Below are positions 1-64,000 of a DNA stretch of 64,000 nt, one piece after another. Source of the DNA: Rhodocyclaceae bacterium (lineage in GTDB: Bacteria; Pseudomonadota; Gammaproteobacteria; Burkholderiales; Rhodocyclaceae); contig VBWA01000011.1 in NCBI GenBank assembly GCA_006218025.1, positions 62,001 through 126,000 of the forward strand, written 5' to 3'. A program made the position numbers and the translations under genes. The stretch's first letter is position 1. Each line of letters opens with the position of its first letter. The notes beneath the pieces were generated by a model. It made no database searches, had not been told where the DNA came from, and saw only the letters and a list, made by a program, of their open reading frames with translations.

Positions 1-38
1 CGAGCTAGGCCTCAAGCCGGTCGTCCCTGAACCGGGGG

Positions 39-61
39 CAGCCCCAGGGTTTTTGGGGCTG
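39..61 (+). promoter_or_regulatory. Hairpin directly in front of the patatin gene
   Basis: CAGCCCCA (39-46) and TGGGGCTG (54-61) form a perfect 8-bp stem with a 7-nt loop, ending two bases before the ATG at 64. The only G-rich Shine-Dalgarno-like stretch for that ATG lies in the 3' arm, so the hairpin would mask it. It could instead be the terminator of a gene left of the window. No T-run follows. Confidence 0.3.
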
Positions 62-63
62 TC

Positions 64-966
64 ATGCTGCCTGATATTCGTCTCTTGTCGGTCGTCCTTG
101 CCGTGGCCTTGCTGCCCGGCTGCGGCTTGCTGCGCGAGAAGCCGGTGTCGCCGCCGGCACCGCAGCCGGTACCGGTAAAGATCGGCCTGGCACTCGGCGG
201 CGGCGCAGCGCGCGGCTTCGCGCATATCGGTGTGATCAAGGCGCTCGAAGCGCAGGGCATCGTGCCCGATATCGTGGTCGGCACCAGCGCCGGCGCCGTG
301 GTCGGCGCCCTCTATGCTTCCGGGCTTTCCGGCTTCGAACTGCAGAAGATCGCGCTGGACATGGACGCGAGCCAGATCGGCGACTGGTCCCTGCCGGATC
401 GCGGCGTGTTCAAGGGCGAAGCGCTGCAGAACTTCGTCAATCGCGCGGTGGCCAACCGCCCCCTGGAAAAACTGCCGCGCAGCTTTTCCGTGGTCGCCAC
501 GGATTTGAAGAGCGGCGAATCCGTCCTCTTTCGCACCGGCAACACCGGCATGGCGGTGCGGGCCTCGTCTGCCGTCCCGGGCGTGTTCCAGCCGGTGAGC
601 ATCAATGGCCACGACTATGTCGATGGCTGCCTGGTCAGCCCGATACCGGTGCGCGCCGCACGCAGTCTCGGCGCCAACTTCGTGATTGCGGTGGATATCT
701 CCGTCAATCCGCGCGATGCACGCACCTCGAGCACGCTCGACGTGCTGCTGCAAACCTTCGCCATCATGGGTCAGTCGATCGGTCGCTATGAAAAGGCCGA
801 GGCGGACATCGTGATTCGCCCGATCACCACCGAATTGCCGGCCACCGATTTCGCCGGCCGCCACCGCGCCGTGCTCGAAGGCGAAAAGGCCGCCGCCGTG
901 GCCATGGCGGACATCAAGGACCGACTGGCGCGACTGCGCAGCAAGTCCATCACGGAAGCGCGCTGA
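64..966 (+). CDS. Patatin-like phospholipase lipoprotein (RssA type)
   Basis: A 300-aa serine hydrolase of the patatin family. The N-terminus is a lipoprotein signal with the lipobox ending LLPGC (Cys about residue 20), so the protein should be membrane-anchored on the periplasmic side. The family elements are present in order: oxyanion-hole loop GGGAARG (about 42-48), nucleophile elbow GTSAG (about 73-77) with the catalytic Ser, and the dyad Asp in DGC (about residue 189, where DGA/G is usual). Patatins hydrolyse acyl esters of lipids; the physiological substrate cannot be read here. The reading frame upstream has a stop at 28-30 and no other start codon, so the ATG at 64 is the choice. The gene is followed after 15 bp by a convergent gene. 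Confidence 0.85.
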   Translation: MLPDIRLLSVVLAVALLPGCGLLREKPVSPPAPQPVPVKIGLALGGGAARGFAHIGVIKALEAQGIVPDIVVGTSAGAVVGALYASGLSGFELQKIALDMDASQIGDWSLPDRGVFKGEALQNFVNRAVANRPLEKLPRSFSVVATDLKSGESVLFRTGNTGMAVRASSAVPGVFQPVSINGHDYVDGCLVSPIPVRAARSLGANFVIAVDISVNPRDARTSSTLDVLLQTFAIMGQSIGRYEKAEADIVIRPITTELPATDFAGRHRAVLEGEKAAAVAMADIKDRLARLRSKSITEAR

Positions 967-981
967 CGACCGGTTCCCGGT

Positions 982-2361
982 TCAGCGCCCCGGATTCGCC
1001 GCCAGCGGCGTCATGCGATCCTGCGCCTTGACAAGAATCCGATAAGTGTCGCGATCGAAGGCGGGCGGCGTGGCCTCCAGCAGCTCATACAGGTCCGCTT
1101 CGCTGCGCGCCGTGCCGAGATGGCGCCAGTGATCGATGAGGTGCACCTCGTCGCCTTCCCTGATCCATGCCGGCCCCACGAAGGGCCAGGGCGCGAAACG
1201 CTGGCGACCCAGCGCCGCCATCAGGCGCGCACTGTGGAAGGACACCGGTTCCTTGCCGACGCAAGCGCCCCGGCACTGCTGCAACTGGTGCGCAAAACAG
1301 GGCTTGCCCGGCTTGACCTTCTCCAACCCGAGCAGCGCATGACAGAGGCCGTGCTCCTTCGCCAATTCGGTCAGGCTTTTCTTGGCGTCCCTGGCGCTCT
1401 TAAACGGCCCGTACAAGTGCTCCTGCTGCCCGAAATCGAGCTCGCTCGCCAGCATCAACTGGGGCCGCCACTCGCCGGGACGCGCTTCGACGAGCTGCCA
1501 GAAGCAGACTTCCTCGTTGCGACGCAAGTGGCGGTTGTGGATCGGCTGCAATTGCTTGATCAGCATCGCCTCCTTCAGCAGCGCCCCGATCTCGCCTCCG
1601 GTTTCGATGCACTCGATGCGCCGCACCTGCTGCGCCAGATTCATTTCCCTGGCCGCCGCATGATCGGATGCAAAGTGCGCCAGCACGCGCTTCTTCAATT
1701 CCTTGCTCTTGCCGACATAGAGCGGCAGATCATTCTCGCCATAGAACAGATACACGCCCGTTCCGTCGGGCAGATCGTCGATCGCCGCCGCATCGAGATT
1801 GGCCGGCAGGCTCGGACGCGCGGTCAGCGCCTTGACGGTTTGCGCCAGCAATTCGGGCGCCACCTCGGCCTGCAGGCGGCCCCAGAACTGGTGGATCAGC
1901 CGGGCGTCGCCCAGAGCCCGGTGCCGGCTGCTCACGGTCAGGTCGTGGCGCTCGATCAGGCTGTCGAGGTTGTGCTTGGCATGCTGCGGAAACAGTTTGC
2001 GCGAGAGCTTCACGGTGCACAAGACCGTGGCGCGAAAATCATGGCCGGCGCGCTTGAACTCGTTCTTCAGGAAGCCGTAATCGAAGCGCGCATTGTGGGC
2101 GATGAAAAGGCGCCCTTCGAGACGCTCCTTCACTTCCGCGGCAACATCCTCGAACGGCGGCGCGTCAGCCACCATCGCATTCGAAATCCCGGTCAGGCGC
2201 TCGATGAAGCCGGAAATCGGCGTGCCCGGATTGACCAGGCAGGACCACTCGCGCACGCCCTGCTCATCGACCTCGACAATGCCGATTTCGGTGATGCGGT
2301 CGGCCGTCGCCGTGGCGCCGGTGGTTTCCAGGTCGACGAAGACCAGGGCAGGGAAGGACAT
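982..2361 (-). CDS. DnaQ-like 3'-5' exonuclease fused to UvrC/Cho-type GIY-YIG nuclease
   Basis: A 459-aa two-nuclease fusion. Residues about 1-170 are a DEDDh exonuclease like the Pol III epsilon subunit: FVDLETTG carries Asp/Glu of ExoI, and H-x4-D occurs in SSRHRALGDARL. Residues about 195-280 are a GIY-YIG domain (GVYLFY then LYVGKS). After it comes a cysteine group ending C-x7-C-x3-C (FAHQLQQCRGAC), resembling the cluster region of UvrC/Cho. This architecture matches the Cho-like proteins of beta- and gammaproteobacteria, where Cho makes the 3' incision in nucleotide excision repair. I infer DNA repair, with the exonuclease possibly trimming the incised strand. The gene stands alone on the minus strand, divergent from the radical SAM gene. 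Confidence 0.85.
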   Translation of the reverse strand: MSFPALVFVDLETTGATATADRITEIGIVEVDEQGVREWSCLVNPGTPISGFIERLTGISNAMVADAPPFEDVAAEVKERLEGRLFIAHNARFDYGFLKNEFKRAGHDFRATVLCTVKLSRKLFPQHAKHNLDSLIERHDLTVSSRHRALGDARLIHQFWGRLQAEVAPELLAQTVKALTARPSLPANLDAAAIDDLPDGTGVYLFYGENDLPLYVGKSKELKKRVLAHFASDHAAAREMNLAQQVRRIECIETGGEIGALLKEAMLIKQLQPIHNRHLRRNEEVCFWQLVEARPGEWRPQLMLASELDFGQQEHLYGPFKSARDAKKSLTELAKEHGLCHALLGLEKVKPGKPCFAHQLQQCRGACVGKEPVSFHSARLMAALGRQRFAPWPFVGPAWIREGDEVHLIDHWRHLGTARSEADLYELLEATPPAFDRDTYRILVKAQDRMTPLAANPGR

Positions 2362-2459
2362 GGGGTAGGCGTGGGGGAAGTGGAGCGCGACGCATCATAC
2401 CGTGCGCGGCCCTGCCATACCCCACAAGGGGATACCGTCACGGGCCAAACGCCCGTAAC

Positions 2460-3371
2460 ATGATTGCCAACATGAACGCCGGCTTCCCCATCCGCTATGT
2501 CGATCCCGTATTCCGCCCGCCCAGCGAGGCGGAATCGCTGATCCTGCCCGTGACCGACGGCTGCTCGTGGAACCACTGCAGCTTCTGCGAGATGTACACC
2601 GCGCCGCAGAAAAAATTCCGCGCCCGCGATGCCGCGGAAACCCTGGAGACCCTGCGCCGCTGCGGCGAGCGCTTCGGCAGCGACATCCGCCGCGTGTTTC
2701 TCGCCGACGGCGATGCGCTGGTGCTGCCGACGCGGCGCCTGCTCGAAATCCTCGGTGCGATCCGCGAACACCTGCCGGCCGTGCGCCGCGTCTCCAGCTA
2801 CTGCCTGCCGCGCAACCTGCGCAAGAAATCGGGCGACGAACTCAGGCAACTGGCGGACGCCGGCCTGACCATGGCCTACGTCGGCGCCGAATCGGGCGAC
2901 GACGAAGTGCTGGCGAAGGTGCACAAGGGCGAAACCTTCGCCAGCACCTGCGAAGCGCTCGACAAGCTGCAGCAGGCGGGCATCAAGCGTTCGGTGATGA
3001 TCCTCAATGGCCTCGGCGGCAGGACGCTGTCAGCGCAGCACGCCGCAAATTCCGCGCGCCTGGCCAACGCGACGCAACCGGAATATCTGGCAACTCTGGT
3101 GGTGAGTTTCCCGCAGGGCGAAGAGCGTTTCCGCGCCGCATTTCCGGAATGGCAGCCTTGCGATCAGCGCGAACTGTTCGTCGAAATGGAAGCCCTCATC
3201 TCCGCGCTGGAGCTCAGGCGCACGGTCTTCCGCAGCGACCACGTCTCCAACCGCCTCGTGCTGAAAGGCACTCTGGGCGCCGAGAAGCCGCGCCTGCTGG
3301 CTGAAATTCGGGCGGCCATCGCAACGCCGGAAGCGGCCAGGCTGCGCCCGGTATGGGCGCGCGGGCTGTAG
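2460..3371 (+). CDS. Radical SAM protein (COG1032-like)
   Basis: A 303-aa radical SAM enzyme. The cluster motif is C-x4-C-x2-C in TDGCSWNHCSFCEMY (residues about 33-47). The four-residue first spacing is typical of a distinct COG1032 group and not the canonical CX3CX2C. YVGAESGDDEVL and VMILNGLGG follow the usual SAM-binding strands of the partial TIM barrel. No B12-binding or auxiliary cluster domain is seen, and no substrate can be assigned. The ATG at 2460 gives MIANMNAG; the second ATG at 2472 is equally possible. The promoter must lie in the about 100 bp shared with the divergent exonuclease gene. Confidence 0.8.
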   Translation: MIANMNAGFPIRYVDPVFRPPSEAESLILPVTDGCSWNHCSFCEMYTAPQKKFRARDAAETLETLRRCGERFGSDIRRVFLADGDALVLPTRRLLEILGAIREHLPAVRRVSSYCLPRNLRKKSGDELRQLADAGLTMAYVGAESGDDEVLAKVHKGETFASTCEALDKLQQAGIKRSVMILNGLGGRTLSAQHAANSARLANATQPEYLATLVVSFPQGEERFRAAFPEWQPCDQRELFVEMEALISALELRRTVFRSDHVSNRLVLKGTLGAEKPRLLAEIRAAIATPEAARLRPVWARGL

Positions 3372-3394
3372 CGCAGGGAATCAGCGCAGGCAGT

Positions 3395-3757
3395 TCAATG
3401 CCGGGTGTTCCGTTCGCGCACGATGGGCGGAACGAATTTGACGGAGAATTTCCAGCCTTCCGGCGTGTCCCTCAACACCAGAGTCTTCGAACTCGCCGCC
3501 TCTTCGAAAACAGGTTCCGTGCCGACCATTTCGATGGCGCCGAGCCCCTTGATGACGCAGGCCCCCGGCAGCGTGACGAAGGCCGACTCGGCCGCCACCA
3601 GGACGAATTGGCCCTCTTTCGATTGCGAACACGAGAGGCCCTTCGGCACCGAAGCGGCATCGCGCTTCCAGGCCTCGCGCAAGGCGTCGAGCGCCTTGAG
3701 CAGGTCTTCGGTGACCTTGATGGCAAGCACGACTTCGCGGGACTTCACATGGCTCAT
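3395..3757 (-). CDS. Conserved-looking hypothetical protein, 120 aa
   Basis: I do not recognise a family. The product is a soluble 120-aa protein: an amphipathic N-terminal helix region (residues 10-35, rich in Lys/Leu/Asp), then alternating hydrophobic and charged stretches compatible with beta strands, and a basic C-terminus ending RERNTRH. No signal peptide or membrane segment is visible. Codon usage is as GC-rich as the neighbours, and the frame is the longest in this interval, which supports it being real. It lies 40 bp upstream of the small membrane-protein gene's end in the same direction, so the two may be co-transcribed. Confidence 0.6.
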   Translation of the reverse strand: MSHVKSREVVLAIKVTEDLLKALDALREAWKRDAASVPKGLSCSQSKEGQFVLVAAESAFVTLPGACVIKGLGAIEMVGTEPVFEEAASSKTLVLRDTPEGWKFSVKFVPPIVRERNTRH

Positions 3758-3797
3758 GCGTTGTTCCTTTGCGGTGGCCGATCGGACGACACCGGCG

Positions 3798-4052
3798 TCA
3801 TTGCTCCGGGGGCTTTCCGGGTACTTTGGGCAGCCACCACACCAGCAGCAGCGGCAGCACGGGAACCGACAGCGCGAACAGCAGCCAGAGCGCCGGCGAG
3901 CGCCCCTTGCGCCTGGCGATCATCACGGTCGGAATCGCCGCAATGACCGACACCACGGTCAAAACAATCAGGCTCGACACCATGGACTCGATGGTCGCGG
4001 CGTCGTAACCCAGTTGCTGGAGCAGGGCGGTGGTGTTCGGATCGAGCTTCAT
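3798..4052 (-). CDS. Small membrane protein, 84 aa
   Basis: The sequence begins MKLDPNTTALLQQLGYD and contains two hydrophobic segments, about residues 25-46 (SLIVLTVVSVIAAIPTVMI) and 54-74 (ALWLLFALSVPVLPLLLVWW), separated by the basic loop ARRKGRS. This predicts a two-helix inner-membrane protein with a positively charged cytoplasmic loop and a proline-rich tail. The start at 4052 is chosen because it begins the plausible membrane protein. The open frame continues upstream across the strand opposite the acyltransferase gene, but that extension is an antisense shadow. Function unknown. Confidence 0.6.
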   Translation of the reverse strand: MKLDPNTTALLQQLGYDAATIESMVSSLIVLTVVSVIAAIPTVMIARRKGRSPALWLLFALSVPVLPLLLVWWLPKVPGKPPEQ

Positions 4053-4098
4053 TGGGGCGGCACAAATCGCATGGCGGAAGAATAGCACCCAAGCTGAA

Positions 4099-4120
4099 AG
4101 TCGGCGCTGGCGGTACGGCG
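4099..4120 (+). repeat. Dispersed ~22-bp repeat, copy 1
   Basis: Core AGTCGGCGCTGGCG followed by GTACGGCG, in the intergenic space between the small membrane protein and the acyltransferase. It is identical to the copies at 9081 and 33352. Confidence 0.7.
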
Positions 4121-4262
4121 CTGCTGTCGCTCGGGGACAAGATCGGACAGCGGCGGATGGTGGCGGCGGAAAGAATCCATGGCTGCTATGATCGCAGAAA
4201 ATGCGGCGCGGGCTCGACCCGGGTTCGGTCGTCGAGCCGGCAAGGCGGAGGAGACACACAGG

Positions 4263-5687
4263 ATGACCGCAACGGTCGCAGTGCCGCTCTGGGCATTCGT
4301 CATACTGGCCGGCTTTGCCGGCTGGGCGGTGCTGGTGCTGCTGCTGGTACCCGGCATGCGCTGGTTCTTCCGCCGCCGCATCAAGCAGGTGCTGCACCAG
4401 ATCGGCGCGCGCCTGAACATCGAGCTGCCTTCCTTCAAGCTGACCCGCCGCCAGGTGCTGATCGATAGGCTGTTCCACGACCACAAGGTGCAGGCTGCGG
4501 CTGCGGCCCATGCCGTTGTCAGCAACGAGGATCTGGGCGATGTATGGCGGCGCATCGATCGCTATGCGCGGGAGATCGTGCCGTCGTTCAACGCCTACGT
4601 GTATTACCGCATCGGCTATGCGCTGGCGCGCGCCGCAGCGCGGGCGCTCTACCGCGTGCGCATCGGCTTCGTGGACGAGGCCGCCCTGGCGCGGATCGAT
4701 CCGAAATCGACCATCGTCTTCGTCATCAATCATCGCAGCAACATGGATTACATACTGGTGGCCTTCCTCGCCGCCGAGCGCGCCACGCTTTCCTTCGCCG
4801 TCGGCGAATGGGCGCGCATCTGGCCTCTGCAGCAGTTGATCCGGGCCATGGGCGCCTATTTCGTGCGGCGCAATTCCGGCGATCCCCTGTACCGCACCGT
4901 GCTCTCCCGCTACGTGCAGATGGCCTCCGAGGCCGGGGTCACCCAGGCGGTGTTTCCCGAAGGCGGGCTGACCATCGATGGTCGCCTGCGGCCACCGAAA
5001 TTCGGCCTGCTCGACTACATGCTGAAAACCTTCGACGAACGCGAGGAGGAAGGCCGGCGCGATCTGGTCTTCATCCCCGTCGGTCTCAACTACGACCGCG
5101 TGCTGGAAGACCGCAGCCAGTTGCTCAAGCTGCACCCCGAAGCGCCGCGCCCGGGGCGGCTGCGCGGACTGATCATCACCGCGGAATTTCTTCTGCGCAA
5201 TCTTTCGCAGGTGCTCAGAGGCGGGTGGCATCGCTTCGGCTATGCTTGCGTCAATTTCGGCACGCCGTTTTCGGTACGCGCCTACGCCCGCGAACGCGGC
5301 CTGCATTTCCCCGCACTGAACGACGCTGAACGGCGCGCCGAGGTGGGGATCATCGCCGCGCGGCTGATGGACGCCATCGGCAGCGTCATCCCGGTACTGC
5401 CGGTCTCGCTGGTGGCCGGCATTCTGGCGCGAGATCCCTCGCGTGCCGTGAGCGAACTGGAATTGAAAGCAGCGGCCCATGTCTGGATGGGCGAGTTGGA
5501 GAAGGCCGGCGCGCACCTTTACATCCCGCGCCACGACCACGACTATGCTTTCGGCGTCGGCCTGCGCATGCTGATCCTGCGCCACATCGTGCTGGAGGAG
5601 GACGGCCTGTTCCGCCCGGCGCCGGAACAGATCGAAACGCTCAACTACTATGCCAACGCTATTTCACATCTGGGCCAAAATGCGTGA
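4263..5687 (+). CDS. Glycerol-3-phosphate/lysophosphatidate acyltransferase-like protein (PlsB/PlsC family)
   Basis: About 474 aa. The LPLAT block I motif H-x4-D appears in INHRSNMDYIL, and the substrate-binding block FPEGG appears downstream, as in PlsB/PlsC enzymes that acylate glycerol phosphate or lysophosphatidate. One N-terminal membrane segment (PLWAFVILAGFAGWAVLVLLL) precedes a basic RRRIKQ stretch. The protein is longer than PlsC (about 240 aa) and shorter than E. coli PlsB (about 800 aa), so the exact acceptor is open. I use the ATG at 4263 because GGCGGAGGAG stands about 11 bases ahead of it; the frame is open back to 4179. The gene is monocistronic as far as can be seen. Confidence 0.8.
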   Translation: MTATVAVPLWAFVILAGFAGWAVLVLLLVPGMRWFFRRRIKQVLHQIGARLNIELPSFKLTRRQVLIDRLFHDHKVQAAAAAHAVVSNEDLGDVWRRIDRYAREIVPSFNAYVYYRIGYALARAAARALYRVRIGFVDEAALARIDPKSTIVFVINHRSNMDYILVAFLAAERATLSFAVGEWARIWPLQQLIRAMGAYFVRRNSGDPLYRTVLSRYVQMASEAGVTQAVFPEGGLTIDGRLRPPKFGLLDYMLKTFDEREEEGRRDLVFIPVGLNYDRVLEDRSQLLKLHPEAPRPGRLRGLIITAEFLLRNLSQVLRGGWHRFGYACVNFGTPFSVRAYARERGLHFPALNDAERRAEVGIIAARLMDAIGSVIPVLPVSLVAGILARDPSRAVSELELKAAAHVWMGELEKAGAHLYIPRHDHDYAFGVGLRMLILRHIVLEEDGLFRPAPEQIETLNYYANAISHLGQNA

Positions 5688-5753
5688 TCGCGTACACCGG
5701 CCGGCAAGGTCGTCATCATTGCAGCAACAAACCCAGGCACAAAGGAGCCCGAC

Positions 5754-6122
5754 ATGAGCCGCAGCATTCTGGACGAAGCCCACATCCATCCCGCCATCCG
5801 CCAGACCATAACGGACAAGCATGCCGACATCGTGCAGGAAGTGCAGACAGCCGTCGCCGGCAACAAGGTCGTCATCGTCGGCATGGGACAAAACCCCTTC
5901 CCGAAGCAGGCATGCAAGGCGCTCGATGCGCTCGGCACGCCTTACAAATATCTCGGCTACGGAAACTATCTGAACCAGTGGCGAAGGCGCAACGCGCTCA
6001 AGATGTGGACCGGCTGGCCCACCTTTCCCATGGTGTTCGTCAGTGGCATCCTGGTCGGCGGCGCCAGCGAACTGCGGCGGCTGATCGACAGCGGCGAATT
6101 CGCCCGGATGATCGCGGGCTAG
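5754..6122 (+). CDS. Glutaredoxin-like protein lacking the catalytic cysteine
   Basis: A 122-aa protein that aligns with the monothiol glutaredoxin fold: strand KVVIVGMGQ, active-site helix, and the cis-Pro region as WPTFPMVFVSG, followed by GGASELRRLIDSGEF, as in GrxD (glutathione/Fe-S binding). The CGFS position is N47-P-F-P, so the nucleophilic Cys is Asn. The only nearby Cys is C54, on the following helix. Disulfide reductase or classical glutathione-ligated cluster chemistry therefore looks unlikely; a scaffold role is possible. An N-terminal 35-residue helical extension precedes the fold. A ribosome site AAAGGAG lies 10 bases upstream. Convergent with the next gene. Confidence 0.75.
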   Translation: MSRSILDEAHIHPAIRQTITDKHADIVQEVQTAVAGNKVVIVGMGQNPFPKQACKALDALGTPYKYLGYGNYLNQWRRRNALKMWTGWPTFPMVFVSGILVGGASELRRLIDSGEFARMIAG

Positions 6123-6140
6123 CCGGGCACGCGCGGCCGG

Positions 6141-6530
6141 CTAGGCGCCCAGCGCGGCCGCACCCGCCGCTGCGACGACTCCGTCCTCGGACGACTTGAC
6201 GCCGGACACGCCGATCGCGCCGACAAAGACACCGTCGCGGATCAGAGGCACCCCGCCTTCGAGGCAGATCACGTCGGGCATGGTCATCATCACCGGGCGC
6301 CCCTGCAATACCATGTCCTCGAAGGCCTTCGTCGGCCGCTTGTAGAGAATCGCGGTCCGCGCCTTCTGCTCGGCGACGCGCACCGAGCCCTTCTGCGTGC
6401 CGTCCATGCGCTCCAGCGAAATCAGATGCCCGCCGTCATCGACGATCGCAACAACGACGTTCCAGTTGTTTTCGGCCGCCGTGCTCTGGGCGGCCAAGGT
6501 CATGCGACGGGCGTCTTCGAGGGTGAGCAT
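6141..6530 (-). CDS. GlcG/HbpS-family (DUF336) haem-binding-type protein
   Basis: 129 aa beginning MLTLEDARRM. The family fingerprint is clear: NNWNVVVAIVDDGGHLISLERMDG, then AEQKARTAILYKRPTK, and the glycine-rich end GGVPLIRDGVFVGAIGVSG. Members include HbpS (haem-binding, redox sensing) and GlcG of glycolate operons; no glycolate genes are nearby. The start at 6530 is preferred over an upstream in-frame ATG because CCGGAG stands 7 bases before it. The roughly 225 bp upstream, before the helicase gene, hold no recognisable gene. This gene marks the left edge of the normal chromosome before the island. Confidence 0.8.
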   Translation of the reverse strand: MLTLEDARRMTLAAQSTAAENNWNVVVAIVDDGGHLISLERMDGTQKGSVRVAEQKARTAILYKRPTKAFEDMVLQGRPVMMTMPDVICLEGGVPLIRDGVFVGAIGVSGVKSSEDGVVAAAGAAALGA

Positions 6531-6755
6531 GTTTAACTCCGGAGTCTGTGAGTGAAGGGGCAAAGGTTCTGCGCGTCGATCGAATCAGTACCACATTGCG
6601 CGCATTTGTGCCGCCAAGTCTACCGCCCTTCTGCTTGACTCCGAACTTCTCCAGATATGTTCTTCCGACGGTGGCCCTGTAGCAGCCTTTTTCTACCTAT
6701 TGGATGCGTGTAGAATCACAATGTCATTCTCGATAAGCTGAATAAGGAATTACGA

Positions 6756-8546
6756 GTGGCAACGCTGATTCCAAGTTATGGAACGTGTGCGGGACGCATG
6801 ACACCGGGCGAACGACGGTTCGCGCAGCGGCTCGAAGCCAAACTCGAAGAGGACTATCTCTGCTGGTATGACGTTGCTGTCGGTCCAGCCAACAGTCATC
6901 CCGACTTCATCGTCCTGCATCCGCGTCGCGGACTGCTGATTCTGGAAGTGAAGGACTGGAAGCAGGACACAATCCGCTCAATAACAAAGTCGGACGCGGC
7001 AATTCTCACGGACCGCGGACTCAAGCACGTACTCAATCCGCTTGAGCAAGCTCGCCAATATGCTCACGCAGTCATCAACGTATTGGAGCGCGACAAACAG
7101 CTGACGCTATCCGGTGGCAGGATGCAGGGGCGGCTTACGTTTCCGTGGGCTTACGGTGTCGTGCTTGCAAATATCTCCCGCCGTACCTTCGAGAGCGCGG
7201 GGCTCACCGAAGTCATCGAGCCACATTGCGTTATTTGCCAGGACGAAATGACCGAGTCGGTCGAGGTCGAAGCATTCCAGAAGCGACTATGGGAAATGTT
7301 TTCTGTGCGCTTCCACGCCGCCCTGACACTGCCTCAGCTCGATCGCGTGCGCTGGAATCTGTTCCCGGAAATTCGGCTTCCCTCTCTACAAGAAGGCCTA
7401 TTCGGCAAAGGGAGCCTTGAACCTCCGGCAATCCCCGATCTGATGCGAGTCATGGATCTTCAGCAGGAGCAGTTGGCACGTAGCCTGGGCGAAGGCCATC
7501 GCGTCATCCATGGTGTCGCGGGTTCAGGGAAAACGCTCATTCTCGGTTACCGCGCCGAGCAACTCGCCAAAGTATGCGCAAAGCCGATACTGGTACTGTG
7601 CTACAACAAGACGCTTGCGGGACGCCTGATTCAATGGATGACGAGTAAGGGTGTGGCGGACAAGGTCCATGTCCGTACCTTCCACGGCTGGTGCCGCAGC
7701 CAGCTGAGTGCTTACAACGTCAACTTCACCCATAGCCAGGAAGACAAGGACTCCGTTATGGTGGAGATGGTCCAAGCCGTCATCCGCGCTGTCGAGCGCG
7801 GCCAAATACCAGCCGCCCAATACGACGCCGTGATGATCGACGAAGGCCACGACTTCAAACCTGAGTGGCTGAAGCTCGTGGTCCAGATGGTCGATCCGCA
7901 CACGAACTCTCTACTGATTCTCTATGACGATGCGCAGTCGATCTATGAAGGCGGTCGGCAGAAAAACTTCAGCTTCAAGAGCGTCGGCATCCAGGCGCAG
8001 GGTCGCACGACGATCCTGAAAGTGAATTACCGCAACACTCAGGAAATCCTTGAGTTCGCCGCGCAGTTCGCCACTGAACTGCTGAAGCCCACAGACGCCG
8101 AAGAGGACGGTGTGCCGCGCCTTCTACCGATTTCCGCCGGACGCCACGGCAAGGCGCCCGTCGTCGTGAAGCTGCCGACGTTGCAGGCGGAAGGGATGTG
8201 GATCGCCGAGCGATTGAAGGAGGAGCATGCCAAGGGCACGCCCTGGCGCGATATGGCGATCCTCTATCGGCACTACGACCCTGTATGCAAGACAGTCCGT
8301 ACGGAGTTGCGCAAGGCTGGCATTCCCAACACCTGGAAGGACGATGTCACGTTTGGTGAAAGCCAGGACACCGTAAAGCTGTTGCCGTTCCACAGCAGCA
8401 AGGGCCTTGAGTACCCAATTATTGTGATTCCCGGCGCAGGTCTACTGCCCACTCCCGACGAGGCTACCGAAGAAGATGCACGTCTGCTTTACGTTGCGAT
8501 GACGCGGGCCACATCACAATTGATTGTCACAGGGGCACAAGCGTAA
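6756..8546 (+). CDS. NERD-domain UvrD-like superfamily 1 helicase/nuclease
   Basis: 596 aa. The N-terminal about 20-120 is a NERD (nuclease-related) domain with DFIVLHPRRGLLILEVKDWK, which supplies the Asp and Glu-x-Lys expected of this restriction-endonuclease-like fold. An SF1 helicase core follows: Walker A GVAGSGKT (about 252-259), Walker B-like MIDEGHD, motif III-like YDDAQSIY, motif IV VNYRNTQEIL, motif V SSKGLEYPIIVIPG and motif VI YVAMTRA. GTG start with AAGGAAT 6 bases upstream. First gene of a probable three-gene operon; its AT content is visibly higher than that of the flanking chromosome, which suggests acquisition. DNA-processing in defence is an inference from domain type and neighbours. 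Confidence 0.85.
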   Translation: MATLIPSYGTCAGRMTPGERRFAQRLEAKLEEDYLCWYDVAVGPANSHPDFIVLHPRRGLLILEVKDWKQDTIRSITKSDAAILTDRGLKHVLNPLEQARQYAHAVINVLERDKQLTLSGGRMQGRLTFPWAYGVVLANISRRTFESAGLTEVIEPHCVICQDEMTESVEVEAFQKRLWEMFSVRFHAALTLPQLDRVRWNLFPEIRLPSLQEGLFGKGSLEPPAIPDLMRVMDLQQEQLARSLGEGHRVIHGVAGSGKTLILGYRAEQLAKVCAKPILVLCYNKTLAGRLIQWMTSKGVADKVHVRTFHGWCRSQLSAYNVNFTHSQEDKDSVMVEMVQAVIRAVERGQIPAAQYDAVMIDEGHDFKPEWLKLVVQMVDPHTNSLLILYDDAQSIYEGGRQKNFSFKSVGIQAQGRTTILKVNYRNTQEILEFAAQFATELLKPTDAEEDGVPRLLPISAGRHGKAPVVVKLPTLQAEGMWIAERLKEEHAKGTPWRDMAILYRHYDPVCKTVRTELRKAGIPNTWKDDVTFGESQDTVKLLPFHSSKGLEYPIIVIPGAGLLPTPDEATEEDARLLYVAMTRATSQLIVTGAQA

Positions 8547-8593
8547 AGCAGGAAGTCCGTGAGAACATCCGCCTAGACTTCTGGTTACTCACG

Positions 8594-8977
8594 ATGAAGC
8601 AATCTACCTGCCCTTTTTGTACCCTTGCACCCGAGCGAATTCTTGTCGCCAACGATCTTGGCCTTGTCTTCAGGGATGGCTTTCCAGTATCCCCTGGACA
8701 CACACTCGTCATCCCCCGCAGGCATGTTGGGTCATTCTTTGCTCTACGCCCGGAAGAACGTGATGCAATCATGGCCCTACTGGACGTGGCCAAGAAGGAC
8801 GTCGATGCTGAATTCAAGCCAAATGGCTACAACATCGGAATCAATGATGGGGCGGCAGCGGGGCAGACCGTGCCACACTTGCACGTCCACCTGATCCCGC
8901 GCTACACGGGAGACAGGAGCGATCCGCGTGGAGGCATCCGCTGGGTATTCCCGGAAAGGGCAAAATACTGGCCATGA
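8594..8977 (+). CDS. HIT-family (histidine triad) hydrolase
   Basis: 127 aa with the triad H95-x-H97-x-H99 in PHLHVHLIPRY and the N-terminal C6-x2-C9 pair seen in many bacterial HIT proteins. HIT enzymes hydrolyse nucleotidyl-phosphate or phosphoramidate linkages (for example AMP-lysine or Ap4A). The gene begins 47 bp after the helicase, and its stop overlaps the HNH start by four bases (ATGA), so translation is probably coupled. The C-terminal tail DPRGGIRWVFPERAKYWP is shared by HIT proteins found near defence genes, in my recollection. A housekeeping HIT role cannot be excluded, but the tight overlap argues for function with the nuclease. Confidence 0.85.
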   Translation: MKQSTCPFCTLAPERILVANDLGLVFRDGFPVSPGHTLVIPRRHVGSFFALRPEERDAIMALLDVAKKDVDAEFKPNGYNIGINDGAAAGQTVPHLHVHLIPRYTGDRSDPRGGIRWVFPERAKYWP

Positions 8978-9888
8978 GCCGCGACGAGATTCTCCAGGCA
9001 TTCGACCGCATGCGCGTCTGGCAGCGCGGCGACCAGCGTGCGGTGCATAAGCCGCTGCTGGTCCTGTTCGCACTTGCAAGAGTCGGCGCTGGCGGTACGG
9101 CGACGATCGACTGGAACGAGGCCGAGCCGCGCCTCAAGGAACTGCTCGATGAATTCGGACCGGCTGGATCGGCCAATTCGCGCCACTACCCGTTCTGGCA
9201 TCTGCAAACTGACGGATTATGGCAACTTGAAGGTCCGGCGAACATTCTTGCGCGCCCTCCTTCGGCTACGCCGACCCTGTCCGAATTGCGCGACAACCAT
9301 GTGCGAGGCGGCTTCCCGCCCGCGTTGCGCGAGGCCCTGCAACGCGACCCGGAACTTGTCGCGACGATCGCCCAGCGGATTGTCGACGCGCATTTCCCCG
9401 AATCCATCCGCGCCGAAGTTTTGGAGGCCGTTGGCCTACCGGATGATCTGTCCAGCCTGACATCAGTCCCGGAATCGGCCCGGCGCCGCGACCCCGCGTT
9501 TCGCGAAAAGGTGCTGCTTGCTTACCAGTACCGCTGCAGCGTCTGCGGTCACGACCTGCGCCTCGGTCGCCAAACCATCGGTCTGGAAGCTGCACACATC
9601 AAGTGGTTTCAGGCGCAGGGGCCCGACGTTGTGCCCAACGGCATGGCCCTGTGCTCGCTGCACCACAAGGTGTTCGACCTCGGCGCATTCACGGTCTTGA
9701 CTGACACCTACCAGATCGCCTTCAGCCAGCATCTTCACGGCAGCGACGACGCAGCCGCAAGGATGCTCGCGTACCACGGTGCTAGTCTGATCCTGCCTCA
9801 GAGCCGCGATTACTTGCCGCAACCCGAATTTCTGCAGTGGCACCGGAGATGGGTTTTCAAGGAACCCTCCCGCGACAATATTTTGTGA
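8974..9888 (+). CDS. HNH endonuclease with sulfur-binding-like N-terminal domain (phosphorothioate-DNA restriction type)
   Basis: 304 aa. Residues 1-90 resemble the sulfur-binding domain of ScoMcrA-type enzymes: VWQRGDQRAVHKPLLVLFAL, then R70-H-Y-P-F-W-H-L-Q-T-D-G-L-W83, the signature that reads DNA phosphorothioates. The C-terminal HNH domain has Zn ligand pair C188/C191, catalytic-type H208 (AAHIK) and C227/H230/H231. The architecture fits the family annotated as phosphorothioated-DNA-binding restriction endonucleases (type IV). It overlaps the HIT gene by ATGA. A copy of the dispersed repeat lies inside, encoding VGAGGTA. No dnd genes are in the window, consistent with restricting foreign modified DNA. 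Assignment of the N-terminal domain is by motif memory. Confidence 0.8.
   Translation: MSRDEILQAFDRMRVWQRGDQRAVHKPLLVLFALARVGAGGTATIDWNEAEPRLKELLDEFGPAGSANSRHYPFWHLQTDGLWQLEGPANILARPPSATPTLSELRDNHVRGGFPPALREALQRDPELVATIAQRIVDAHFPESIRAEVLEAVGLPDDLSSLTSVPESARRRDPAFREKVLLAYQYRCSVCGHDLRLGRQTIGLEAAHIKWFQAQGPDVVPNGMALCSLHHKVFDLGAFTVLTDTYQIAFSQHLHGSDDAAARMLAYHGASLILPQSRDYLPQPEFLQWHRRWVFKEPSRDNIL
9081..9102 (+). repeat. Dispersed ~22-bp repeat, copy 2
   Basis: Identical to copy 1. It lies inside the HNH gene and encodes VGAGGTA in a loop between two parts of the sulfur-binding-like domain. Confidence 0.7.
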
Positions 9889-9976
9889 ATTACCCGGAAC
9901 ATCTACGATGCGTTCGGACCAGAACTCTTCAGTTTTTGGTCTCTTGGTCAGAGCGCAATCGAACACCAAATGAAAG

Positions 9977-10025
9977 AGCCAATCACCGTTAAGTGATTGG
10001 CTTCATTTATTTTGTTGGTTGCGGG
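9977..10025 (-). repeat. Left tRNA-fMet remnant: terminator hairpin plus 10 nt of tRNA 3' end
   Basis: AGCCAATCAC (9977-9986), loop CGTTAA, and GTGATTGGCT (9993-10002) form a perfect hairpin. It is followed at 10016-10025 by TGGTTGCGGG, the complement of the tRNA-fMet end CCCGCAACCA. The same hairpin and tRNA end recur, longer, at 15694-15803. The two copies are direct repeats enclosing the toxin-antitoxin cluster, as attachment sites of a tRNA-integrating element would. The rest of 9889-10090 holds nothing I can identify. Confidence 0.6.
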
Positions 10026-10090
10026 AGCTCGCATTGCCCGTAATTTGCCCCTGTAACTCGATTCTCGCGTTTGAGACAAATTGCCATTTA

Positions 10091-10174
10091 ATACCCCATA
10101 GCATTAAAAACCATGGGGTACGACTTCTCGCTGTGGTACATTCATACCCCATAGAAACAGAAATCATGGGGTAC
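10091..10174 (+). promoter_or_regulatory. Two tandem 31-bp palindromic operators (ATACCCCAT...ATGGGGTAC)
   Basis: Copy 1 is 10091-10121 and copy 2 is 10144-10174. Each consists of ATACCCCATA, a 12-nt A-rich spacer and ATGGGGTAC. Starts are 53 bp apart, about five helical turns, so bound proteins would face the same side. In copy 2 the GGGG doubles as the Shine-Dalgarno sequence of the nucleotidyltransferase gene (6 nt before its ATG). The repeat could act as a DNA operator or as an mRNA hairpin that hides the ribosome site. Confidence 0.65.
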
Positions 10175-10177
10175 GTC

Positions 10178-11203
10178 ATGACGAAACCACTCTACCGCGA
10201 GCATGAACTGGCTTTCCGCACGCAGTATGCGGAGCTGAAAGAGCGAACCCTGGGAGCGGGCGAATTGCTGCCGGGCACGCCCGGCTCGCTCGCCCTGCGC
10301 GCGGGGAGCGGCCGTGCCTACTGGTACCGGGTTTTCTATAACCTCCCCCAGAAAGCCAGGGAAGAACTGATCTGCAAGGAGGGCGACGGGGACGCCCTGA
10401 ATGCGATGCGCGAACGCATGGACTTTGCCGGTTGGGCCGCCGCCCAGGTGACCGCGTTGCGCAAGCTGGAGTTTCAGGTAGCCGACAAAGCGACCGCCCG
10501 CGTGCTGGTGGAACTGCACAACCGGCAGGCCTTCGATGCCGGCCTGGTTCTGGTCGGCACCCTGGGATACATGGCGTGGCTCAATGAACTCGGGGCCATC
10601 GCGGTCGCTGCACGGACGCTGGACATCGACCTCGCGCGCCGGCAAAAGCTGAAACTGGCCGCACCGCTGCCCTTTCTGGCCACCATGAAAGACACCGGCC
10701 TGCCCTTCGTGGCTGTGCCGGGTCTGCCTTCAATTGCCCCGTCGACCTCCGTAAAACTGCCGGGCGTCGAAGGACTGCGCGTGGATGTGCTGGCGCCGGG
10801 CAAGACCTTGGGCACTGCCATCGAGGTGCCGGAACTCGAGTGGATGGCACAGGCCATCCCCCACTACGACTACCTGCTGGCCGATGCGGAACGCGGCGCG
10901 ATGCTCGCGGGGGGGCACTGCATCCCGGTGCGCCTGCCGCAAGCGGCGCGCTTCGTCTGGCACAAGCTCTACGCCAGCACGCAGCGCCAAGGCTCTCCGG
11001 AAAAAGCCGCAAAGGACCAGCAGCAGGCTCTGGTGCTGGGGGCGGTGCTCGCCGAACACGACAGCCACGAACTCAAGGAAGCCTTCGCGGCGGCCCCGAA
11101 GCCGATGCTGGCCCCCGTCAAGCCGCTGCTGAACCAGCTAGCCGGCAAGGCAGAGGCTCATCCTGCATTGGTGGAAGTGCTGCGCCAATGCCTGGAGGGC
11201 TGA
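10178..11203 (+). CDS. GSU2403-family nucleotidyltransferase-fold protein
   Basis: 341 aa. The core signature LVLVGTLGYMAWLNELG followed by TLDIDLAR corresponds to the GS/GT loop and the D-x-D metal-binding pair of the polymerase-beta-like nucleotidyltransferase fold, in the arrangement of the GSU2403 family (PF12281). A second acidic residue follows in RVDVLAPG. An N-terminal helical region (1-110) and a C-terminal helical region flank the fold. I use the ATG at 10178, because the upstream ATG at 10166 is part of the repeat and has no ribosome site. There is no HTH partner gene, so control may be by the upstream palindromes through another factor or by the protein itself. A toxin-like role is inferred only from the neighbourhood. 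Confidence 0.7.
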   Translation: MTKPLYREHELAFRTQYAELKERTLGAGELLPGTPGSLALRAGSGRAYWYRVFYNLPQKAREELICKEGDGDALNAMRERMDFAGWAAAQVTALRKLEFQVADKATARVLVELHNRQAFDAGLVLVGTLGYMAWLNELGAIAVAARTLDIDLARRQKLKLAAPLPFLATMKDTGLPFVAVPGLPSIAPSTSVKLPGVEGLRVDVLAPGKTLGTAIEVPELEWMAQAIPHYDYLLADAERGAMLAGGHCIPVRLPQAARFVWHKLYASTQRQGSPEKAAKDQQQALVLGAVLAEHDSHELKEAFAAAPKPMLAPVKPLLNQLAGKAEAHPALVEVLRQCLEG

Positions 11204-11278
11204 CGGCTCGATGCTGACGGCCGATGCAATGCCGACCGCAGGACTCGCTGGCGTTCTGCAAATACGCTTGGCTGCAGA

Positions 11279-11299
11279 CTTCAGGTTATGAGCCCGACG
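11279..11299 (-). repeat. Fragment of tRNA-fMet anticodon arm
   Basis: CTTCAGGTTATGAGCCCGAC plus G matches 20 of 21 bases of the anticodon arm (CAT anticodon) found in the longer tRNA-fMet remnant at 15769-15789, in the same orientation. Surrounding bases do not form a tRNA. It sits between the nucleotidyltransferase and fic genes and may mark an older junction inside the island. Confidence 0.5.
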
Positions 11300-11356
11300 C
11301 CCCCTCACGCGCAGCTTGCTCTTGGCCGAACTTGCTTCTTTGCACATTTCCACAAC

Positions 11357-11425
11357 ATGTAAAGAAAATGCTGTATTCTTTCCACGTTATTGGGTCGCAC
11401 CAACAAAACTGGAATTTCTTTACAT
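11357..11425 (+). promoter_or_regulatory. 11-bp inverted repeat flanking the fic promoter region
   Basis: ATGTAAAGAAA (11357-11367) and TTTCTTTACAT (11415-11425) are perfect reverse complements, 47 bp apart, and the right arm abuts the fic ATG. The centre-to-centre distance is 58 bp. The placement suggests an operator pair, possibly for the C-terminal winged-helix of the Fic protein acting as its own repressor. Confidence 0.5.
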
Positions 11426-12499
11426 ATGCCCATCCCCCTTGAACCCTTGCCTGTTCCGGACGCCATCGAGTTGGAGACCCCCGCCGTGTTGCGCTTGGCG
11501 GCACGTGCGCACCGCGCCTTGGCGGAGCTGAAAGGGGCGGCGGCGACGATTCCCAACGAGACGATCCTGATCGATACGCTGGCATTGCAGGAGGCGAAGG
11601 ATTCATCGGCGATCGAGGATATCGTCACCACGGAAGATCAGCTGTTTCAAGGCGATGCGCTCTCGGGGCATTTTCCGAGCGCGGCAGCCAAGGAGGTTCA
11701 CCATTACGCCGCCGCTCTGAAGATCGGCCTTGCCCGTGTGCGGGAACAACGATTTCTGCGGCTCGCCGACGTGCTCGAGATTCAGGCAGCGCTGGGGCAG
11801 AATCGGGCCGGGTTGCGCAAACTGCCGGGAACGGTGCTCAAAAATCAGCAGACCGGGGATGTTGTTTATCAGCCTCCGCAAGACCCGGCGGAGATTCAAC
11901 GCCTGATGGCAAACTTCCTCGATCACTTCCATCGTGACGAACCGGGCGACCCGGACCCGCTGGTGCGAATGGCGGTGCTGCACTATCAGTTCGAGAGCAT
12001 CCACCCGTTTTACGATGGTAACGGGCGGACAGGCCGAATCCTCAACCTGCTCCACTTGGTGCTGCACGGTTTGCTCGACTTGCCGGTGCTCTACCTCAGC
12101 CGCCATATCGTGAGACACAAGCCGGACTACTACCGTGGGTTGCAGGCGGTGCGGGAGGAAAATGCCTGGGAAGCATGGGTGATCTACATGCTCAACGCCG
12201 TGGAGGAAACCTCGCGCGAAACGCTCACCAAGGTGCGAGGGATCCGCAATCTCATGCAGGTGACCAAACAGCGGCTACGAAACGATTTGCCCAGGATATA
12301 CAGCCAGGAATTGCTGAACAATCTGTTCCGCCATCCCTACACGAAGATCGAGTTCATCGAGCGCGACCTTGGCGTGTCGAGGCCAACGGCAAGCAAATAT
12401 CTGGGGGCTCTGGCCGCCGCCGGTCTGGTGCGCAAGACGAAGCTCGGGCGAACGAATTTTTACATCAACGAGCCGCTCTTCGACCTTTTGAGGCTATGA
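11426..12499 (+). CDS. Fic-family protein (AMPylase type) with C-terminal winged helix
   Basis: 357 aa. The catalytic Fic motif is intact: H193-P-F-Y-D-G-N-G-R-T-G-R. The N-terminal domain carries the class II inhibitory helix (S/T)xxxE as S60-S-A-I-E64, followed by D65 where Gly or Asn is usual. Residues about 285-357 look like a winged-helix (NNLFRHPYTKIEFIERDLGVSRPTASKYLGALAAAGLVRK), as in SoFic-like proteins. Fic enzymes transfer AMP from ATP to hydroxyl side chains. The ATG at 11426 directly follows the inverted repeat; the frame is open to 11390 but begins in the promoter zone. There is no separate antitoxin gene, as expected for class II. Confidence 0.9.
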   Translation: MPIPLEPLPVPDAIELETPAVLRLAARAHRALAELKGAAATIPNETILIDTLALQEAKDSSAIEDIVTTEDQLFQGDALSGHFPSAAAKEVHHYAAALKIGLARVREQRFLRLADVLEIQAALGQNRAGLRKLPGTVLKNQQTGDVVYQPPQDPAEIQRLMANFLDHFHRDEPGDPDPLVRMAVLHYQFESIHPFYDGNGRTGRILNLLHLVLHGLLDLPVLYLSRHIVRHKPDYYRGLQAVREENAWEAWVIYMLNAVEETSRETLTKVRGIRNLMQVTKQRLRNDLPRIYSQELLNNLFRHPYTKIEFIERDLGVSRPTASKYLGALAAAGLVRKTKLGRTNFYINEPLFDLLRL

Positions 12500-12596
12500 G
12501 CACCTGACCTGCCCCGCCCGCCTCGGACCTCTGGCGGCAACGGAGCAGGATCTGCCTGACTTGCGCATCATGCATCTGCGGAAATAGAAATTAAAC

Positions 12597-12712
12597 GATG
12601 CTATCGCATCGAATATATATCTCCCGAGGCTACGACTCGCGATAATCGATGGTATCGCATCTTTTATTTGCCCCCAAGGGGTCTAAAGCCCTATAATCGA
12701 CGCGATAGCATC
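12597..12712 (+). promoter_or_regulatory. Three hip operators at 51-bp spacing
   Basis: GATGCTATCGCATC occurs at 12597-12610. GATGGTATCGCATC is at 12648-12661, and the reverse form (complement GATGCTATCGCGTC) is at 12699-12712. Each is a GATGC-TATC-GCATC palindrome-like unit, and both intervals are exactly 51 bp. The third overlaps the predicted transcription start, fitting HipB autorepression with looping or cooperative binding. Confidence 0.75.
12668..12697 (+). promoter_or_regulatory. Predicted sigma-70 promoter of hipBA
   Basis: TTGCCC (12668-12673) and a consensus TATAAT (12692-12697) are separated by 18 bp. The expected start point near 12704 falls within the third operator. Confidence 0.6.
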
Positions 12713-12727
12713 GATTTGGAGTGTGCC

Positions 12728-13042
12728 ATGCAAATCATGATTCAATCCCCGAAAACCCTTGGACTGCTCATTCGTGCCACTCGCAAGACCCAACGTGTCC
12801 GCATGGATGATCTGGCCGGCAGCGCGGGGGTTGGTCCGGTGTTCGTGCGGGAAGTGGAGCGTGGCAAGGAAACGGTGCAACTCGGCCGAGTCCTGAATCT
12901 ACTGGCCGAGTTGGGTATCGAGCTTCGAGCAGACATCCCGGACAACGTGCTCCCTGCATTTGAACGTTTGCGCCAAGCCGGCGTAAAGCCGCTAAAACCT
13001 CGTCGCCCAAAGAAAACCGCGCCCGAAAGTGGTGAAGCATGA
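12728..13042 (+). CDS. hipB: HipB-like antitoxin (Xre-type HTH)
   Basis: 104 aa. The HTH spans about residues 10-65: LGLLIRATRKTQRVRMDDLAGSAGVGPVFVREVERGKETVQLGRVLNLLAELG, the helix-turn-helix layout of HipB. The basic, disordered tail (KPLKPRRPKKTAPES) resembles the degradable C-terminus of HipB antitoxins. It binds DNA as a dimer and neutralises HipA. The ATG at 12728 follows TTGGAG by 5 bases; the frame extends to 12668 but that would overrun the promoter. It overlaps hipA by ATGA. Confidence 0.85.
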   Translation: MQIMIQSPKTLGLLIRATRKTQRVRMDDLAGSAGVGPVFVREVERGKETVQLGRVLNLLAELGIELRADIPDNVLPAFERLRQAGVKPLKPRRPKKTAPESGEA

Positions 13043-14364
13043 ACACGCGGCGGTTGGATGTCCTTGCGAACGATCGCCTGGTCGGCCGCCTTGCCGAGGC
13101 GGACGACCTCTGGACGTTCGACTACGACCCGGTTTGGCGCGACACCGCCGATGCCTTTGACGTGTCACCCGCCCTGCCGCGAAACGGCGGGCTCCACCGT
13201 GACGGTGCCACGTCCAGACCGGTGCAGTGGTATTTCGACAACCTGCTGCCCGAGGAAACCCTGCGCGGAGTCCTGGCCAAAGAGGCCGCGCTACAAGCCG
13301 AAGATGCGTTCGGGCTCCTTGCGTATTACGGCGCCGAGTCTGCCGGTGCGCTGGTCCTGCAAACACCGGACAAGCCGGCCGCCGCCGACAAGGGACTACG
13401 CCCCTTATCCCGCCCCGAATTGAGCGCCCGCATCAAAAATCTGCCCATGGTGTCGCTCACGCACGGCGCACCCAAGCACATGTCGCTCGCCGGAGCACAG
13501 CACAAGCTGCTTGTCGTCCAGCAGGGCAACGAACTGTTTGAACCTTTGGCAGGAACGCCATCGACCCATATCCTCAAGCCGGACCATCCGGATGGCAGCT
13601 ACCCGGCCTCCGTGATGAACGAATACTTTACGATGCGCCTTGCGGCAGCCGCCGGACTATCGCCACCCCGCGTACAGCGGCTCTACGTTCCCCAGCCGGT
13701 CTACCTCGTCGAGCGGTTCGACCGGATACATGGCGCCGAGCCTGGCGCAATCGGCCGACGCCATGTGATCGATACGTGCCAGCTTCTCAACAAAGCCCGC
13801 AGCTTCAAATACACCGCGGCGAATCCGGACAGTCTGAGCGCAGCGGTGTCGAAATGCCGGTCGCGGGCCGTCGCCCGGCTGCAACTTTATCGCTGGCTGG
13901 TGTTCAACCTGCTGGTCGGCAATGGCGACAACCATCTGAAGAACATCTCCTTCCTGGTCGATGCCAGGGGAATCGAAATCGCCCCTCCGTACGATCTGCT
14001 CTGCACGGCAGCGTATGAGACGCGTTCTCTGGCCAACGAGGCGGCGCGCTGGCCCCACACTCCTCTGGCGCTAACGCTGGGCGATGCAACGACATTCGGC
14101 AGCGTCACACGTCGCCATGTCACCGAGGCTGCGCAACTGCTTGGCCTTAACGCTGCAACCGCCACTCGCGAACTCGACAGATTAGTGAAAGCCGTTCCCG
14201 CTGCCGCCGATCGTTTGCTGATGGAAATCGAGGCGAACGTGGACCAGGATGTCGCAGCGAGTCCGGAGCCGGAGGTGACGCGTGGCTGTATCGCCGGCGA
14301 ACTACGCCTCTTGCGGGCTGTGCGCCATATCGTCATCGCCGATATGATGAATGTCCTGGGTTGA
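13039..14364 (+). CDS. hipA: HipA-like serine/threonine kinase toxin
   Basis: 441 aa, the usual HipA length. The N-terminal subdomain has WYFDNLLPEE. The P-loop-like segment is S149-L-A-G-A-Q-H-K156, where S149 corresponds to the autophosphorylated Ser150 of E. coli HipA. ILKPDH carries the ATP-contact Lys, and VERFDR is conserved. N295-G-D297-N-H-L-K-N302 holds the catalytic Asp and metal Asn, and PPYD319 the metal-binding Asp. HipA toxins phosphorylate glutamyl-tRNA synthetase in E. coli; other homologues have different targets. All key residues are present, so it should be active. Co-transcribed with hipB by four-base overlap. Confidence 0.9.
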   Translation: MNTRRLDVLANDRLVGRLAEADDLWTFDYDPVWRDTADAFDVSPALPRNGGLHRDGATSRPVQWYFDNLLPEETLRGVLAKEAALQAEDAFGLLAYYGAESAGALVLQTPDKPAAADKGLRPLSRPELSARIKNLPMVSLTHGAPKHMSLAGAQHKLLVVQQGNELFEPLAGTPSTHILKPDHPDGSYPASVMNEYFTMRLAAAAGLSPPRVQRLYVPQPVYLVERFDRIHGAEPGAIGRRHVIDTCQLLNKARSFKYTAANPDSLSAAVSKCRSRAVARLQLYRWLVFNLLVGNGDNHLKNISFLVDARGIEIAPPYDLLCTAAYETRSLANEAARWPHTPLALTLGDATTFGSVTRRHVTEAAQLLGLNAATATRELDRLVKAVPAAADRLLMEIEANVDQDVAASPEPEVTRGCIAGELRLLRAVRHIVIADMMNVLG

Positions 14365-14516
14365 CTGCAAACCGGGACCGACTGCTCTGACACTCCCATC
14401 CGGCCCGTCCTGATTTCTCAGTAAGTCATTTCGCGGCAACCGCAACTGCATCGCCGAAAGCGGCTACCAAACGGCTGTAGTTCTGCAACAGACAGCTGTT
14501 TAAAGCATTCCTCTGA

Positions 14517-14548
14517 CTAGTATTGTTCTATTTTATGCACTAGACTAG
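14517..14548 (+). promoter_or_regulatory. CTAG-rich putative operator of the Xre/RES pair
   Basis: Three CTAG tetramers occur within 32 bp (14517, 14540, 14545) in contexts GACTAG, CACTAG and GACTAG, directly upstream of the GGAG ribosome site of the antitoxin gene. CTAG is rare in bacterial DNA, so the clustering suggests a binding site. The remainder of 14365-14577 shows nothing else I recognise. Confidence 0.35.
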
Positions 14549-14577
14549 ATCAAGCCCCGAAAAAAGGAGAAGTGATC

Positions 14578-14958
14578 ATGCCGCAGGCCATCGCCGCCAA
14601 TGCCCAGGATCGAGCGCGAATCCTGTCAACCGCAGTCGCGGAAGTTGCCCGGCACCTGGAGATCAGCTCCACCGACCTCGGATCCATCATCGGTATCAGC
14701 CAGCCCTCTGCATCGCGCTTGATGCGGGGCGATTTCACGGTTCGCGAGCGCACCAAGGAATGGGAGCTGGCCGCCCTCCTCGTCCGTCTGTACCGCGGCC
14801 TTTACTCGATCGTCGGCAGCAACGATCAGTTGGCGAAGGAATGGCTCAAGTCGCGCAACCTTGCGTTCGGCAACGAGATCCCGTTTGCGGTGATTCAGAA
14901 GGCCAGCGGCCTGGTGCACGCCTGCGATTACGTCGATGCCCACCGCGCTCCTGCCTGA
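14578..14958 (+). CDS. Xre/MbcA/ParS-type antitoxin (DUF2384) of a RES system
   Basis: 126 aa. The N-terminal HTH is about residues 20-55 (LEISSTDLGSIIGISQPSASRLMRGDF). The C-terminal MbcA/ParS toxin-binding domain includes LVRLYRGLYSIVGSNDQLAKEWLKSRNLAFGNEIPFAVIQ. This is the canonical partner of RES toxins. The ATG at 14578 has GGAG 8 bases upstream; an in-frame GTG at 14572 is closer to that site and less likely. It overlaps the RES gene by 23 bp. Confidence 0.85.
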   Translation: MPQAIAANAQDRARILSTAVAEVARHLEISSTDLGSIIGISQPSASRLMRGDFTVRERTKEWELAALLVRLYRGLYSIVGSNDQLAKEWLKSRNLAFGNEIPFAVIQKASGLVHACDYVDAHRAPA

Positions 14959-15652
14959 GGCGCGTCCCTGGCAGGGCTCGGGTTGGCGCGCAGTGGAGGC
15001 GCAGCACAAGAACGCCACCATCGCCCTGACGAAGGGCAATCTGGGGGATCAGACCGTCCTCGAGGAGATCATCGAAGAGGTCAAGCCGACGCTGCCGACG
15101 GCAGCGCAAGGACTCTACTTTTTGCTGAGCACGCCCTTCCGCTATCTGGCGCCGCCGCCATTGGGATCACGTTTCAGGGGACGCTTCGATCCTGCGGTGT
15201 TCTACGGTGCCGAGAATGTCAAAACGGCGTGTGCCGAAGCAGGTTACTGGCGCTTGCGGTTCTGGATGGATAGCGAAGGTCTGGCCAGCCAATCCGCCAC
15301 CATGCAGATGACCCTCTTCGAATTCCACGGCGCCACGCAGGCGATGCTGGATCTCACGAGTCCACCGTTCAAGGCGCAACGCAAGGCGTGGATCCATTCT
15401 TCGGATTACACGAAGACTCAGGAGCTCGCCGCGCGGGCCAGACAAGCCGGCATCGAAATGATCCGCTCGGAATCGGTCCGCAACGGTCCCGAGGGGCGGT
15501 GCCTGACCATCCTGACTCCGGCTGTTTTCCGGGCTGTTGCGGAACCTTTCCGTCACCAGATGACGACGTGGAGCCTGTTCATCCGGCCGCCGAATCGGGT
15601 GGTCTGGCAGTGGGAATTGAATGGCGAACGGTTTCAGTTCGACTATCCCTGA
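14936..15652 (+). CDS. RES-domain toxin (NAD+-degrading type)
   Basis: 238 aa. The RES core reads PFRYLAPPPLGSRFRGRFD, then FYGAENVKTACAEAGYWRLRFW and, later, LDLTSPPF and HSSDYTKTQELA. It supplies the conserved Arg, Glu and Ser that name the family. Characterised RES toxins (MbcT, Res) deplete NAD+ by phosphorolysis or hydrolysis. The gene overlaps its antitoxin by 23 bp. The family shares an ART-like fold and there is no signal peptide. It is the last gene of the island before the tRNA remnant. Confidence 0.85.
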   Translation: MPTALLPEARPWQGSGWRAVEAQHKNATIALTKGNLGDQTVLEEIIEEVKPTLPTAAQGLYFLLSTPFRYLAPPPLGSRFRGRFDPAVFYGAENVKTACAEAGYWRLRFWMDSEGLASQSATMQMTLFEFHGATQAMLDLTSPPFKAQRKAWIHSSDYTKTQELAARARQAGIEMIRSESVRNGPEGRCLTILTPAVFRAVAEPFRHQMTTWSLFIRPPNRVVWQWELNGERFQFDYP

Positions 15653-15693
15653 TCGATTGGATTGATCAGCTTCGACGAACCACATCAAAGCAA

Positions 15694-15725
15694 TAAGGCC
15701 AATCACCGTTAAGTGATTGGCCTTA
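15694..15725 (-). terminator. tRNA-fMet terminator hairpin (right copy)
   Basis: TAAGGCCAATCAC (15694-15706) and GTGATTGGCCTTA (15713-15725) form a perfect 13-bp stem around CGTTAA. Read on the minus strand it follows the tRNA CCA end and is followed by TTATTGCTTT, as in an intrinsic terminator. The core repeats the hairpin at 9977-10002. Confidence 0.6.
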
Positions 15726-15736
15726 CTGGGTGAATC

Positions 15737-15803
<67 letters not shown>

Positions 15804-15834
15804 GGCAGTGCGCAACGCAATTGCCGGAAATAGA

Positions 15835-15840
15835 TATAAT
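15835..15840 (+). promoter_or_regulatory. -10 box of the ahcY promoter
   Basis: A consensus TATAAT lies about 7 bp before the riboswitch aptamer. No good -35 hexamer is visible at the proper distance (GCAACG). Transcription would begin near 15847, giving a leader that starts with the aptamer. Confidence 0.5.
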
Positions 15841-15847
15841 GTTCGGC

Positions 15848-15917
15848 TTCCGAGGAGCGCTGCAAGGGTAGTTTTCACTTACCCCCCAGGCTCGGACAAT
15901 TTTCAAACTGCGCTCAC
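15848..15917 (+). promoter_or_regulatory. SAH riboswitch
   Basis: The leader contains the conserved SAH-aptamer elements in order: CCGAGGAGCGCTGCAA, a variable hairpin (GGGTA...TACCC), CCCAGGCTCGG that pairs back to CCGAG, and an A-rich stretch. GCGCTCAC then pairs with GAGCGC to close the pseudoknot. SAH riboswitches sit before ahcY/metF genes in beta- and gammaproteobacteria and raise expression when S-adenosylhomocysteine accumulates. Confidence 0.9.
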
Positions 15918-15977
15918 CTAACCCGTACCGGGCAGGGTGAGTTCGCTTCCCTCCCGGTCACAGTTCAAGGAGCTTTC

Positions 15978-17387
<1,410 letters not shown>

Positions 17388-17433
17388 GCCTCTCGTCCCA
17401 CAATCCCGCCCCACCCACCCCAAGGAGACTGTC

Positions 17434-17784
17434 ATGCGCCTGCTTGCTGTCTGGCTGATCAACGCCCTTGCCCTGCTGGCCTTGCCCTACCTGCTGCCGG
17501 GGATTCACGTCGCGAGTTTTGCGACGGCCCTGGCGGTGGCGGTGGTGCTGGGCCTGATCAATGCCGTGATCCGGCCCGTGCTGGTGCTTCTGACGCTGCC
17601 GGTCACGCTGCTGACCCTGGGGCTGTTCATCTTCGTCATCAACGGCATGATGTTCCTGCTGGCGGCGTGGCTGCTCGAAGGCTTCGTGGTGGACGGGATC
17701 TGGAACGGCGTCCTCGGCTCGGTGGTGTACAGCGTGATCTCCTGGGCGCTGACACGGCTGCTGCTGAGTTCGCCCAAGTCATGA
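17434..17784 (+). CDS. Phage holin family 4-like small membrane protein
   Basis: 116 aa, almost entirely hydrophobic with four predicted membrane helices: about 1-22, 26-48 (including GLINAVIRPVLVLLTLPVTLLTLG), 52-75 and 88-108. The sequence style matches the YvlD/PF04020 family, which is often found between ahcY and metF in betaproteobacteria. Biochemical role unknown; the holin name is historical. CAAGGAGA lies 8 bases before the ATG. Co-transcribed with ahcY and metF (46-bp and 15-bp gaps). Confidence 0.8.
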   Translation: MRLLAVWLINALALLALPYLLPGIHVASFATALAVAVVLGLINAVIRPVLVLLTLPVTLLTLGLFIFVINGMMFLLAAWLLEGFVVDGIWNGVLGSVVYSVISWALTRLLLSSPKS

Positions 17785-17799
17785 CCCAAGGAACCCGAA

Positions 17800-18627
17800 A
17801 TGACTTTTGAACTGTCCATCGAGTTTTTCCCGCCGCAGACCAGCGAAGGCATGGAGAAGCTGCGGACGACGCGGAGCCGGCTGGCAGTGCTGAAGCCCGA
17901 GTTCTTTTCCGTCACTTACGGCGCCGGCGGTTCGACGCGCGAGCGCACGCTGGCGACGGTGATGGAAATCGCCGCCGAAGGCCACAACGCGGCGCCGCAC
18001 CTGTCCTGCATCGGTTCGACGAAGGAGGGCATCCGCGAGATGCTGGCCATTTTCATCGAGCGCGGCATCCGCCGCATCGTCGCCTTGCGCGGCGATCTGC
18101 CTTCGGGCATGGTCGATGCTGGCGAGTTCCGCTATGCCAACGAGTTGGTGGAGTTCATCCGCAGCGAGACCGGCGACCGGTTTCACATCGAGGTGGCGGC
18201 CTATCCCGAATGGCATCCGCAGGCGAAGAGCCCGCGCGAGGACCTGCTGAATTTCAAGCGCAAGGTGGATGCGGGCGCCAGCTCGGCCATCACGCAGTAT
18301 TTCTACAATGCGGATGCCTACGAGCATTTCGTCAGCGAGATCCGTGCGCTCGGGGTTGCCGTGCCGATCGTGCCGGGCGTGATGCCGATTGCCAGCTTCT
18401 CGAAACTGGCGCGCTTTTCCGACGCCTGCGGGGCCGAAATCCCGCGCTGGATGCGGCGCAAGTTCGAGAGTTTCGGCGACGACGCGGATTCCATACGCGC
18501 CTTCGGCCTGGACGTGGTGACCGAGCTCTGCCAGCGCCTGATCGAACGCGGCGCGCCGGGCCTGCACTTCTACTCGATGAACCAGGCGGGGCTCACGTTG
18601 GAGCTCTGCAAACGACTGGGTCGTTGA
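17800..18627 (+). CDS. metF: 5,10-Methylenetetrahydrofolate reductase
   Basis: 275 aa, normal for bacterial MetF. It reduces methylene-THF to methyl-THF with NADH through FAD, feeding methionine synthase. Family landmarks: the start ELSIEFFPPQTSEGMEKL with catalytic Glu, FSVTYGAGGSTRERT, HLSCIGSTKEGI, RRIVALRGDLP, ITQYFYNADAYEHFV, GLHFYSMNQAG. It shares the ahcY transcript and so probably the riboswitch control. Confidence 0.96.
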   Translation: MTFELSIEFFPPQTSEGMEKLRTTRSRLAVLKPEFFSVTYGAGGSTRERTLATVMEIAAEGHNAAPHLSCIGSTKEGIREMLAIFIERGIRRIVALRGDLPSGMVDAGEFRYANELVEFIRSETGDRFHIEVAAYPEWHPQAKSPREDLLNFKRKVDAGASSAITQYFYNADAYEHFVSEIRALGVAVPIVPGVMPIASFSKLARFSDACGAEIPRWMRRKFESFGDDADSIRAFGLDVVTELCQRLIERGAPGLHFYSMNQAGLTLELCKRLGR

Positions 18628-18676
18628 GCACTTTCATTCACGCTGTTTGATTGTCAACTCGAGCAAAGGCACATCC

Positions 18677-19087
18677 ATGAAGAATCTGGCCACCACTATC
18701 GCTGTCATCCTTGCCGGTATCTCGCTTCAAGCTTTTGCGGCCGGGCCCAAGGAGGAGAAGACCGCATCCGGAATTGTGATCACCACGCTCAAGGATGGGG
18801 CCGGCGCCAACCCCAAGAGCAGCGATACCGTGAAGGTCCATTACCGCGGCCTGCTCGAGAACGGCAAGGAATTCGACAGTTCCCATGGCCGCGGGCAACC
18901 GGCTACATTTCCATTGAACCGCGTGATACGGTGCTGGACAGAAGGCGTACAGCTGATGAAGGTGGGCGGCAAGGCAAAGCTGGTTTGCCCATCCAGTCTG
19001 GCATATGGCAGCCGGGGTATTCCCGGAACGATTCCTCCGGACTCGACCCTTATTTTTGAAGTCGAGCTGCTGGAAATTGTCAAATAG
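18677..19087 (+). CDS. Periplasmic FKBP-type peptidyl-prolyl isomerase
   Basis: 136 aa. A signal peptide (MKNLATTIAVILAGISLQAFA) ends at AFA-AG, and the mature part is one FKBP domain: VKVHYRGLLENGKEFDSSHGR, FPLNRVIRCWTEGVQLMKVGGKAKLVCPSSLAYGSRG, IPPDSTLIFEVELLEI. Residues that line the FKBP proline pocket (Tyr, Phe-Asp, Trp, Tyr) are present. It should catalyse proline isomerisation during folding of exported proteins. The ATG at 18677 starts the signal peptide; an upstream in-frame start would add a polar extension. Not obviously part of the metF operon. Confidence 0.9.
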   Translation: MKNLATTIAVILAGISLQAFAAGPKEEKTASGIVITTLKDGAGANPKSSDTVKVHYRGLLENGKEFDSSHGRGQPATFPLNRVIRCWTEGVQLMKVGGKAKLVCPSSLAYGSRGIPGTIPPDSTLIFEVELLEIVK

Positions 19088-19097
19088 CGAGTCCCTT

Positions 19098-19289
19098 ATG
19101 ACCTCTCACCCGACCCGTCACCGCATCAAATTCAGCGATGTTGCCCTTGGCCAGCGTTTCTATGATCCGATCAGCGCCGAGTATTTCGTGAAGCAGAGCG
19201 ACACCATGGCGGCCATGGTCACCGGCATTGGAGACGGCACTGTGCCGGACGAATTTGAAGCCGACGACGTCGTGGGCATCGACGAGTAG
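19098..19289 (+). CDS. Hypothetical 63-aa protein
   Basis: A small acidic-ended protein (C-terminus DEFEADDVVGIDE) beginning MTSHPTRHRIKFSDVALGQRFYD. The phrase GQRFYDPISAEYFVKQSD resembles small proteins with a beta-hairpin start, but I cannot name a family. It starts 10 bp after the FKBP gene and is probably on the same transcript. No membrane segment. Confidence 0.5.
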   Translation: MTSHPTRHRIKFSDVALGQRFYDPISAEYFVKQSDTMAAMVTGIGDGTVPDEFEADDVVGIDE

Positions 19290-19371
19290 CGGGAATCCCG
19301 CGATGGCACATCGACACCGGAACCAGCGACCCGCCGCCCTGTCCTGATAGCCGGAGTAAACCCAAATCAAC

Positions 19372-19632
19372 GTGTTTAGAAACCTGCTCGCGCTCGTCAC
19401 CGGTACGATCCTGCTGATCCTGGGATTCATGTTCTCGGTCGTGGTGTTTGCCGTCATGGCCGTGCTCGGGTTGGCGATATGGATCTACTTGATGTGGAAG
19501 ACCCGAAAGCTCCGTCGGTCAATGCAGGAGCAAGCCCCTGACGGCCAGGTGATTGAAGGCGAGGCCATCGTTGTAGAGGAATGCCGCGTGAGAACGAAAA
19601 ACGTACTGCCGGGCGATACACCCGGGCAGTAG
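19372..19632 (+). CDS. Small inner-membrane protein, 86 aa
   Basis: The N-terminal half has a long hydrophobic stretch (LLALVTGTILLILGFMFSVVVFAVMAVLGLAIWIYLMW), long enough for two closely packed helices. It is followed by the basic KTRKLRRS and an acidic tail (VIEGEAIVVEE). The layout matches small YqjK/DUF-type membrane proteins without a named function. The start is GTG; the nearest GGAG is 16 bases upstream, so the initiation site is uncertain. Confidence 0.55.
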   Translation: MFRNLLALVTGTILLILGFMFSVVVFAVMAVLGLAIWIYLMWKTRKLRRSMQEQAPDGQVIEGEAIVVEECRVRTKNVLPGDTPGQ

Positions 19633-19709
19633 CTGCGTCGGTCACCTGCCGCTAGTCACCTGCATAAGGTCCGGATTCTTTCCAAATCCTGCCGGAATCG
19701 CCGCCGTGG

Positions 19710-21632
19710 TCAGGACCGCACCTCGAGCAAGTGCCGCAAGGCCGCGCGCAGCCGGCCCGGCGGCACCGGCTCCTTGAGCAGCGCGAATCCGGCGCCGCGC
19801 GCTGCAGCCTGGGCTTCTTCGCTGACATCGGCGCTGACCAGCAGCACGGCCATTTGCCCGAACTCGCGCTGCAACTCCTGCACCAGTTCGATGCCGCCGA
19901 CGCCTCCAGGCAGATGCAGATTGCAGATGGTCAGATCGGGCGGATGGTCGCTCTCGCGGCAGCGGTGCAAGGCCTCCTCGCGAGTGGCCGCCAGCACGAC
20001 AGTTCCTCCCCAGCTGACGATCGCCTGTTCCATGCCCGCGCGCACCAGCGCGTCGCCCTCCACCACCAGCACGGTTCCTGCTATCCGGGCAGCATCGACC
20101 GCTTGCTGGGCCGGGGGAACCTCGCCAGCCGTTGCCCTGCCAAAGGGCTCCTCTTCAACCACGGGCAATTCGATCCAGAACACCGAGCCACGACCCCGCC
20201 GCGAACGAACACCGAGCTGGATTCCCAGCAGGTCGGCAAGACGACGACATATCGCAAGGCCGAGGCCGAGCCCCTTGTCGCGATCGCGCTCGGGGTTCCC
20301 CAGTTGCACATAGTCCTCGAAAATTTCCTCGCGCGCACGTTCGGGAATTCCCTCGCCGGTATCCCAGACTTCGACCAGCACGGTGTTGCGCCGGTGGCGG
20401 CAGCTCACCAGCACGCCGCCGGCCTGGGTGTAGCGCAAGGCGTTGCCCACCAGATTGAGCAGGATGCGCTCGACGATCTTCGGGTCGCTGTGCACCCAGA
20501 CCTGTGCCGGCCGCACCTTGAGTTGCAGGCCCTTTTGCTCGGCCAGCAGCGAAAGATCGCGGGTCAGCCGATCCAGCACGGAACCGAGTGGAAAGCTGCC
20601 GATCTCGGGGACGATGTTTCCGCCGTCCAGTCGCGAAATGTCGAGAATGGCGTCCAGCAGGTTCTGCAAGGTGTCTACCGCCGACTGAATATGCGCGACC
20701 AGCCGCGGCTCATGCCTGGCCACGTCCGACTGGGCCAGTCCCGAGACGAAAAGCCCGAGCGCATGCAATGGCTGCCGCAGGTCGTGACTGGCCGCGGCAA
20801 GAAAATGCGATTTGGCGATGGTGGCGTGCTCTGCCGCCTCCTTCTCCCGCATCAGGTCGCGGGTGGCCTCGGCCACTCGCGCACGCAGATCTTCCTGCGT
20901 CACGCCGATGCGCTCGGCCATGTCATTGATGCCCGCCGCCAGGGGCTGCAAGGGGCCGGCCGAATCCGCCGCCATGCGCGTCGCCATATCGCCCTTGCCG
21001 ATGCGGGCGACCACTTCGTTGGCTTCCAGGAGGGGATCGGTCACCGCGCGCGCGATGCGTTGCGCCAGCCAGCCGCCAAGCGCTGCGCCGAGCATGGCAA
21101 TCAGGACACCGGCGGCAATGTGCCGCTTGCCCTTGCCGGACACCTCCTGCAGCGACAATTCGACGACGACATGGCCAATGACCTTCGATTCCGCCCCCTG
21201 CCTGGCTTCGGTACCGGCGTAGATGTCATCCACCGGCACGCTCCGGCGCATCACAGGCTCGACGAACAACAGCACGTCCTGTCCCAGGCGGCGGCCCTCG
21301 ATTCGCTCGAACGGAGGCCAGTTGCCCGGATTCAGATCGCCGCTGCTCGCCATGATGGCGCCGCGCTCATCGATGATCGCGGCGCCGCGCACATCCGGAT
21401 CGATGCGCAGCGTCGACCCGGTCAGCAGCGAAAGGCCGGCACGCTGTCCGGAAAAGATGCCGTATTCGGCGGCAGTGGCCATTTGCCGCGAAATCGCAGC
21501 GCCTCGGGTGCGCAGTCCCTGTTCCAGATTGTCGATCGCATAAAGCAGGAAAACGGCGGTCAGCAGTACCGCCACCAGCGTCGCCGGCAACAGGGCCACC
21601 AGCAGCATGCGCTTGCGCAGGCTCATTTTCAT
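19710..21632 (-). CDS. Hybrid sensor histidine kinase with degenerate receiver domain
   Basis: 640 aa. Membrane helix 1 is about residues 8-30, then a periplasmic sensor region, a second helix (IAAGVLIAMLGAALGGWLA) and a HAMP domain. The HisKA helix carries the phospho-His in HFLAAASHDLRQPLHALG. The HATPase domain has N (LVGNALRYTQ), DTGEGIP and GLGLGLAI boxes. A C-terminal receiver follows, where the phospho-acceptor Asp is Asn571 (DLTICNLHLP) and the acidic pocket is EGD, so it cannot be phosphorylated in the usual way. The start at 21632 overlaps the previous gene by ATGA. It sits with a substrate-binding protein and a TonB receptor in one operon, suggesting it senses the transported ligand. 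Confidence 0.88.
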   Translation of the reverse strand: MKMSLRKRMLLVALLPATLVAVLLTAVFLLYAIDNLEQGLRTRGAAISRQMATAAEYGIFSGQRAGLSLLTGSTLRIDPDVRGAAIIDERGAIMASSGDLNPGNWPPFERIEGRRLGQDVLLFVEPVMRRSVPVDDIYAGTEARQGAESKVIGHVVVELSLQEVSGKGKRHIAAGVLIAMLGAALGGWLAQRIARAVTDPLLEANEVVARIGKGDMATRMAADSAGPLQPLAAGINDMAERIGVTQEDLRARVAEATRDLMREKEAAEHATIAKSHFLAAASHDLRQPLHALGLFVSGLAQSDVARHEPRLVAHIQSAVDTLQNLLDAILDISRLDGGNIVPEIGSFPLGSVLDRLTRDLSLLAEQKGLQLKVRPAQVWVHSDPKIVERILLNLVGNALRYTQAGGVLVSCRHRRNTVLVEVWDTGEGIPERAREEIFEDYVQLGNPERDRDKGLGLGLAICRRLADLLGIQLGVRSRRGRGSVFWIELPVVEEEPFGRATAGEVPPAQQAVDAARIAGTVLVVEGDALVRAGMEQAIVSWGGTVVLAATREEALHRCRESDHPPDLTICNLHLPGGVGGIELVQELQREFGQMAVLLVSADVSEEAQAAARGAGFALLKEPVPPGRLRAALRHLLEVRS

Positions 21633-22567
21633 GGCCGCTCCCTTTGCCGCAATTGCTCGCCGAGCTGCGCCTGATCCAGCGCGATACCCAGGGAGCGGGC
21701 CACATCCTGATTCACCCCCACGGCAAATTCGCGCGGCCACTGCGGGGGCGGCAGCGGCTTGCCCGACAGTGCCTGCCGCAGCACCTCGCCGCCACGCAAG
21801 CCCACCTGGGCCGGCGTCGAATACAAGGCCAGCAGGGCACCGGCCCTGACGTAGGCGGGAGAAAAACCGACCAGCGGCACCTGTTGGCGATACGCCGCGG
21901 TCAGGATGTTGGCAGCCGTCTGGCTGTTGTACACGGCAGGATCTGGCAGCGCAAGCAGCACCTCGACTTCGGCCAGCAGGGACTGCAGGGCCGGGAACAG
22001 TCCGTCCTGTCCCACCTGTGAAATCGCGAGGCGCATGCCGCGCTCCCTGGCCGCCTTCTCCAGACTCGCGCCATGCGCTTTCGATTCCGCACTGACGAGT
22101 ATCCCGATATTGCTCACTGCGGGAAGCGCGAGCCGGATCATCTCCAGCTGGCGCGCGGGCGGCTGGTCAAGAAATACCGCCGACAGGGAACCGCCGCGCA
22201 GACGCGCTTGATCGGCGATCCGCTCGAAGGCAAGACGCGGTACCAGAATCGCCAGCAAAGGAGGGGGCGTGGCGCCACCGGCGAATAGCTCCTGCATGCC
22301 GCGTTGCGCGGCGGTACCGACGGCGACGACCCATTGCGGCTCGGGCTTCACGCCGGGGAACCGGCTCCAGTGCGCGACGCGCCATTCGATGCGTCCCGGC
22401 TGGGCCCGATCGAGTTCGGTGCGCAAGGCCTCCGCCGCCTCGGCGTGCGCGCCGCCTGTCTCGGACAGAGCCACCCAGATGGAAACCGCGCCGGCCGCCC
22501 ATGCCGATCCATATGTCATTAGACATAGGCAGGCGGTGGCGAGAGCGGTGAAGAACCGGCGTCGCAT
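21629..22567 (-). CDS. ABC-type substrate-binding protein (PF04392-like)
   Basis: 312 aa with a Sec signal peptide (MRRRFFTALATACLCLMTYGSAWA). The mature protein looks like the periplasmic-binding fold of the ABC_sub_bind family: WVVAVGTAAQRGM, PLLAILVPRLAFERI, FLDQPPARQLEMIRLALP, NIGILVSAESKAHGASLE, TAAYRQQVPLVGFSPAYVRAGALLALYS. There is no ABC permease or ATPase gene beside it, so it may feed ligand information to the adjacent membrane kinase and not a transporter. Three bases separate it from the TonB receptor gene, and it overlaps the kinase gene by four. Confidence 0.8.
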   Translation of the reverse strand: MRRRFFTALATACLCLMTYGSAWAAGAVSIWVALSETGGAHAEAAEALRTELDRAQPGRIEWRVAHWSRFPGVKPEPQWVVAVGTAAQRGMQELFAGGATPPPLLAILVPRLAFERIADQARLRGGSLSAVFLDQPPARQLEMIRLALPAVSNIGILVSAESKAHGASLEKAARERGMRLAISQVGQDGLFPALQSLLAEVEVLLALPDPAVYNSQTAANILTAAYRQQVPLVGFSPAYVRAGALLALYSTPAQVGLRGGEVLRQALSGKPLPPPQWPREFAVGVNQDVARSLGIALDQAQLGEQLRQRERP

Positions 22568-22570
22568 GGG

Positions 22571-24529
22571 TCAGAAATCCAGCCGCAGGGTCGCGAATGC
22601 GCGACGATCGAAACGCTGGTTCATCTTGTAGACCTGATAGCCGCCGTTGATGGCCTGCACGGTCACACTCACCTCGCCACGGGTCGCGCCCATGGCGAAC
22701 GGCTTGCCGAGGCGCACATCGAGCCGGCGCGGCGTATTGATCAGGTCGCCGCCGCCCGCCCATTTGAAGGGCGTGGTGGCGGTGGAGATTGCACTGAACT
22801 CGAACTCGCCCGGTAGTCGCTGCAACCAGGTGACGGAGGTGTTGCGATCGGGGGCCTCGCGCTCTTCCGCCGGATCGCCCGAAGCGATGCGGGTGTGCGC
22901 CTCGGCCAGCATCAGCCGGGTGCCCGAAAAAGGCCGCCAGTCGAACTGATACTCGAAGCCGTGAATGCGCGGGCCGGGGCGATTGACGGCATCGTTGGGG
23001 GCAAAGGCCCCGACGGTACGGGCCGAAAACCAGACACGATTGTTCATGCGCTCGACGAAGGCCCGCGCATCGACCGAAAGATTGATCTGGCGAAACCGCC
23101 CGAGGTAGCCCAGCTCGTTGGTGATCAGGGTCTCCGGCTTGACGTTGCCTGAGGCCAGGAAGGTCCAGGCCACTTGCGTCGCCGGTGCAGTCAGGAGATA
23201 CAGCCGGCTGTCGCCGCGCAACTCATAGAAGGTCGGCGCGCGCTGCGACTTGGTGATCCCCGCCCGCAGCGTGTGGTCGGGCAGGACATGAAAATTCGCC
23301 GTCAGCCGCGGTGAAAATGTGCCGCCGGTATAGCTGTGGCCTTCGTACATGCCGCCGGCCTGCAACAGCCACTGCGGGTGAGGCCGCCACTCGACGCTGC
23401 CGAAGCCGCGCCACTGATGCAGCGAAATCGTGTCCGCGGTAAAAAATACCGGCTTGGATCTTGCGGTCTCGTAGCGCCACTCGCCACCCCAGACGACACG
23501 CATGGCCTCATCGAGCCGCAGCGAATGCTGCAGACCGATTTCAGTGCGCTGGCCCTCGCCGCTCGTATCCACCAGGGCCGAAATCGGACCGGCTGTGGCA
23601 ATGAAGCGATCCCTAAGAAACTCTCGCTCGTGGACAAAACGCAGCTCGAACTGCTGGTCCGGCGTCAGCTGCCGCTGCCAGCGCACCAGCAGGTGGGCGT
23701 CTGCATTGCCTGCGGTGCGAAAGGGATTGCCGCCGGTGCCTACCCCTTCGCCGCGCCAGGTCTCGCCGGCGCCGAACTGGATCATGACATCGTCTTTGAC
23801 GGTAGGCATGAGGTCGGCGCGTAACTGCAGGCGTGAGACATGGCTGTCGTCGTAGTTGTTATTGAAGCCGCGATCGACGCGGCGTGCGCCGGTGACGCGA
23901 AAGCTGGCCTTTTCATCGCCCCAGCCGACACGCGCGACGTTGTCGTTGATGCCCTTGTCGCCCACCGTGGCGGAAAGCATCACACCGTGTGTATCGGCGG
24001 CATTGCGCGTGACGATATTGACGACGCCGAGAAAGGCGTTGGCGCCAAACGAGGCCGAGTTGGACCCGCGCAGCACTTCGATGCGCTCGATATCCTCGAG
24101 CACCAGCCCGCGCAACCCGACGTGGGTATCGCCGAGGTAGAAGGATGAGTAGATGGAACGTCCATCGACATACACCTGCATCCGCGAGCCGTAGGTATCC
24201 ATGCCCGCGTGGTAGCTGGCTTGCGGATTGGCGCCGTTGCGGTAGGTGAGCAGGAACCCAGGCACCAGGCGCAGCACCTCCGCCACCTCGCGCGCGCCCG
24301 AGCGGCGGATCAGTTCGCGGTCGATCACGGTGACAGCACCCGGCGTCTCGTCCAGCGGCTGCGCCAGGCGGCTTACGGAAAGCACCACCGGCAGGTCGCC
24401 GAAGTAGTCCTTTTCGGAAACCTCCTGCGCCGCCGCCGGCGCGATCAGCAGGGCGAGCAGAAACGGCACCCGGCGCGCAACGCCCGAGTGCCATGCAAGT
24501 CCCTGAATTTGAGCTGCATCTCCCCCCAC
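22571..24529 (-). CDS. TonB-dependent outer-membrane receptor
   Basis: About 652 aa. A signal region (VPFLLALLIAPAAAQ) is followed by a plug domain (VVLSVSRLAQPLDETPGAVTVID, then MQVYVDGRSIY and RIEVLRGSNSASFGANAFLGVVNIVT) and a C-terminal beta barrel ending in RRAFATLRLDF with terminal Phe. The ligand is unknown; the plug style is that of vitamin/siderophore-type receptors. The annotated start is a GTG at 24529, and internal GTG codons nearer the signal peptide are possible. It is the first gene of the receptor, binding-protein and kinase operon. Confidence 0.88.
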   Translation of the reverse strand: MGGDAAQIQGLAWHSGVARRVPFLLALLIAPAAAQEVSEKDYFGDLPVVLSVSRLAQPLDETPGAVTVIDRELIRRSGAREVAEVLRLVPGFLLTYRNGANPQASYHAGMDTYGSRMQVYVDGRSIYSSFYLGDTHVGLRGLVLEDIERIEVLRGSNSASFGANAFLGVVNIVTRNAADTHGVMLSATVGDKGINDNVARVGWGDEKASFRVTGARRVDRGFNNNYDDSHVSRLQLRADLMPTVKDDVMIQFGAGETWRGEGVGTGGNPFRTAGNADAHLLVRWQRQLTPDQQFELRFVHEREFLRDRFIATAGPISALVDTSGEGQRTEIGLQHSLRLDEAMRVVWGGEWRYETARSKPVFFTADTISLHQWRGFGSVEWRPHPQWLLQAGGMYEGHSYTGGTFSPRLTANFHVLPDHTLRAGITKSQRAPTFYELRGDSRLYLLTAPATQVAWTFLASGNVKPETLITNELGYLGRFRQINLSVDARAFVERMNNRVWFSARTVGAFAPNDAVNRPGPRIHGFEYQFDWRPFSGTRLMLAEAHTRIASGDPAEEREAPDRNTSVTWLQRLPGEFEFSAISTATTPFKWAGGGDLINTPRRLDVRLGKPFAMGATRGEVSVTVQAINGGYQVYKMNQRFDRRAFATLRLDF

Positions 24530-24565
24530 AGTGAGGCAATTATAGGGCGAAGCCGCGCGGCAGGG

Positions 24566-25471
24566 CTATCGGCGGCTCACGGTCGCGATGCCTACGATGA
24601 CCAATGCAACGCCAATCATCTGCGCCGTCGAAAAGCCCTCGTCGAGCAGCAGCCATGCAAACACGATGGTCAGGAGCGGGCCGAACATGCCCACCAGAGC
24701 CGCCGGCCCGCTGCCGATGCGGCGAATCGCGGCCGACTGGGCGAATACCGGCAGCACGGTGCAGAACACGCCCATCCCCGCGCCCAGCGCATATACCTGC
24801 CAAGGCTGCACCACCAGTGCGGCAAGCGGCTGCGTCGCCAGAAAATGGCCGCCGGTCGCGGCGGTCGACACCAGCATGGCCAGCGCGGTGAAGCGTGCCG
24901 CGCCCAGCTTCGCGATCATGCCGGCGCTGCCGGAAAGATAAAGCGCATAGCTGACCGACGAGGCGAACACGAAGCCGCCGCCGATCCACACCGCGGCGCT
25001 GTCGCCGGCAAATTGCAGATCGTGGGCGAATGCCGCGGCAATGCCGGCATAGCACAGCCCCAGTGCAAGGCCCTCACGCCGGGTGATGGTACGGCCATGC
25101 AGCACGACGCCGAATAGCAGGGTCAGCGTCGGATAGGTGAACAGGATCAGCCGTTCCAGCCCGGCAGAAATGTACTTGAGCCCGAGAAAATCCAGAATGC
25201 TGGCGCCATAGTAGCCGAGCGCCCCCAGCGCGGCGATCGCGAGCCAGTCGCGCCGACCCAGGGCAGGCGCGTTTCTCGATGCGGAAAAGCCCACCCACAG
25301 AAACACCGGCAGCGCGAACGCCATGCGCAGCGCCAGCAGCGTGATCGCATCGACGCCGTAGGGATAGGCCAGCTTGACCAGGATCGCCTTGAAGGAGAAG
25401 CCGAACGCCGCGACAACGGCGAGGGCAACTCCAGCGCGATGCGTGGCTGGCGAGCCAGCCGCAAGCGTCAC
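24566..25471 (-). CDS. EamA/DMT-family transporter
   Basis: 301 aa with ten hydrophobic segments arranged as two EamA repeats, the second beginning near [20 protein letters not shown]. Members export amino acids or other metabolites; substrate unknown. A GTG start overlaps the stop of the HerA-like ATPase gene by four bases (GTGA), so the two are co-translated although functionally unrelated. Confidence 0.85.
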
Positions 25472-26997
25472 CTGCGACGGCCGCCCATGATCGAGCCGAG
25501 CACCCCGCGCACGATCTCGCGGCCCAGCGAAGAACCGATGGCGCGCACGGTGCTGGACACCGCCGCTTCGACCACCGTCTGCCGGCCGCGCGTGCCGGAA
25601 CGGGTGCCGCCGCCGAGCATGCCGCCAAGCGCGTCGCCGATGCCGCCGAGGAAGCCGCCGCCGCCCGGCTCAGTTGTTGATCCGGCCGGCGTCGCCGTGT
25701 CGCCAGCGCCGACTCCTGAGGCAGCGCTGGCGCCTTGCAGTCTTTCATAGGCGGATTCGCGGTCGAGCAGCTTCTCGTAATGCCCGGCGATCGGCGACGC
25801 CGCAATCGCGGCGCGGCGCTCCTCCACCGTCAGCGGCCCAATGCGCGATGCGGGCGGCAGCACCATGCCGCGCTCGACCACGGTCGGCCGGCCATGGTCG
25901 TCGAGGAAGGAGACCAGCGCCTCGCCGACGCCGAGTTCGGTAATCACCGTCGCAGCATCGAAAGCCGGATTGGCGCGCAAGGTATCGGCTGCCGCCTTTA
26001 CGGCCTTCTGGTCGCGCGGCGTGAAGGCACGCAAGGCGTGCTGCACGCGGTTGCCCAACTGGCCGAGCACCGCATCGGGAATGTCGAGCGGATTCTGCGT
26101 CACGAAATACACGCCGACGCCCTTGGAACGGATCAGGCGCACCACCTGCTCGACTTTCTCCAGCAGTGCCGGCGGCGCGTCGCTGAACAGCAGGTGCGCC
26201 TCGTCGAAAAAGAAGGCCAGCTTCGGCTTGGGCAGGTCGCCCGCTTCGGGCAGCTGCTCGAACAGTTCGGCCAGCAACCAGAGCAGGAAGCAGCCGTAGA
26301 GGCGCGGCGAGTTCATCAGCTTGTCGGCGGCCAGCACATTGATCACGCCGCGGCCATCCTGGGTTTGCATCAGGTCTTCGATGTCCAGCATCGGCTCGCC
26401 GAAGAAACTGCCGCCGCCCTGCTCTTCCAGGGTCAGCAGGCCGCGCTGGATGGCGCCGATCGAGGCCGCCGAGACGTTGCCGTACTTGGTCTTGTATTCC
26501 GCCGCGTTCTCGCCGACGTGCTGCACCATGGCGCGCAAATCCTTCAAGTCGAGCAGCAGCAGGCCCTGGTCGTCGGCGACGCTGAACACGACCTGCAGCA
26601 CGCCGGCCTGGGTGTCGTTGAGGTTGAGCAGGCGCCCGAGCAGGAGCGGGCCCATGTCGGAAATCGTGGCGCGCACAGGATGGCCGGATTCACCGAACAC
26701 ATCCCAGAACACGATCGGGCTGGCCTGCGGCTGCCAGTCCTTGATGCCGAGCCGATCGAGCCGCGCCTGGAACTTTTCGGAGGCGACCCCGGGGGCGCCG
26801 AGACCGGACAGATCGCCCTTGGCATCGGCAAGAAACACCGGCACGCCGGCCAGCGAGAGTTGCTCGGCGATGCGCTGCAGGGTCACCGTCTTGCCGGTGC
26901 CGGTAGCGCCCGTGATCAGGCCGTGGCGGTTGGCGAAGTGCGCCAGCAGGACGAGTTCGGTCTCGCCGCTCCTGGCGATGGGCAGGGATTGGGTCAT
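25468..26997 (-). CDS. HerA/YjgR-like ATPase (DUF853)
   Basis: 509 aa. Walker A is GATGTGKT near residue 34 and the Walker B-like strand is [12 protein letters not shown]. Other family blocks are [60 protein letters not shown] and a glycine-rich tail ([20 protein letters not shown]). The closest known relatives are YjgR-type HerA-like ATPases of unclear role. The ATG at 26997 gives [10 protein letters not shown]; the open frame to 27117 runs into the yebC promoter space. It diverges from yebC with 79 bp between. Contains one dispersed repeat encoding VGAGDTAT. Confidence 0.85.
25693..25714 (-). repeat. Dispersed ~22-bp repeat, copy 3
   Basis: Core AGTCGGCGCTGGCG followed by ACACGGCG on the minus strand. 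It lies inside the HerA-like gene in the frame encoding VGAGDTA, the same peptide as in RuvA. Confidence 0.65.
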
Positions 26998-27076
26998 GGC
27001 GCGGATTCCCGGGATGCTAAAATCTAAGATTGTATGTGACAACATCGCGGCAAGCCGCGCAACCAGGGAAACGACT

Positions 27077-27802
27077 ATGGCCGGACATTCCAAATGGGCC
27101 AATATCCAGCATCGCAAGGGACGTCAGGACGCCAAGCGGGGCAAGGTATTCACCAAGCTGATCAAGGAAATCACCGTCGCCGCCAAGATGGGCGGGGGCG
27201 ATGTCAGCGCCAATCCGCGCTTGCGGCTGGCGATCGAAAAGGCCAAGGCGCAGAGCCTGCCCAAGGACAACATCGATAGCGCAGTCAAGCGCGGCACCGG
27301 GCAACTCGAAGGCGTGAACTACGAGGAAATCCGCTACGAGGGCTACGGCATCAACGGCGCGGCGGTGATGGTGGATTGCCTCACCGACAACAAGGTACGC
27401 ACCGTCGCCGAAGTGCGCCACGCCTTCGCCAAGCACGGCGGCAACATGGGCACCGACGGCAGCGTCGGCTTCCTGTTCACCCACTGCGGCCAGATGCTGT
27501 TTGCCCCCGGCACCAACGAGGCCGCGCTGATGGATGCGGCGATCGAAGCCGGCGCCGACGATGTGGTGACCAACGAGGACGGATCGATCGAAGTCATCAC
27601 CCCGCCCAACGACTTTGCCAACGTCAAGGATGCGCTGGAGCAGGCCGGCTTCAAGCCGGAATTCGGCGAAGTGACCATGAAGCCGCAGAACGAAACCGAG
27701 TTCGAAGGCGAGGATGCGCTGAAAATGCAGAAACTGCTCGACGCCCTGGAGTCCCTCGACGACGTGCAGGAGGTCTACACCACGGCGGTGATCGACGAAT
27801 AA
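27077..27802 (+). CDS. yebC: YebC/PmpR-family translational/transcriptional regulator
   Basis: 241 aa, starting with the family signature [23 protein letters not shown]. Further blocks: [68 protein letters not shown]. Some YebC proteins act on ribosomes stalled at proline-rich stretches, others bind promoters. The ATG at 27077 has CAGGGAAAC upstream. Genomic linkage to ruvC is classical; here a peroxiredoxin and an EamA gene are inserted between. Confidence 0.96.
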
Positions 27803-27814
27803 GCGTCCCGAACT

Positions 27815-28351
27815 CTAGCGGACGGCGGCCCTTGCCTGCAGCGCCTTGAGATCGGCCGCGATCTCCTTCGAATGGCGCGCGGCGTCGACCGTCAGGTAGA
27901 CCTTGGCGATGCGGCCCGCCGGATCGACCAGGAAGGTGTAACGCTTCGCCATCTTCATCACTACCCAGTCCGACAGCGCGCCGTATTGGCGCGCCACCTC
28001 TGCCGTGGCATCCGAGAGCAGCGGGAAGGGCAGCTGGTATTTCTCGGCGAAGGCCTTGTGCGAAAGCGTGTCGTCGACGCTGATGCCCACTACCTGCGCG
28101 CCCAGCGCCGTCAGCAGCGAGATGTCGTCGCGAAAGCTGCAGGCTTCCGTCGTGCAGCCCGGCGTGTCGTCCTTGGGATAGAAGTAGAGCACCACCCATT
28201 TTCCGCGCCATTCGGCCAGGCGCCGCGGCGCGCCGTTCTGGTCGGGCAGCGAGAATGCAGGCGCGACGGCGCCGACCACCGGCACCTCGGCCCGCGCCGG
28301 GGTGGCCAGGGCGAACAGGGTCAGCAGTGCTGCGGCAAGCTTGAGAATCAT
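27815..28351 (-). CDS. Exported thiol peroxidase (BCP-type peroxiredoxin)
   Basis: 178 aa. The signal peptide MILKLAAALLTLFALATPARA marks it as periplasmic, unlike cytosolic BCP. The active site is FYPKDDTPGCTTEACSFRD: the peroxidatic Cys in PGC and a resolving Cys five residues later, as in atypical 2-Cys BCP. It should reduce hydrogen or organic peroxides with a periplasmic thiol donor. Convergent with yebC, 12 bp apart. Confidence 0.9.
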   Translation of the reverse strand: MILKLAAALLTLFALATPARAEVPVVGAVAPAFSLPDQNGAPRRLAEWRGKWVVLYFYPKDDTPGCTTEACSFRDDISLLTALGAQVVGISVDDTLSHKAFAEKYQLPFPLLSDATAEVARQYGALSDWVVMKMAKRYTFLVDPAGRIAKVYLTVDAARHSKEIAADLKALQARAAVR

Positions 28352-28455
28352 GGCGTCTCCTCGATCAGTCCGGATGCATCATAGCGCCGCGCCGGCGCGG
28401 CGAATCGGCTACGAATCGGTTACCCTTGCGAACTGAATTTTCGACCGCACTTTTC

Positions 28456-29301
28456 ATGAACCGTTCCGCCCCCCTGTTGTTCGTCGTGCTCTGGAGCACG
28501 GGCTTCATCGGTGCCAAGCTGGGCCTGCCGCATGCCGAGCCGCTGACTTTCCTGCTGATCCGCTATCTGCTGGTGCTTTCGCTGATGACCCTGGTGGCGC
28601 TGGCGATGCGCGCGCCCTGGCCGCGGGATCCGCGGCAGTGGTTTCATATCGGCGTGTCCGGCCTGCTGGTGCATGGCGTGTACCTCGGCGGCGTGTTCAT
28701 TTCCATTTCGAAGGGCCTGCCGGCCGGCGTCGCCAGCCTGGTGGTGGGCATTCAACCGCTGCTGACCGCCGTCGGCGCCGGCTGGCTGCTGAAGGAGGCA
28801 GTGCTGGCGCGCCAATGGTTTGGGCTGGTGCTCGGCTTCGCCGGCGTGGCGCTGGTGGTGTCGGGCAAGCTCGGCAGCGGCTTCGGGCTGGATGCCTTGT
28901 GGCCGGCCCTGGCAGCGCTGCTAGGGATCACGGCCGGCACCCTGTACCAGAAACGCTTTTGTCATGGCTTCGACTGGCGCACCGGCGCCGTCGCGCAATT
29001 CCTGCCAACGGCGGTCGCCACCGCGATAGTTGTCAGCCTGACCGAGAGCTTCCGCGTCGAATGGGTGCCGGACTTCATCTTCGCGCTGACCTGGCTGGTG
29101 CTGGTGCTGTCGGTGGGCGCCATTTCCCTGCTCAACATGCTGATCCGGCGCGGCAGCGCGGTGAATCTGGCCAGCCTGTTCTACTTGGTGCCACCTTGCA
29201 CCGCACTGATCGCCTGGCTGCTGTTCGACGAAAGACTGGCCGGCATGGCGTTGGTCGGGATGGCGCTCGCGGTTTGGGGCGTGTATCTTGCCCGCAAATG
29301 A
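28456..29301 (+). CDS. EamA/DMT-family transporter
   Basis: 281 aa with ten hydrophobic helices and two EamA repeats (second near [21 protein letters not shown]). It is distinct from the paralogue at 24566. The ATG at 28456 has no convincing Shine-Dalgarno sequence, and the frame is open to 28426. It overlaps ruvC by four bases (ATGA), so it is the leading gene of the ruv transcript as drawn. Confidence 0.85.
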
Positions 29302-29843
29302 AAGCTCCGGCGCCAACCCCCATCCGCATTCTCGGCATCGACCCCGGTCTGAGGAGCACCGGGTTTGGCGTCATCGACAAGGCAGGCAACACGCTGAGCT
29401 ATGTCGCCAGCGGCTGCATCAAGTCGGATGCGGCGAGCAGCCTGCCGCAGCGGATCAAGACCATCCTCGACGGACTGGTCGAGATCATCGCCACCTACGG
29501 GCCGCAGCAGGCAGCGGTCGAAATCGTCTTCGTCAATGTCAACCCGCAATCCACGCTGCTGCTCGGTCAGGCGCGCGGCGCGGCGATTTCCGCGCTGGTG
29601 ACGGCGAACCTGCCGGTGGCGGAATACACCGCGCTGCAAGTCAAGCAGGCCGTGGTCGGCCACGGCAAGGCGGCGAAGGAACAGGTGCAGGCCATGGTCG
29701 CGCGCCTGCTCAAGCTTCCCGGTACGCCGAGCCCCGATGCCGCCGATGCGCTCGCCTGCGCGATCGCCCACGCCCACGGCGGGCAGGGCATGGGCGCGCT
29801 TTCGACACTAGGCAAACGCATGCGCAACGGAAGGCTGGTCTAA
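29298..29843 (+). CDS. ruvC: Crossover junction endodeoxyribonuclease RuvC
   Basis: 181 aa. It resolves Holliday junctions with RuvAB. The RNase H-like fold shows the first catalytic Asp in [15 protein letters not shown], the Glu in [14 protein letters not shown] and the last acidic pair in [14 protein letters not shown]. Start ATG overlaps the EamA stop. Start of the ruvC-ruvA-ruvB series. Confidence 0.96.
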
Positions 29844-29871
29844 TGACCTCGATTCACTACGGAGCCAAACC

Positions 29872-30468
29872 ATGATTGGTCGCATCACAGGAACCCTCAT
29901 CGAAAAGAACCCGCCATCGATCACCGTGGATGTGCACGGCCTCGGCTATGAAGTCGATGTGCCGATGAGCACCTTCTACAACCTGCCGGCCACCGGCGAA
30001 AAAGTCTCGCTGCACACGCACCTGATCGTGCGCGAGGACGGCCACTATCTCTACGGTTTCGCCTCCGACGACGAGCGCACCGCATTCCGCCAGTTGCTGA
30101 AGATTTCCGGCGTCGGCGCGCGCACGGCACTGGCCGTACTCTCGGGCATGTCGGTGACGGAACTGGCTCAGGCGGTGACCCTGCAGGAAACCGGACGGCT
30201 GACCAAGGTGCCGGGCATCGGCAAGAAGACCGCCGAACGCCTGCTGCTCGAACTGCGCGACCGGCTGCCGAAAACGCTGGCCGGCACAGGCACAAGAGTC
30301 GGCGCTGGCGATACGGCGGCTGATGCTGCCTCCGACATCATGAACGCACTGCTGGCACTCGGCTACAACGAACGCGAGGCGCTCGGTGCAATGAAGGCGC
30401 TGGCCGCCGATGTTTCGGTCTCCGACGGCATTCGCGCGGCGCTCAAGCTGCTTTCCAAGTCATCATGA
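29872..30468 (+). CDS. ruvA: Holliday junction branch migration protein RuvA
   Basis: 198 aa. OB-fold start [31 protein letters not shown], two helix-hairpin-helix motifs ([16 protein letters not shown] and [18 protein letters not shown]) and the flexible domain III ([21 protein letters not shown]). It tetramerises on junction DNA and loads RuvB. The linker before domain III holds a copy of the dispersed repeat (VGAGDTA). Confidence 0.97.
30297..30318 (+). repeat. Dispersed ~22-bp repeat, copy 4
   Basis: Core AGTCGGCGCTGGCG followed by ATACGGCG. It sits in the linker of ruvA between the HhH domain and domain III, encoding VGAGDTA. Confidence 0.7.
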
Positions 30469-30503
30469 GCCAAGCGCGACGCCGCCTCGGCTAAACTGTT
30501 GCC

Positions 30504-31510
<1,007 letters not shown>

Positions 31511-31514
<4 letters not shown>

Positions 31515-31930
31515 CAGCTTCCCTTTCCGAAATCCGGCTGCGGGTGTATTACGAAGACACCGATGCCGCCGGCATCGTCTATTACGCGAATTACTTCCGC
31601 TTCCTCGAGCGAGGCCGCACCGAGTTGCTGCGCGCGCTGGGGCATGACCAGAACGCATTGATGAAAGAAGGCATCGCCTTCGCGGTGCGCTCGGCCAGCG
31701 CCGAATTTCTCAAGCCGGCGCGGCTGGATGACCAGCTTGTGGTGGCAAGCGGCATCGCCGAGCTCGGCCGCGCGCAACTGACATTCGCCCAGCGCATCCG
31801 GCGCGACAACGAACTGCTGCTTGATGCGAAAATACGCATTGCCTGCATCGATCCGGCTGCCGGTCGCCCGATCCGGATGCCGCGCGCCCTTCACGAACAA
31901 TTGTCGGCCCTGCCCGGACTTTCGCGATGA
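31511..31930 (+). CDS. ybgC: Tol-Pal-associated acyl-CoA thioesterase YbgC
   Basis: 139 aa hot-dog-fold thioesterase. The family signature [28 protein letters not shown] carries the catalytic Asp, and [13 protein letters not shown] follows. YbgC hydrolyses short acyl-CoA or acyl-ACP esters and begins the tol-pal operon in most proteobacteria. ATGA overlaps on both sides (ruvB and tolQ). Confidence 0.95.
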
Positions 31931-32604
31931 ACGTTACCCAAGACCTTTCCATCATCGAACTCATCATCCACGCCAGCCTGGTGGTCAAGCTGGTGATGCT
32001 GCTGCTGACGCTGGTGTCGCTGACGTCCTGGTACTGGATCTTCCGCAAGGCCTTCGCCATTCGCGACGCGCGGACCAAGACAGACAAGTTCGAACGGGAT
32101 TTCTGGAGCGGCGGCGACCTCAACGCCCTGTATCAGAGCGCGATCAACAACCGCCACCAGACCGGCGCACTGGAGCGCATTTTCGAATCCGGCTACCGCG
32201 AGTTCGCCAAACTGCGCGGGCAGAAGACCATCGACCCGACGGCCGTGGTCGATGGTGCGCGACGCGCGATGCGCGCCACTTATCAGCGCGAGATCGACGA
32301 TCTCGAAGCGCACCTGGCATTCCTCGCCTCGGTCGGTTCGGTCTCGCCCTACGTCGGCCTGTTCGGCACGGTGTGGGGCATCATGCACGCCTTCCGCGGA
32401 CTGGCCAACATGAGCACGGCGACGCTGTCCGCCGTCGCGCCGGGCATTGCCGAAGCACTGGTCGCCACGGCCATCGGCCTCTTCGCCGCGATTCCGGCGG
32501 TGATCGCCTACAACCGCTTCGCCCATGATGTGGACCGCGTCGCGGTGCGCTTCGAGAGCTTCATGGAAGAGTTCTCCAACATCCTGCAGCGGCAAACACG
32601 ATGA
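31927..32604 (+). CDS. tolQ: TolQ proton-channel subunit
   Basis: 225 aa. Three membrane helices: about residues 15-37, 135-157 (SVGSVSPYVGLFGTVWGIMHAF) and 165-190 (PGIAEALVATAIGLFAAIPAVIAYN). It works with TolR to convert proton motive force into movement of TolA, keeping the outer membrane attached during division. Loop 2-3 contains the conserved GLFGTVWG and the Thr/Glu residues lining the channel. Confidence 0.96.
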   Translation: MNVTQDLSIIELIIHASLVVKLVMLLLTLVSLTSWYWIFRKAFAIRDARTKTDKFERDFWSGGDLNALYQSAINNRHQTGALERIFESGYREFAKLRGQKTIDPTAVVDGARRAMRATYQREIDDLEAHLAFLASVGSVSPYVGLFGTVWGIMHAFRGLANMSTATLSAVAPGIAEALVATAIGLFAAIPAVIAYNRFAHDVDRVAVRFESFMEEFSNILQRQTR

Positions 32605-32753
32605 GGGTTTGCGTAAACTTATTCGCCGCGATTCGCGGCGCAAACATGGTCACCCCCTTTCCGGGAAAGGGGGCCGGGGGGATTGCTCAACGAAATATCA
32701 TGAGCCGCCGCTTTCTCATGGGTGATCACCCATGAGAAAGCGGCGGCTCATGA
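32605..32753 (+). repeat. Structured insert between tolQ and tolR with a perfect 56-bp palindrome
   Basis: The region holds CGCCGCG/CGCGGCG and CCCCCTTT/AAAGGGGG hairpins, then a perfect inverted repeat with 28-nt arms and no spacer (32698-32725 and 32726-32753). The right arm contains the first seven codons of tolR (MRKRRLM). The left arm is their exact mirror image, so it looks like an inverted duplication of the tolR 5' end attached to a REP-like element. Confidence 0.75.
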
Positions 32754-33148
32754 ATGAGATCAACGTCGTTCCTTACATCGACGTGATGCTGGTGCTGCTG
32801 GTGATCTTCATGGTCACCGCACCGATGATCCAGACCGGCAGCGTCGATCTGCCGAGCGTCGGCAAGAGCAGCCAGCCGCCGGTGGCACCGCTGGAAGTCA
32901 TCATCAAGGCCGACGCTTCCCTGGCGCTGCGCGACCGCGCCAAAGGCGGTCCGGAGCAACTCGTGACCCGCGCCGACCTTCCCGCCCGGATCAAGGAAGC
33001 GCAGGCGGCCAATCCGCAACAGGCGGTGCTGATCGCCGGCGACCGCAGCGTGAAATACGAAGCAGTGCTGGGCGTAATGGACGAATTGCAGCGTCAGCAG
33101 GTGACGAAGATCGGCCTGTTGGTGCAACCAGCGGCTGCGGCGAAATAG
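32732..33148 (+). CDS. tolR: TolR proton-channel/peptidoglycan-binding subunit
   Basis: 138 aa. The single N-terminal helix carries the essential Asp in NVVPYIDVMLVLLVIFMVTAP. The periplasmic ExbD/TolR domain follows (VDLPSVGKSSQPP, ALRDR, ARIKEAQAANPQQAVLIAGDRSVKYEAVLGVMDELQ). The N-terminus is short (MRKRRLMNEI) and lies in the palindrome. An 11-codon open frame from the mirrored ATG at 32700 ends in a TGA overlapping the tolR ATG, so coupling or a frameshift there is possible. tolQ and tolR normally abut closely, and the 127-bp gap here is unusual. Confidence 0.93.
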   Translation: MRKRRLMNEINVVPYIDVMLVLLVIFMVTAPMIQTGSVDLPSVGKSSQPPVAPLEVIIKADASLALRDRAKGGPEQLVTRADLPARIKEAQAANPQQAVLIAGDRSVKYEAVLGVMDELQRQQVTKIGLLVQPAAAAK

Positions 33149-33898
33149 GTGAGCGAATCTCCAATCCTGCCGCCGCGCAACGCGGCCGGCAAACGTATTT
33201 CCATCGCACTGGCAATCGCCGTGCACCTGCTGCTCGCCGGCTTCCTGTTCTATGGAGTGCGCTGGCAAACCAAGGCTACGGACGTGGTCGAAGTGGAACT
33301 GGTGCGCGCCGTTCCGGAGCCTGCCGCCGTTGTCACCCCGGCCGCCCCGGTCGCCGTACCGCCAGCGCCGACTGTCGAGCCGCCCCCGGCGCCCGAGCCG
33401 AAGGCAGAACCTGCGCCGCCGCCGCCGAAACCCGATATCGCCATCAAGGAAAAGCCCAAGCCGAAACAGCCGCCCAGGCCTGAACCGGCCCCGCGCATCG
33501 ACCCCTTCAAGGAACAGCTCAAGCGCGAAGCCGAACAACTGACGCAGCGCAAGCAAGCCGACAGCGCCGCACAGGAGTTCGCGCAGAAACAGGCGGCGCA
33601 GGCCAGCGCGGCACGCAGCAAGGCCATGGCGGATTATCTCGGCCGCATCCGCGGCAAGATTCGCGGCAACATCGTGGTGCCGCCGGAAATCAGGGGCAAT
33701 CCGGAGGCGGTGTTCGACGTCACGCAATTGCCGAGCGGCGAAATCGTCACCGTGCGCCTCAAACGTTCATCCGGCCACGCAGCACTCGACGCCGCCATCG
33801 AACGCGCCATTCTCAAGTCCAATCCGCTGCCCAAACCGCAGCCAGCAGACTTGTTCGAACGCTCCCTCGAACTGCGCTTCAAGCCGCTCGATGAGTGA
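33149..33898 (+). CDS. tolA: TolA energy-transducing protein
   Basis: 249 aa with a GTG start directly after the tolR stop. One N-terminal helix (ISIALAIAVHLLLAGFLFYGV) has the conserved S-H-type face for TolQR contact. A Pro/Ala/Lys-rich spanner (about 55-170) and a compact C-terminal domain (RGNIVVPPEIRGNPEAVFDVTQLPSGEIVTVRLKRSSG) follow, resembling TonB/TolA C-terminal domains that meet TolB/Pal. The proline stretch contains a dispersed repeat (AVPPAPT). Confidence 0.92.
   Translation: MSESPILPPRNAAGKRISIALAIAVHLLLAGFLFYGVRWQTKATDVVEVELVRAVPEPAAVVTPAAPVAVPPAPTVEPPPAPEPKAEPAPPPPKPDIAIKEKPKPKQPPRPEPAPRIDPFKEQLKREAEQLTQRKQADSAAQEFAQKQAAQASAARSKAMADYLGRIRGKIRGNIVVPPEIRGNPEAVFDVTQLPSGEIVTVRLKRSSGHAALDAAIERAILKSNPLPKPQPADLFERSLELRFKPLDE
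33352..33373 (-). repeat. Dispersed ~22-bp repeat, copy 5
   Basis: Identical in sequence to copies 1 and 2, on the minus strand. Within tolA it encodes AVPPAPT, a different frame and orientation from the ruvA copy. Confidence 0.7.
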
Positions 33899-33937
33899 GG
33901 CCGGAGCGTCACGGGCCGAGGCGTTATAATCCGTCCG

Positions 33938-35209
33938 ATGAAATTCCAACGTCTTGTCCTTGCCTGCACCGCCGCTCTGACCCTGTGTTCGGCCGCTGCC
34001 CAGGCGCAACTCATGGTCGAAATTACCGGCGCCGGCGCCAACCGCCTGCCCGTGGCGATTGCCGACTTCACCGGCGAACGCATCGTCGCCCAGGCACTCA
34101 CCTCGGTGGTGCGTGCCGACCTCGAACGCAGCGGCCTGTTCCGCCTGGTCGATGCCGGCGGCCCACTGGCCGACAATGCCACCCCGGCCTTCGAAGACCT
34201 CAAGTCCCGCGGCGCCGATGCGGTTGCCGGCGGCAGCGTGGCCACCGCGGCCGATGGCCGTTACGAGACCCGGGTGCGCCTGTCCGACGTGCCGAAGCAG
34301 GCCGTGCTCGGCAATCCGGCCTACCTGCATACCGGTGCGCAATTGCGCGCGACGGCCCATCGCATCGCCGATTTCATCTACGAGAAGCTCACCGGAGAAC
34401 CCGGCGTGTTCTCGACGCGCATCGCCTATGTCGTGAAGAGCACCGGCCGCTACGAACTGAAAATCGCCGATGCCGACGGCAGCAACGATCAGGCCGCGCT
34501 GGCGTCGCGCGAGCCGATCATCTCGCCGGCGTGGTCGCCCGACGGCGGCAAGCTCGCCTATGTGTCCTTCGAGGCCAAGAAACCGGTGGTTTATGTGCAC
34601 GACCTTGCCAGCGGCCGCCGCCATGTCGCCGCCAACTTCAAGGGTTCGAATTCGGCGCCGGCCTGGTCGCCCGACGGCAAGCAGCTGGCCGTGGTGCTGA
34701 CCAAGGACGGCTCGTCACAACTTTACGTGGTCAATGCCGACGGCAGCGGCGTGACGCGCATCGCCACATCGTCCGGCATCGATACAGAGCCGCGCTGGTC
34801 GCCCGACCGCCAGTTCATCTACTTCACTTCCGATCGCGGCGGCAGCCCGCAGATCTACCGCATCGCAAGCTCGGGGGGCAATGCCGAGCGGATCACCTTC
34901 GAAGGCAGTTACAACGTCACGCCACGGCCCTCACCGGACGGCAAGAGCCTCGCCTTCATTGCCAGAAACGGCAGCCGCTTCCAGCTGGCGCTGATGGATC
35001 TGGCGACCAAGCAGACGCAGATTCTGACCGACTCGACCAAGGATGAGTCGCCCAGTTTCGCCCCCAACGGCCGCATGATCCTCTATGCCACCGAAATTGG
35101 CGGGCGCGGCGTGCTGGCGGCTGTCTCCAGCGACGGCCGGGTCAAGCAAAAGCTCTCCGTGCAGGCCGCCGACGTGCGGGAACCTGCCTGGGGCCCGCTG
35201 GTCCGATAG
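33938..35209 (+). CDS. tolB: TolB periplasmic beta-propeller
   Basis: 423 aa with signal peptide ending AAAQA. The N-terminal TolB_N domain (about 25-150) precedes a six-bladed propeller with recurring WSPDG/PSPDGK elements (SPAWSPDGGKLAYVSFE, APAWSPDGKQLAVVL, EPRWSPDRQFIYFTSD, TPRPSPDGKSLAFIA). The usual TolB box after the signal (IEI/VEITG) is seen as MVEITGAGANRLPVAI. It binds Pal and TolA at the septum. Confidence 0.96.
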   Translation: MKFQRLVLACTAALTLCSAAAQAQLMVEITGAGANRLPVAIADFTGERIVAQALTSVVRADLERSGLFRLVDAGGPLADNATPAFEDLKSRGADAVAGGSVATAADGRYETRVRLSDVPKQAVLGNPAYLHTGAQLRATAHRIADFIYEKLTGEPGVFSTRIAYVVKSTGRYELKIADADGSNDQAALASREPIISPAWSPDGGKLAYVSFEAKKPVVYVHDLASGRRHVAANFKGSNSAPAWSPDGKQLAVVLTKDGSSQLYVVNADGSGVTRIATSSGIDTEPRWSPDRQFIYFTSDRGGSPQIYRIASSGGNAERITFEGSYNVTPRPSPDGKSLAFIARNGSRFQLALMDLATKQTQILTDSTKDESPSFAPNGRMILYATEIGGRGVLAAVSSDGRVKQKLSVQAADVREPAWGPLVR

Positions 35210-35245
35210 AATATTTCCGCAGCCGACATCATCAAGGAAACCATC

Positions 35246-35803
35246 ATGCGCGCACGCCTCCTCATTTCCCTCCCGGCCCTCTCCGCCCTGACTCTGCTGC
35301 TCGCCGCCTGCGGCTCGCAGCCGCCGGCGCCCGAACAGGGCGCGGCAGGCGTCGAATCGCGCACGCCCAGCGCGGTCAAGGTCGACACCTCGCCCGTGAC
35401 CACGGTGCAGCCGGACAAGTTCGATCCCAACAGCATCGCCGCGCTGAAGGATCCGCGCAGCCCCCTGTCGAAGCGCAGCGTCTACTTCGACTACGACAGC
35501 TATGTGGTGAAGGACGAGTTTCAGGCGCTGCTGACCGCCCATGGCAAGTTTCTCTCGGCGAATCCGAAAATGAAAATGCTGATCCAGGGCAATGCCGACG
35601 AGCGCGGCAGCCGCGAGTACAACCTGGCGCTGGGCCAGAAGCGTGCCGAGGCGGTCAAGAAGACGCTGGCCCTGCTCGGCGCGCGGGAAGACCAGCTCGA
35701 AGCCGTCAGCCTTGGCGAGGAGAAGCCGGCCTGCACTGAATCCAGCGAAGACTGCTGGGCGAAGAATCGCCGCGGCGACATGCTCTACTCGGGCGAGTTC
35801 TGA
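35246..35803 (+). CDS. pal: Peptidoglycan-associated lipoprotein Pal
   Basis: 185 aa. The lipobox LLLAACGS gives an outer-membrane lipoprotein. The OmpA-like domain has VYFDYDSYVVKDEF, MLIQGNADERGSREYNLALGQKRAEAVKKTL and CWAKNRRGDM, whose Asp and Arg bind meso-diaminopimelate. A longer proline-rich N-terminal spacer (about 25-60) separates the anchor from the domain. Confidence 0.96.
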   Translation: MRARLLISLPALSALTLLLAACGSQPPAPEQGAAGVESRTPSAVKVDTSPVTTVQPDKFDPNSIAALKDPRSPLSKRSVYFDYDSYVVKDEFQALLTAHGKFLSANPKMKMLIQGNADERGSREYNLALGQKRAEAVKKTLALLGAREDQLEAVSLGEEKPACTESSEDCWAKNRRGDMLYSGEF

Positions 35804-35805
35804 GC

Positions 35806-36567
35806 ATGACCCGCAGCCTGGCGTTGCGGGCGGCTGCGCTGCTCCCGGCGCTGCTGCTGGCGGCGACGCTGGCCCTGCCTGCGCGCGCAGGGATGTTCGA
35901 CGACGAGGAAGCGCGCAGGCAAATTGAACAGTTGCGCGAGCAACTGCGAACGGAAGTGGCCGATCTTGCCAAACGCACCGACACCGTCAGCCGCAACCAG
36001 ATCGACTTCGCCAACCAGATCGAGGCCATCAAGTCCGATATCGCCAAATTGCGTGGCCAGATTGAAGTTCTGACCTACGGACTCGAGGCGGCGCAGAAAC
36101 GCCAACAGGATTTTTACGTCGACCTCGACAATCGGCTGCGGAAACTCGAAAAGCCGCCCGCCGACGCCAAGGCCGAGCCGGCGAAAGCCGACCCCGCGCA
36201 GGAAACCCGTGACTACGAAATTGCGCTGGCCGCCCTCAAGGCCGCCAAGTTCAAGGAAGCCGCGGCCTCCTTTGTTGCCTTCATCAAGACCTACCCAAAC
36301 GGCAGCCTGGCGGCCTCGGCCCACTACTGGGGCGCTTACGCCCAAGCCCAGGCGAAAGACCACGCCGCCGCCGCCGAACTCTTCGGCAAGTTTGCCGCCG
36401 GCTGGCCCACCGATGATCGCGCACCGGCCGCGCTGGAAAGCCGCATTGCAAGCCTCGAAGCGGGCAAGGACTGGAAGGGCGTCAGGGCCACCCTCGAGCA
36501 GTTGGCCGAACGCTATCCCAACAGCGACGCTGGCAAGAGGGCAAAGCTCAGGCTGAAGAAGAAGTAG
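35806..36567 (+). CDS. cpoB: CpoB/YbgF cell-division coordinator
   Basis: 253 aa, signal peptide ending ARAG. A coiled-coil trimerisation region (about 30-105, heptads of Leu/Ile in QIEQLREQLRTEVADLAKRTD) and a C-terminal TPR domain (three YitN-like repeats from YEIALAALKAAKFKEAAASF) match YbgF. It couples Tol-Pal to peptidoglycan synthesis at the septum. Two-base gap after pal. Confidence 0.93.
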   Translation: MTRSLALRAAALLPALLLAATLALPARAGMFDDEEARRQIEQLREQLRTEVADLAKRTDTVSRNQIDFANQIEAIKSDIAKLRGQIEVLTYGLEAAQKRQQDFYVDLDNRLRKLEKPPADAKAEPAKADPAQETRDYEIALAALKAAKFKEAAASFVAFIKTYPNGSLAASAHYWGAYAQAQAKDHAAAAELFGKFAAGWPTDDRAPAALESRIASLEAGKDWKGVRATLEQLAERYPNSDAGKRAKLRLKKK

Positions 36568-36569
36568 CA

Positions 36570-37214
36570 GTGCCCGCAACGCTGCGCATCACCGAAATCT
36601 TTCACTCCATCCAGGGCGAATCGAGCCGCGTCGGGCTGCCGACGGTGTTTGTGCGGCTCACCGGCTGCCCCTTGCGCTGCGTCTGGTGCGATACCGAATA
36701 CGCTTTCAGCGGCGGCGAAACCCTGGCGATCAAGGACATCCTGCAGCGCGTCGCCAGGTTCGACTGCGCGACGGTCTGCGTCACCGGCGGCGAACCGCTG
36801 GCACAAAAACACTGCCTGACGCTGCTGGCCGCCCTGTGCGACGCCGGCCATTCGGTATCGATTGAAACCAGCGGCGCACTCGACATCGGCGGCGTCGATC
36901 CGCGCGTGGCGCGCATCATCGACCTCAAGGCGCCCGGCTCGGGAGAACAGGCGAAAAACCGCTGGGAAAATCTCGACCTGCTGACGGCCGGCGACGAGTT
37001 GAAGTTCGTTCTCGCCTCGCGCGGGGACTACGACTGGGCCGTATCGGCGTGTCGCCAGCGCCGACTTTTCGAGCGCTGCCCGGTGCTGTTCTCACCCGTG
37101 CAGGGGCAACTCGATCCGGCGCAGCTTGCGCAATGGATCATGGACGACCGCCTGCCGGTGCGCTTTCAGCTGCAGTTGCACAAAGTCCTCTGGAGCGACG
37201 CCAGGGGGCGTTGA
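36570..37214 (+). CDS. queE: 7-carboxy-7-deazaguanine synthase
   Basis: 214 aa radical SAM enzyme of queuosine precursor synthesis, converting 6-carboxytetrahydropterin to CDG. The start FHSIQGESSRVGLPTVFVRL and the cluster motif C-x3-C-x2-C in GCPLRCVWCDTEYAF are characteristic, followed by VTGGEPL and SIETSGALD. GTG start two bases after cpoB, in line with the frequent pal-cpoB-queE order. queC is not next to it. The C-terminal part contains a dispersed repeat (RQRRL). Confidence 0.95.
   Translation: MPATLRITEIFHSIQGESSRVGLPTVFVRLTGCPLRCVWCDTEYAFSGGETLAIKDILQRVARFDCATVCVTGGEPLAQKHCLTLLAALCDAGHSVSIETSGALDIGGVDPRVARIIDLKAPGSGEQAKNRWENLDLLTAGDELKFVLASRGDYDWAVSACRQRRLFERCPVLFSPVQGQLDPAQLAQWIMDDRLPVRFQLQLHKVLWSDARGR
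37045..37066 (-). repeat. Dispersed ~22-bp repeat, copy 6
   Basis: Core AGTCGGCGCTGGCG followed by ACACGCCG, minus strand, inside queE. The translated peptide is SACRQRRL, the same phase as in lolB. Confidence 0.65.
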
Positions 37215-37230
37215 CGGGAACAGCCTCCCG

Positions 37231-37713
37231 CTAGCCCATCAGCGGCGGACAGGGCGGCCGCTTGGCCGAGATCACCTGCGTGTTCACGCCCGCATAATTA
37301 AGGCCGCCGAACAACCGCGCGTATTCGATCTTCACGCAGCGGTCCATCACCACATCGAGCCCGGCGGCAGAAGCCTTCTCGGCCGCCTCCCGGTTGATCA
37401 CGCCCAGTTGCAGCCAGAGGCACTTCGCGCCGAGGCGAATCGCCTCGTCGGCAATCGGCATCACGTCCTCGGGCTTGCGGAATACGTCGACCAGGTCGAC
37501 CTTCACGGGAATCGCGGCGAGATCCGGATAGCATTTCTGCCCGAGGATTTCGGTCGCCACGGGATTCACCGGAATGATCGTGTAGCCATGTTCCAGCATG
37601 TATTTCGCGGCGAAGTAACTCGGCCGGTTCCAGGTCGGCGAAAGGCCGACCACGGCAATCACGCGGTTGCCCTGCAACACCCGGCGCAGGCCGGCGACAT
37701 CGTCAACAATCAT
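37231..37713 (-). CDS. CoA-binding domain protein (YccU type)
   Basis: 160 aa. Rossmann-type CoA-binding fold: VIAVVGLSPTWNRPSYFAAKYMLEHGYTIIPVNP, then DLVDVFRKPEDVMPIADEAI, KCLWLQLGVINREAAEKA and VVMDRCVKIEYARLF. Homologues bind CoA but lack catalytic domains; role unknown. Convergent with queE. Confidence 0.85.
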   Translation of the reverse strand: MIVDDVAGLRRVLQGNRVIAVVGLSPTWNRPSYFAAKYMLEHGYTIIPVNPVATEILGQKCYPDLAAIPVKVDLVDVFRKPEDVMPIADEAIRLGAKCLWLQLGVINREAAEKASAAGLDVVMDRCVKIEYARLFGGLNYAGVNTQVISAKRPPCPPLMG

Positions 37714-37765
37714 GGAGCATCCCCAGTGGTCGCATCAAGAAAAGCACAGCCCGACTCCGCGCATG

Positions 37766-39253
37766 CTACACCGCCGCGAACAGCACGCTGGCTGTCAGCC
37801 CTCGGGTGCCCGGTCCGTCAGTGAGCACAATGCGCGCGTTGTGCAATTCGACTATGCGCCGGCAGATCGCGAGGCCAAGGCCGGTGCCCGGTTGATCCTG
37901 GCCGGCGATGCGGTAGAAGCGCTCGAACACCGCCTTGCGTTGCGCTTCGGGAATGCCAGGACCATTGTCGCTGACCCGCATCAGCACGCCCGCCTCATCG
38001 CGGCGGATTGCGACATCGATGTGTCCGCCCGTCTGCGTGTAGCGGATGGCGTTGTCCACCAGGTTGCATAGCAGCATCGACAGCATGTCGGCATTCCCCG
38101 ACAGCGACGGCAAGTCCGGCTCAACCTGGAGTTCCAGTACCTGGTCGCGCCGCAGCGCCAAGGGTGCCAATTCCGCGCATACCGCTTCGGCGACATCGCC
38201 CGGGTTCACCGGCTGCACGTCCGGCAGTGCCTGTTCCGGATCGAGGCGGGCCAAGGTCAACAACTGGCCGACCAGGCGGATGCCGCGTTCGACTCCGCGC
38301 TGCAACTGATCCATGGCGCGCAGCCGTTCGGCGTCGCCGTCGGCACCCCGCGCCGCGTGCAACTGGGCCTGGATCGCCGCCAGCGGGGTGCGCAACTCGT
38401 GCGCGGCGTTGGCGGTGAATAGTCGTTCGCTCTCCAGGCTCTGCGTCATGCGCCGCAACAGCTTGTTCAACGCCAGAACCATCGGCCGCACTTCCCCCGG
38501 CGCACTGTCGGCATCGAGGGGTTCGAGGTTTTCGGCCTTCTTCTTCTCGATTTCGCGGGTGAGCGCACCGAGCGGGTCGAGGCCCCGGCTGATCGAATAC
38601 CAGAGCAGAAAAATCAGCACCGGCAGTCCCAGTGCCAGCGGGCTGACCAGGTGCAGGGCGATGCTGCGCACCAGTTGATTGCGCAGGTCGTGGGCTTCCG
38701 ACACCAGGATGCGAAAGTCATGATGCCTGTCCCAGACGCCGTAGTGGCGCCATTGCTGGCCCGCGTCGTCGGTGGACTCGGAAAACCCGTCGTGGGCGGT
38801 CATCACTTCGGCCGGCGCGTTGGCGGAGCGCAACAGCAAGAGCCCATCCCTGTTCCATATCTGGTAGCGCAGCCGCTTTTCGTATTCCACATGCAGGGAA
38901 TGCCTCGATCCCTTGCCCGGAACCATCGGGGCGGTGGCGGCATCGCCCGCGATTCCCAACGCCGATCTGGCGCTGGCCAGGCGCTCGGGCAGATCCGGCC
39001 ATTGCGTGAATATCTCCTTGAGCGCGGGCGCCTCGCTGCGGTTCGGGATCACCAGCGGGTCGTCGTCGTCCGGATCGGTGACGCGCAGCAGCGCCAGCCC
39101 GGTCTGGGCGAGATGGGCGTCGAAGAGTTCGTAGACGTCATCGACGCTGTCGCGGATGGTCATCCAGGCGATCACGGCCCAGTAGGCAAAGCTGACGATG
39201 AGCAGTCCGACCAGCAGCCGCTGGCTCAGGGACAGGCGGTGGCGGACGATCAC
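37766..39253 (-). CDS. QseC/TctE-like sensor histidine kinase
   Basis: 495 aa. Two membrane helices (about 12-33 and 205-227) flank a periplasmic sensor domain of the QseC type (RYQIWNRDGLLLLRSANAPAE). HisKA: FTANAAHELRTPLAAIQ with phospho-His. HATPase: LVDNAIRYTQTGG, VSDNGPGIPE, GTGLGLAICR. It overlaps the response-regulator gene by ATGA. The pair is divergent from cyc2, suggesting control of the cytochrome cluster. Confidence 0.9.
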   Translation of the reverse strand: MIVRHRLSLSQRLLVGLLIVSFAYWAVIAWMTIRDSVDDVYELFDAHLAQTGLALLRVTDPDDDDPLVIPNRSEAPALKEIFTQWPDLPERLASARSALGIAGDAATAPMVPGKGSRHSLHVEYEKRLRYQIWNRDGLLLLRSANAPAEVMTAHDGFSESTDDAGQQWRHYGVWDRHHDFRILVSEAHDLRNQLVRSIALHLVSPLALGLPVLIFLLWYSISRGLDPLGALTREIEKKKAENLEPLDADSAPGEVRPMVLALNKLLRRMTQSLESERLFTANAAHELRTPLAAIQAQLHAARGADGDAERLRAMDQLQRGVERGIRLVGQLLTLARLDPEQALPDVQPVNPGDVAEAVCAELAPLALRRDQVLELQVEPDLPSLSGNADMLSMLLCNLVDNAIRYTQTGGHIDVAIRRDEAGVLMRVSDNGPGIPEAQRKAVFERFYRIAGQDQPGTGLGLAICRRIVELHNARIVLTDGPGTRGLTASVLFAAV

Positions 39254-39915
39254 GAGGCGGATCTGGCGATGGTGTAACCAACGCCGCGCACGGTCTTGAT
39301 GCTCTCGGCACCAAGTTTGAGGCGCAGGTTGTGGATATGCACCTCGACGGCATTGCTGTCCACGTTGCGGTTCCAGCCGTAGATCGATGTCTCCAGTTGG
39401 CTGCGTGTCAGGATGCGGCCGGCGCTTTCCATGAGCGCCCGCAATACGGCGAATTCGCGGCCGGAAACCGGGATCGTGGGACCCTTCCGGGAGACGGTAT
39501 GGGCCACCAGATCCAGCGTCAGGTCGCCCACGCTGAGCGTCCCGCCGCCGCCCCGACCGGAACGGCGGACGAGGGCACGCAGGCGCGCCACCAGTTCTTC
39601 CATGTCGGCGGTCTTGGCCAGGTAATCGTCGGCGCCGCGATCCAGGCTGAGTACCTTGTCGCGCGTCGTGTCGCGCGCGGTGAGGATCAGGACGGGCAGG
39701 GTGTTGCCGCCGGCGCGCAGCTCGCGCAGCACCTCCGTGCCGTTCATGACGGGCAGGCCGATGTCCAGCACCATGGCGACGAATTCCCCCGTCTCCAGTG
39801 CGCCGAGCGCGGTCTTGCCATCCCTCACCCAGGTGACGGCAAAGCCCGCCTTGCAGAGCGCGGCGCGCAAGCCATCGCCGAGTAGCGGGTCATCCTCGAC
39901 AAGCAGCAGTTTCAT
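39250..39915 (-). CDS. OmpR/QseB-family response regulator
   Basis: 221 aa. The receiver has the acidic pair VEDD, phospho-Asp in VLDIGLP and Lys in DYLAKTADMEEL. The usual Lys-Pro-Phe after the conserved lysine is Lys-Thr-Ala, so the cis-proline is missing. The C-terminal winged helix is typical (RILTRSQLETSIYGWNRNVDSNAVEVHIHNLRLKLG). The ATG at 39915 follows GAGGAAAG; the frame is open to 39966. Probably binds the phased CTTAA boxes upstream of cyc2. Confidence 0.9.
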   Translation of the reverse strand: MKLLLVEDDPLLGDGLRAALCKAGFAVTWVRDGKTALGALETGEFVAMVLDIGLPVMNGTEVLRELRAGGNTLPVLILTARDTTRDKVLSLDRGADDYLAKTADMEELVARLRALVRRSGRGGGGTLSVGDLTLDLVAHTVSRKGPTIPVSGREFAVLRALMESAGRILTRSQLETSIYGWNRNVDSNAVEVHIHNLRLKLGAESIKTVRGVGYTIARSAS

Positions 39916-40074
39916 CTTTCCTCGCTCGCGGTTGCCCTTATCGACGTAAAGGATACTCCAGGCCATCCGGCCTGTCTCATAGGAAAAGCGCGCGCGTCAC
40001 CAATGAATGAACGCATTGGGTCTTGGTGCCCGCGAAACCGCACCGCCACAGGCGGCAGCGGCCTTCTGGTCATT

Positions 40075-40137
40075 CTTAACATGCCTTAAGTAATAGACAT
40101 ATTCCTTAAGGCGCCGCTCAGACTGCGTTGCTATCGT
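40075..40137 (+). promoter_or_regulatory. Three phased CTTAA boxes and extended -10 in front of cyc2
   Basis: CTTAA occurs at 40075, 40085 and 40105, that is 10 and 20 bp apart, on one face of the helix. The last two also form an inverted repeat GCCTTAAG/CTTAAGGC. About 20 bp further on is the extended -10 sequence TGCTATCGT (40129-40137), with no good -35, so the last box would overlie the -35 position of an activator-dependent promoter. Half-sites of this type are bound by PmrA/QseB-like regulators. The rest of 39916-40214 shows no gene. Confidence 0.55.
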
Positions 40138-40214
40138 CGCTCCACAGTTGCAATCAGCCGGCGCCTCATGACAGCCAATTTCTGGCAATTCCAATTCTAA
40201 AAAAGAGGTTTGCG

Positions 40215-41495
40215 ATGAAAATACGAGTTCTCTCGATGAAAAAGGCACTGCTCCTTCTCGCAGGTTTGCTGATGGCATTGGCACTTGTCCCGCAAGCGTC
40301 CGCGATGCCGTCGTTCGCACGACAGACCGGCAAGGCATGCAACACCTGCCACTTCCAGCACTATCCCACGCTCAACGCCTACGGCCAGGATTTCAAGGCC
40401 AGCGGCTATACCGACATGGGCAAGCAGGGCACCATCAAGGGCAAGGACATGTCCTTGCCCGAAGTGCTGAATCTCAGCGTGTTCACCAAAGTGCGCTACA
40501 TCAAAGACAACGGTACCGATATCGCGGGACAGCCGACGCGAGCCAGCGGCGAGTGGAATGTCCCCGACGAACTGGCCCTGCTCTCCGGCGGGCGCGTTGC
40601 GGAGGGTGTCGGTTACCTGCTGGAAATGCAGCTCGCCAACGCGGCCGCCGCCACAGTCGCCGGCTTCAAGATGCCCTTCATGTTCAAGGCGGGCGGTACC
40701 AGGCTCGGCGTAATCCCCTATACCACCGATACCCTGGGTGCCGCCTACGGCTTCGAACTGCTCGCAACCGGCGCGGTCCGCAACAACAAGGTGATGGAGT
40801 CGCGGACCGAGAGTTCCGCCCAGCAATACATCTTGACCGACGGCCCCGCCATGGGTGTCGCACTCGTCGCCGCGAATCCGCTGTTCTTCGCGAACTTCTC
40901 CAAGTGGTCGCCGAACCATGGCGCCTCCGCCAACGGCAACGTCAGTCGCAGTCCCACGTCCAACTATCTGCGCGCGGCTTTCACTCCGACGGTCGGCGAC
41001 TGGGAACTCGGCGTGGGATTCCAGTCATGGAGCGGAACGTCCAACCAAGGCGGCGCCGTTGTCACGACCTCGGTCCAGACCAAGGCGTTTTCAATCGATG
41101 CGCAAGTCCAGGGAACTCTCGGAAACATGCCGCTGGGCGTGTATTTCGCCAACGCCTCGGCGCCGGGAACCCCGCTTGGACTCCCTGCCGGAACGGCCGC
41201 CAACCTCTTCAACGCCAACCCCAACACGTCGAAGGCGACCACCCTTACCGGCGAACTGGGGGTGATTCCGAACAAGCTGACGCTCACCTTGGCTCAACGC
41301 AATGCGAACACCGGCGCCGCGTTGAACTCCACCGACAACGCCACGACGTTCGGTATCCGCTACGCCTATTCCCAGAATATCGGTTTGCAGCTGGAGCACA
41401 GCACGCGCAGCAAGAACGGCGTGGTCGGTCGCTATACCGGATCGCTGACTCCCGGCGGTGCCCGCACCATTTTGATGCTGTCCGCGGGCTTCTAG
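40215..41495 (+). CDS. cyc2: Cyc2-like fused cytochrome-porin (outer-membrane Fe(II) oxidase type)
   Basis: 426 aa. Signal peptide (LLLLAGLLMALALVPQASA) is followed at once by a short cytochrome domain, MPSFARQTGKACNTCHFQHYPTLNAYG, with one haem motif C42-N-T-C45-H46. The following segment FKASGYTDMG and an about 340-residue region with alternating hydrophobic strands ending in LMLSAGF predict a beta barrel. This N-terminal phrase, single CXXCH and overall length match Cyc2, which takes electrons from Fe(II) at the cell surface and passes them through the barrel. GAGG before the ATG at 40215 supports the start. A strong terminator follows 18 bp after the stop. Confidence 0.8.
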   Translation: MKIRVLSMKKALLLLAGLLMALALVPQASAMPSFARQTGKACNTCHFQHYPTLNAYGQDFKASGYTDMGKQGTIKGKDMSLPEVLNLSVFTKVRYIKDNGTDIAGQPTRASGEWNVPDELALLSGGRVAEGVGYLLEMQLANAAAATVAGFKMPFMFKAGGTRLGVIPYTTDTLGAAYGFELLATGAVRNNKVMESRTESSAQQYILTDGPAMGVALVAANPLFFANFSKWSPNHGASANGNVSRSPTSNYLRAAFTPTVGDWELGVGFQSWSGTSNQGGAVVTTSVQTKAFSIDAQVQGTLGNMPLGVYFANASAPGTPLGLPAGTAANLFNANPNTSKATTLTGELGVIPNKLTLTLAQRNANTGAALNSTDNATTFGIRYAYSQNIGLQLEHSTRSKNGVVGRYTGSLTPGGARTILMLSAGF

Positions 41496-41513
41496 AGCGA
41501 GCAGGGCGATTCA

Positions 41514-41543
41514 GGGGAAGGCCGCGAGGCTTTCCCCGTTTTT
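41514..41543 (+). terminator. Intrinsic terminator after cyc2
   Basis: GGGGAAGGCC and GGCTTTCCCC form a 10-bp stem (one G-U) closed by a GCGA tetraloop, followed by GTTTTT. It begins 18 bp after the cyc2 stop and would leave the downstream cytochromes with less transcript than cyc2. Confidence 0.75.
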
Positions 41544-41642
41544 CCCGATGACGCGCGATGCGCTGCCGGGAAGTCGCAGTGAAAGCGGACCCGCGCGCGG
41601 GAACAGCTTGCGCCGCCACCAGAACATGAGGAGAAACGCGGA

Positions 41643-42284
41643 ATGCGCCTGATACTCCACCGTATGCGCCGCAGCGGGCAGATAGCTCTTGCAGCTCTGA
41701 TTTCCGGCCTGCTGTTGTGTCCGGCCTGTGCCCTGGCGCAAGCCGTGCCGCTGCAGGAGCGGCTTCAACTTTGCGCCGCCTGCCACAGTCCGGATGGCAA
41801 CAGCCTGATCCCGGAGAACCCGAACCTGTCCGGTCTGGACCCCGACTACATCGTTCGCCAGCTGCATGACTTCAAGAGCGGCAACCGCAAGAGCGCGGTC
41901 ATGAGCGGAATCATTCCGATGGTCGACGAAAAGGAGTTCGCAGCCCTGGCGGAATTCTTCAGCAGGCAAAAACCAAATCCGGGCGGCAAGAGCGACGCCA
42001 AACTGGCGGCGCAGGGCAGGGAGATCTACGACGAGGGCATTGTCGGCAGCGCCGTGCCGGCCTGTTCGGGCTGCCACAATGACGATGGCAGCGGCACCGA
42101 CAAGTATCCCCGCATCGCCGGGCAGCATTCCGCTTACGTCGTCCAGCAGCTGCTGGGCTTCAAGAATGGCGAGCGTGCCAATGACGTCAAGGCGGTGATG
42201 CGCGCGGTGGCCAAGCGCATGAACGAAAAGGAAATCCGTGCGGTGGCGGAGTACGTGGTGACATTGAAGGGAGCACAAGAATGA
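41643..42284 (+). CDS. Diheme cytochrome c4-like protein
   Basis: 213 aa. Signal peptide (LAALISGLLLCPACALAQA) and two class I cytochrome c domains, each with CXXCH: CAACH (about residue 44) and CSGCH (about 141). Each domain has a distal methionine candidate (SGIIPMV, AVMRAVAKRM). The duplicated fold with about 95-residue spacing is that of cytochrome c4, a soluble or membrane-attached periplasmic carrier. GAGGAGAAA precedes the ATG. It overlaps the next cytochrome gene by four bases. Confidence 0.88.
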   Translation: MRLILHRMRRSGQIALAALISGLLLCPACALAQAVPLQERLQLCAACHSPDGNSLIPENPNLSGLDPDYIVRQLHDFKSGNRKSAVMSGIIPMVDEKEFAALAEFFSRQKPNPGGKSDAKLAAQGREIYDEGIVGSAVPACSGCHNDDGSGTDKYPRIAGQHSAYVVQQLLGFKNGERANDVKAVMRAVAKRMNEKEIRAVAEYVVTLKGAQE

Positions 42285-43009
42285 AGAATACCGTCGCCCT
42301 GTTCGTGACCCTGGCGTTGCTGCCGTGGCAGGCAGCATCGGCGGACATGGCCGATGCCGTCAAGAGCCCCAAGGGCTATGGCAGCAAGGACTACGTCTGG
42401 GGCAAGCTGCTGCCCGAACAGGTCGAGGTGCTCAGGCGCAGCGGCGATTTGGCGCGCGGCAAGGAGGCATTTCGCGGCTGTCGCGGCTGTCACAAGGCGG
42501 ATGCCGCCGGCGTGACCGACGGCACCTACCCTCGGCTGACCGGCCAGCACGCCAGCGTGGTCATCAAGCAGGTGACCGAGGTGCGCGGCGGCGTTCGCAT
42601 CAACCCCAAGATGGAGCCGTTCTCCGCCGAGCACGCGATATCGCCCCAGGAAATTGCCGATATTGCCGTGTTTCTGGAATCCGCAGAGACGACCCGCGAA
42701 AACGGCAAGGGCGAGGGCGATTTCGTGGCCAGGGGCAAGAAGCTCTATGAGCAGGGGAAATGCATGAAATGCCATGGCATCAACGGCGAGGGCAAGGCCG
42801 AGAAGGCCTATCCGGCGATCGCCGCGCAGCACTACGGTTACCTGAAGCGGGAAATGGATTACATCCAGCGCGGCGTCCGCGGCAACTCCCATCCCGACAT
42901 GGTCAAGGCGATAAGGCACTACAGCCATCGCGACATCGAAGCGATGGCCGACTACCTGTCGCGAATGCCCGATTACCGTCAATCTCTTGCTGAAAGGAAA
43001 GGCCAGTGA
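42281..43009 (+). CDS. Diheme c-type cytochrome
   Basis: 242 aa, signal peptide ending ASA. Haem sites CRGCH (about 67) and CMKCH (about 160), each followed by YPRLTGQHA and YPAIAAQHYGYLK type helices typical of c4/c5-type folds. A 45-residue N-terminal extension (VKSPKGYGSKDYVWGKLLPEQVEVL) is unlike plain c4 and may be a docking surface. Overlaps both neighbours by four bases, so it is one translational unit. Confidence 0.85.
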   Translation: MKNTVALFVTLALLPWQAASADMADAVKSPKGYGSKDYVWGKLLPEQVEVLRRSGDLARGKEAFRGCRGCHKADAAGVTDGTYPRLTGQHASVVIKQVTEVRGGVRINPKMEPFSAEHAISPQEIADIAVFLESAETTRENGKGEGDFVARGKKLYEQGKCMKCHGINGEGKAEKAYPAIAAQHYGYLKREMDYIQRGVRGNSHPDMVKAIRHYSHRDIEAMADYLSRMPDYRQSLAERKGQ

Positions 43010-43302
43010 AACGGTTGAACTGTGCCCTGATCGTGGGCTTGCTCGCCTCCCCCGCAGTGGCGGCCGATGGCAAGGCGGTCCATGACGCCGTCTGCTACAA
43101 GTGCCACCGCACAGGCGTAGACGACGCGCCCAAGACCGGTAACAAGGAGCACTGGGCGCCACGCCTGACGCAGGGCTTGCCGGCGCTCTACCAGGCGGTG
43201 CTGGAGGGCAAGGGGGCGATGGACCCGCGCGCCGGCAGGGAGGAGTTGACCGACGAGGAACTCAAGGCAGGCGTGGACTATCTGGTCGGACTGGTGAAAT
43301 AG
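43006..43302 (+). CDS. Monoheme cytochrome c5-like protein
   Basis: 98 aa. Signal peptide (LNCALIVGLLASPAVAA) and one haem motif CYKCH with a C-terminal region GAMDPRAGREELTDEELKAGVDYLVGLV. The MDPRAGR segment is the axial-Met loop of the cytochrome c5/c-555 group. A small periplasmic shuttle is the likely role. Overlaps the previous gene (ATGA). Confidence 0.88.
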   Translation: MKRLNCALIVGLLASPAVAADGKAVHDAVCYKCHRTGVDDAPKTGNKEHWAPRLTQGLPALYQAVLEGKGAMDPRAGREELTDEELKAGVDYLVGLVK

Positions 43303-43327
43303 GAATCTGCTGGAGCTACCCTGGAAA

Positions 43328-44347
43328 ATGACGATGCTGAGAATGACCCTGCCGGCCCTGACCGGTTTGCTGTTGCTGACGGCGGGATGCTCGCGCATGC
43401 CGTCTATCCCCAATCCGCTCGACCTGGTCGCCGGGCCATCGGTGCTGCGGGTCGAGCCGGCGCCGACGCCGGGAACGATACCGCTGCTGCGCAACGGTCA
43501 GACTCTCAGTCTGGCGGTGGCCGAGTTCACCGATGCGCGGCCGGGACCGCGCGGTCGCAAGATAGGCGACATCAAGGCCACGGTAACCAATATGCATGGC
43601 AGCGAAATGGCGCTGGACCAGGATGTGACAAGCACCTTGTCCACGGCGGCGCGAGGTCAGTTGGCGGCCGACGGCTTTCGCCTGGTCGGCGTCGGCGAGC
43701 CGGCCGATTTCCGTTTGAACGGAGTGATCAAGGCCTTTTCCCTGAACATTGGCGGGCGCGACGAACGCGTCATCGCAGTTGAAGCCACTGTGCGCGAAGG
43801 CAAGAGCGGTGACGTGATCTGGTCAGGCGTGATCGGCGAGACGGACGATCGCTACGCCGGAGTAACCGGCAACAGCCGTGCCACCATCACCGAGTATCTG
43901 GGCGAGGGTGTTGCCGCCTTTGCCGGCAAGCTTTCGGCTGCCGTCCGTGACAGTATCGCCAAGTCCTATCCGCGCACCATTGCGGCAGGCCAATCGAAGA
44001 ACATCTCGACCGTTCCCGGCGTCACGACGCTGCATGCCCCGGCGTCGCGCGACGAGCCGGTGGCGGGAGTTCGGGTTCCGGCCCCGATGGCGGCTCCCCT
44101 CGCCACTCCGCATCCGACACCGCCGGCCGCGGGTTCCGCTGTGGGCTACGTCTCGGTCTACAGCACGCCCGCGCGCGCCAAGGTGTATGTCGGCGACGTC
44201 TACTACGGCGTTGCGCCGATCAAGATCGAGTTGCCGATTGGCGTCGCCCGGTTCGGGTTCAGGCTCGACGGCCACAAGCCGGCAGCGGAAAAAGTCGCCG
44301 TGCGCCGCGGCGAGGTGACCGAACTAGAGGTGAAGCTGAACAAGTAG
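43328..44347 (+). CDS. YajG-like lipoprotein with C-terminal PEGA domain
   Basis: 339 aa. The lipobox LLTAGC gives a lipid-anchored protein. The middle (about 60-215) resembles the YajG lipoprotein family (LSLAVAEFTDARPG, VTNMHGSEMALDQDVTSTLSTAARGQLAADGFRLVG). The last about 70 residues are a PEGA domain (YVSVYSTPARAKVYVGDVYYGVAPIKIELPIG), often found in surface or envelope proteins. A proline/alanine linker joins them. No cofactor motif is seen. It may scaffold the cytochromes at the outer membrane. Confidence 0.65.
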   Translation: MTMLRMTLPALTGLLLLTAGCSRMPSIPNPLDLVAGPSVLRVEPAPTPGTIPLLRNGQTLSLAVAEFTDARPGPRGRKIGDIKATVTNMHGSEMALDQDVTSTLSTAARGQLAADGFRLVGVGEPADFRLNGVIKAFSLNIGGRDERVIAVEATVREGKSGDVIWSGVIGETDDRYAGVTGNSRATITEYLGEGVAAFAGKLSAAVRDSIAKSYPRTIAAGQSKNISTVPGVTTLHAPASRDEPVAGVRVPAPMAAPLATPHPTPPAAGSAVGYVSVYSTPARAKVYVGDVYYGVAPIKIELPIGVARFGFRLDGHKPAAEKVAVRRGEVTELEVKLNK

Positions 44348-44384
44348 CGCCGTCCCGCCAGCGCCGACTTTTCGGCGCTGGCGG
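44348..44384 (-). repeat. Dispersed ~22-bp repeat, copy 7, forming a hairpin
   Basis: Core AGTCGGCGCTGGCG followed by GGACGGCG (44348-44369, minus strand). A second inverted half-copy follows, so CCGCCAGCGCCGA (44355-44367) and TCGGCGCTGGCGG (44372-44384) make a 13-bp stem with a 4-nt loop. It lies just after the PEGA gene. No T-run follows, so termination is doubtful. Confidence 0.6.
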
Positions 44385-44455
44385 TTGCCTGCCGCCGCGC
44401 CATTCGCGGCAACGATCGAATGCAGCATCGGGCTGCATTCCGGATGCATGACGAC

Positions 44456-46900
44456 ATGAGCGAGCCCGTCACGATTGCGATCATCGGCGCCGGCCCCGGA
44501 GGGCTTTCGGCGGCAGCGCGCGCGGCCGCCCTTGGCGTGTCCCACGTCCTGCTGGAAGCCGCGCCACATATCGCCAATACCCTGCGCCGCTATCCAAGGG
44601 CCAAGCACGTCATGGCGGAACCCGCCGCACTGCCGCTCAGAAGCCCCTTGAGCTTCGCCGCCGGACCGCGCGAAACCGTTCTCGATACCTGGGATGATGA
44701 ACTGCGCCGGTGCGGCGTCAAGTTGCGCGTCGACGCGCGCGTGACGGCCATCGACGGCACACGCGGAGCCTTTCGCATTGCGCTGGCCTCGGGCGAAACC
44801 CTGACCGCAGCCTTTGTCGTTCTTGCCATCGGCTTGCAGGGCAACATCCGCCGGCTCGGCATGGCCGGGGAGAGTCTGCCGGGGGTGCAGTACCAGCTCG
44901 ACGATCCGGATGAGTACCAGGACGAAACCATCGTCGTCATCGGTGCCGGCGACGCGGGGATCGAGAACGCCATGGCTTTGACGCGGCACAACGAGGTCAT
45001 TCTCATCAACCGCGGCGAGGCCATCGTCGAGTGCGCGGAAGGCAACTTCAATGCGGCAATGGCGGCCCTTGAAAAGGGCGAGCTTGAGTGCCGGCATGGC
45101 ACGGTTGTCGAAGCCATCGAGGCGGGTGAAGCGGACGGGTTTCCCCTCAGAGTGATCGCCAACACGCCGCAGGGTGTGGAGAGGATTCGCTGTCATCGCG
45201 TCATCGCGCGCCTCGGCGCCGACCCGCCGCGCCAACTCATGGAGAGCTTCGGCATCGCCTTCCCCAACGCCGACCTCGATGCGCTGCCGCGACTCGGCGC
45301 CGAGGGAGAATCCAGCGTACCGGGCCTGTTCGTCGTCGGCGCGCTGGCCGGCTGTCCCCTGATCAAGCAGGCGATGAACCAGGGGCAGGACGCGATCGAC
45401 CGGATACTGGGCAGTCCGGTGGAACCGGTGGACGAGCCCATGCTCAAGGCAAAGCTCGCCGGATTCCGTCATGCGTCATCGGTCGCCGCGAGCCTGCTTG
45501 AAATACAGCGCGCGCTGCCCTTGTTCGCCGGGCTGTCCGCCGCCCAGTTGCGCGGCGTCCTGCTGGCGAGCACGGTCCGCGCGCCGCGTGCGGGGGAGGT
45601 CGTTTTCCAGCGCAACGATTACAGCACCTCGTTTTATTCCATTGTCGAAGGCGATGTTAGCGCTCATGTCCCGGACTGGGAAACAGACATTCAGCTCATC
45701 GCGGGAGACTTTTTCGGCGAAATGGGGCTGATCTCGGGGCGCCGCCGCTCGGCGACGATCACCGCGGGCGAAAACTGCACGCTGATCGAAACGCCGCGAC
45801 GCACCATGCTCAAACTACTGTCGGTCGAGTCGGTCCGTCGCCGCATCGACCAGGTTGCCATCCGGCGGGCGATACACCGCTACATCGGGCTTTTCCTGGA
45901 GGAACACGAACTTGACCATCTGGCGCGCAGTGCCCGCATCGAGCGCTATGAAGCAGGAGCGGTGCTGTTCCGCGAAGGGGACGAGGCCGACGGCCTGTAT
46001 TTGATCCGGCGTGGTTCGGTGACGGTTTCGCGCATGATCGGTGGCCGCGAAGTCGTGCTGTTCTATGCCGCAGCGGGCAGCTATGTCGGCGAAATGGCCC
46101 TGGTATCCGGCAAGCCACGCTACGCCACGGTCCGCGCGGTCGGCGGCAGCGAAGTCATCGTGCTCGATGCGGCGCATGTGGTATGGCTCGCGAGCCGGCA
46201 TCCCGACATGCGCCGGCAGATGGACGAGCGCTATTTCGACTACATGCAAGCCGGCGAAGAGGAACATCGACTGGCAACGGAGACGGACGCGGCGCGCGGC
46301 CAGCCGGAGAACCTGGTCGCCTTCCTGATGCAGCAGGGCATCGGCGAAGCCACCGACGTGTTGCTGATCGACCTGTCGCTGTGCATCCGCTGCGACAACT
46401 GCGAGACCGCGTGCGCCGAAACCCATCAAGGGTCGTCGCGCCTGAATCGCGAGGCGGGGCCGACCCTGGCCAACATCCACATCCCCGCCTCCTGCCGCCA
46501 CTGCGAACATCCGCACTGCATGAAGGACTGTCCGCCTGACGCCATTCACCGCTCGGTCGGAGGCGAAGTATTCATCGACGACAGTTGCATGGGTTGCGGC
46601 AATTGCATGACGAATTGTCCCTATGGGGTCATACGGATCGCGGCCGTCAACCTCGGCTACCGGCCCCCCAGTCTGTGGCGAACGCTGTTCGGCAGCGGCA
46701 CCGCAAGCGGGACCCCGCCCGATGGCGGCTGCATGCCGCCCAAGGCGGTCAAGTGCGACATGTGCAAGCAGCTCGCGGCGGGACCCGCCTGCGTGCGCGC
46801 CTGTCCCACCGGCGCCGCCCTGCGCGTCAGCCCGGAGGCCTTTCTGGAATACGCCAGACGCAAGGTCGACGACGGCGCGCGGCCGTCCCTGGCCGGATAG
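44456..46900 (+). CDS. FAD-NAD(P) oxidoreductase / two cNMP-binding domains / four-cluster ferredoxin fusion
   Basis: About 814 aa in one chain. Residues 1-330 form a TrxB-like flavoprotein (IIGAGPGGLSAAARAAALG, then VVIGAGDAGIENAMAL for the second nucleotide). Residues about 350-470 and 480-600 are two cyclic-nucleotide-binding/CRP-like beta rolls (GDFFGEMGLISGRRRSATI and GSYVGEMALVSGKPRYATV). Residues about 640-790 bind four [4Fe-4S] clusters (CX2CX2CX3C, CX2CX4CX3C, CX2CX2CX3C, CX2CX8CX3C), like NrfC/DmsB. No TM or signal is seen, so it should be cytoplasmic. It may move electrons between NAD(P)H or quinol and the haem proteins under second-messenger control. The start among three close ATGs is uncertain. 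Confidence 0.8.
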   Translation: MSEPVTIAIIGAGPGGLSAAARAAALGVSHVLLEAAPHIANTLRRYPRAKHVMAEPAALPLRSPLSFAAGPRETVLDTWDDELRRCGVKLRVDARVTAIDGTRGAFRIALASGETLTAAFVVLAIGLQGNIRRLGMAGESLPGVQYQLDDPDEYQDETIVVIGAGDAGIENAMALTRHNEVILINRGEAIVECAEGNFNAAMAALEKGELECRHGTVVEAIEAGEADGFPLRVIANTPQGVERIRCHRVIARLGADPPRQLMESFGIAFPNADLDALPRLGAEGESSVPGLFVVGALAGCPLIKQAMNQGQDAIDRILGSPVEPVDEPMLKAKLAGFRHASSVAASLLEIQRALPLFAGLSAAQLRGVLLASTVRAPRAGEVVFQRNDYSTSFYSIVEGDVSAHVPDWETDIQLIAGDFFGEMGLISGRRRSATITAGENCTLIETPRRTMLKLLSVESVRRRIDQVAIRRAIHRYIGLFLEEHELDHLARSARIERYEAGAVLFREGDEADGLYLIRRGSVTVSRMIGGREVVLFYAAAGSYVGEMALVSGKPRYATVRAVGGSEVIVLDAAHVVWLASRHPDMRRQMDERYFDYMQAGEEEHRLATETDAARGQPENLVAFLMQQGIGEATDVLLIDLSLCIRCDNCETACAETHQGSSRLNREAGPTLANIHIPASCRHCEHPHCMKDCPPDAIHRSVGGEVFIDDSCMGCGNCMTNCPYGVIRIAAVNLGYRPPSLWRTLFGSGTASGTPPDGGCMPPKAVKCDMCKQLAAGPACVRACPTGAALRVSPEAFLEYARRKVDDGARPSLAG

Positions 46901-46911
46901 GGGATATCCTC

Positions 46912-47742
46912 ATGCAGCGTCCCACCCTGCTCGGATTCAATCGCCATCGCCACCTCAAGGCGGCGGGCCTGCTGGTGGCCGTCGCCACGCTGGCCTACGC
47001 GCTTGACCGCCCGCCTGTTCCCTCCTACGGCGGCACCTGGCTGGGTTATGCGCTGGGCATCGTTGCCGCGCTGCTGGTGCTTCGCCAGCTGTGGCTGGGC
47101 GTTCGCCGGCGTCACCACGGCGGCAGCGGCAATCTGCAAGACTCGGTTTCGGCGCATGTCCATTTCGGCGCGGCGCTGGTGGTGCTGGCGACCCTGCATA
47201 GCGGCTTCCACCTTGGCTGGAACGTCCACACGCTGGCCTACCTGCTGCTGCTGGCGATGCTGGCCAGCGGGGTGTACGGCGTCTTTGCCTATCTGCGCGT
47301 TCCGCGCCAGATGACCGACAACCTGGGTGAGGAGGGCTTCGCGGACTTGCTGCTGAAGATCGCCGAACTCGACGAGCGTGCGCGCGCGCACGCGCTGTAT
47401 CTTCCCGACGAGCTGGGTGCCGTCGTGATGCGAGCGGTAACGCAGACGGTCGTTGGCGGCAAGGTCTTCCGGCAAATGAGCGGACGCCAGCCAGACTGTC
47501 CGACACGGGCAGCGGTACGCCGACTGCATGAAGCCGGCGACCCTCTGGACGCGGCTCAGTCGGCGCACCAGCGCGAGTTGTACTCGATCATGTTGCGCAA
47601 GGAATCGCTGCTGATCCGAGCGCGCAGGGATGTTGCATTCCGCGCCCGCCTCGGATTCTGGTTGTATCTCCATGCCCCGCTGGCCGTCGCCAGCGTCGCC
47701 GCGCTGGTGGCGCATATCGCGGCCACGCTGTTCTATCGTTGA
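46912..47742 (+). CDS. Polytopic membrane protein with haem-ligand-like histidines
   Basis: 276 aa, five hydrophobic helices: about 15-33, 42-62, 82-103, 108-130 and 245-268. Histidines cluster at helix ends: SAHVHFGAALVVLATLHSGFHLGWNVH and YLHAPLAVASVAALVAHI. This resembles b-haem cytochromes or ferric-reductase-like proteins, but I cannot confirm a family. A soluble loop (about 140-230) is charged. It begins 11 bp after the flavin/Fe-S fusion and ends 7 bp before the decaheme gene, so it is the likely membrane anchor linking the two. Confidence 0.6.
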   Translation: MQRPTLLGFNRHRHLKAAGLLVAVATLAYALDRPPVPSYGGTWLGYALGIVAALLVLRQLWLGVRRRHHGGSGNLQDSVSAHVHFGAALVVLATLHSGFHLGWNVHTLAYLLLLAMLASGVYGVFAYLRVPRQMTDNLGEEGFADLLLKIAELDERARAHALYLPDELGAVVMRAVTQTVVGGKVFRQMSGRQPDCPTRAAVRRLHEAGDPLDAAQSAHQRELYSIMLRKESLLIRARRDVAFRARLGFWLYLHAPLAVASVAALVAHIAATLFYR

Positions 47743-47749
47743 GCCGCCA

Positions 47750-49399
47750 ATGATTCGCTGCCTCCTCGTCCAGATCGCGCGCAACCGGCACGGCCACCCG
47801 ATCCGCTCCGAACGCCGCATCGCCGGCGATACGCTGCGCATCGGTCGCGGCGCGGAGTGCGCGCTCCATCTGCCGGATCATCGCGTCAAGCTGCGCCACG
47901 CGGTGATCAGGGGCGCCGAGGACGGGAAGTTCTACATTGCGGGAGAAGGGACGAGCATCGAGGTCGACGGTGGCTTCCATCAGGTCGCCGAACTGCGACC
48001 GGGGACCCGCGTGCCGATAGGCCCATACCGACTGATTGTTGAGGCCTCCAGCGACGATGGCGAACTCGTCATCTCGGTCGAACTCGTCCATCCGCGTCCG
48101 CCGGACGAGGCCATCCTGGCGCGGGCGCCCGCCAGTCTGGCCGCCGCCGGACTGTCCAAACGCCGGCCCGCGGTCTGGCTGGCAGCCCTGATCGGCCTGT
48201 TCTTCCTGCTGCTGCCCATCCTGCAGGCGACCAGCCCGGCGTTGCGCGAGGCGTTGGCGAGCATGCCGCTGACACCCCGGCAGACATGGAATCCGGGGCC
48301 GCTGATGGCGGGACACCAGACCTTTGCCGGACAATGCGACACATGCCATCGGCGACCTTTTGAACCGGTCCCCGACCATGCGTGCGAAAGCTGTCATCGC
48401 GGCACGGCTGCGCACTCGTCCGCGTCGGCCGCCGTGGTCCGGCGCTGCGCCGAATGCCATCGCGATCACAAGGGCGCGAGCGGACTGGTGCGAGGCGACC
48501 GGCCGCTATGCATTTCGTGTCACGAAGCGGTCAGGGAACGCGATGCGACATCCGTGTTGGCGAACGTCGATGGCTTCGACAGCGATCATCCGCCCTTCCG
48601 TCTGACGCTCAAGTCCGGTGCTGGGCAGGATCGCCCGCGACGAAATTCCCAGTCCGCCAAAACAGCGCCGACGGAGAACTCCGGGCTCAGGTTTTCGCAT
48701 CGGGCGCATCAGGGAAAACTGCGCCTGCCCAGCGACCCGCGACTATTCCGCACCATGGATTGCGGCGATTGTCACCAAGTGGACAGTGGGGATTTGCGCT
48801 TCAGGCCGGTGACGATGAAGGGCCACTGCTTCGAGTGCCACAAGGAAGCATTCGACTTCAATCCGCCGCTGGACGGGCACCGTTTGCCCCATGGCTCGGA
48901 ACGCGCGGTGATGGATGCCCTCGAGAATTTCCACCTGAAGAAGATCCTGGCCGAAGCCGCGCTGCGCGGCGGCCGCGCAGCGGCTGGCGGTATCCCGCTG
49001 CAACAGGCGCTCGACACCGCTGCCGCAAGGGCGCGCAAGGCGGTGGCGGCGCTGGCCGGCGAGATGGGCTGCGGCTTGTGTCATGAGACCAAAGCGGCCG
49101 ACGAAACCAGCGCCGTGCCTTGGACCATCCAGCGGGTGACCGTTACTGAACACTGGCTGCCGGCGGCGCGATTCAGCCATGAAAAGCACCGCGTCGGCAA
49201 GTGTGCGGACTGTCACGCCGTGAGTCACTCGGATCGTAGCGCCGACATTGCGATCCCGGATATCGAAATGTGCCGCCAATGCCATTCCGGCGAACGCCCG
49301 GCAGGCGGCAAGATCGCCAGTCCCTGCGCTTCCTGTCACCGATTCCACCAGCCCGTTGCCGCCCTGCCCGACCCTGTACTCAGCCATCGGCGGGGATGA
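47750..49399 (+). CDS. FHA domain - membrane helix - decaheme c-type cytochrome
   Basis: 549 aa. Residues about 15-105 are FHA-like (DTLRIGRGAECALHLPDHRVKLRHAVI). The usual SxxH Ser is Lys here and the NG motif reads GTSIEVDG, so phosphothreonine binding may be lost. One helix (about 137-160, WLAALIGLFFLLLPIL) places the rest in the periplasm. That part has ten CXXCH sites: CDTCH, CESCH, CAECH, CISCH, CGDCH, CFECH, CGLCH, CADCH, CRQCH, CASCH, many followed by distal-type His. It could relay electrons between the membrane partner and the periplasmic cytochromes. Confidence 0.82.
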   Translation: MIRCLLVQIARNRHGHPIRSERRIAGDTLRIGRGAECALHLPDHRVKLRHAVIRGAEDGKFYIAGEGTSIEVDGGFHQVAELRPGTRVPIGPYRLIVEASSDDGELVISVELVHPRPPDEAILARAPASLAAAGLSKRRPAVWLAALIGLFFLLLPILQATSPALREALASMPLTPRQTWNPGPLMAGHQTFAGQCDTCHRRPFEPVPDHACESCHRGTAAHSSASAAVVRRCAECHRDHKGASGLVRGDRPLCISCHEAVRERDATSVLANVDGFDSDHPPFRLTLKSGAGQDRPRRNSQSAKTAPTENSGLRFSHRAHQGKLRLPSDPRLFRTMDCGDCHQVDSGDLRFRPVTMKGHCFECHKEAFDFNPPLDGHRLPHGSERAVMDALENFHLKKILAEAALRGGRAAAGGIPLQQALDTAAARARKAVAALAGEMGCGLCHETKAADETSAVPWTIQRVTVTEHWLPAARFSHEKHRVGKCADCHAVSHSDRSADIAIPDIEMCRQCHSGERPAGGKIASPCASCHRFHQPVAALPDPVLSHRRG

Positions 49400-49405
49400 C
49401 TCGCA

Positions 49406-50329
49406 TCACGGTTCGGCCGGCCCCTGAGGCGTCGGCAATGCAGGCCCGCACGGCACTCGATCGAGTCGCCAGTGCGCTTGCGCCCAGATCCAGAGTTCAC
49501 TCACAGCCGCGCCCAACAACTCCGGCGGCGGCCGCTGGCCGAGAAACTCCAGCGCGGCATACAGGGCGGGGCCGGGTCGTGAGATGTCCACGGGCGCTGC
49601 GAGGGTCTGCTTCGACAGCTTCTCGCGCTCGGCATTGACCGCCACCGGCAAGTGCGCATAGTCCGGCGTGGGCACGCCAAGACACTGCTGCAGAAAGATC
49701 TGGCGCGATGTCGAGGCCAGCAGATCGGCGCCGCGCACGACATGGGTGATTCCGGCCTCGGCATCGTCGACCACCACCGCCAGCTGGTAGGCAAACAGGC
49801 CGTCGGCGCGCAGAAGGATGAAGTCGCCCGCGTCGCGGGCCAGATCGCTGACGATGCGTCCCTGGATCGCATCGTCGAAGCTCACCCTGGCATCGCGCAC
49901 CCTCAGTCGCCAGGCGCGTGCGGTGCGTCCTGGAGCGAGCCCGGCGCGGCACGTGCCCGGATAAATCGCCGCGCCGTCGGGCGCAATGGCCGAATCGGCG
50001 AGCTCGCGGCGCGTGCAGGCGCAGGGAAACACCCGGCCCGCCGCCTTGAGCCTCTCCAGCGCCGCTGCATAGGCTTCGCCGCGGCGGCTTTGCCAGACTA
50101 TCTCGCCGTCCCAGGCAAAGCCGAAGGCCTCAAGTGCACGCAGGATTTCGCCCGCCGCGGCCGCAATGCAGCGCGGGGCGTCGACATCTTCCATGCGCAG
50201 GTGCCACTCGCCATACCGGGTCCTCGCCTCCAGAAACGAGCCAACCGCTGCCACCAGGGAACCAAAGTGCAGCGGGCCCGTGGGCGATGGCGCAAAGCGT
50301 CCGCGATAGGACAATGCTGGAGTCGTCAT
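49406..50329 (-). CDS. gluQ: Glutamyl-Q tRNA(Asp) synthetase
   Basis: 307 aa. GluRS paralogue without the anticodon-binding domain: SPTGPLHFGSL is the HIGH-like motif, and REKLSKQ the KMSKS-like one. It makes glutamyl-queuosine on tRNA-Asp, using the queuosine made with QueE. The start at 50329 (MTTPALSYRGRFAPS) is preferred over the ATG at 50347 because the family begins just before YRGRFAPSPTG. Confidence 0.94.
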   Translation of the reverse strand: MTTPALSYRGRFAPSPTGPLHFGSLVAAVGSFLEARTRYGEWHLRMEDVDAPRCIAAAAGEILRALEAFGFAWDGEIVWQSRRGEAYAAALERLKAAGRVFPCACTRRELADSAIAPDGAAIYPGTCRAGLAPGRTARAWRLRVRDARVSFDDAIQGRIVSDLARDAGDFILLRADGLFAYQLAVVVDDAEAGITHVVRGADLLASTSRQIFLQQCLGVPTPDYAHLPVAVNAEREKLSKQTLAAPVDISRPGPALYAALEFLGQRPPPELLGAAVSELWIWAQAHWRLDRVPCGPALPTPQGPAEP

Positions 50330-50398
50330 CGGACAGAGTGATAGCACGCCTTGCGGCGAAACGGTAGGATTCGGTTCATTTCAATCAAGGAAGCAGAC

Positions 50399-50767
50399 AT
50401 GGCCATTCTGGAACTCAATGCCGACAACTTTCAACAGACCATCAACGAAAACGCCAATGTGATCGTGGATTTCTGGGCGCCCTGGTGCGCGCCCTGCCGC
50501 GCCTTTGCGCCGACCTTCGAGGCCGCATCTGAAAAGCAACCCGGCATCATCTTCGCCAAGGTGAATACGGAGGAGCAGCAGGACATCGCCGCTGCCTTCA
50601 ACATCCGCTCGATCCCGACCCTGATGGTCTTTCGCGACCAGATCATAATTTATTCGGAGGCCGGCTCGCTGCCTGCGAGTGCTTTTGACCAATTGATTCA
50701 ACAGGCCATGGCGCTCGACATGGACACGGTACGCGCCGACATCGCGGGACAGGGCGGGGCCGGTTAA
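50399..50767 (+). CDS. Thioredoxin-like protein
   Basis: 122 aa. Thioredoxin fold with the active site WCAPC (the classical site is WCGPC) in VDFWAPWCAPCRAFAPTF and the cis-Pro in IRSIPTLMVFRD. It has no signal peptide, so it is cytoplasmic. A short C-terminal tail is added (DMDTVRADIAGQGGAG). AAGGAAG lies 8 bases ahead of the ATG. Divergent from gluQ. Confidence 0.93.
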   Translation: MAILELNADNFQQTINENANVIVDFWAPWCAPCRAFAPTFEAASEKQPGIIFAKVNTEEQQDIAAAFNIRSIPTLMVFRDQIIIYSEAGSLPASAFDQLIQQAMALDMDTVRADIAGQGGAG

Positions 50768-50815
50768 GCCAATGCAATAACGGGTTATCATGAAGCTCGT
50801 CATCACAGCCCAGCG

Positions 50816-51802
50816 ATGAAAGCCATGCCTTCCCGGGAAACAAGCGACGACGCGGACATTCGCCGCGTCGAGATGCTTTTCGATAGCCTGCCATCGAGCA
50901 TCGTCGTGGCGCTGATCAGCGTTTTTCTGTGCTTCCTGGTGCTGTTCGACACCGTGGACCTGGCGATCCTCAAGGCATGGACGGCCTTCATGCTTTCCGT
51001 GCTGGCCGTGCGCGTGTGGATCTGGCACATGTTCGGCAACCTGGACCGGCAGGCGGAAAACGTTCGTCGCTGGGAATGGCTGTTCGCCGCCGGCGCCTTG
51101 CTCACGGGCATCGGCTGGGGAGCGCTGTTCGGGCCCCTCTATGCCCCGCCGGCGCACCCGGATGCCCAGATGTTCGTTGCGCTGATGGTGGTCATCACGG
51201 CCTTTACCGGCACCGTCTTTCTCGCCCTGAGCCACATCACGTTCTGGCTTTTCATCACTCCCACCCTGCTGCCGGCCATTGCCCACTACACTTCCAGCCT
51301 TGGCCGCGACGCGCAGTGGCCGGTCATCGCTGCCGCCTGCTGCATTGCCGTGTTCATCATCGTCCAGCGCAGGCTCTACCAGTCCACTACCGCCAACCTC
51401 AAGCGCAGCACGGAAGCCGAGTCCCTGCTCGCCGAACAACAGGCGATCTTCGATTCCTCACCAATGGGAATCGCGGTCATCGACCACAAGCAAGTGGTCA
51501 AGTGCAACGCGCGACTGGGCGAGATGCTGGGACGCCGCATCCAGGATCTGACGAGTTCGCACCTCTACAACCATTTTGTCAGTACCGCGGAGGCAGATCA
51601 GTTTCTCGCCGACAGCAAGGACGCCTTCGACCGTGGCCAACCGGCGCAAGGCATGTATCGCCTGCGTCGCGCCGACGGCACCCAGTTCTGGGCGGAACTT
51701 TCGGGCCGCAAGATGCAGGAGGGGATTACGCGCAGCGTCTGGATGATCTCCGACGTCACGCTGCGCGTCGCCAACGAACGGCGTGCGCATAAACGCGACT
51801 AG
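50816..51802 (+). CDS. Membrane PAS-domain sensor without output domain
   Basis: 328 aa. Six hydrophobic helices in the first about 190 residues (including VVALISVFLCFLVLFDTV, WTAFMLSVLAVRVWIW, FVALMVVITAFTGTVFLAL, VIAAACCIAVFIIV). They are followed by a PAS domain (AIFDSSPMGIAVIDHKQVVKCNARLGEMLGRRIQDLTSSHL) and a PAC-like end (FWAELSGRKMQEGITRSVWMISDVT). The frame stops shortly after with no histidine kinase, GGDEF or EAL domain. It resembles the sensor half of a diguanylate cyclase or kinase, so a truncation or a partner in trans is possible. Confidence 0.75.
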   Translation: MKAMPSRETSDDADIRRVEMLFDSLPSSIVVALISVFLCFLVLFDTVDLAILKAWTAFMLSVLAVRVWIWHMFGNLDRQAENVRRWEWLFAAGALLTGIGWGALFGPLYAPPAHPDAQMFVALMVVITAFTGTVFLALSHITFWLFITPTLLPAIAHYTSSLGRDAQWPVIAAACCIAVFIIVQRRLYQSTTANLKRSTEAESLLAEQQAIFDSSPMGIAVIDHKQVVKCNARLGEMLGRRIQDLTSSHLYNHFVSTAEADQFLADSKDAFDRGQPAQGMYRLRRADGTQFWAELSGRKMQEGITRSVWMISDVTLRVANERRAHKRD

Positions 51803-51887
51803 CTGATGTGGGGCGGATTTCAGTCCGCCATGGCCGTCCGCAAGGGATACCGTCTCCGGCTCAGCCGGAGACATAACTATTGACCGA

Positions 51888-52979
51888 CTACACGTTGAAC
51901 AGGAAATTCAGCACGTCGCCATCCTTGACGACGTAATCCTTGCCTTCTGCCCGCATCCTGCCGGCTTCCTTGGCCCCCGCTTCACCCTTGTAGGCGATGA
52001 AGTCGTCGAAGGCGATGGTCTGGGCGCGAATGAAGCCCTTCTCGAAATCGGTATGGATCACACCGGCCGCCTTGGGCGCGGTGTCGCCGACATGGATGGT
52101 CCAGGCGCGCACTTCCTTGACGCCGGCAGTGAAATAGGTCTGCAGGCCGAGCAGCTTGTAGGCGGCGCGGATCAACCGGTTCAGGCCCGGCTCTTCCAGC
52201 CCCAGGTCCGTCAGGAACATCTGCTTCTCGTCGTCATGGAGATCGGCGATCTCGGCTTCGATCGCTGCGCAGACGGCGACGACTTCGGCCTTTTCGGCAG
52301 CGGCGTGGGCCGTTACGGCATCCAGGTAGGGATTGTTCTCGAAGCCGCCTTCCTTGACGTTGGCGACGTAGAGCACCGGCTTGGCGGTGATCAGGCAGAA
52401 GGGCTTGATGCCGGCCCATTCCTCCTTCGACAGATCGAGCGCCCGCACCGCCTTGGCCTGGTCCAGCTGCGCGATGCATTTTTCGAGCACGGCGCAGAGG
52501 ATCTTCGCCTCCTTGTCGCCAGCACTGGCAGGCTTCCTGTAGCGGTTCAGCGCCTTTTCGGCCGTCGCCATGTCGGCCAGCGCGAGTTCGGTGTCGATCA
52601 CCTCGATGTCATTCAGCGGATCGATCTTGCCGGCCACATGTACCACGTTGTCATCGCTGAAACAGCGCACCACATGCACCACCGCGTCGGTTTCGCGGAT
52701 GTTGGCGAGGAACTGGTTGCCCAGCCCCTCGCCCTTGCTGGCGCCGGCCACCAGGCCGGCAATATCGACGAATTCGACGATGGCCGGCTGAATCCTCTGC
52801 GGCTTGACGATGGCCGACAGCGCGGCCAGGCGGGGGTCGGGGACTTCGACGATACCGACGTTCGGCTCGATGGTGCAGAAGGGATAATTCTCCGCCGCGA
52901 TGCCCGACTTGGTCAGCGCGTTGAAAAGGGTGGACTTGCCGACATTGGGCAGTCCGACGATGCCGCATTGGAGACTCAT
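51888..52979 (-). CDS. ychF: Redox-regulated ATPase YchF/OLA1
   Basis: 363 aa, exact family length. P-loop [14 protein letters not shown], switch region [25 protein letters not shown], the NKxE-equivalent [11 protein letters not shown] (ATP-preferring) and the TGS domain end [17 protein letters not shown]. The ATG at 52979 starts [10 protein letters not shown] possible ribosome-associated regulator. It overlaps pth by four bases. Confidence 0.97.
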
Positions 52980-53575
52980 GGTTGTTCTTTCGTTGCCGGT
53001 GTCGGCTTGCTGTTGATTTTTTGCGTGGCAGCGGCAAAGTCGCCGCGCGCCAATGTAGGCCATGCCAGCAGTGCGCGATCCAGCGCGGCGTCGATCTCGC
53101 TGCGCTCTTCCTTGCGCGGCGGCTTCAGCACGTAGTCGACGACCTCGTTTCTGTCGCCGGGATGGCCGATGCCGATGCGCAGCCGCCAGTAGTCCTGGGT
53201 GCCCAGATGCGCCGTGATGTCCTTCAGCCCGTTATGGCCGCCGAGGCCGCCGCCGAACTTGAGCCGCATCTGCCCCGGGGGCAGGTCCAGTTCGTCATGC
53301 ATGACCAGCATTTCGGCCGGCTCGATGCGGTAGAACTGGGTCAGCGCGCGCACCGACTGGCCGCAGCGATTCATGAAGGTCTGCGGCAGGAGGAACCACA
53401 GGCTCTCGGCGCGCGCTTGCCCGGCCAGGCCATGAAAGCGCGACTCGCGACCCGGATTGACGCCGAGCTCCCGTGCCAGACGCTCACAAAGCCAAAACCC
53501 GGCGTTGTGCCGGGTTTCAGCGTATTCGGCCCCGGGGTTGCCGAGGCCGACGATCAGACGCAGCGAAGCCTGCAA
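52976..53575 (-). CDS. pth: Peptidyl-tRNA hydrolase
   Basis: 199 aa. Releases peptides from t[28 protein letters not shown] has the catalytic His, FMNRCGQSV and [10 protein letters not shown] the Asn/Asp pair, and [14 protein letters not shown] the tRNA clamp. There is no ATG near; I take the TTG at 53575, four bases after the rplY stop. The open frame to 53725 lies over the rplY end and is not used. Confidence 0.93.
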
Positions 53576-53579
53576 GAGA

Positions 53580-54251
53580 TTATCTCTTGTCGGTCTTCTC
53601 TGACTTCTTCTCGGCCTTCTTCTCGGCGGGTGCCGCAGCAACCACGGGTGCCGCCTCGACCACGGCGACTTCCTCTTCGGCCTTGCCGCCGCGCACGATA
53701 ACGGTCGCCACCACGGGATCTTCACCCTTGTGCACCACGGCTTCGACGCCGGCCGGCAGTGTGAGTTCGGAAACGTGCAGGGAATGGCCGGTGGTCATAT
53801 CCTTCAGATCGACTTCGATGAAGGCCGGCAGATCCTTCGCCAGACAACGCACATCGAGATCGGACATGACGTGCTGCACCATGCCGCCGGAGAGCTTGAC
53901 GCCCGGCGAGACATCGGCATTGATGAAGTGCAGCGGCACCTTCTGGTGCAGTTTGTGGGAGGCATCGACGCGCTGGAAATCGGCGTGCAGGATCACGGGC
54001 CGGTAGGGATGGCGCTGCACATCGCGCAGCAGGCACATTTCCTTCTTGCCGTCGAGGTTGATGTTGAGCACGGAGGAATAGAAGGCCTCCTTGCGCAGCA
54101 GCTGAAACAGCTCGTTGTGGTCGATGTCGATTTGCTGCGGCTGAGCGGTGCCGCCATACAGAATGCCGGGGACCCGGCCGGTGCGACGCAGGCGGCGGCT
54201 CGCTCCGGTGCCCTGTCCATCGCGCTTGTTTGCATTGAATTCGAGTTGCAT
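53580..54251 (-). CDS. rplY: Ribosomal protein bL25 (CTC/TL5 type)
   Basis: 223 aa. The 5S-rRNA-binding N-domain ([30 protein letters not shown]) is followed by the TL5 beta domain ([23 protein letters not shown]). A C-terminal Ala/Lys/Glu-rich tail ([17 protein letters not shown]) is common in this long form. Lies between prs and pth, the classical order. Confidence 0.96.
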
Positions 54252-54315
54252 GATTTACTCCAGTAGGTGCTGCTTGAAATATCCCTCGCCCGCGACCAGG
54301 CAAGGGGGTGAAAAA

Positions 54316-55266
54316 TCAGTCCATGAACAGCGAGGAGACGGAAGACTCGTTGCTGATGCGCAGCATGGTCTCGGCCATCAGCTCGGCAATCGATATCTGC
54401 CGGATGCGCGTGCAGGCGCGGGCTTCGTCCGACAACGGAATGGTGTCGGTCACCACCAGTTCGTCGAGCTCGGAATCCATGATTCGCGATACGGCACTGC
54501 CCGACAGCACCGGGTGGGTACAGTAGGCGAGCACGCGCTTGGCGCCATGTTCCTTGAGCGCCTGCGCGGCCTTGCACAGCGTGCCGGCGGTGTCCACCAT
54601 GTCGTCCATGATGACGCAGGTGCGGCCGTCGACTTCACCGATGATGTTCATGACTTCCGAGACATTGGCCTTCGGCCGCCGCTTGTCGATGATCGCCAGA
54701 TCCGATTCCAGGCGCTTGGCCAGCGCGCGGGCACGCACCACGCCGCCGACGTCGGGCGAGACCACCAGCAGGTCCTCGTGCCGCTGCTTCCAGATGTCGC
54801 CGAGCAGGATCGGCGCCGCATACACGTTGTCGACCGGAATATCGAAGAAGCCCTGGATCTGGTCGGCATGCAGATCGACCGTCAGCACGCGCTGCACGCC
54901 GGCGGTCTGCAGCATGTTGGCCACCACCTTGGCGGTGATCGCGACGCGCGCCGAGCGCGTCCGCCGGTCCTGGCGGGCGTAGCCAAAGTAAGGGATGGCC
55001 GCGGTGATGCGCCCGGCGGAGGCCCGCTTCAGGGCATCCACCATCACCATCAGTTCCATCAGATTGTCGTTGGTCGGAAAGCAGGTCGACTGCAATACGA
55101 AAACATCGTGGCCGCGCACATGCTCGAGGATTTCGCAGCTGACCTCGCCGTCGGAAAAACGCCCGACATCGGCGCGACCGAGCGATATGTGCAGGCGTTT
55201 GACGACATCGGCCGCCAACTTGCGGTTGGCATTCCCGGTAAACACCATCAGGCTGTCGTAGGCCAT
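54316..55266 (-). CDS. prs: Ribose-phosphate pyrophosphokinase
   Basis: 316 aa. Makes PRPP from ribose 5-phosphate and [38 protein letters not shown], the ATP flag loop YARQDRRTR and the PRPP loop in [14 protein letters not shown] are present. Upstream lies tRNA-Gln with ispE beyond, as in many betaproteobacteria. Confidence 0.97.
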
Positions 55267-55341
55267 GTCGGTCAGCTCAGTTGAAGCGGGCAGGCGAATG
55301 CGTCGAAACCCTTGCTGCCTGCGCCATTTCTGTGAATAGGT

Positions 55342-55418
55342 TGGCTGGGGAGGAAGGATTCGAACCTTCGCATGCTGGAATCAAAATCCAGTGCCTTAAC
55401 CAACTTGGCGACTCCCCA
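55342..55418 (-). tRNA. tRNA-Gln(TTG)
   Basis: The 77-nt cloverleaf reads on the minus strand: acceptor TGGGGAG pairing with CTCCCCA, discriminator G and encoded CCA, D-arm GCCAAGTTGGTTAAGGC, anticodon stem CTGGA/TCCAG around loop TTTTGAT (anticodon TTG), and T-arm GAAGG-TTCGAATC-CTTC. It sits between ispE and prs. Confidence 0.97.
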
Positions 55419-55486
55419 AAATCGGCTTTCCGCCTTGAGAGCGGAGGTCGAAAGGACGCGCATTTTCGGGGTTTTCGCCCTCGCTG

Positions 55487-56323
55487 TCAAATCGAGGCGA
55501 GCGGATGGAGGTCCATTCCGGCGGCGACAAAGCCCTGCATGTCGGCGGGCAGGGCGGCCAAAGCGGCCCGCGCCGCCGACTCCAGGCCAAATTCGACGAA
55601 ACAGCAGGCACCCGAACCGCTCATCCGCGCATCGCCGTAATGCCGCAGCCAGTCCAGATGGCGCCTGACCTCGGGATACAGTTCGCAGGCCACGGCCTCG
55701 AGATCGTTGTGGCCGAAGCCCGGGCGCCAATCGGCGGCGGCAATGGCTGGCGTATCGCGGCGCAGTCGCGCGGAACGAAAGATTTCGAGCGTAGGTACCG
55801 CGACGGCAGGCATCAGCACCAGATACCAGGCGGGAGGCAGCGCGACGTCGGCAAAACGCTCGCCCACTCCTTCGGCAAAGGCGGCGCGGCCATGAACGAA
55901 GATCGGCACATCGGCGCCCAAGGCCAGCCCGATCCGCTGCAAGGCCGGTGAATCGAGGCCGGTGCGCCACAGACGATTCAGTGCCATCAGCGTCGTTGCC
56001 GCATCCGAGCTGCCGCCGCCCAGCCCGCCGCCCATGGGCAGGCGCTTGACGAGATGCAGGGTGACCCCGGCCGTGGCACCCGTCGCGGCGCGCAGCGCTT
56101 GCGCCGCGCGGATGGTGAGGTCGGTCTCCGGGGCCACGCCAGGCAGCGGCGTTGCCAGCACAATGCGGCCATCGCTGCGCGGCTCGCAGCGCAGCGTATC
56201 GCCGAAGTCGAGGAAGCGGAACACGGTTTGCAGCAAATGGTAGCCGTCGGCGCGGCGTCCGACGACGTGCAAGAACAGATTGATCTTGGCCGGAGCCGGC
56301 CAATCGCGCTGCCAGTCGTTCAT
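55487..56323 (-). CDS. ispE: 4-diphosphocytidyl-2-C-methyl-D-erythritol kinase
   Basis: 278 aa GHMP kinase of the MEP isoprenoid pathway. WPAPAKINLFLHVVGRRADGYHLLQT holds the catalytic Lys and His, VKRLPMGGGLGGGSSDAATTL the P-loop, and ARMSGSGACCFVEF the C-terminal glycine motif. Overlaps lolB by four bases. Confidence 0.97.
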   Translation of the reverse strand: MNDWQRDWPAPAKINLFLHVVGRRADGYHLLQTVFRFLDFGDTLRCEPRSDGRIVLATPLPGVAPETDLTIRAAQALRAATGATAGVTLHLVKRLPMGGGLGGGSSDAATTLMALNRLWRTGLDSPALQRIGLALGADVPIFVHGRAAFAEGVGERFADVALPPAWYLVLMPAVAVPTLEIFRSARLRRDTPAIAAADWRPGFGHNDLEAVACELYPEVRRHLDWLRHYGDARMSGSGACCFVEFGLESAARAALAALPADMQGFVAAGMDLHPLASI

Positions 56324-56847
56324 TCGGGCACATCCCAGTCATCGACGACGAGCTTGAATTCGACATCCTCGCGGCGCGCTTCGATCACCCGCAAAAGTCG
56401 GCGCTGGCGATACGCCGAGGTTTCGCTGATCACCACGCGCCAGCCGTCCACCTCGCCGCTCAGGGCCGGGCGGGCGCCGCGCAGCCAGTCAGCCATGGCT
56501 TCCAGCGGCAGCGGTGCGCCGAAGAGGCGCTGCGCCAGTTGCGGCAGGCTGTCGGCAGTGATGACCGCCTGATTCGGCTGCGTCAGCCGCGCGCCGTCGG
56601 CATCGCGCGCCAACTCGGCGAGGCCCTGTCCCAGCGGCGACATGAGCAGCACGACATCGTTTTCCGGGCCGTGTTCCCAGCGAAAGCGCAAATGATCACG
56701 GCGATCGCCCTGCCGCAGCGAAATCCTCCCCTCGGCGGAAAAGCGCTGCAGCGACGGACCGAGCGTCTGCGCCGCATCGGAACCCTCGGGCATCTCGGCG
56801 CAGGCCCCCAGCAGCATGGCGATCATGCAAAACAGCCAGGCTCTCAA
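56320..56847 (-). CDS. lolB: Outer-membrane lipoprotein LolB
   Basis: 175 aa. Receives lipoproteins from LolA at the outer membrane. Features: lipobox MLLGACAEM, FSAEGRISLRQGDRRDHLRFRWEHG, VVLLMSPLGQGLAEL, MADWLRGARP. I choose the TTG at 56847, which overlaps the previous stop (TTGA) and gives the signal MRAWLFCMIAMLLGAC; the internal ATG at 56826 would leave no n-region. A dispersed repeat encodes AYRQRRL near the C-terminus. Confidence 0.88.
   Translation of the reverse strand: MRAWLFCMIAMLLGACAEMPEGSDAAQTLGPSLQRFSAEGRISLRQGDRRDHLRFRWEHGPENDVVLLMSPLGQGLAELARDADGARLTQPNQAVITADSLPQLAQRLFGAPLPLEAMADWLRGARPALSGEVDGWRVVISETSAYRQRRLLRVIEARREDVEFKLVVDDWDVPE
56396..56417 (+). repeat. Dispersed ~22-bp repeat, copy 8
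   Basis: Core AGTCGGCGCTGGCG followed by ATACGCCG. It lies within lolB, where the minus-strand frame reads AYRQRRL, matching the queE copy. Confidence 0.65.
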
Positions 56848-58562
56848 GGAAGGAATCGCTTGATGGTCGCGGTCAGCGCTTCGTTGGTCGGATGGGCCTT
56901 GCTTGCCTCGCGCCACACGGCCTGTGCCTCGTCTCGCCGGCCAAGGGTCCACAGCACCTCGCCGATGTGGGCAGCAATCTCGGCATCCGGTTTCTGTGCA
57001 TAGGCCTTCTGCAGGGCCGCAAGGCCCTCTGTGGTCTTGCCCTGGCGGAACAGCACCCAGCCCTTGCTGTCGAGGATGAAGGGATCGTCCGGCGCCAGCG
57101 ACAAGGCCTTGTCGATCAATTGCGCTGCTTCGTCGAGGCGCAGGTTGCGGTCAGCCAGCGAGTAGCCGAGTGCGTTGTAGGCCTGCGCCGAATCCGGCTT
57201 GAGGACCATCAGGCGCCGCAGGTGGCGCTCCAGCACGTCAATGTAGCCGAGCTTCTCCGCCGTCAGCGCGGTTTCGTAGAGGATCTCGGGCTGGTCGGGC
57301 TGCACTTCCAGCATCCTGGCGAGGAAGACATAGGCCTCGGCGTGACGCCCGGCATCACGCAGCAGCTGGGCTTCGGCCACCACCAAGCGGCTTTCGCCCG
57401 GCGCATTGGCGCGTGCAGCCGCGAGCCGCTCGCGCGCCTCGTCAAGCTTATTCTGGCGCAGCAGGACCTGGGCGGCCCGCACCATTGCCGGCAGGGCGTG
57501 TTCGCCGGCGGCGACCTGGTCGTACCAGCGCAAGGCGTCCTCTGGACGCCCGGTCTGGTCGGCGATCTGCCCCAGATAGAAGCGCGCCGGATCGAGGTCG
57601 CCGCGCCCGATTTCGACGAAACGCCTGAGCTGCTGCTCGGCCTCGGCCACATCGTTGACCTGCAGCGAAAGTATCCCGACGGCGTAGAGCATGTCCGGAT
57701 TGTCGGGGTGGGTCGACAGCAGGCGACGAAACTCGCTGCGCGACGCTTCGTAGCGCTTTTCACTCACCAGCGCCCGGGCATAGGCCAGGCGCACCTCCTG
57801 CGCTTGCGGGTTGACGTCCAGGTAACTTTTCAGAAAATCAATCTGCGCAGCGCCCTTGGGCAAGAGCTCCGCCTTGAACAAGGCGGCCATTTCCCAGGTC
57901 GGGCGCAGTTCCAGTGCCAGATCGATCTCGCTGCGTGCGCGGTCGCCATCTCCAATACCAACCGCCGCCTGGGCGCGCACCAAACGGGCCTCCGCAAGGC
58001 CGAGATAAGGCTGGGTCACCTGGTCGAACAGACGCTGTACCGCAGCCTTGTCCGGATAGCGGGCGAAGGCGCGCGCGACGCGGAGCAGGGCGTCGCCGGC
58101 ACGGGGGCCCTCCGCTTCCAGATCGCGGGCGAGGCTGCCGGCCAGCTCCTCGATGCGGCCGCTGGCGAGCAGCAGCGTCGCCTGCATCTGCCTTGCCTGC
58201 TGGGACTCGGGCTCGATGGCGAGCCACAGCCGGGCGGCCTCCAGCGCAGCATCGTACTGGCGTGCGTGAAAGGCAATCTCCGCGGCCCGCCGCACGATGC
58301 GCGGATCGCGCGTGCTCTTTGCCAGATCCAGATAGGCGCCCGCCGAAAGCGCGAACTGCCCGCGCTGGGCGGCGAGTTCGGCAAGCAGGAACTGGTACAG
58401 AATCTGCCCGGTCAGCTCCTGTTTCGGCAAGCGATCCTCTGCCGTCACAAGTGCCGGTACCGGGGCGGGAGAGGGTGACGCTGCCGGTGCCGGTACCTGC
58501 GCCGATGCGCAGGCACCGGCCAGCGTGAGGAAAAGCGCAAAGGCAGGGGAAAAGCGGTTCAT
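56844..58562 (-). CDS. Exported TPR-repeat protein
   Basis: 572 aa. The signal peptide ends ACASA-Q, possibly a lipoprotein since Cys precedes. About ten tetratricopeptide repeats follow from residue 60 to 560 (for example LYAVGILSLQVNDVAEAEQQLRRFVE, ARFYLGQIADQTGRPEDALRWYDQV, AYNALGYSLADRNLRLDEAAQLIDKAL). This protein commonly precedes lolB-ispE in betaproteobacteria and may help envelope biogenesis; no enzymatic motif. The ATG at 58562 starts the signal peptide. Divergent from mutM. Confidence 0.88.
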   Translation of the reverse strand: MNRFSPAFALFLTLAGACASAQVPAPAASPSPAPVPALVTAEDRLPKQELTGQILYQFLLAELAAQRGQFALSAGAYLDLAKSTRDPRIVRRAAEIAFHARQYDAALEAARLWLAIEPESQQARQMQATLLLASGRIEELAGSLARDLEAEGPRAGDALLRVARAFARYPDKAAVQRLFDQVTQPYLGLAEARLVRAQAAVGIGDGDRARSEIDLALELRPTWEMAALFKAELLPKGAAQIDFLKSYLDVNPQAQEVRLAYARALVSEKRYEASRSEFRRLLSTHPDNPDMLYAVGILSLQVNDVAEAEQQLRRFVEIGRGDLDPARFYLGQIADQTGRPEDALRWYDQVAAGEHALPAMVRAAQVLLRQNKLDEARERLAAARANAPGESRLVVAEAQLLRDAGRHAEAYVFLARMLEVQPDQPEILYETALTAEKLGYIDVLERHLRRLMVLKPDSAQAYNALGYSLADRNLRLDEAAQLIDKALSLAPDDPFILDSKGWVLFRQGKTTEGLAALQKAYAQKPDAEIAAHIGEVLWTLGRRDEAQAVWREASKAHPTNEALTATIKRFLP

Positions 58563-58661
58563 CGGCGTAGTACCTGAGCGGAACAGTGCAGTCAAACGCG
58601 ACTGTCAAATACAATGCGGCGATGTTAGCAGTTTCGCCCGCTGTTTCGTACGAGTCCCGGC

Positions 58662-59486
58662 ATGCCTGAACTGCCCGAGGTCGAGGTCACGCGCCGCGGC
58701 ATCGCACCGGTGCTGACCGGGAGCCGCGTCTCGGGCGTGGTCGCACGGACGCCGGCGCTGCGCTATCCCCTGCCGAAGAATCTCGAGCGGACGCTCGCCG
58801 GATCCCGTCTGACGGCGGTCACGCGTCGCGGCAAATACCTGTTGCTGGATTTCGGCCACGGTCATCTGCTGATCCACCTCGGCATGTCGGGCAGCCTGCG
58901 CCTGGTGCCCGCCGACGTCCCCGCCGAAAAGCATGATCATTTCGATCTCGTATTCGCCGTCAAAAGACGATCAGTGGCATTGCGGCTGCGGGATCCGCGT
59001 CGCTTCGGCGCCATTCTGTGGCTGCCGGGCGACCCGCTCGAGCATCCGCTGCTGGCGGCGCTCGGCATCGAACCGCTGACGGAAACGTTCAGTGCCGCAT
59101 GGCTAAAGAATGAGCTGGCCGGCCTCTCGGCGGGAATCAAGCCGACCTTGATGGACAGCCATCGCATCGTCGGCATCGGCAACATCTATGCATCGGAAAG
59201 CCTGTTCCGCGCTGGAATCGATCCGCGTGCGGCAGCCGGCCGGATATCCCTGAAGCGCCTGGAGCGCCTGGTGCCGGTGATCAAGGCAACCCTGGCTGCC
59301 GCGATCGACGCCGGCGGCAGCAGCCTGCGCGACTTCATCCGGTCCGACGGCAGCTCGGGCTATTTCCAGCAGCAGTATTTTGTCTATGGCCGCGGCGGCG
59401 AGCCCTGCCTGGTCTGCGGCCGCCCCGTCAGGGAACTGCGACAGGGACAGCGCGCGACGTTCTTCTGCGCAGGCTGCCAGCGCTAG
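58662..59486 (+). CDS. mutM: Formamidopyrimidine-DNA glycosylase
   Basis: 274 aa. N-terminal PELPEVE with catalytic Pro and Glu. The lesion loop lies in the middle, H2TH helix NIYASESLFRAGIDPRAAAG provides the DNA-binding Asn, and the zinc finger YGRGGEPCLVCGRPVRELRQGQRATFFCAGCQR has four Cys. It removes 8-oxoguanine and other oxidised purines. Confidence 0.97.
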   Translation: MPELPEVEVTRRGIAPVLTGSRVSGVVARTPALRYPLPKNLERTLAGSRLTAVTRRGKYLLLDFGHGHLLIHLGMSGSLRLVPADVPAEKHDHFDLVFAVKRRSVALRLRDPRRFGAILWLPGDPLEHPLLAALGIEPLTETFSAAWLKNELAGLSAGIKPTLMDSHRIVGIGNIYASESLFRAGIDPRAAAGRISLKRLERLVPVIKATLAAAIDAGGSSLRDFIRSDGSSGYFQQQYFVYGRGGEPCLVCGRPVRELRQGQRATFFCAGCQR

Positions 59487-59514
59487 GCAGCGCCGGCGGC
59501 TCGCTGGCCGGCGT

Positions 59515-60282
<768 letters not shown>

Positions 60283-60286
<4 letters not shown>

Positions 60287-60816
60287 GCCTGCTCCAGCAG
60301 GTGAAAGAAAACCTGGCCGGCCCGCCCCTGCTTCACCACCGACCAGCGGCCCAGCCGCTCCAGGGGCATCTCGGCCTCTGCGTACAGCCGCGCGTCCAGC
60401 GCGGCCAGTTCATCCAGCCGCGGCTCGACACGCGCCAGCCACCCCTGCCCGTATGGCGGATCGAGAAACACCAGATCGAAGCGCCGACTGGACGGGGGGG
60501 CGAATTTTAGCGCATCGCAGCAAAATAGTTCCAACCGCGAACACTCGAAGCCATCGGCATGTTTCTTCAGCGCAGCGAATGCCGGACGCGAACGCTCCAC
60601 CAATGCAACGTAATCCGCACCGCGCGAAGCTGCCTCGAAACCGAGAACCCCGCTGCCGGCGAAAAGGTCGAGGCAGACCAGGCCGCGCAGGTCCTGCCCC
60701 AGCCAGCTGAACAGAGTCTCTCGCACACGATCCGGCGTCGGCCGCAAGCCGGGCGCGTCGGGCACCTGGACCAGACGGCTGCGCCATTCACCGCCAGTGA
60801 TGCGAATGCGGCTCAA
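60283..60816 (-). CDS. rsmD: 16S rRNA (guanine966-N2)-methyltransferase
   Basis: 177 aa. [37 protein letters not shown] is the SAM-binding motif I, and LVFLDPPYG the catalytic DPPY. The start is a TTG at 60816, three bases after the M16 stop; no ATG is available nearby. Precedes coaD in the same transcript. Confidence 0.95.
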
Positions 60817-60819
60817 GGA

Positions 60820-62208
60820 TCAGTCGGCCGCGACGATTACCGTGACCAGGTTTTCAGCCTTTACATGCCGGGCAAAGGCGGCTTTGATCTGCTCGACGGT
60901 GACAGCCTTCACCTTCGCAGGAAAGTCATCGAGGTAGGTCAGCGGCAGGCCGTAGAAACCGATCGCGGAAAGATAGCCGAGCAGCTTGGCGTTGCTGTCC
61001 ATGCGCAGCGCGAAGCCATCGACCAGATTCTTCTTCGCCGCCGCCAGCTCCTTTGCGGTCGGACCTTGCGCCATGTAGCCGGTCAGCACCTCATCCACCA
61101 CCTTGATCGCATCGGCGACCTGTTCGCGCTTCGTTTGCAGGCCGATCTCGAACGGGCCTTCGAGCTTGCGCGGGGCGACGTAGGAATACACGCTGTAGGC
61201 ATAACCGCGTTTCTCGCGGACCTCCTTCATCAGGCGCGAAACGAAACCGCCTCCGCCGAGCGTGTAGTTGCCCACCAGCAGCGGGAAATAGTCGGTGTCG
61301 CTGCGCCGGATCGCCGGCAGACCGATGTGCACATGACTCTGCGCCGCCGGATGGGCGATCTTGACCGTGCCGCGCTGCGGCTTGGTCACCGGCGGCGGCA
61401 CGAGCTCCGCGCCACCCGCCGGCAACGCTTCGGTCAGACGCTGGGCGATGGCCTCGGCCTCGGCCCGCGATACATCACCGATGATCGAGACGATGGCACC
61501 CCTGGCTCCGAAGTGCCGACGGTGGAACTCCACGAGATCCTCGCGACTGATGGCCGCAACGCTGTCCACGGTAGGACTGACGCCATAAGGGTGGCCCGGA
61601 TAGATCGCCGCGGCGAAACGCTTGGCGGCGATGGCATCAGGCCGCGTTTCCGCCTCGCGAATGCTGGCGATGTTGCGTCCCTTTTCGCGCTCCAGCACCG
61701 ACTGCGGAAAAGTCGGCGCTGACAGCACGGCGCGCAACAGATCGAGCGCCGCCCCACGCTCAGGCTTGGCCGAGAGGGTGCGCAGACTGACGCTGGCCCG
61801 GTCGCTGTCGGCCCCGCCACCCAGCCGCGCACCGATGTCGACCAGACGCCCGGCGATATGCTCTTCATCCAGATCGGCGGCGCCGGCTTCCAGCAGGCCT
61901 TGGGTCAAGCCGGCAAGGCCTGATTTTCCCGCCGGGACAAACACGCCGCCGGCAGCAAAATCGAGCTGGACATCGAGAATGGGCAGCACGCGCGTCTCGA
62001 CGAAATACACCTTGGCGCCGGAGGGAGCGACCCAGTGCTCGATCTTCACCCCGGCCAGGGCGAGGGTCGAAGTCAGCAACGACAGCAGACAGATCAACGC
62101 GAAACGAGCTCGCGAGCGTCCCACAATAATCGAGCGAAGCGAGCCGACCAGTAGCCCCGCCCCGGGGCGGGGATGGGGGTGGGGGGCGTTCAATTTGCTT
62201 TGCTTCAT
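60820..62208 (-). CDS. M16-family peptidase-like protein lacking the HXXEH site
   Basis: 462 aa. M16 fold, but the zinc site HXXEH is absent: the aligned region reads GLAGLTQGLLEAGAADLDEEHIA. The second-domain block EKRGYAYSVYSY (R-Y pair) is present, so it should serve as the non-catalytic partner of the adjacent protease. It starts with a TGATG overlap. After MKQSKLN comes an about 27-residue Pro/Gly/Ser/Arg insert (from APHPHPRPGAG) encoded by palindromic DNA, then the hydrophobic signal RFALICLLSLLTSTLALA. A GTG start at 62124 would skip the insert. Confidence 0.85.
   Translation of the reverse strand: MKQSKLNAPHPHPRPGAGLLVGSLRSIIVGRSRARFALICLLSLLTSTLALAGVKIEHWVAPSGAKVYFVETRVLPILDVQLDFAAGGVFVPAGKSGLAGLTQGLLEAGAADLDEEHIAGRLVDIGARLGGGADSDRASVSLRTLSAKPERGAALDLLRAVLSAPTFPQSVLEREKGRNIASIREAETRPDAIAAKRFAAAIYPGHPYGVSPTVDSVAAISREDLVEFHRRHFGARGAIVSIIGDVSRAEAEAIAQRLTEALPAGGAELVPPPVTKPQRGTVKIAHPAAQSHVHIGLPAIRRSDTDYFPLLVGNYTLGGGGFVSRLMKEVREKRGYAYSVYSYVAPRKLEGPFEIGLQTKREQVADAIKVVDEVLTGYMAQGPTAKELAAAKKNLVDGFALRMDSNAKLLGYLSAIGFYGLPLTYLDDFPAKVKAVTVEQIKAAFARHVKAENLVTVIVAAD
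61711..61732 (+). repeat. Dispersed ~22-bp repeat, diverged copy
   Basis: AGTCGGCGCTGACAGC then ACGGCG, three to four differences from the consensus. It lies within the inactive M16 gene, coding for LSAPTF on the minus strand. Confidence 0.4.
62110..62187 (-). repeat. Palindromic GC-rich element inside the signal-peptide region
   Basis: CCCCGCCCC (62155-62163) and GGGGCGGGG (62164-62172) form a perfect 18-bp palindrome, next to CGAGCGAAGCGAGC and GCTCGCGAGC. This is REP-like sequence between the first seven codons and the hydrophobic core of the downstream M16 gene's signal, in frame. Confidence 0.5.
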
Positions 62209-63572
62209 CAGTGCCTCACTGCCCCGGAGGGTTTCTTCGGTTTGCTCTGTTCGACGGGCTGCGGATCGAGCACGGCAATGCTCAGGCTGTCGTCGGTGAA
62301 GTATTTCTTCGCCACGCCTTGCACCTCGTCCGCAGTAACGGACTTAAGCTTTTCCAGCAGGGTATCGATGTCGCGCCACGACTGCCCGGCCGCCTCGATG
62401 CCACCGATTTCCATGGCCTGCGCCATCAGCGAGTCGCGCTTGTAGATTTGTGCGGCGATGGACTGAATCTTGACGCGGGCAAGTTCCTCGGCGGAGACGC
62501 CTTCGTCCTGGATGCGCTTTATCTCGCCGCGCAGCGCCGCTTCCAGATCGGCGATGGTCTTGCCTTCGGCCGGCTGTCCGTCGAGAACGAAAGTGGCCTC
62601 GCCGCGCAACGTGCCGTCGTAGCCGGCGCCTGCCGACTGGGCGACCTTCGCTCCGCGCACCAGATTTTTCGAAAAGCGCGAGGCATCGTGACCGTCGAGC
62701 ACCGCCGCCAGCACCTCCAGTGCATACGGGTCGCGATCATTCTGCACGTCGCGCAGCTTGGACGCCTTCCACGCCATGGCGAGGTAGGGCAGCTTCGCCG
62801 GCGCCTTGACGCTCACGCGGCGAATGCCTACCTGCTCGGGCTCGTTCTGCGGCTTGCGTTCCGGCAGGGCATGCGCCTTGAGCGGGCCGTAGTACTTCTG
62901 CGCCAGACGGAACACCTCGCGGTGATCGACGTCGCCCACCACCACCACGTAGGCATTGTTAGGCGTGTACCACTGCTTGTACCAGTCGCGTGCGTCCTGC
63001 CAGGTCATGTGCTCGAGATCATCCATCCAGCCGATGATCGGACGCCGATAGGGATGCGCCCGGAATACCGTCGAATTCAGCGCTTCGTATACCAGCGAGT
63101 GCGGATTGTCGTCGGTGCGCAGCCGCCGCTCTTCCATCACTACCTTGATCTCGGCGGCAAACTCCTTGGCGTCCAGCTTCAGGTTCGCCATGCGATCGGA
63201 TTCGAGCTTCATCATTTCCGGCAGCGCAGCCTTGGGCACGATCTGGAAGTAGGCCGTGTAGTCGCGGCTGGTGAAGGCATTGTCGCGCCCGCCGGCTTCG
63301 GCGACGCGCTTGTTGAACTCGCCCGAGCGCAGATTCCTGGTGCCCTTGAACATCAGGTGCTCCAGCACATGGGCAACGCCCGAAGTGCCGTCCTTTTCGT
63401 CCATGCTGCCGGCCCGGTACCAGACCATATGCACGGCAGTCGGCGCGCGCGGGTCTTCCTTGACGATGACGCGCAAGCCGTTGGCGAGCTTCGTTTCAAA
63501 TGGGTTCGCAAAAGTCGGCGCTGGCGATACGGCGAAAGCCAGCAGAGCGAAGGTGGCAAGCAATGGTTTCAT
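62208..63572 (-). CDS. M16-family zinc metalloprotease, active subunit
   Basis: 454 aa, signal peptide MKPLLATFALLAFAVSPAPTFA. HVLEH is the inverted zinc site (HXXEH), with the distal Glu in the region AEIKVVMEERRLR about 75 residues on. The R-Y type second-domain motif is weak. It forms a pair with the inactive paralogue downstream, probably a periplasmic peptidase. The open frame continues to 63950 antisense to ftsY; the ATG at 63572 starts the signal. A dispersed repeat encodes part of the signal (AVSPAPTF). Confidence 0.92.
   Translation of the reverse strand: MKPLLATFALLAFAVSPAPTFANPFETKLANGLRVIVKEDPRAPTAVHMVWYRAGSMDEKDGTSGVAHVLEHLMFKGTRNLRSGEFNKRVAEAGGRDNAFTSRDYTAYFQIVPKAALPEMMKLESDRMANLKLDAKEFAAEIKVVMEERRLRTDDNPHSLVYEALNSTVFRAHPYRRPIIGWMDDLEHMTWQDARDWYKQWYTPNNAYVVVVGDVDHREVFRLAQKYYGPLKAHALPERKPQNEPEQVGIRRVSVKAPAKLPYLAMAWKASKLRDVQNDRDPYALEVLAAVLDGHDASRFSKNLVRGAKVAQSAGAGYDGTLRGEATFVLDGQPAEGKTIADLEAALRGEIKRIQDEGVSAEELARVKIQSIAAQIYKRDSLMAQAMEIGGIEAAGQSWRDIDTLLEKLKSVTADEVQGVAKKYFTDDSLSIAVLDPQPVEQSKPKKPSGAVRH
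63513..63534 (+). repeat. Dispersed ~22-bp repeat, copy 9
   Basis: Core AGTCGGCGCTGGCG followed by ATACGGCG, identical to the ruvA copy. Here it is read on the opposite strand and encodes AVSPAPTF of the protease signal peptide. Confidence 0.7.
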
Positions 63573-63672
63573 GTCGAGATCGAGTGCTGGTACGGTTTGG
63601 GGCCAAAGTGCGTCTGTTAGAATCTTTGGACCGCGCATCTTAGCGCGGCTCCAGCCTCCGACCGCATTCCGC

Positions 63673-64000
63673 ATGTTTGGTTTCCTGAAAACGAAGGACG
63701 ATCCCGCCGCCCCGGCCACGACTAGCCCGGCGACACCGGCGCCACGCGCTTCGTGGGGCGAACGCCTCAAGGCCGGCCTGTCCCGCACCCGCGCCACCCT
63801 CAACACGCCGCTGACCGAGCTTTTCAGCCGGGCGAAGATCGACGATGAACTGCTCGAGGACCTGGAAACCACACTGCTGATGGCGGATTGTGGCGTCGAG
63901 GCGACGCACTGGCTGCTCGACGAACTCAAGGCCACCGTCAAGAAAGACAAGCTGGAAACCCCTGCCCAACTGCGCTCGGCCCTGGCAAAGGGCCTGCAAA
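63673..64000 (+). CDS. ftsY: Signal recognition particle receptor FtsY, N-terminal part (cut by window end)
   Basis: An open frame runs from the ATG at 63673 to the window edge (109 codons): MFGFLKTKDD, an Ala/Pro-rich A-domain of only about 25 residues, then WGERLKAGLSRTRATLNTPLTELF and ELLEDLETTLLMADCGVEAT, which is the FtsY N domain that precedes the GTPase. Divergent from the M16 pair, the ftsY-pqqL/M16 arrangement common in betaproteobacteria. Confidence 0.92.
   Translation, partial: MFGFLKTKDDPAAPATTSPATPAPRASWGERLKAGLSRTRATLNTPLTELFSRAKIDDELLEDLETTLLMADCGVEATHWLLDELKATVKKDKLETPAQLRSALAKGLQ

Follow-up and report, generated by a model that had tools for sequence, protein, structure and literature searches.

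In a 64-kb stretch of DNA from a Rhodocyclaceae bacterium (all of it referred to here as the window), the gene for the outer-membrane cytochrome-porin Cyc2 lies next to genes for an inner-membrane redox core. We read this locus as two adjoining units that are inherited separately and that probably cooperate, a Cyc2 surface unit and a modular inner-membrane adaptor, and we give this reading a probability of about 0.47.

Organization of the locus

All the features named in an initial annotation of this DNA, a set of genes sharing one strand at 40215-49399, are present on the + strand of the window as it had placed them. They fall into two units. Unit A (40215-44347) consists of cyc2, three further cytochrome genes (two diheme c4-type, one monoheme) and the gene of a PEGA lipoprotein. 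Unit B (44456-49399) encodes a flavin protein with two cNMP domains and four predicted [4Fe-4S] clusters, a membrane protein in which HX13H occurs twice (a predicted diheme b protein) and an FHA-anchored decaheme. With two flanking regulatory genes and two hairpins, the features are:

37766..39253, - strand: sensor histidine kinase, partner of the OmpR-type response regulator
39250..39966, - strand: OmpR-type response regulator, divergent from cyc2
40215..41495, + strand: cyc2, fused monoheme cytochrome-porin, 426 aa (from Cyc2 motif, AlphaFold and Foldseek)
41514..41537, + strand: possible terminator-like hairpin with a T-rich tail, just 3' of cyc2
41643..42284, + strand: diheme c-type cytochrome (c4-like), 213 aa (PF00034, 5.6e-14)
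42281..43009, + strand: diheme c-type cytochrome (c4-like), 242 aa (PF00034, 1.7e-18)
43006..43302, + strand: monoheme c-type cytochrome (c5-like by size), 98 aa (PF13442, 7.2e-11)
43328..44347, + strand: PEGA-domain lipoprotein, 339 aa (PF08308, 1.8e-9; lipobox-like LLTAGC)
44355..44384, + strand: perfect 13-bp hairpin between unit A and unit B, T-run absent (from the fold of 44340-44410)
44456..46900, + strand: FAD/NAD(P)-type flavoprotein with two cNMP-binding domains and a 16-Cys HycB-like ferredoxin domain, 814 aa
46912..47742, + strand: inner-membrane protein with two HX13H motifs, similar to the PCC4 inner-membrane protein, predicted diheme b, 276 aa
47750..49399, + strand: FHA-like N-terminal domain, one hydrophobic segment (by eye) and decaheme domain, 549 aa

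A gap of 108 nt separates the PEGA gene from the flavoprotein gene, and the stretch 44340-44410, with the inter-unit hairpin, folds at -44.8 kcal/mol (z -4.94). The hairpin after cyc2 (z -2.43 for 41490-41560) is a weak call, since 9 terminator-like sites were found against 7.5 expected. Within unit A, the three cytochrome genes (41643-43302) overlap their neighbours by 4 nt each. By its position, the OmpR-type response regulator is a possible regulator of cyc2; homologues of kinase and regulator are also found near cyc2-like genes at 6 of 21 loci. Gene maps were drawn from tblastn and a codon-scored gene caller that miscalls some genes, such as the membrane-protein gene of the window.

Unit A

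The cyc2 product has a single CXXCH and the motif AMPSFARQT..CNTCH-x4-PTL (AMPSFARQTGKACNTCHFQHYPTL in the window). It thereby agrees with the Cyc2 signature given in PMC8406198, AXPXFAR[Q/K][T/Y] ahead of CXXCH and PXL four residues past it. The pattern A.P.FAR[QK]..CXXCH-x4-PxL is present in strong Cyc2 relatives and absent from weak ones. The protein is 35-62% identical to 16 aligned relatives, and it aligns over its full length with Gallionellaceae homologues. Its AlphaFold model (mean pLDDT 75.2, with a poorly modelled heme end where residues 19-51 fall below 50) has 19 strands and a porin as its best Foldseek match (E 2.7e-11), as expected of a beta-barrel of the outer membrane that carries a single fused heme domain. 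The protein is likely an iron-oxidising outer-membrane protein. In the one literature library searched, we found no publication naming both cyc2 and the PEGA domain.

Unit B

The flavoprotein matches PF07992 (2e-25), PF00027 twice (2.8e-36) and PF13247 (1.7e-8; 35 bits, cut-off 26.2). All 16 Cys of the ferredoxin domain are kept in 80/80 rows of its alignment. The Glu of both cNMP sites is likewise found in every row, and the Arg in 80 and 79 of the 80; the two dinucleotide folds are conserved as strictly. The domain search revealed no output domain. The flavin part resembles YpdA and thioredoxin reductases, and has no CXXC at the place where one would be expected. A class III cyclase-like gene lies directly upstream at locus L028, and when used as a query this cyclase matched 6 of 101 stretches (L028, L043, L044, L045, L047 and L120); the association looks operonic only in L028, and therefore we do not lean on it.

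The membrane protein matches nothing in Pfam or NCBIfam, and Foldseek gave neither a PDB match at E <= 0.001 nor a credible fold match. Its histidines are strongly kept, with His82 and His96 present in all 50 rows and His254 and His268 in 49 of them, and S119-G120-x-x-G123 forms an SGXXG motif. Trp250 lies four residues before the second HX13H, a position that before the first is Ser78 in the window and Trp in 47/50 rows. In the AlphaFold model (mean pLDDT 88.4), helices at 13-31, 43-68, 75-97 and 105-138 and the last part of one at 214-275 would be compatible with the five transmembrane helices of the PCC4 membrane protein. It is because of the histidine pattern and the discussion by He et al., with no fold match from Foldseek, that we predict two hemes b.

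The decaheme protein has 10 CXXCH and matches PF00498 (5.2e-5) and PF14522 (6.1e-13). In its FHA-like domain, Gly32 and Arg33 are present in 49/49 rows and His50 in 46/49, while the Ser position holds Ser in just 9/49 and Lys in the window; we take these four to be the FHA phosphothreonine-binding residues. Canonical phosphothreonine binding is doubtful given how poorly the Ser position is kept, and the domain, not clearly a phosphothreonine reader, probably docks the complex. The alignment rows were drawn from clusters of 52 members for the membrane protein and 63 for the decaheme, leaving out sequences shorter than 260 and 450 aa, respectively. For every unit B protein some 50 to 80 homologues could be aligned, and the cofactor residues are invariant in them, so that unit B is not a chance assembly.

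Distribution of the two units

We found unit B adjoining cyc2 in just two genomes, that of the window and G132, where the units lie on opposite strands, tail to tail; at none of the 80 named loci do they adjoin. Elsewhere, unit B or its flavoprotein is found beside a PCC4-type 4-/5-heme set or an LVIVD-repeat decaheme with a porin, and often with no conduit in view. An LVIVD-type or PCC4-type conduit gene lies beside the flavoprotein at 41 of the 80 named loci, with the membrane-protein gene in view at 13, the decaheme in view and cut at the fetched edge at 15, and neither at 13. Locus L051 has MtrA-, MtrB- and MtrC-type genes beside its unit B homologues, all above curated cut-offs. It brings the conduit-flanked total to 42/80, or 20 of the 38 loci flanked on each side by 5 kb or more; no such conduit gene adjoins in the other 18. 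Three loci (L042, L046 and L111) carry a full PCC4-like set. No relatives turned up when viral contigs were searched.

A strong Cyc2 match is absent from 67 of the 80 named genomes with unit B, among which are Methylotenera, Duganella and Lysobacter-type genomes carrying unit B or its flavoprotein. In the Methylotenera-type clade, none of the 17 rows has a strong Cyc2 match or a conduit in view; G126, from the window's own family, carries unit B with neither a Cyc2 match nor a conduit gene beside it. Unit B can therefore do without Cyc2. By the initial annotation's own account, its reading would fail if the second half of the locus were found apart from cyc2 in most genomes and tied to another pathway. 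It is indeed apart, with no Cyc2 at the 80 named loci and non-adjacent genes in 22/22 Gallionellaceae-type genomes that have both; the tie is true in part, being to several outer conduits and not to one pathway.

Among 150 genomes of the window's family, its own included, the flavoprotein occurs in 3, Cyc2 (E <= 1e-40) in 4 and both in 2 (Fisher p 0.0016, or 0.04 excluding the window's genome). Two other members, G041 and G066, have unit A without unit B, one of them with no match to the monoheme gene. Both units are absent in 3/3 other sampled genomes of the window's genus and they adjoin in two genera, which suggests that here they were gained jointly. Gallionellaceae-type genomes have Cyc2 in 22/24 cases with unit B versus 88/126 without (p 0.025, uncorrected for kinship), a weak co-occurrence; in the 22 with both, the genes are on separate contigs in 20 and 89 kb and 1.28 Mb apart in the others. 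On the flavoprotein tree, Cyc2 differed in 0/5 independent pairs. In this quick tree, which has no row for 5 of the 80 named loci and in which the window row is a long branch of odd composition, the named row nearest to the window is Sulfurisoma (SH-aLRT 99), whose genome carries the unit A set too.

Proposed working and alternatives

The gene content suggests an order of carriers. Cyc2 would take up electrons at the surface, and the c4/c5-type carriers of unit A would bring them into the periplasm, where the membrane-anchored decaheme of unit B could exchange them with the periplasmic pool. The predicted two-heme-b protein would move electrons across the membrane and could meet quinone, and the cytoplasmic Fe-S/FAD protein would exchange them with NAD(P)H. 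That cAMP or cGMP may gate this cytoplasmic arm is suggested by its two intact cNMP sites. With Fe(II), electrons would probably reach mostly the quinone level, and the NAD(P)H arm would be downhill in the outward direction only. Unit B is best read as a modular link, probably regulated by cyclic nucleotides, between NAD(P)H or quinone and whichever periplasmic conduit is present. Here its partner is probably Cyc2, because neither an MtoA-type decaheme nor a PCC4 tetraheme was found in the genome. Indeed, at E <= 1e-5 no DmsE/MtoA-family decaheme (TIGR03508) was matched there, the doubled-CXXCH family matched only the unit B decaheme, and an alignment search that detected the tetraheme carrier G330 found no PCC4/LVIVD tetraheme, though such searches may miss diverged conduits. 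The window itself has no PCC4-type 4-heme gene and, at E <= 1e-3, no tblastn match to the L042 porin or 5-heme protein.

The initial annotation saw in the whole set a possible electron conduit from surface to cytoplasm. In its strict form, eight co-transcribed genes dedicated to passing what Cyc2 takes from Fe(II) on to NAD(P) or quinone, this is improbable. The genes do share a strand, with small gaps (147, 25, 108, 11 and 7 nt) and 4-nt overlaps, the units adjoin in G132 too, and our searches found no other outer conduit in the genome. However, a single operon is hard to reconcile with the opposite strands in G132, the strong hairpin between the units and their separate distribution, with unit A alone in G041 and G066 and no strong Cyc2 match in most named genomes with unit B. 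Also, moving electrons from Fe(II) on to NAD(P) would be energetically uphill, and we see no coupling pump among these genes. What stands is Cyc2 as outer conduit together with a redox core at the inner membrane, whose tie to trans-envelope conduits is supported by the comparative evidence; a single complex of eight genes, or a dedicated one from Fe(II) to NAD(P), is not supported.

It is conceivable, if rather unlikely, that unit B has some other job, such as discharging excess electrons of NAD(P)H or quinol to the periplasm, and that it lies beside cyc2 by accident. The Methylotenera, Duganella and Lysobacter-type carriers fit this, as do the 18/38 well-flanked loci and G126 with no adjoining conduit gene, and flow outward from NAD(P)H would be downhill. 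Yet the units adjoin in two genera, their absence from the three congeners suggests a joint gain, and unit B is repeatedly paired with surface conduits. Far less probable is that the flavin/cNMP protein mainly senses redox state or cyclic nucleotides on behalf of the membrane cytochromes and carries no electrons: the two cNMP sites are intact in 79-80/80 rows and L028 has its upstream cyclase, but the 16 cluster Cys and both dinucleotide folds are conserved just as strictly, and no output domain was seen. Returning to cooperating units, one may go further and tentatively regard unit B as a conduit-independent, cyclic-nucleotide-gated adaptor. It would connect NAD(P)H and quinone to four or more outer-membrane conduits (Cyc2, MtrCAB, PCC4-type and LVIVD-decaheme type), with cAMP or cGMP switching the exchange of electrons at the surface. 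We regard this as possible and rather doubtful.

The route from Cyc2 to the inner membrane is unsettled for neutral-pH iron oxidisers, and the three-gene core is a testable candidate for the inner-membrane partner. The cNMP sites of this core suggest an additional level of control; cyclic-nucleotide terms did not occur in those parts of the iron-oxidiser literature checked for them.

Comparison with known systems

An inner-membrane core like unit B has been placed within a putative porin-cytochrome cluster, "PCC4" (He et al., 2017; PMC5566968), so that the initial annotation, to which no described complex with this set was known, is partly wrong. For the pairing, one literature library yielded no published description of Cyc2 beside a PCC4-type core. 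As described there by He et al., the PCC4 cluster has 10-heme, 4-heme and 5-heme cytochromes and a porin, its membrane protein has two HX13H motifs (WX3HX13H), SGXXG and five transmembrane helices, and subgroup II has an Fe-S (pfam13247) gene upstream. By that description unit B resembles subgroup II in its 10-heme cytochrome, in a membrane protein with two HX13H and SGXXG, and in a pfam13247 Fe-S gene directly upstream of the membrane-protein gene, 11 nt away. It differs in that Ser replaces the Trp of the first WX3HX13H in the window, and in having as neighbour the Cyc2 unit rather than the PCC4 porin and 4-heme and 5-heme cytochromes.

The flavoprotein, like AegA/YgfT and HycB-type Fe-S oxidoreductases, joins a polyferredoxin domain to an FAD/NAD(P) module, but its NCBIfam matches to them are far below cut-off, the domain order is reversed with respect to AegA/YgfT and two cNMP domains stand in between. 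MtrCAB/MtoAB, a conduit across the envelope, depends on a partner in the inner membrane, and unit B homologues adjoin an MtrCAB-type set in L051; the window genome has no DmsE/MtoA-family decaheme that our search could find. With the Cyc2 of neutrophilic iron oxidisers, as far as the sources consulted describe it, the window Cyc2 has in common the motif, the single heme and the porin barrel, and it comes with a c4-c4-c5-PEGA set of its own. The component types are known and it is the pairing of the Cyc2 unit with unit B that is unusual. The recurrence of the three-gene core with different surface conduits suggests that such clusters are better viewed as an adaptor with interchangeable conduits than as fixed complexes.

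Composition of the locus

The initial annotation read eight genes as a possible uncharacterised electron conduit from the cell surface to the cytoplasm, and the genes are indeed present as it described them, all on the forward strand and lying between ordinary genes of a 4.44 Mb genome (the window covers 62001-126000 of its contig 1). Judged from the closest named homologues, the genome probably belongs to a Rhodocyclaceae-like betaproteobacterium. The locus is laid out as follows:

36570: flanking gene, presumably queE-like (named from its translation)
37766-39966, minus strand: two-component system, upstream of the eight-gene set
40215-49399, plus strand: eight-gene set (units A and B)
40215-44347, plus strand: unit A, with cyc2 and, downstream of it, two diheme cytochromes (c4-type), a monoheme cytochrome and a PEGA lipoprotein
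44456-49399, plus strand: unit B, with a flavoprotein, a membrane protein and the decaheme, a third protein whose ten CXXCH motifs are joined to an FHA-like domain by a hydrophobic segment
49406: flanking gene, presumably glutamyl-Q tRNA-Asp synthetase-like (named from its translation)

The claim of a single uncharacterised complex is supported only in part: the core of unit B resembles a known putative porin-cytochrome cluster, PCC4. The locus pairs a Cyc2 operon with an adjoining inner-membrane core of the PCC4 type.

Proteins of unit B

In the flavoprotein, an FAD/NAD(P) fold at the N terminus is combined with a ferredoxin domain and two cNMP domains. Its 80-row alignment draws on the window, three further genomes and 75 of the 80 named loci fetched around homologues, one of these loci entering twice. 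None of the 16 cluster cysteines varies across these rows, and neither does the Glu of either phosphate-binding cassette; the cassette Arg is kept in 80/80 and 79/80 rows, and we take these conserved Glu and Arg to be nucleotide-binding residues. At the place of the thioredoxin reductase CXXC the segment reads YQLDDP, so that no dithiol would be expected. In the membrane protein, His82-x13-His96 is found in 50/50 rows, and both His254-x13-His268 and His106 in 49/50; its model is confident (pLDDT 88.4), with no Foldseek match at E <= 0.001. Decaheme cluster members longer than 450 aa (n=49) carry ten CXXCH motifs in 36 cases and nine in 13.

Distribution and neighbours of unit B

At E <= 1e-60, the flavoprotein occurs in 3/150 genomes of the window's family and 21/300 of its order, its own genome counted in both; it also occurs in 24/150 Gallionellaceae-type genomes (the family of G261). 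Tblastn with two Cyc2 queries (E <= 1e-7, a search that a diverged Cyc2 would escape) found Cyc2 at none of the 80 named loci. A conduit gene of the PCC4 or LVIVD type (the latter an LVIVD-repeat decaheme and porin) adjoins the flavoprotein in 41 of them: 34 with an LVIVD-type decaheme or porin, five with a tetraheme only, and two (L111 and L126) with the PCC4 5-heme cytochrome and porin. The membrane-protein gene is visible in 13 of these 41; in the other 28 the whole of unit B is not in view, because the decaheme touches the fetched edge (15) or because neither gene is visible (13). LVIVD repeats, a term absent from the 15 papers searched for it, were present in five of six LVIVD-type decahemes tested, the sixth (L108) being cut by the end of its stretch. 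In L051, a Gallionellales MAG, unit B is followed by genes of the MtrA, MtrB/PioB and OmcA/MtrC families (15979-22153), all exceeding NCBIfam cut-offs, which brings the conduit-bearing loci to 42/80. Among the remaining 38, 20 have less than 5 kb on one side or both, so that a conduit may lie outside the view, and the other 18, flanked by 5 kb or more in both directions, show none of the sought conduit genes.

Other neighbours recur. A cluster beside unit B or the flavoprotein (L050, L055, L066, L108, L125 and others) looks like a porin-cytochrome system. It consists of a tetraheme, a decaheme of about 1250 aa found in 30 loci (the one whose LVIVD repeats were seen in five of six cases), an HbpS-like protein found in 26 (one member was compared with Pfam) and a beta-barrel-like protein found in 24 (the single member examined has SH3 domains). 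Twelve loci, mostly from Gallionellaceae (for example L064:9326-9745), have a monoheme cytochrome close to unit B, on the opposite strand in 11 and with DUF1924 in the one checked. Directly upstream of the flavoprotein, on the same strand, L028:9792-10904 is a response-regulator and class III cyclase-like gene. L031:3-19999, and likewise L054, has two copies of the decaheme-tetraheme-flavoprotein cluster pointing towards one another on the same contig, and behind each comes a related protein of about 820 aa. A gene pair (clusters c9 and c10), presumably rlmB-like and rnr-like, lies near unit B in G126 and Methylotenera (L028:222-4521, L078:16871-20121). Several record titles among L060, L062, L066, L067, L126 and L079 (Bordetella parapertussis, Klebsiella pneumoniae, Mycobacteriaceae) clash with the place in the tree; these look like mislabelled assemblies, and the titles were not taken as taxonomy.

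Cyc2 and its carriers

The 426-aa Cyc2 protein carries the published signature, AXPXFAR[Q/K][T/Y], CXXCH and PXL four residues later (PMC8406198). Its predicted structure (17 rows) has 19 strands, a mean pLDDT of 75.2 and a poorly modelled heme end, and its best PDB matches are porins. By tblastn, the gene order of unit A recurs in G041, in the Sulfurisoma genome G441 and in G132, where units A and B lie on different strands; G066 has the set without a monoheme match, and the Sideroxydans genome G446 holds two copies of cyc2-c4-c4. The G132 cyc2 is adjoined by a NapC/NirT-like tetraheme of 223 aa (282.7 bits, below the cut-off of 310.6).

Strong Cyc2 matches (E <= 1e-30) were obtained in 13/48 genomes of the first loci searched and 0/32 of the rest, excluding weaker matches, mostly to the heme end (5/48 and 6/32). 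All 13 fall in one 35-row clade holding the window (SH-aLRT 99, quick tree), within which the Methylotenera-type clade has strong Cyc2 in 0/17 rows. Cyc2 (E <= 1e-20) is in any case widespread among Gallionellaceae-type genomes (110/150), being found in 22/24 with unit B versus 88/126 without (p 0.025, uncorrected for kinship). None of these 22 shows Cyc2 close to unit B: the distance is 1.28 Mb in G564 and 89 kb in G611, and in the other 20 the two lie on different contigs, where adjacency across a contig break is possible.

A possible route for electrons

The main argument for cooperation between the two units is that Cyc2 is the sole outer-membrane conduit that we could find in the window's genome, which was searched for the PCC4/LVIVD tetraheme, the DmsE/MtoA decaheme and the doubled-CXXCH family. 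An alignment search of 34 genomes for the PCC4/LVIVD tetraheme was positive in one, the known carrier G330, and gave no match in the window's genome or in 32 others, two of which, G085 and G111, do not carry unit B. The DmsE/MtoA decaheme, matched in 7/12 genomes (4 above cut-off), had no match in the window's genome, unlike G132, which carries DmsE-type decahemes; the sole match in the window's genome to the doubled-CXXCH family is the decaheme of unit B.

Electrons from Fe(II) or another donor at the surface would pass through Cyc2 and c4/c5 carriers to the decaheme, the predicted b hemes and quinone, and a cytoplasmic branch would reach NAD(P) by way of the Fe-S clusters and FAD. Since Fe(II)/Fe(III) couples at neutral pH lie above the potential of NAD(P), about -0.32 V, this branch would be downhill outward only, and unit B would thus be expected to set the balance of quinone and NAD(P)H against the periplasm. 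A cyclic nucleotide may gate this balancing, such a messenger being plausible given the seven class III cyclase matches in the window's genome.

Relation to PCC4

PCC4 comprises a porin, 4-, 5- and 10-heme cytochromes and a membrane protein marked by SGXXG and a pair of WX3HX13H motifs, for which two b hemes and a quinone contact were proposed; in its subgroup II, a pfam13247 Fe-S gene lies upstream of the membrane-protein gene (He et al., 2017, PMC5566968). The words "cyclic" and "FHA" do not occur in the main text of that article. Equated with PCC4 by gene content, L111 has a full set (5-heme, porin-like protein, two tetrahemes, flavoprotein, membrane protein and decaheme) and L126 the same set, cut off at the membrane-protein gene by the end of its stretch. 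Unit B of the window matches the inner-membrane core of PCC4, its membrane protein differing in that the Trp of the first motif is replaced by Ser.
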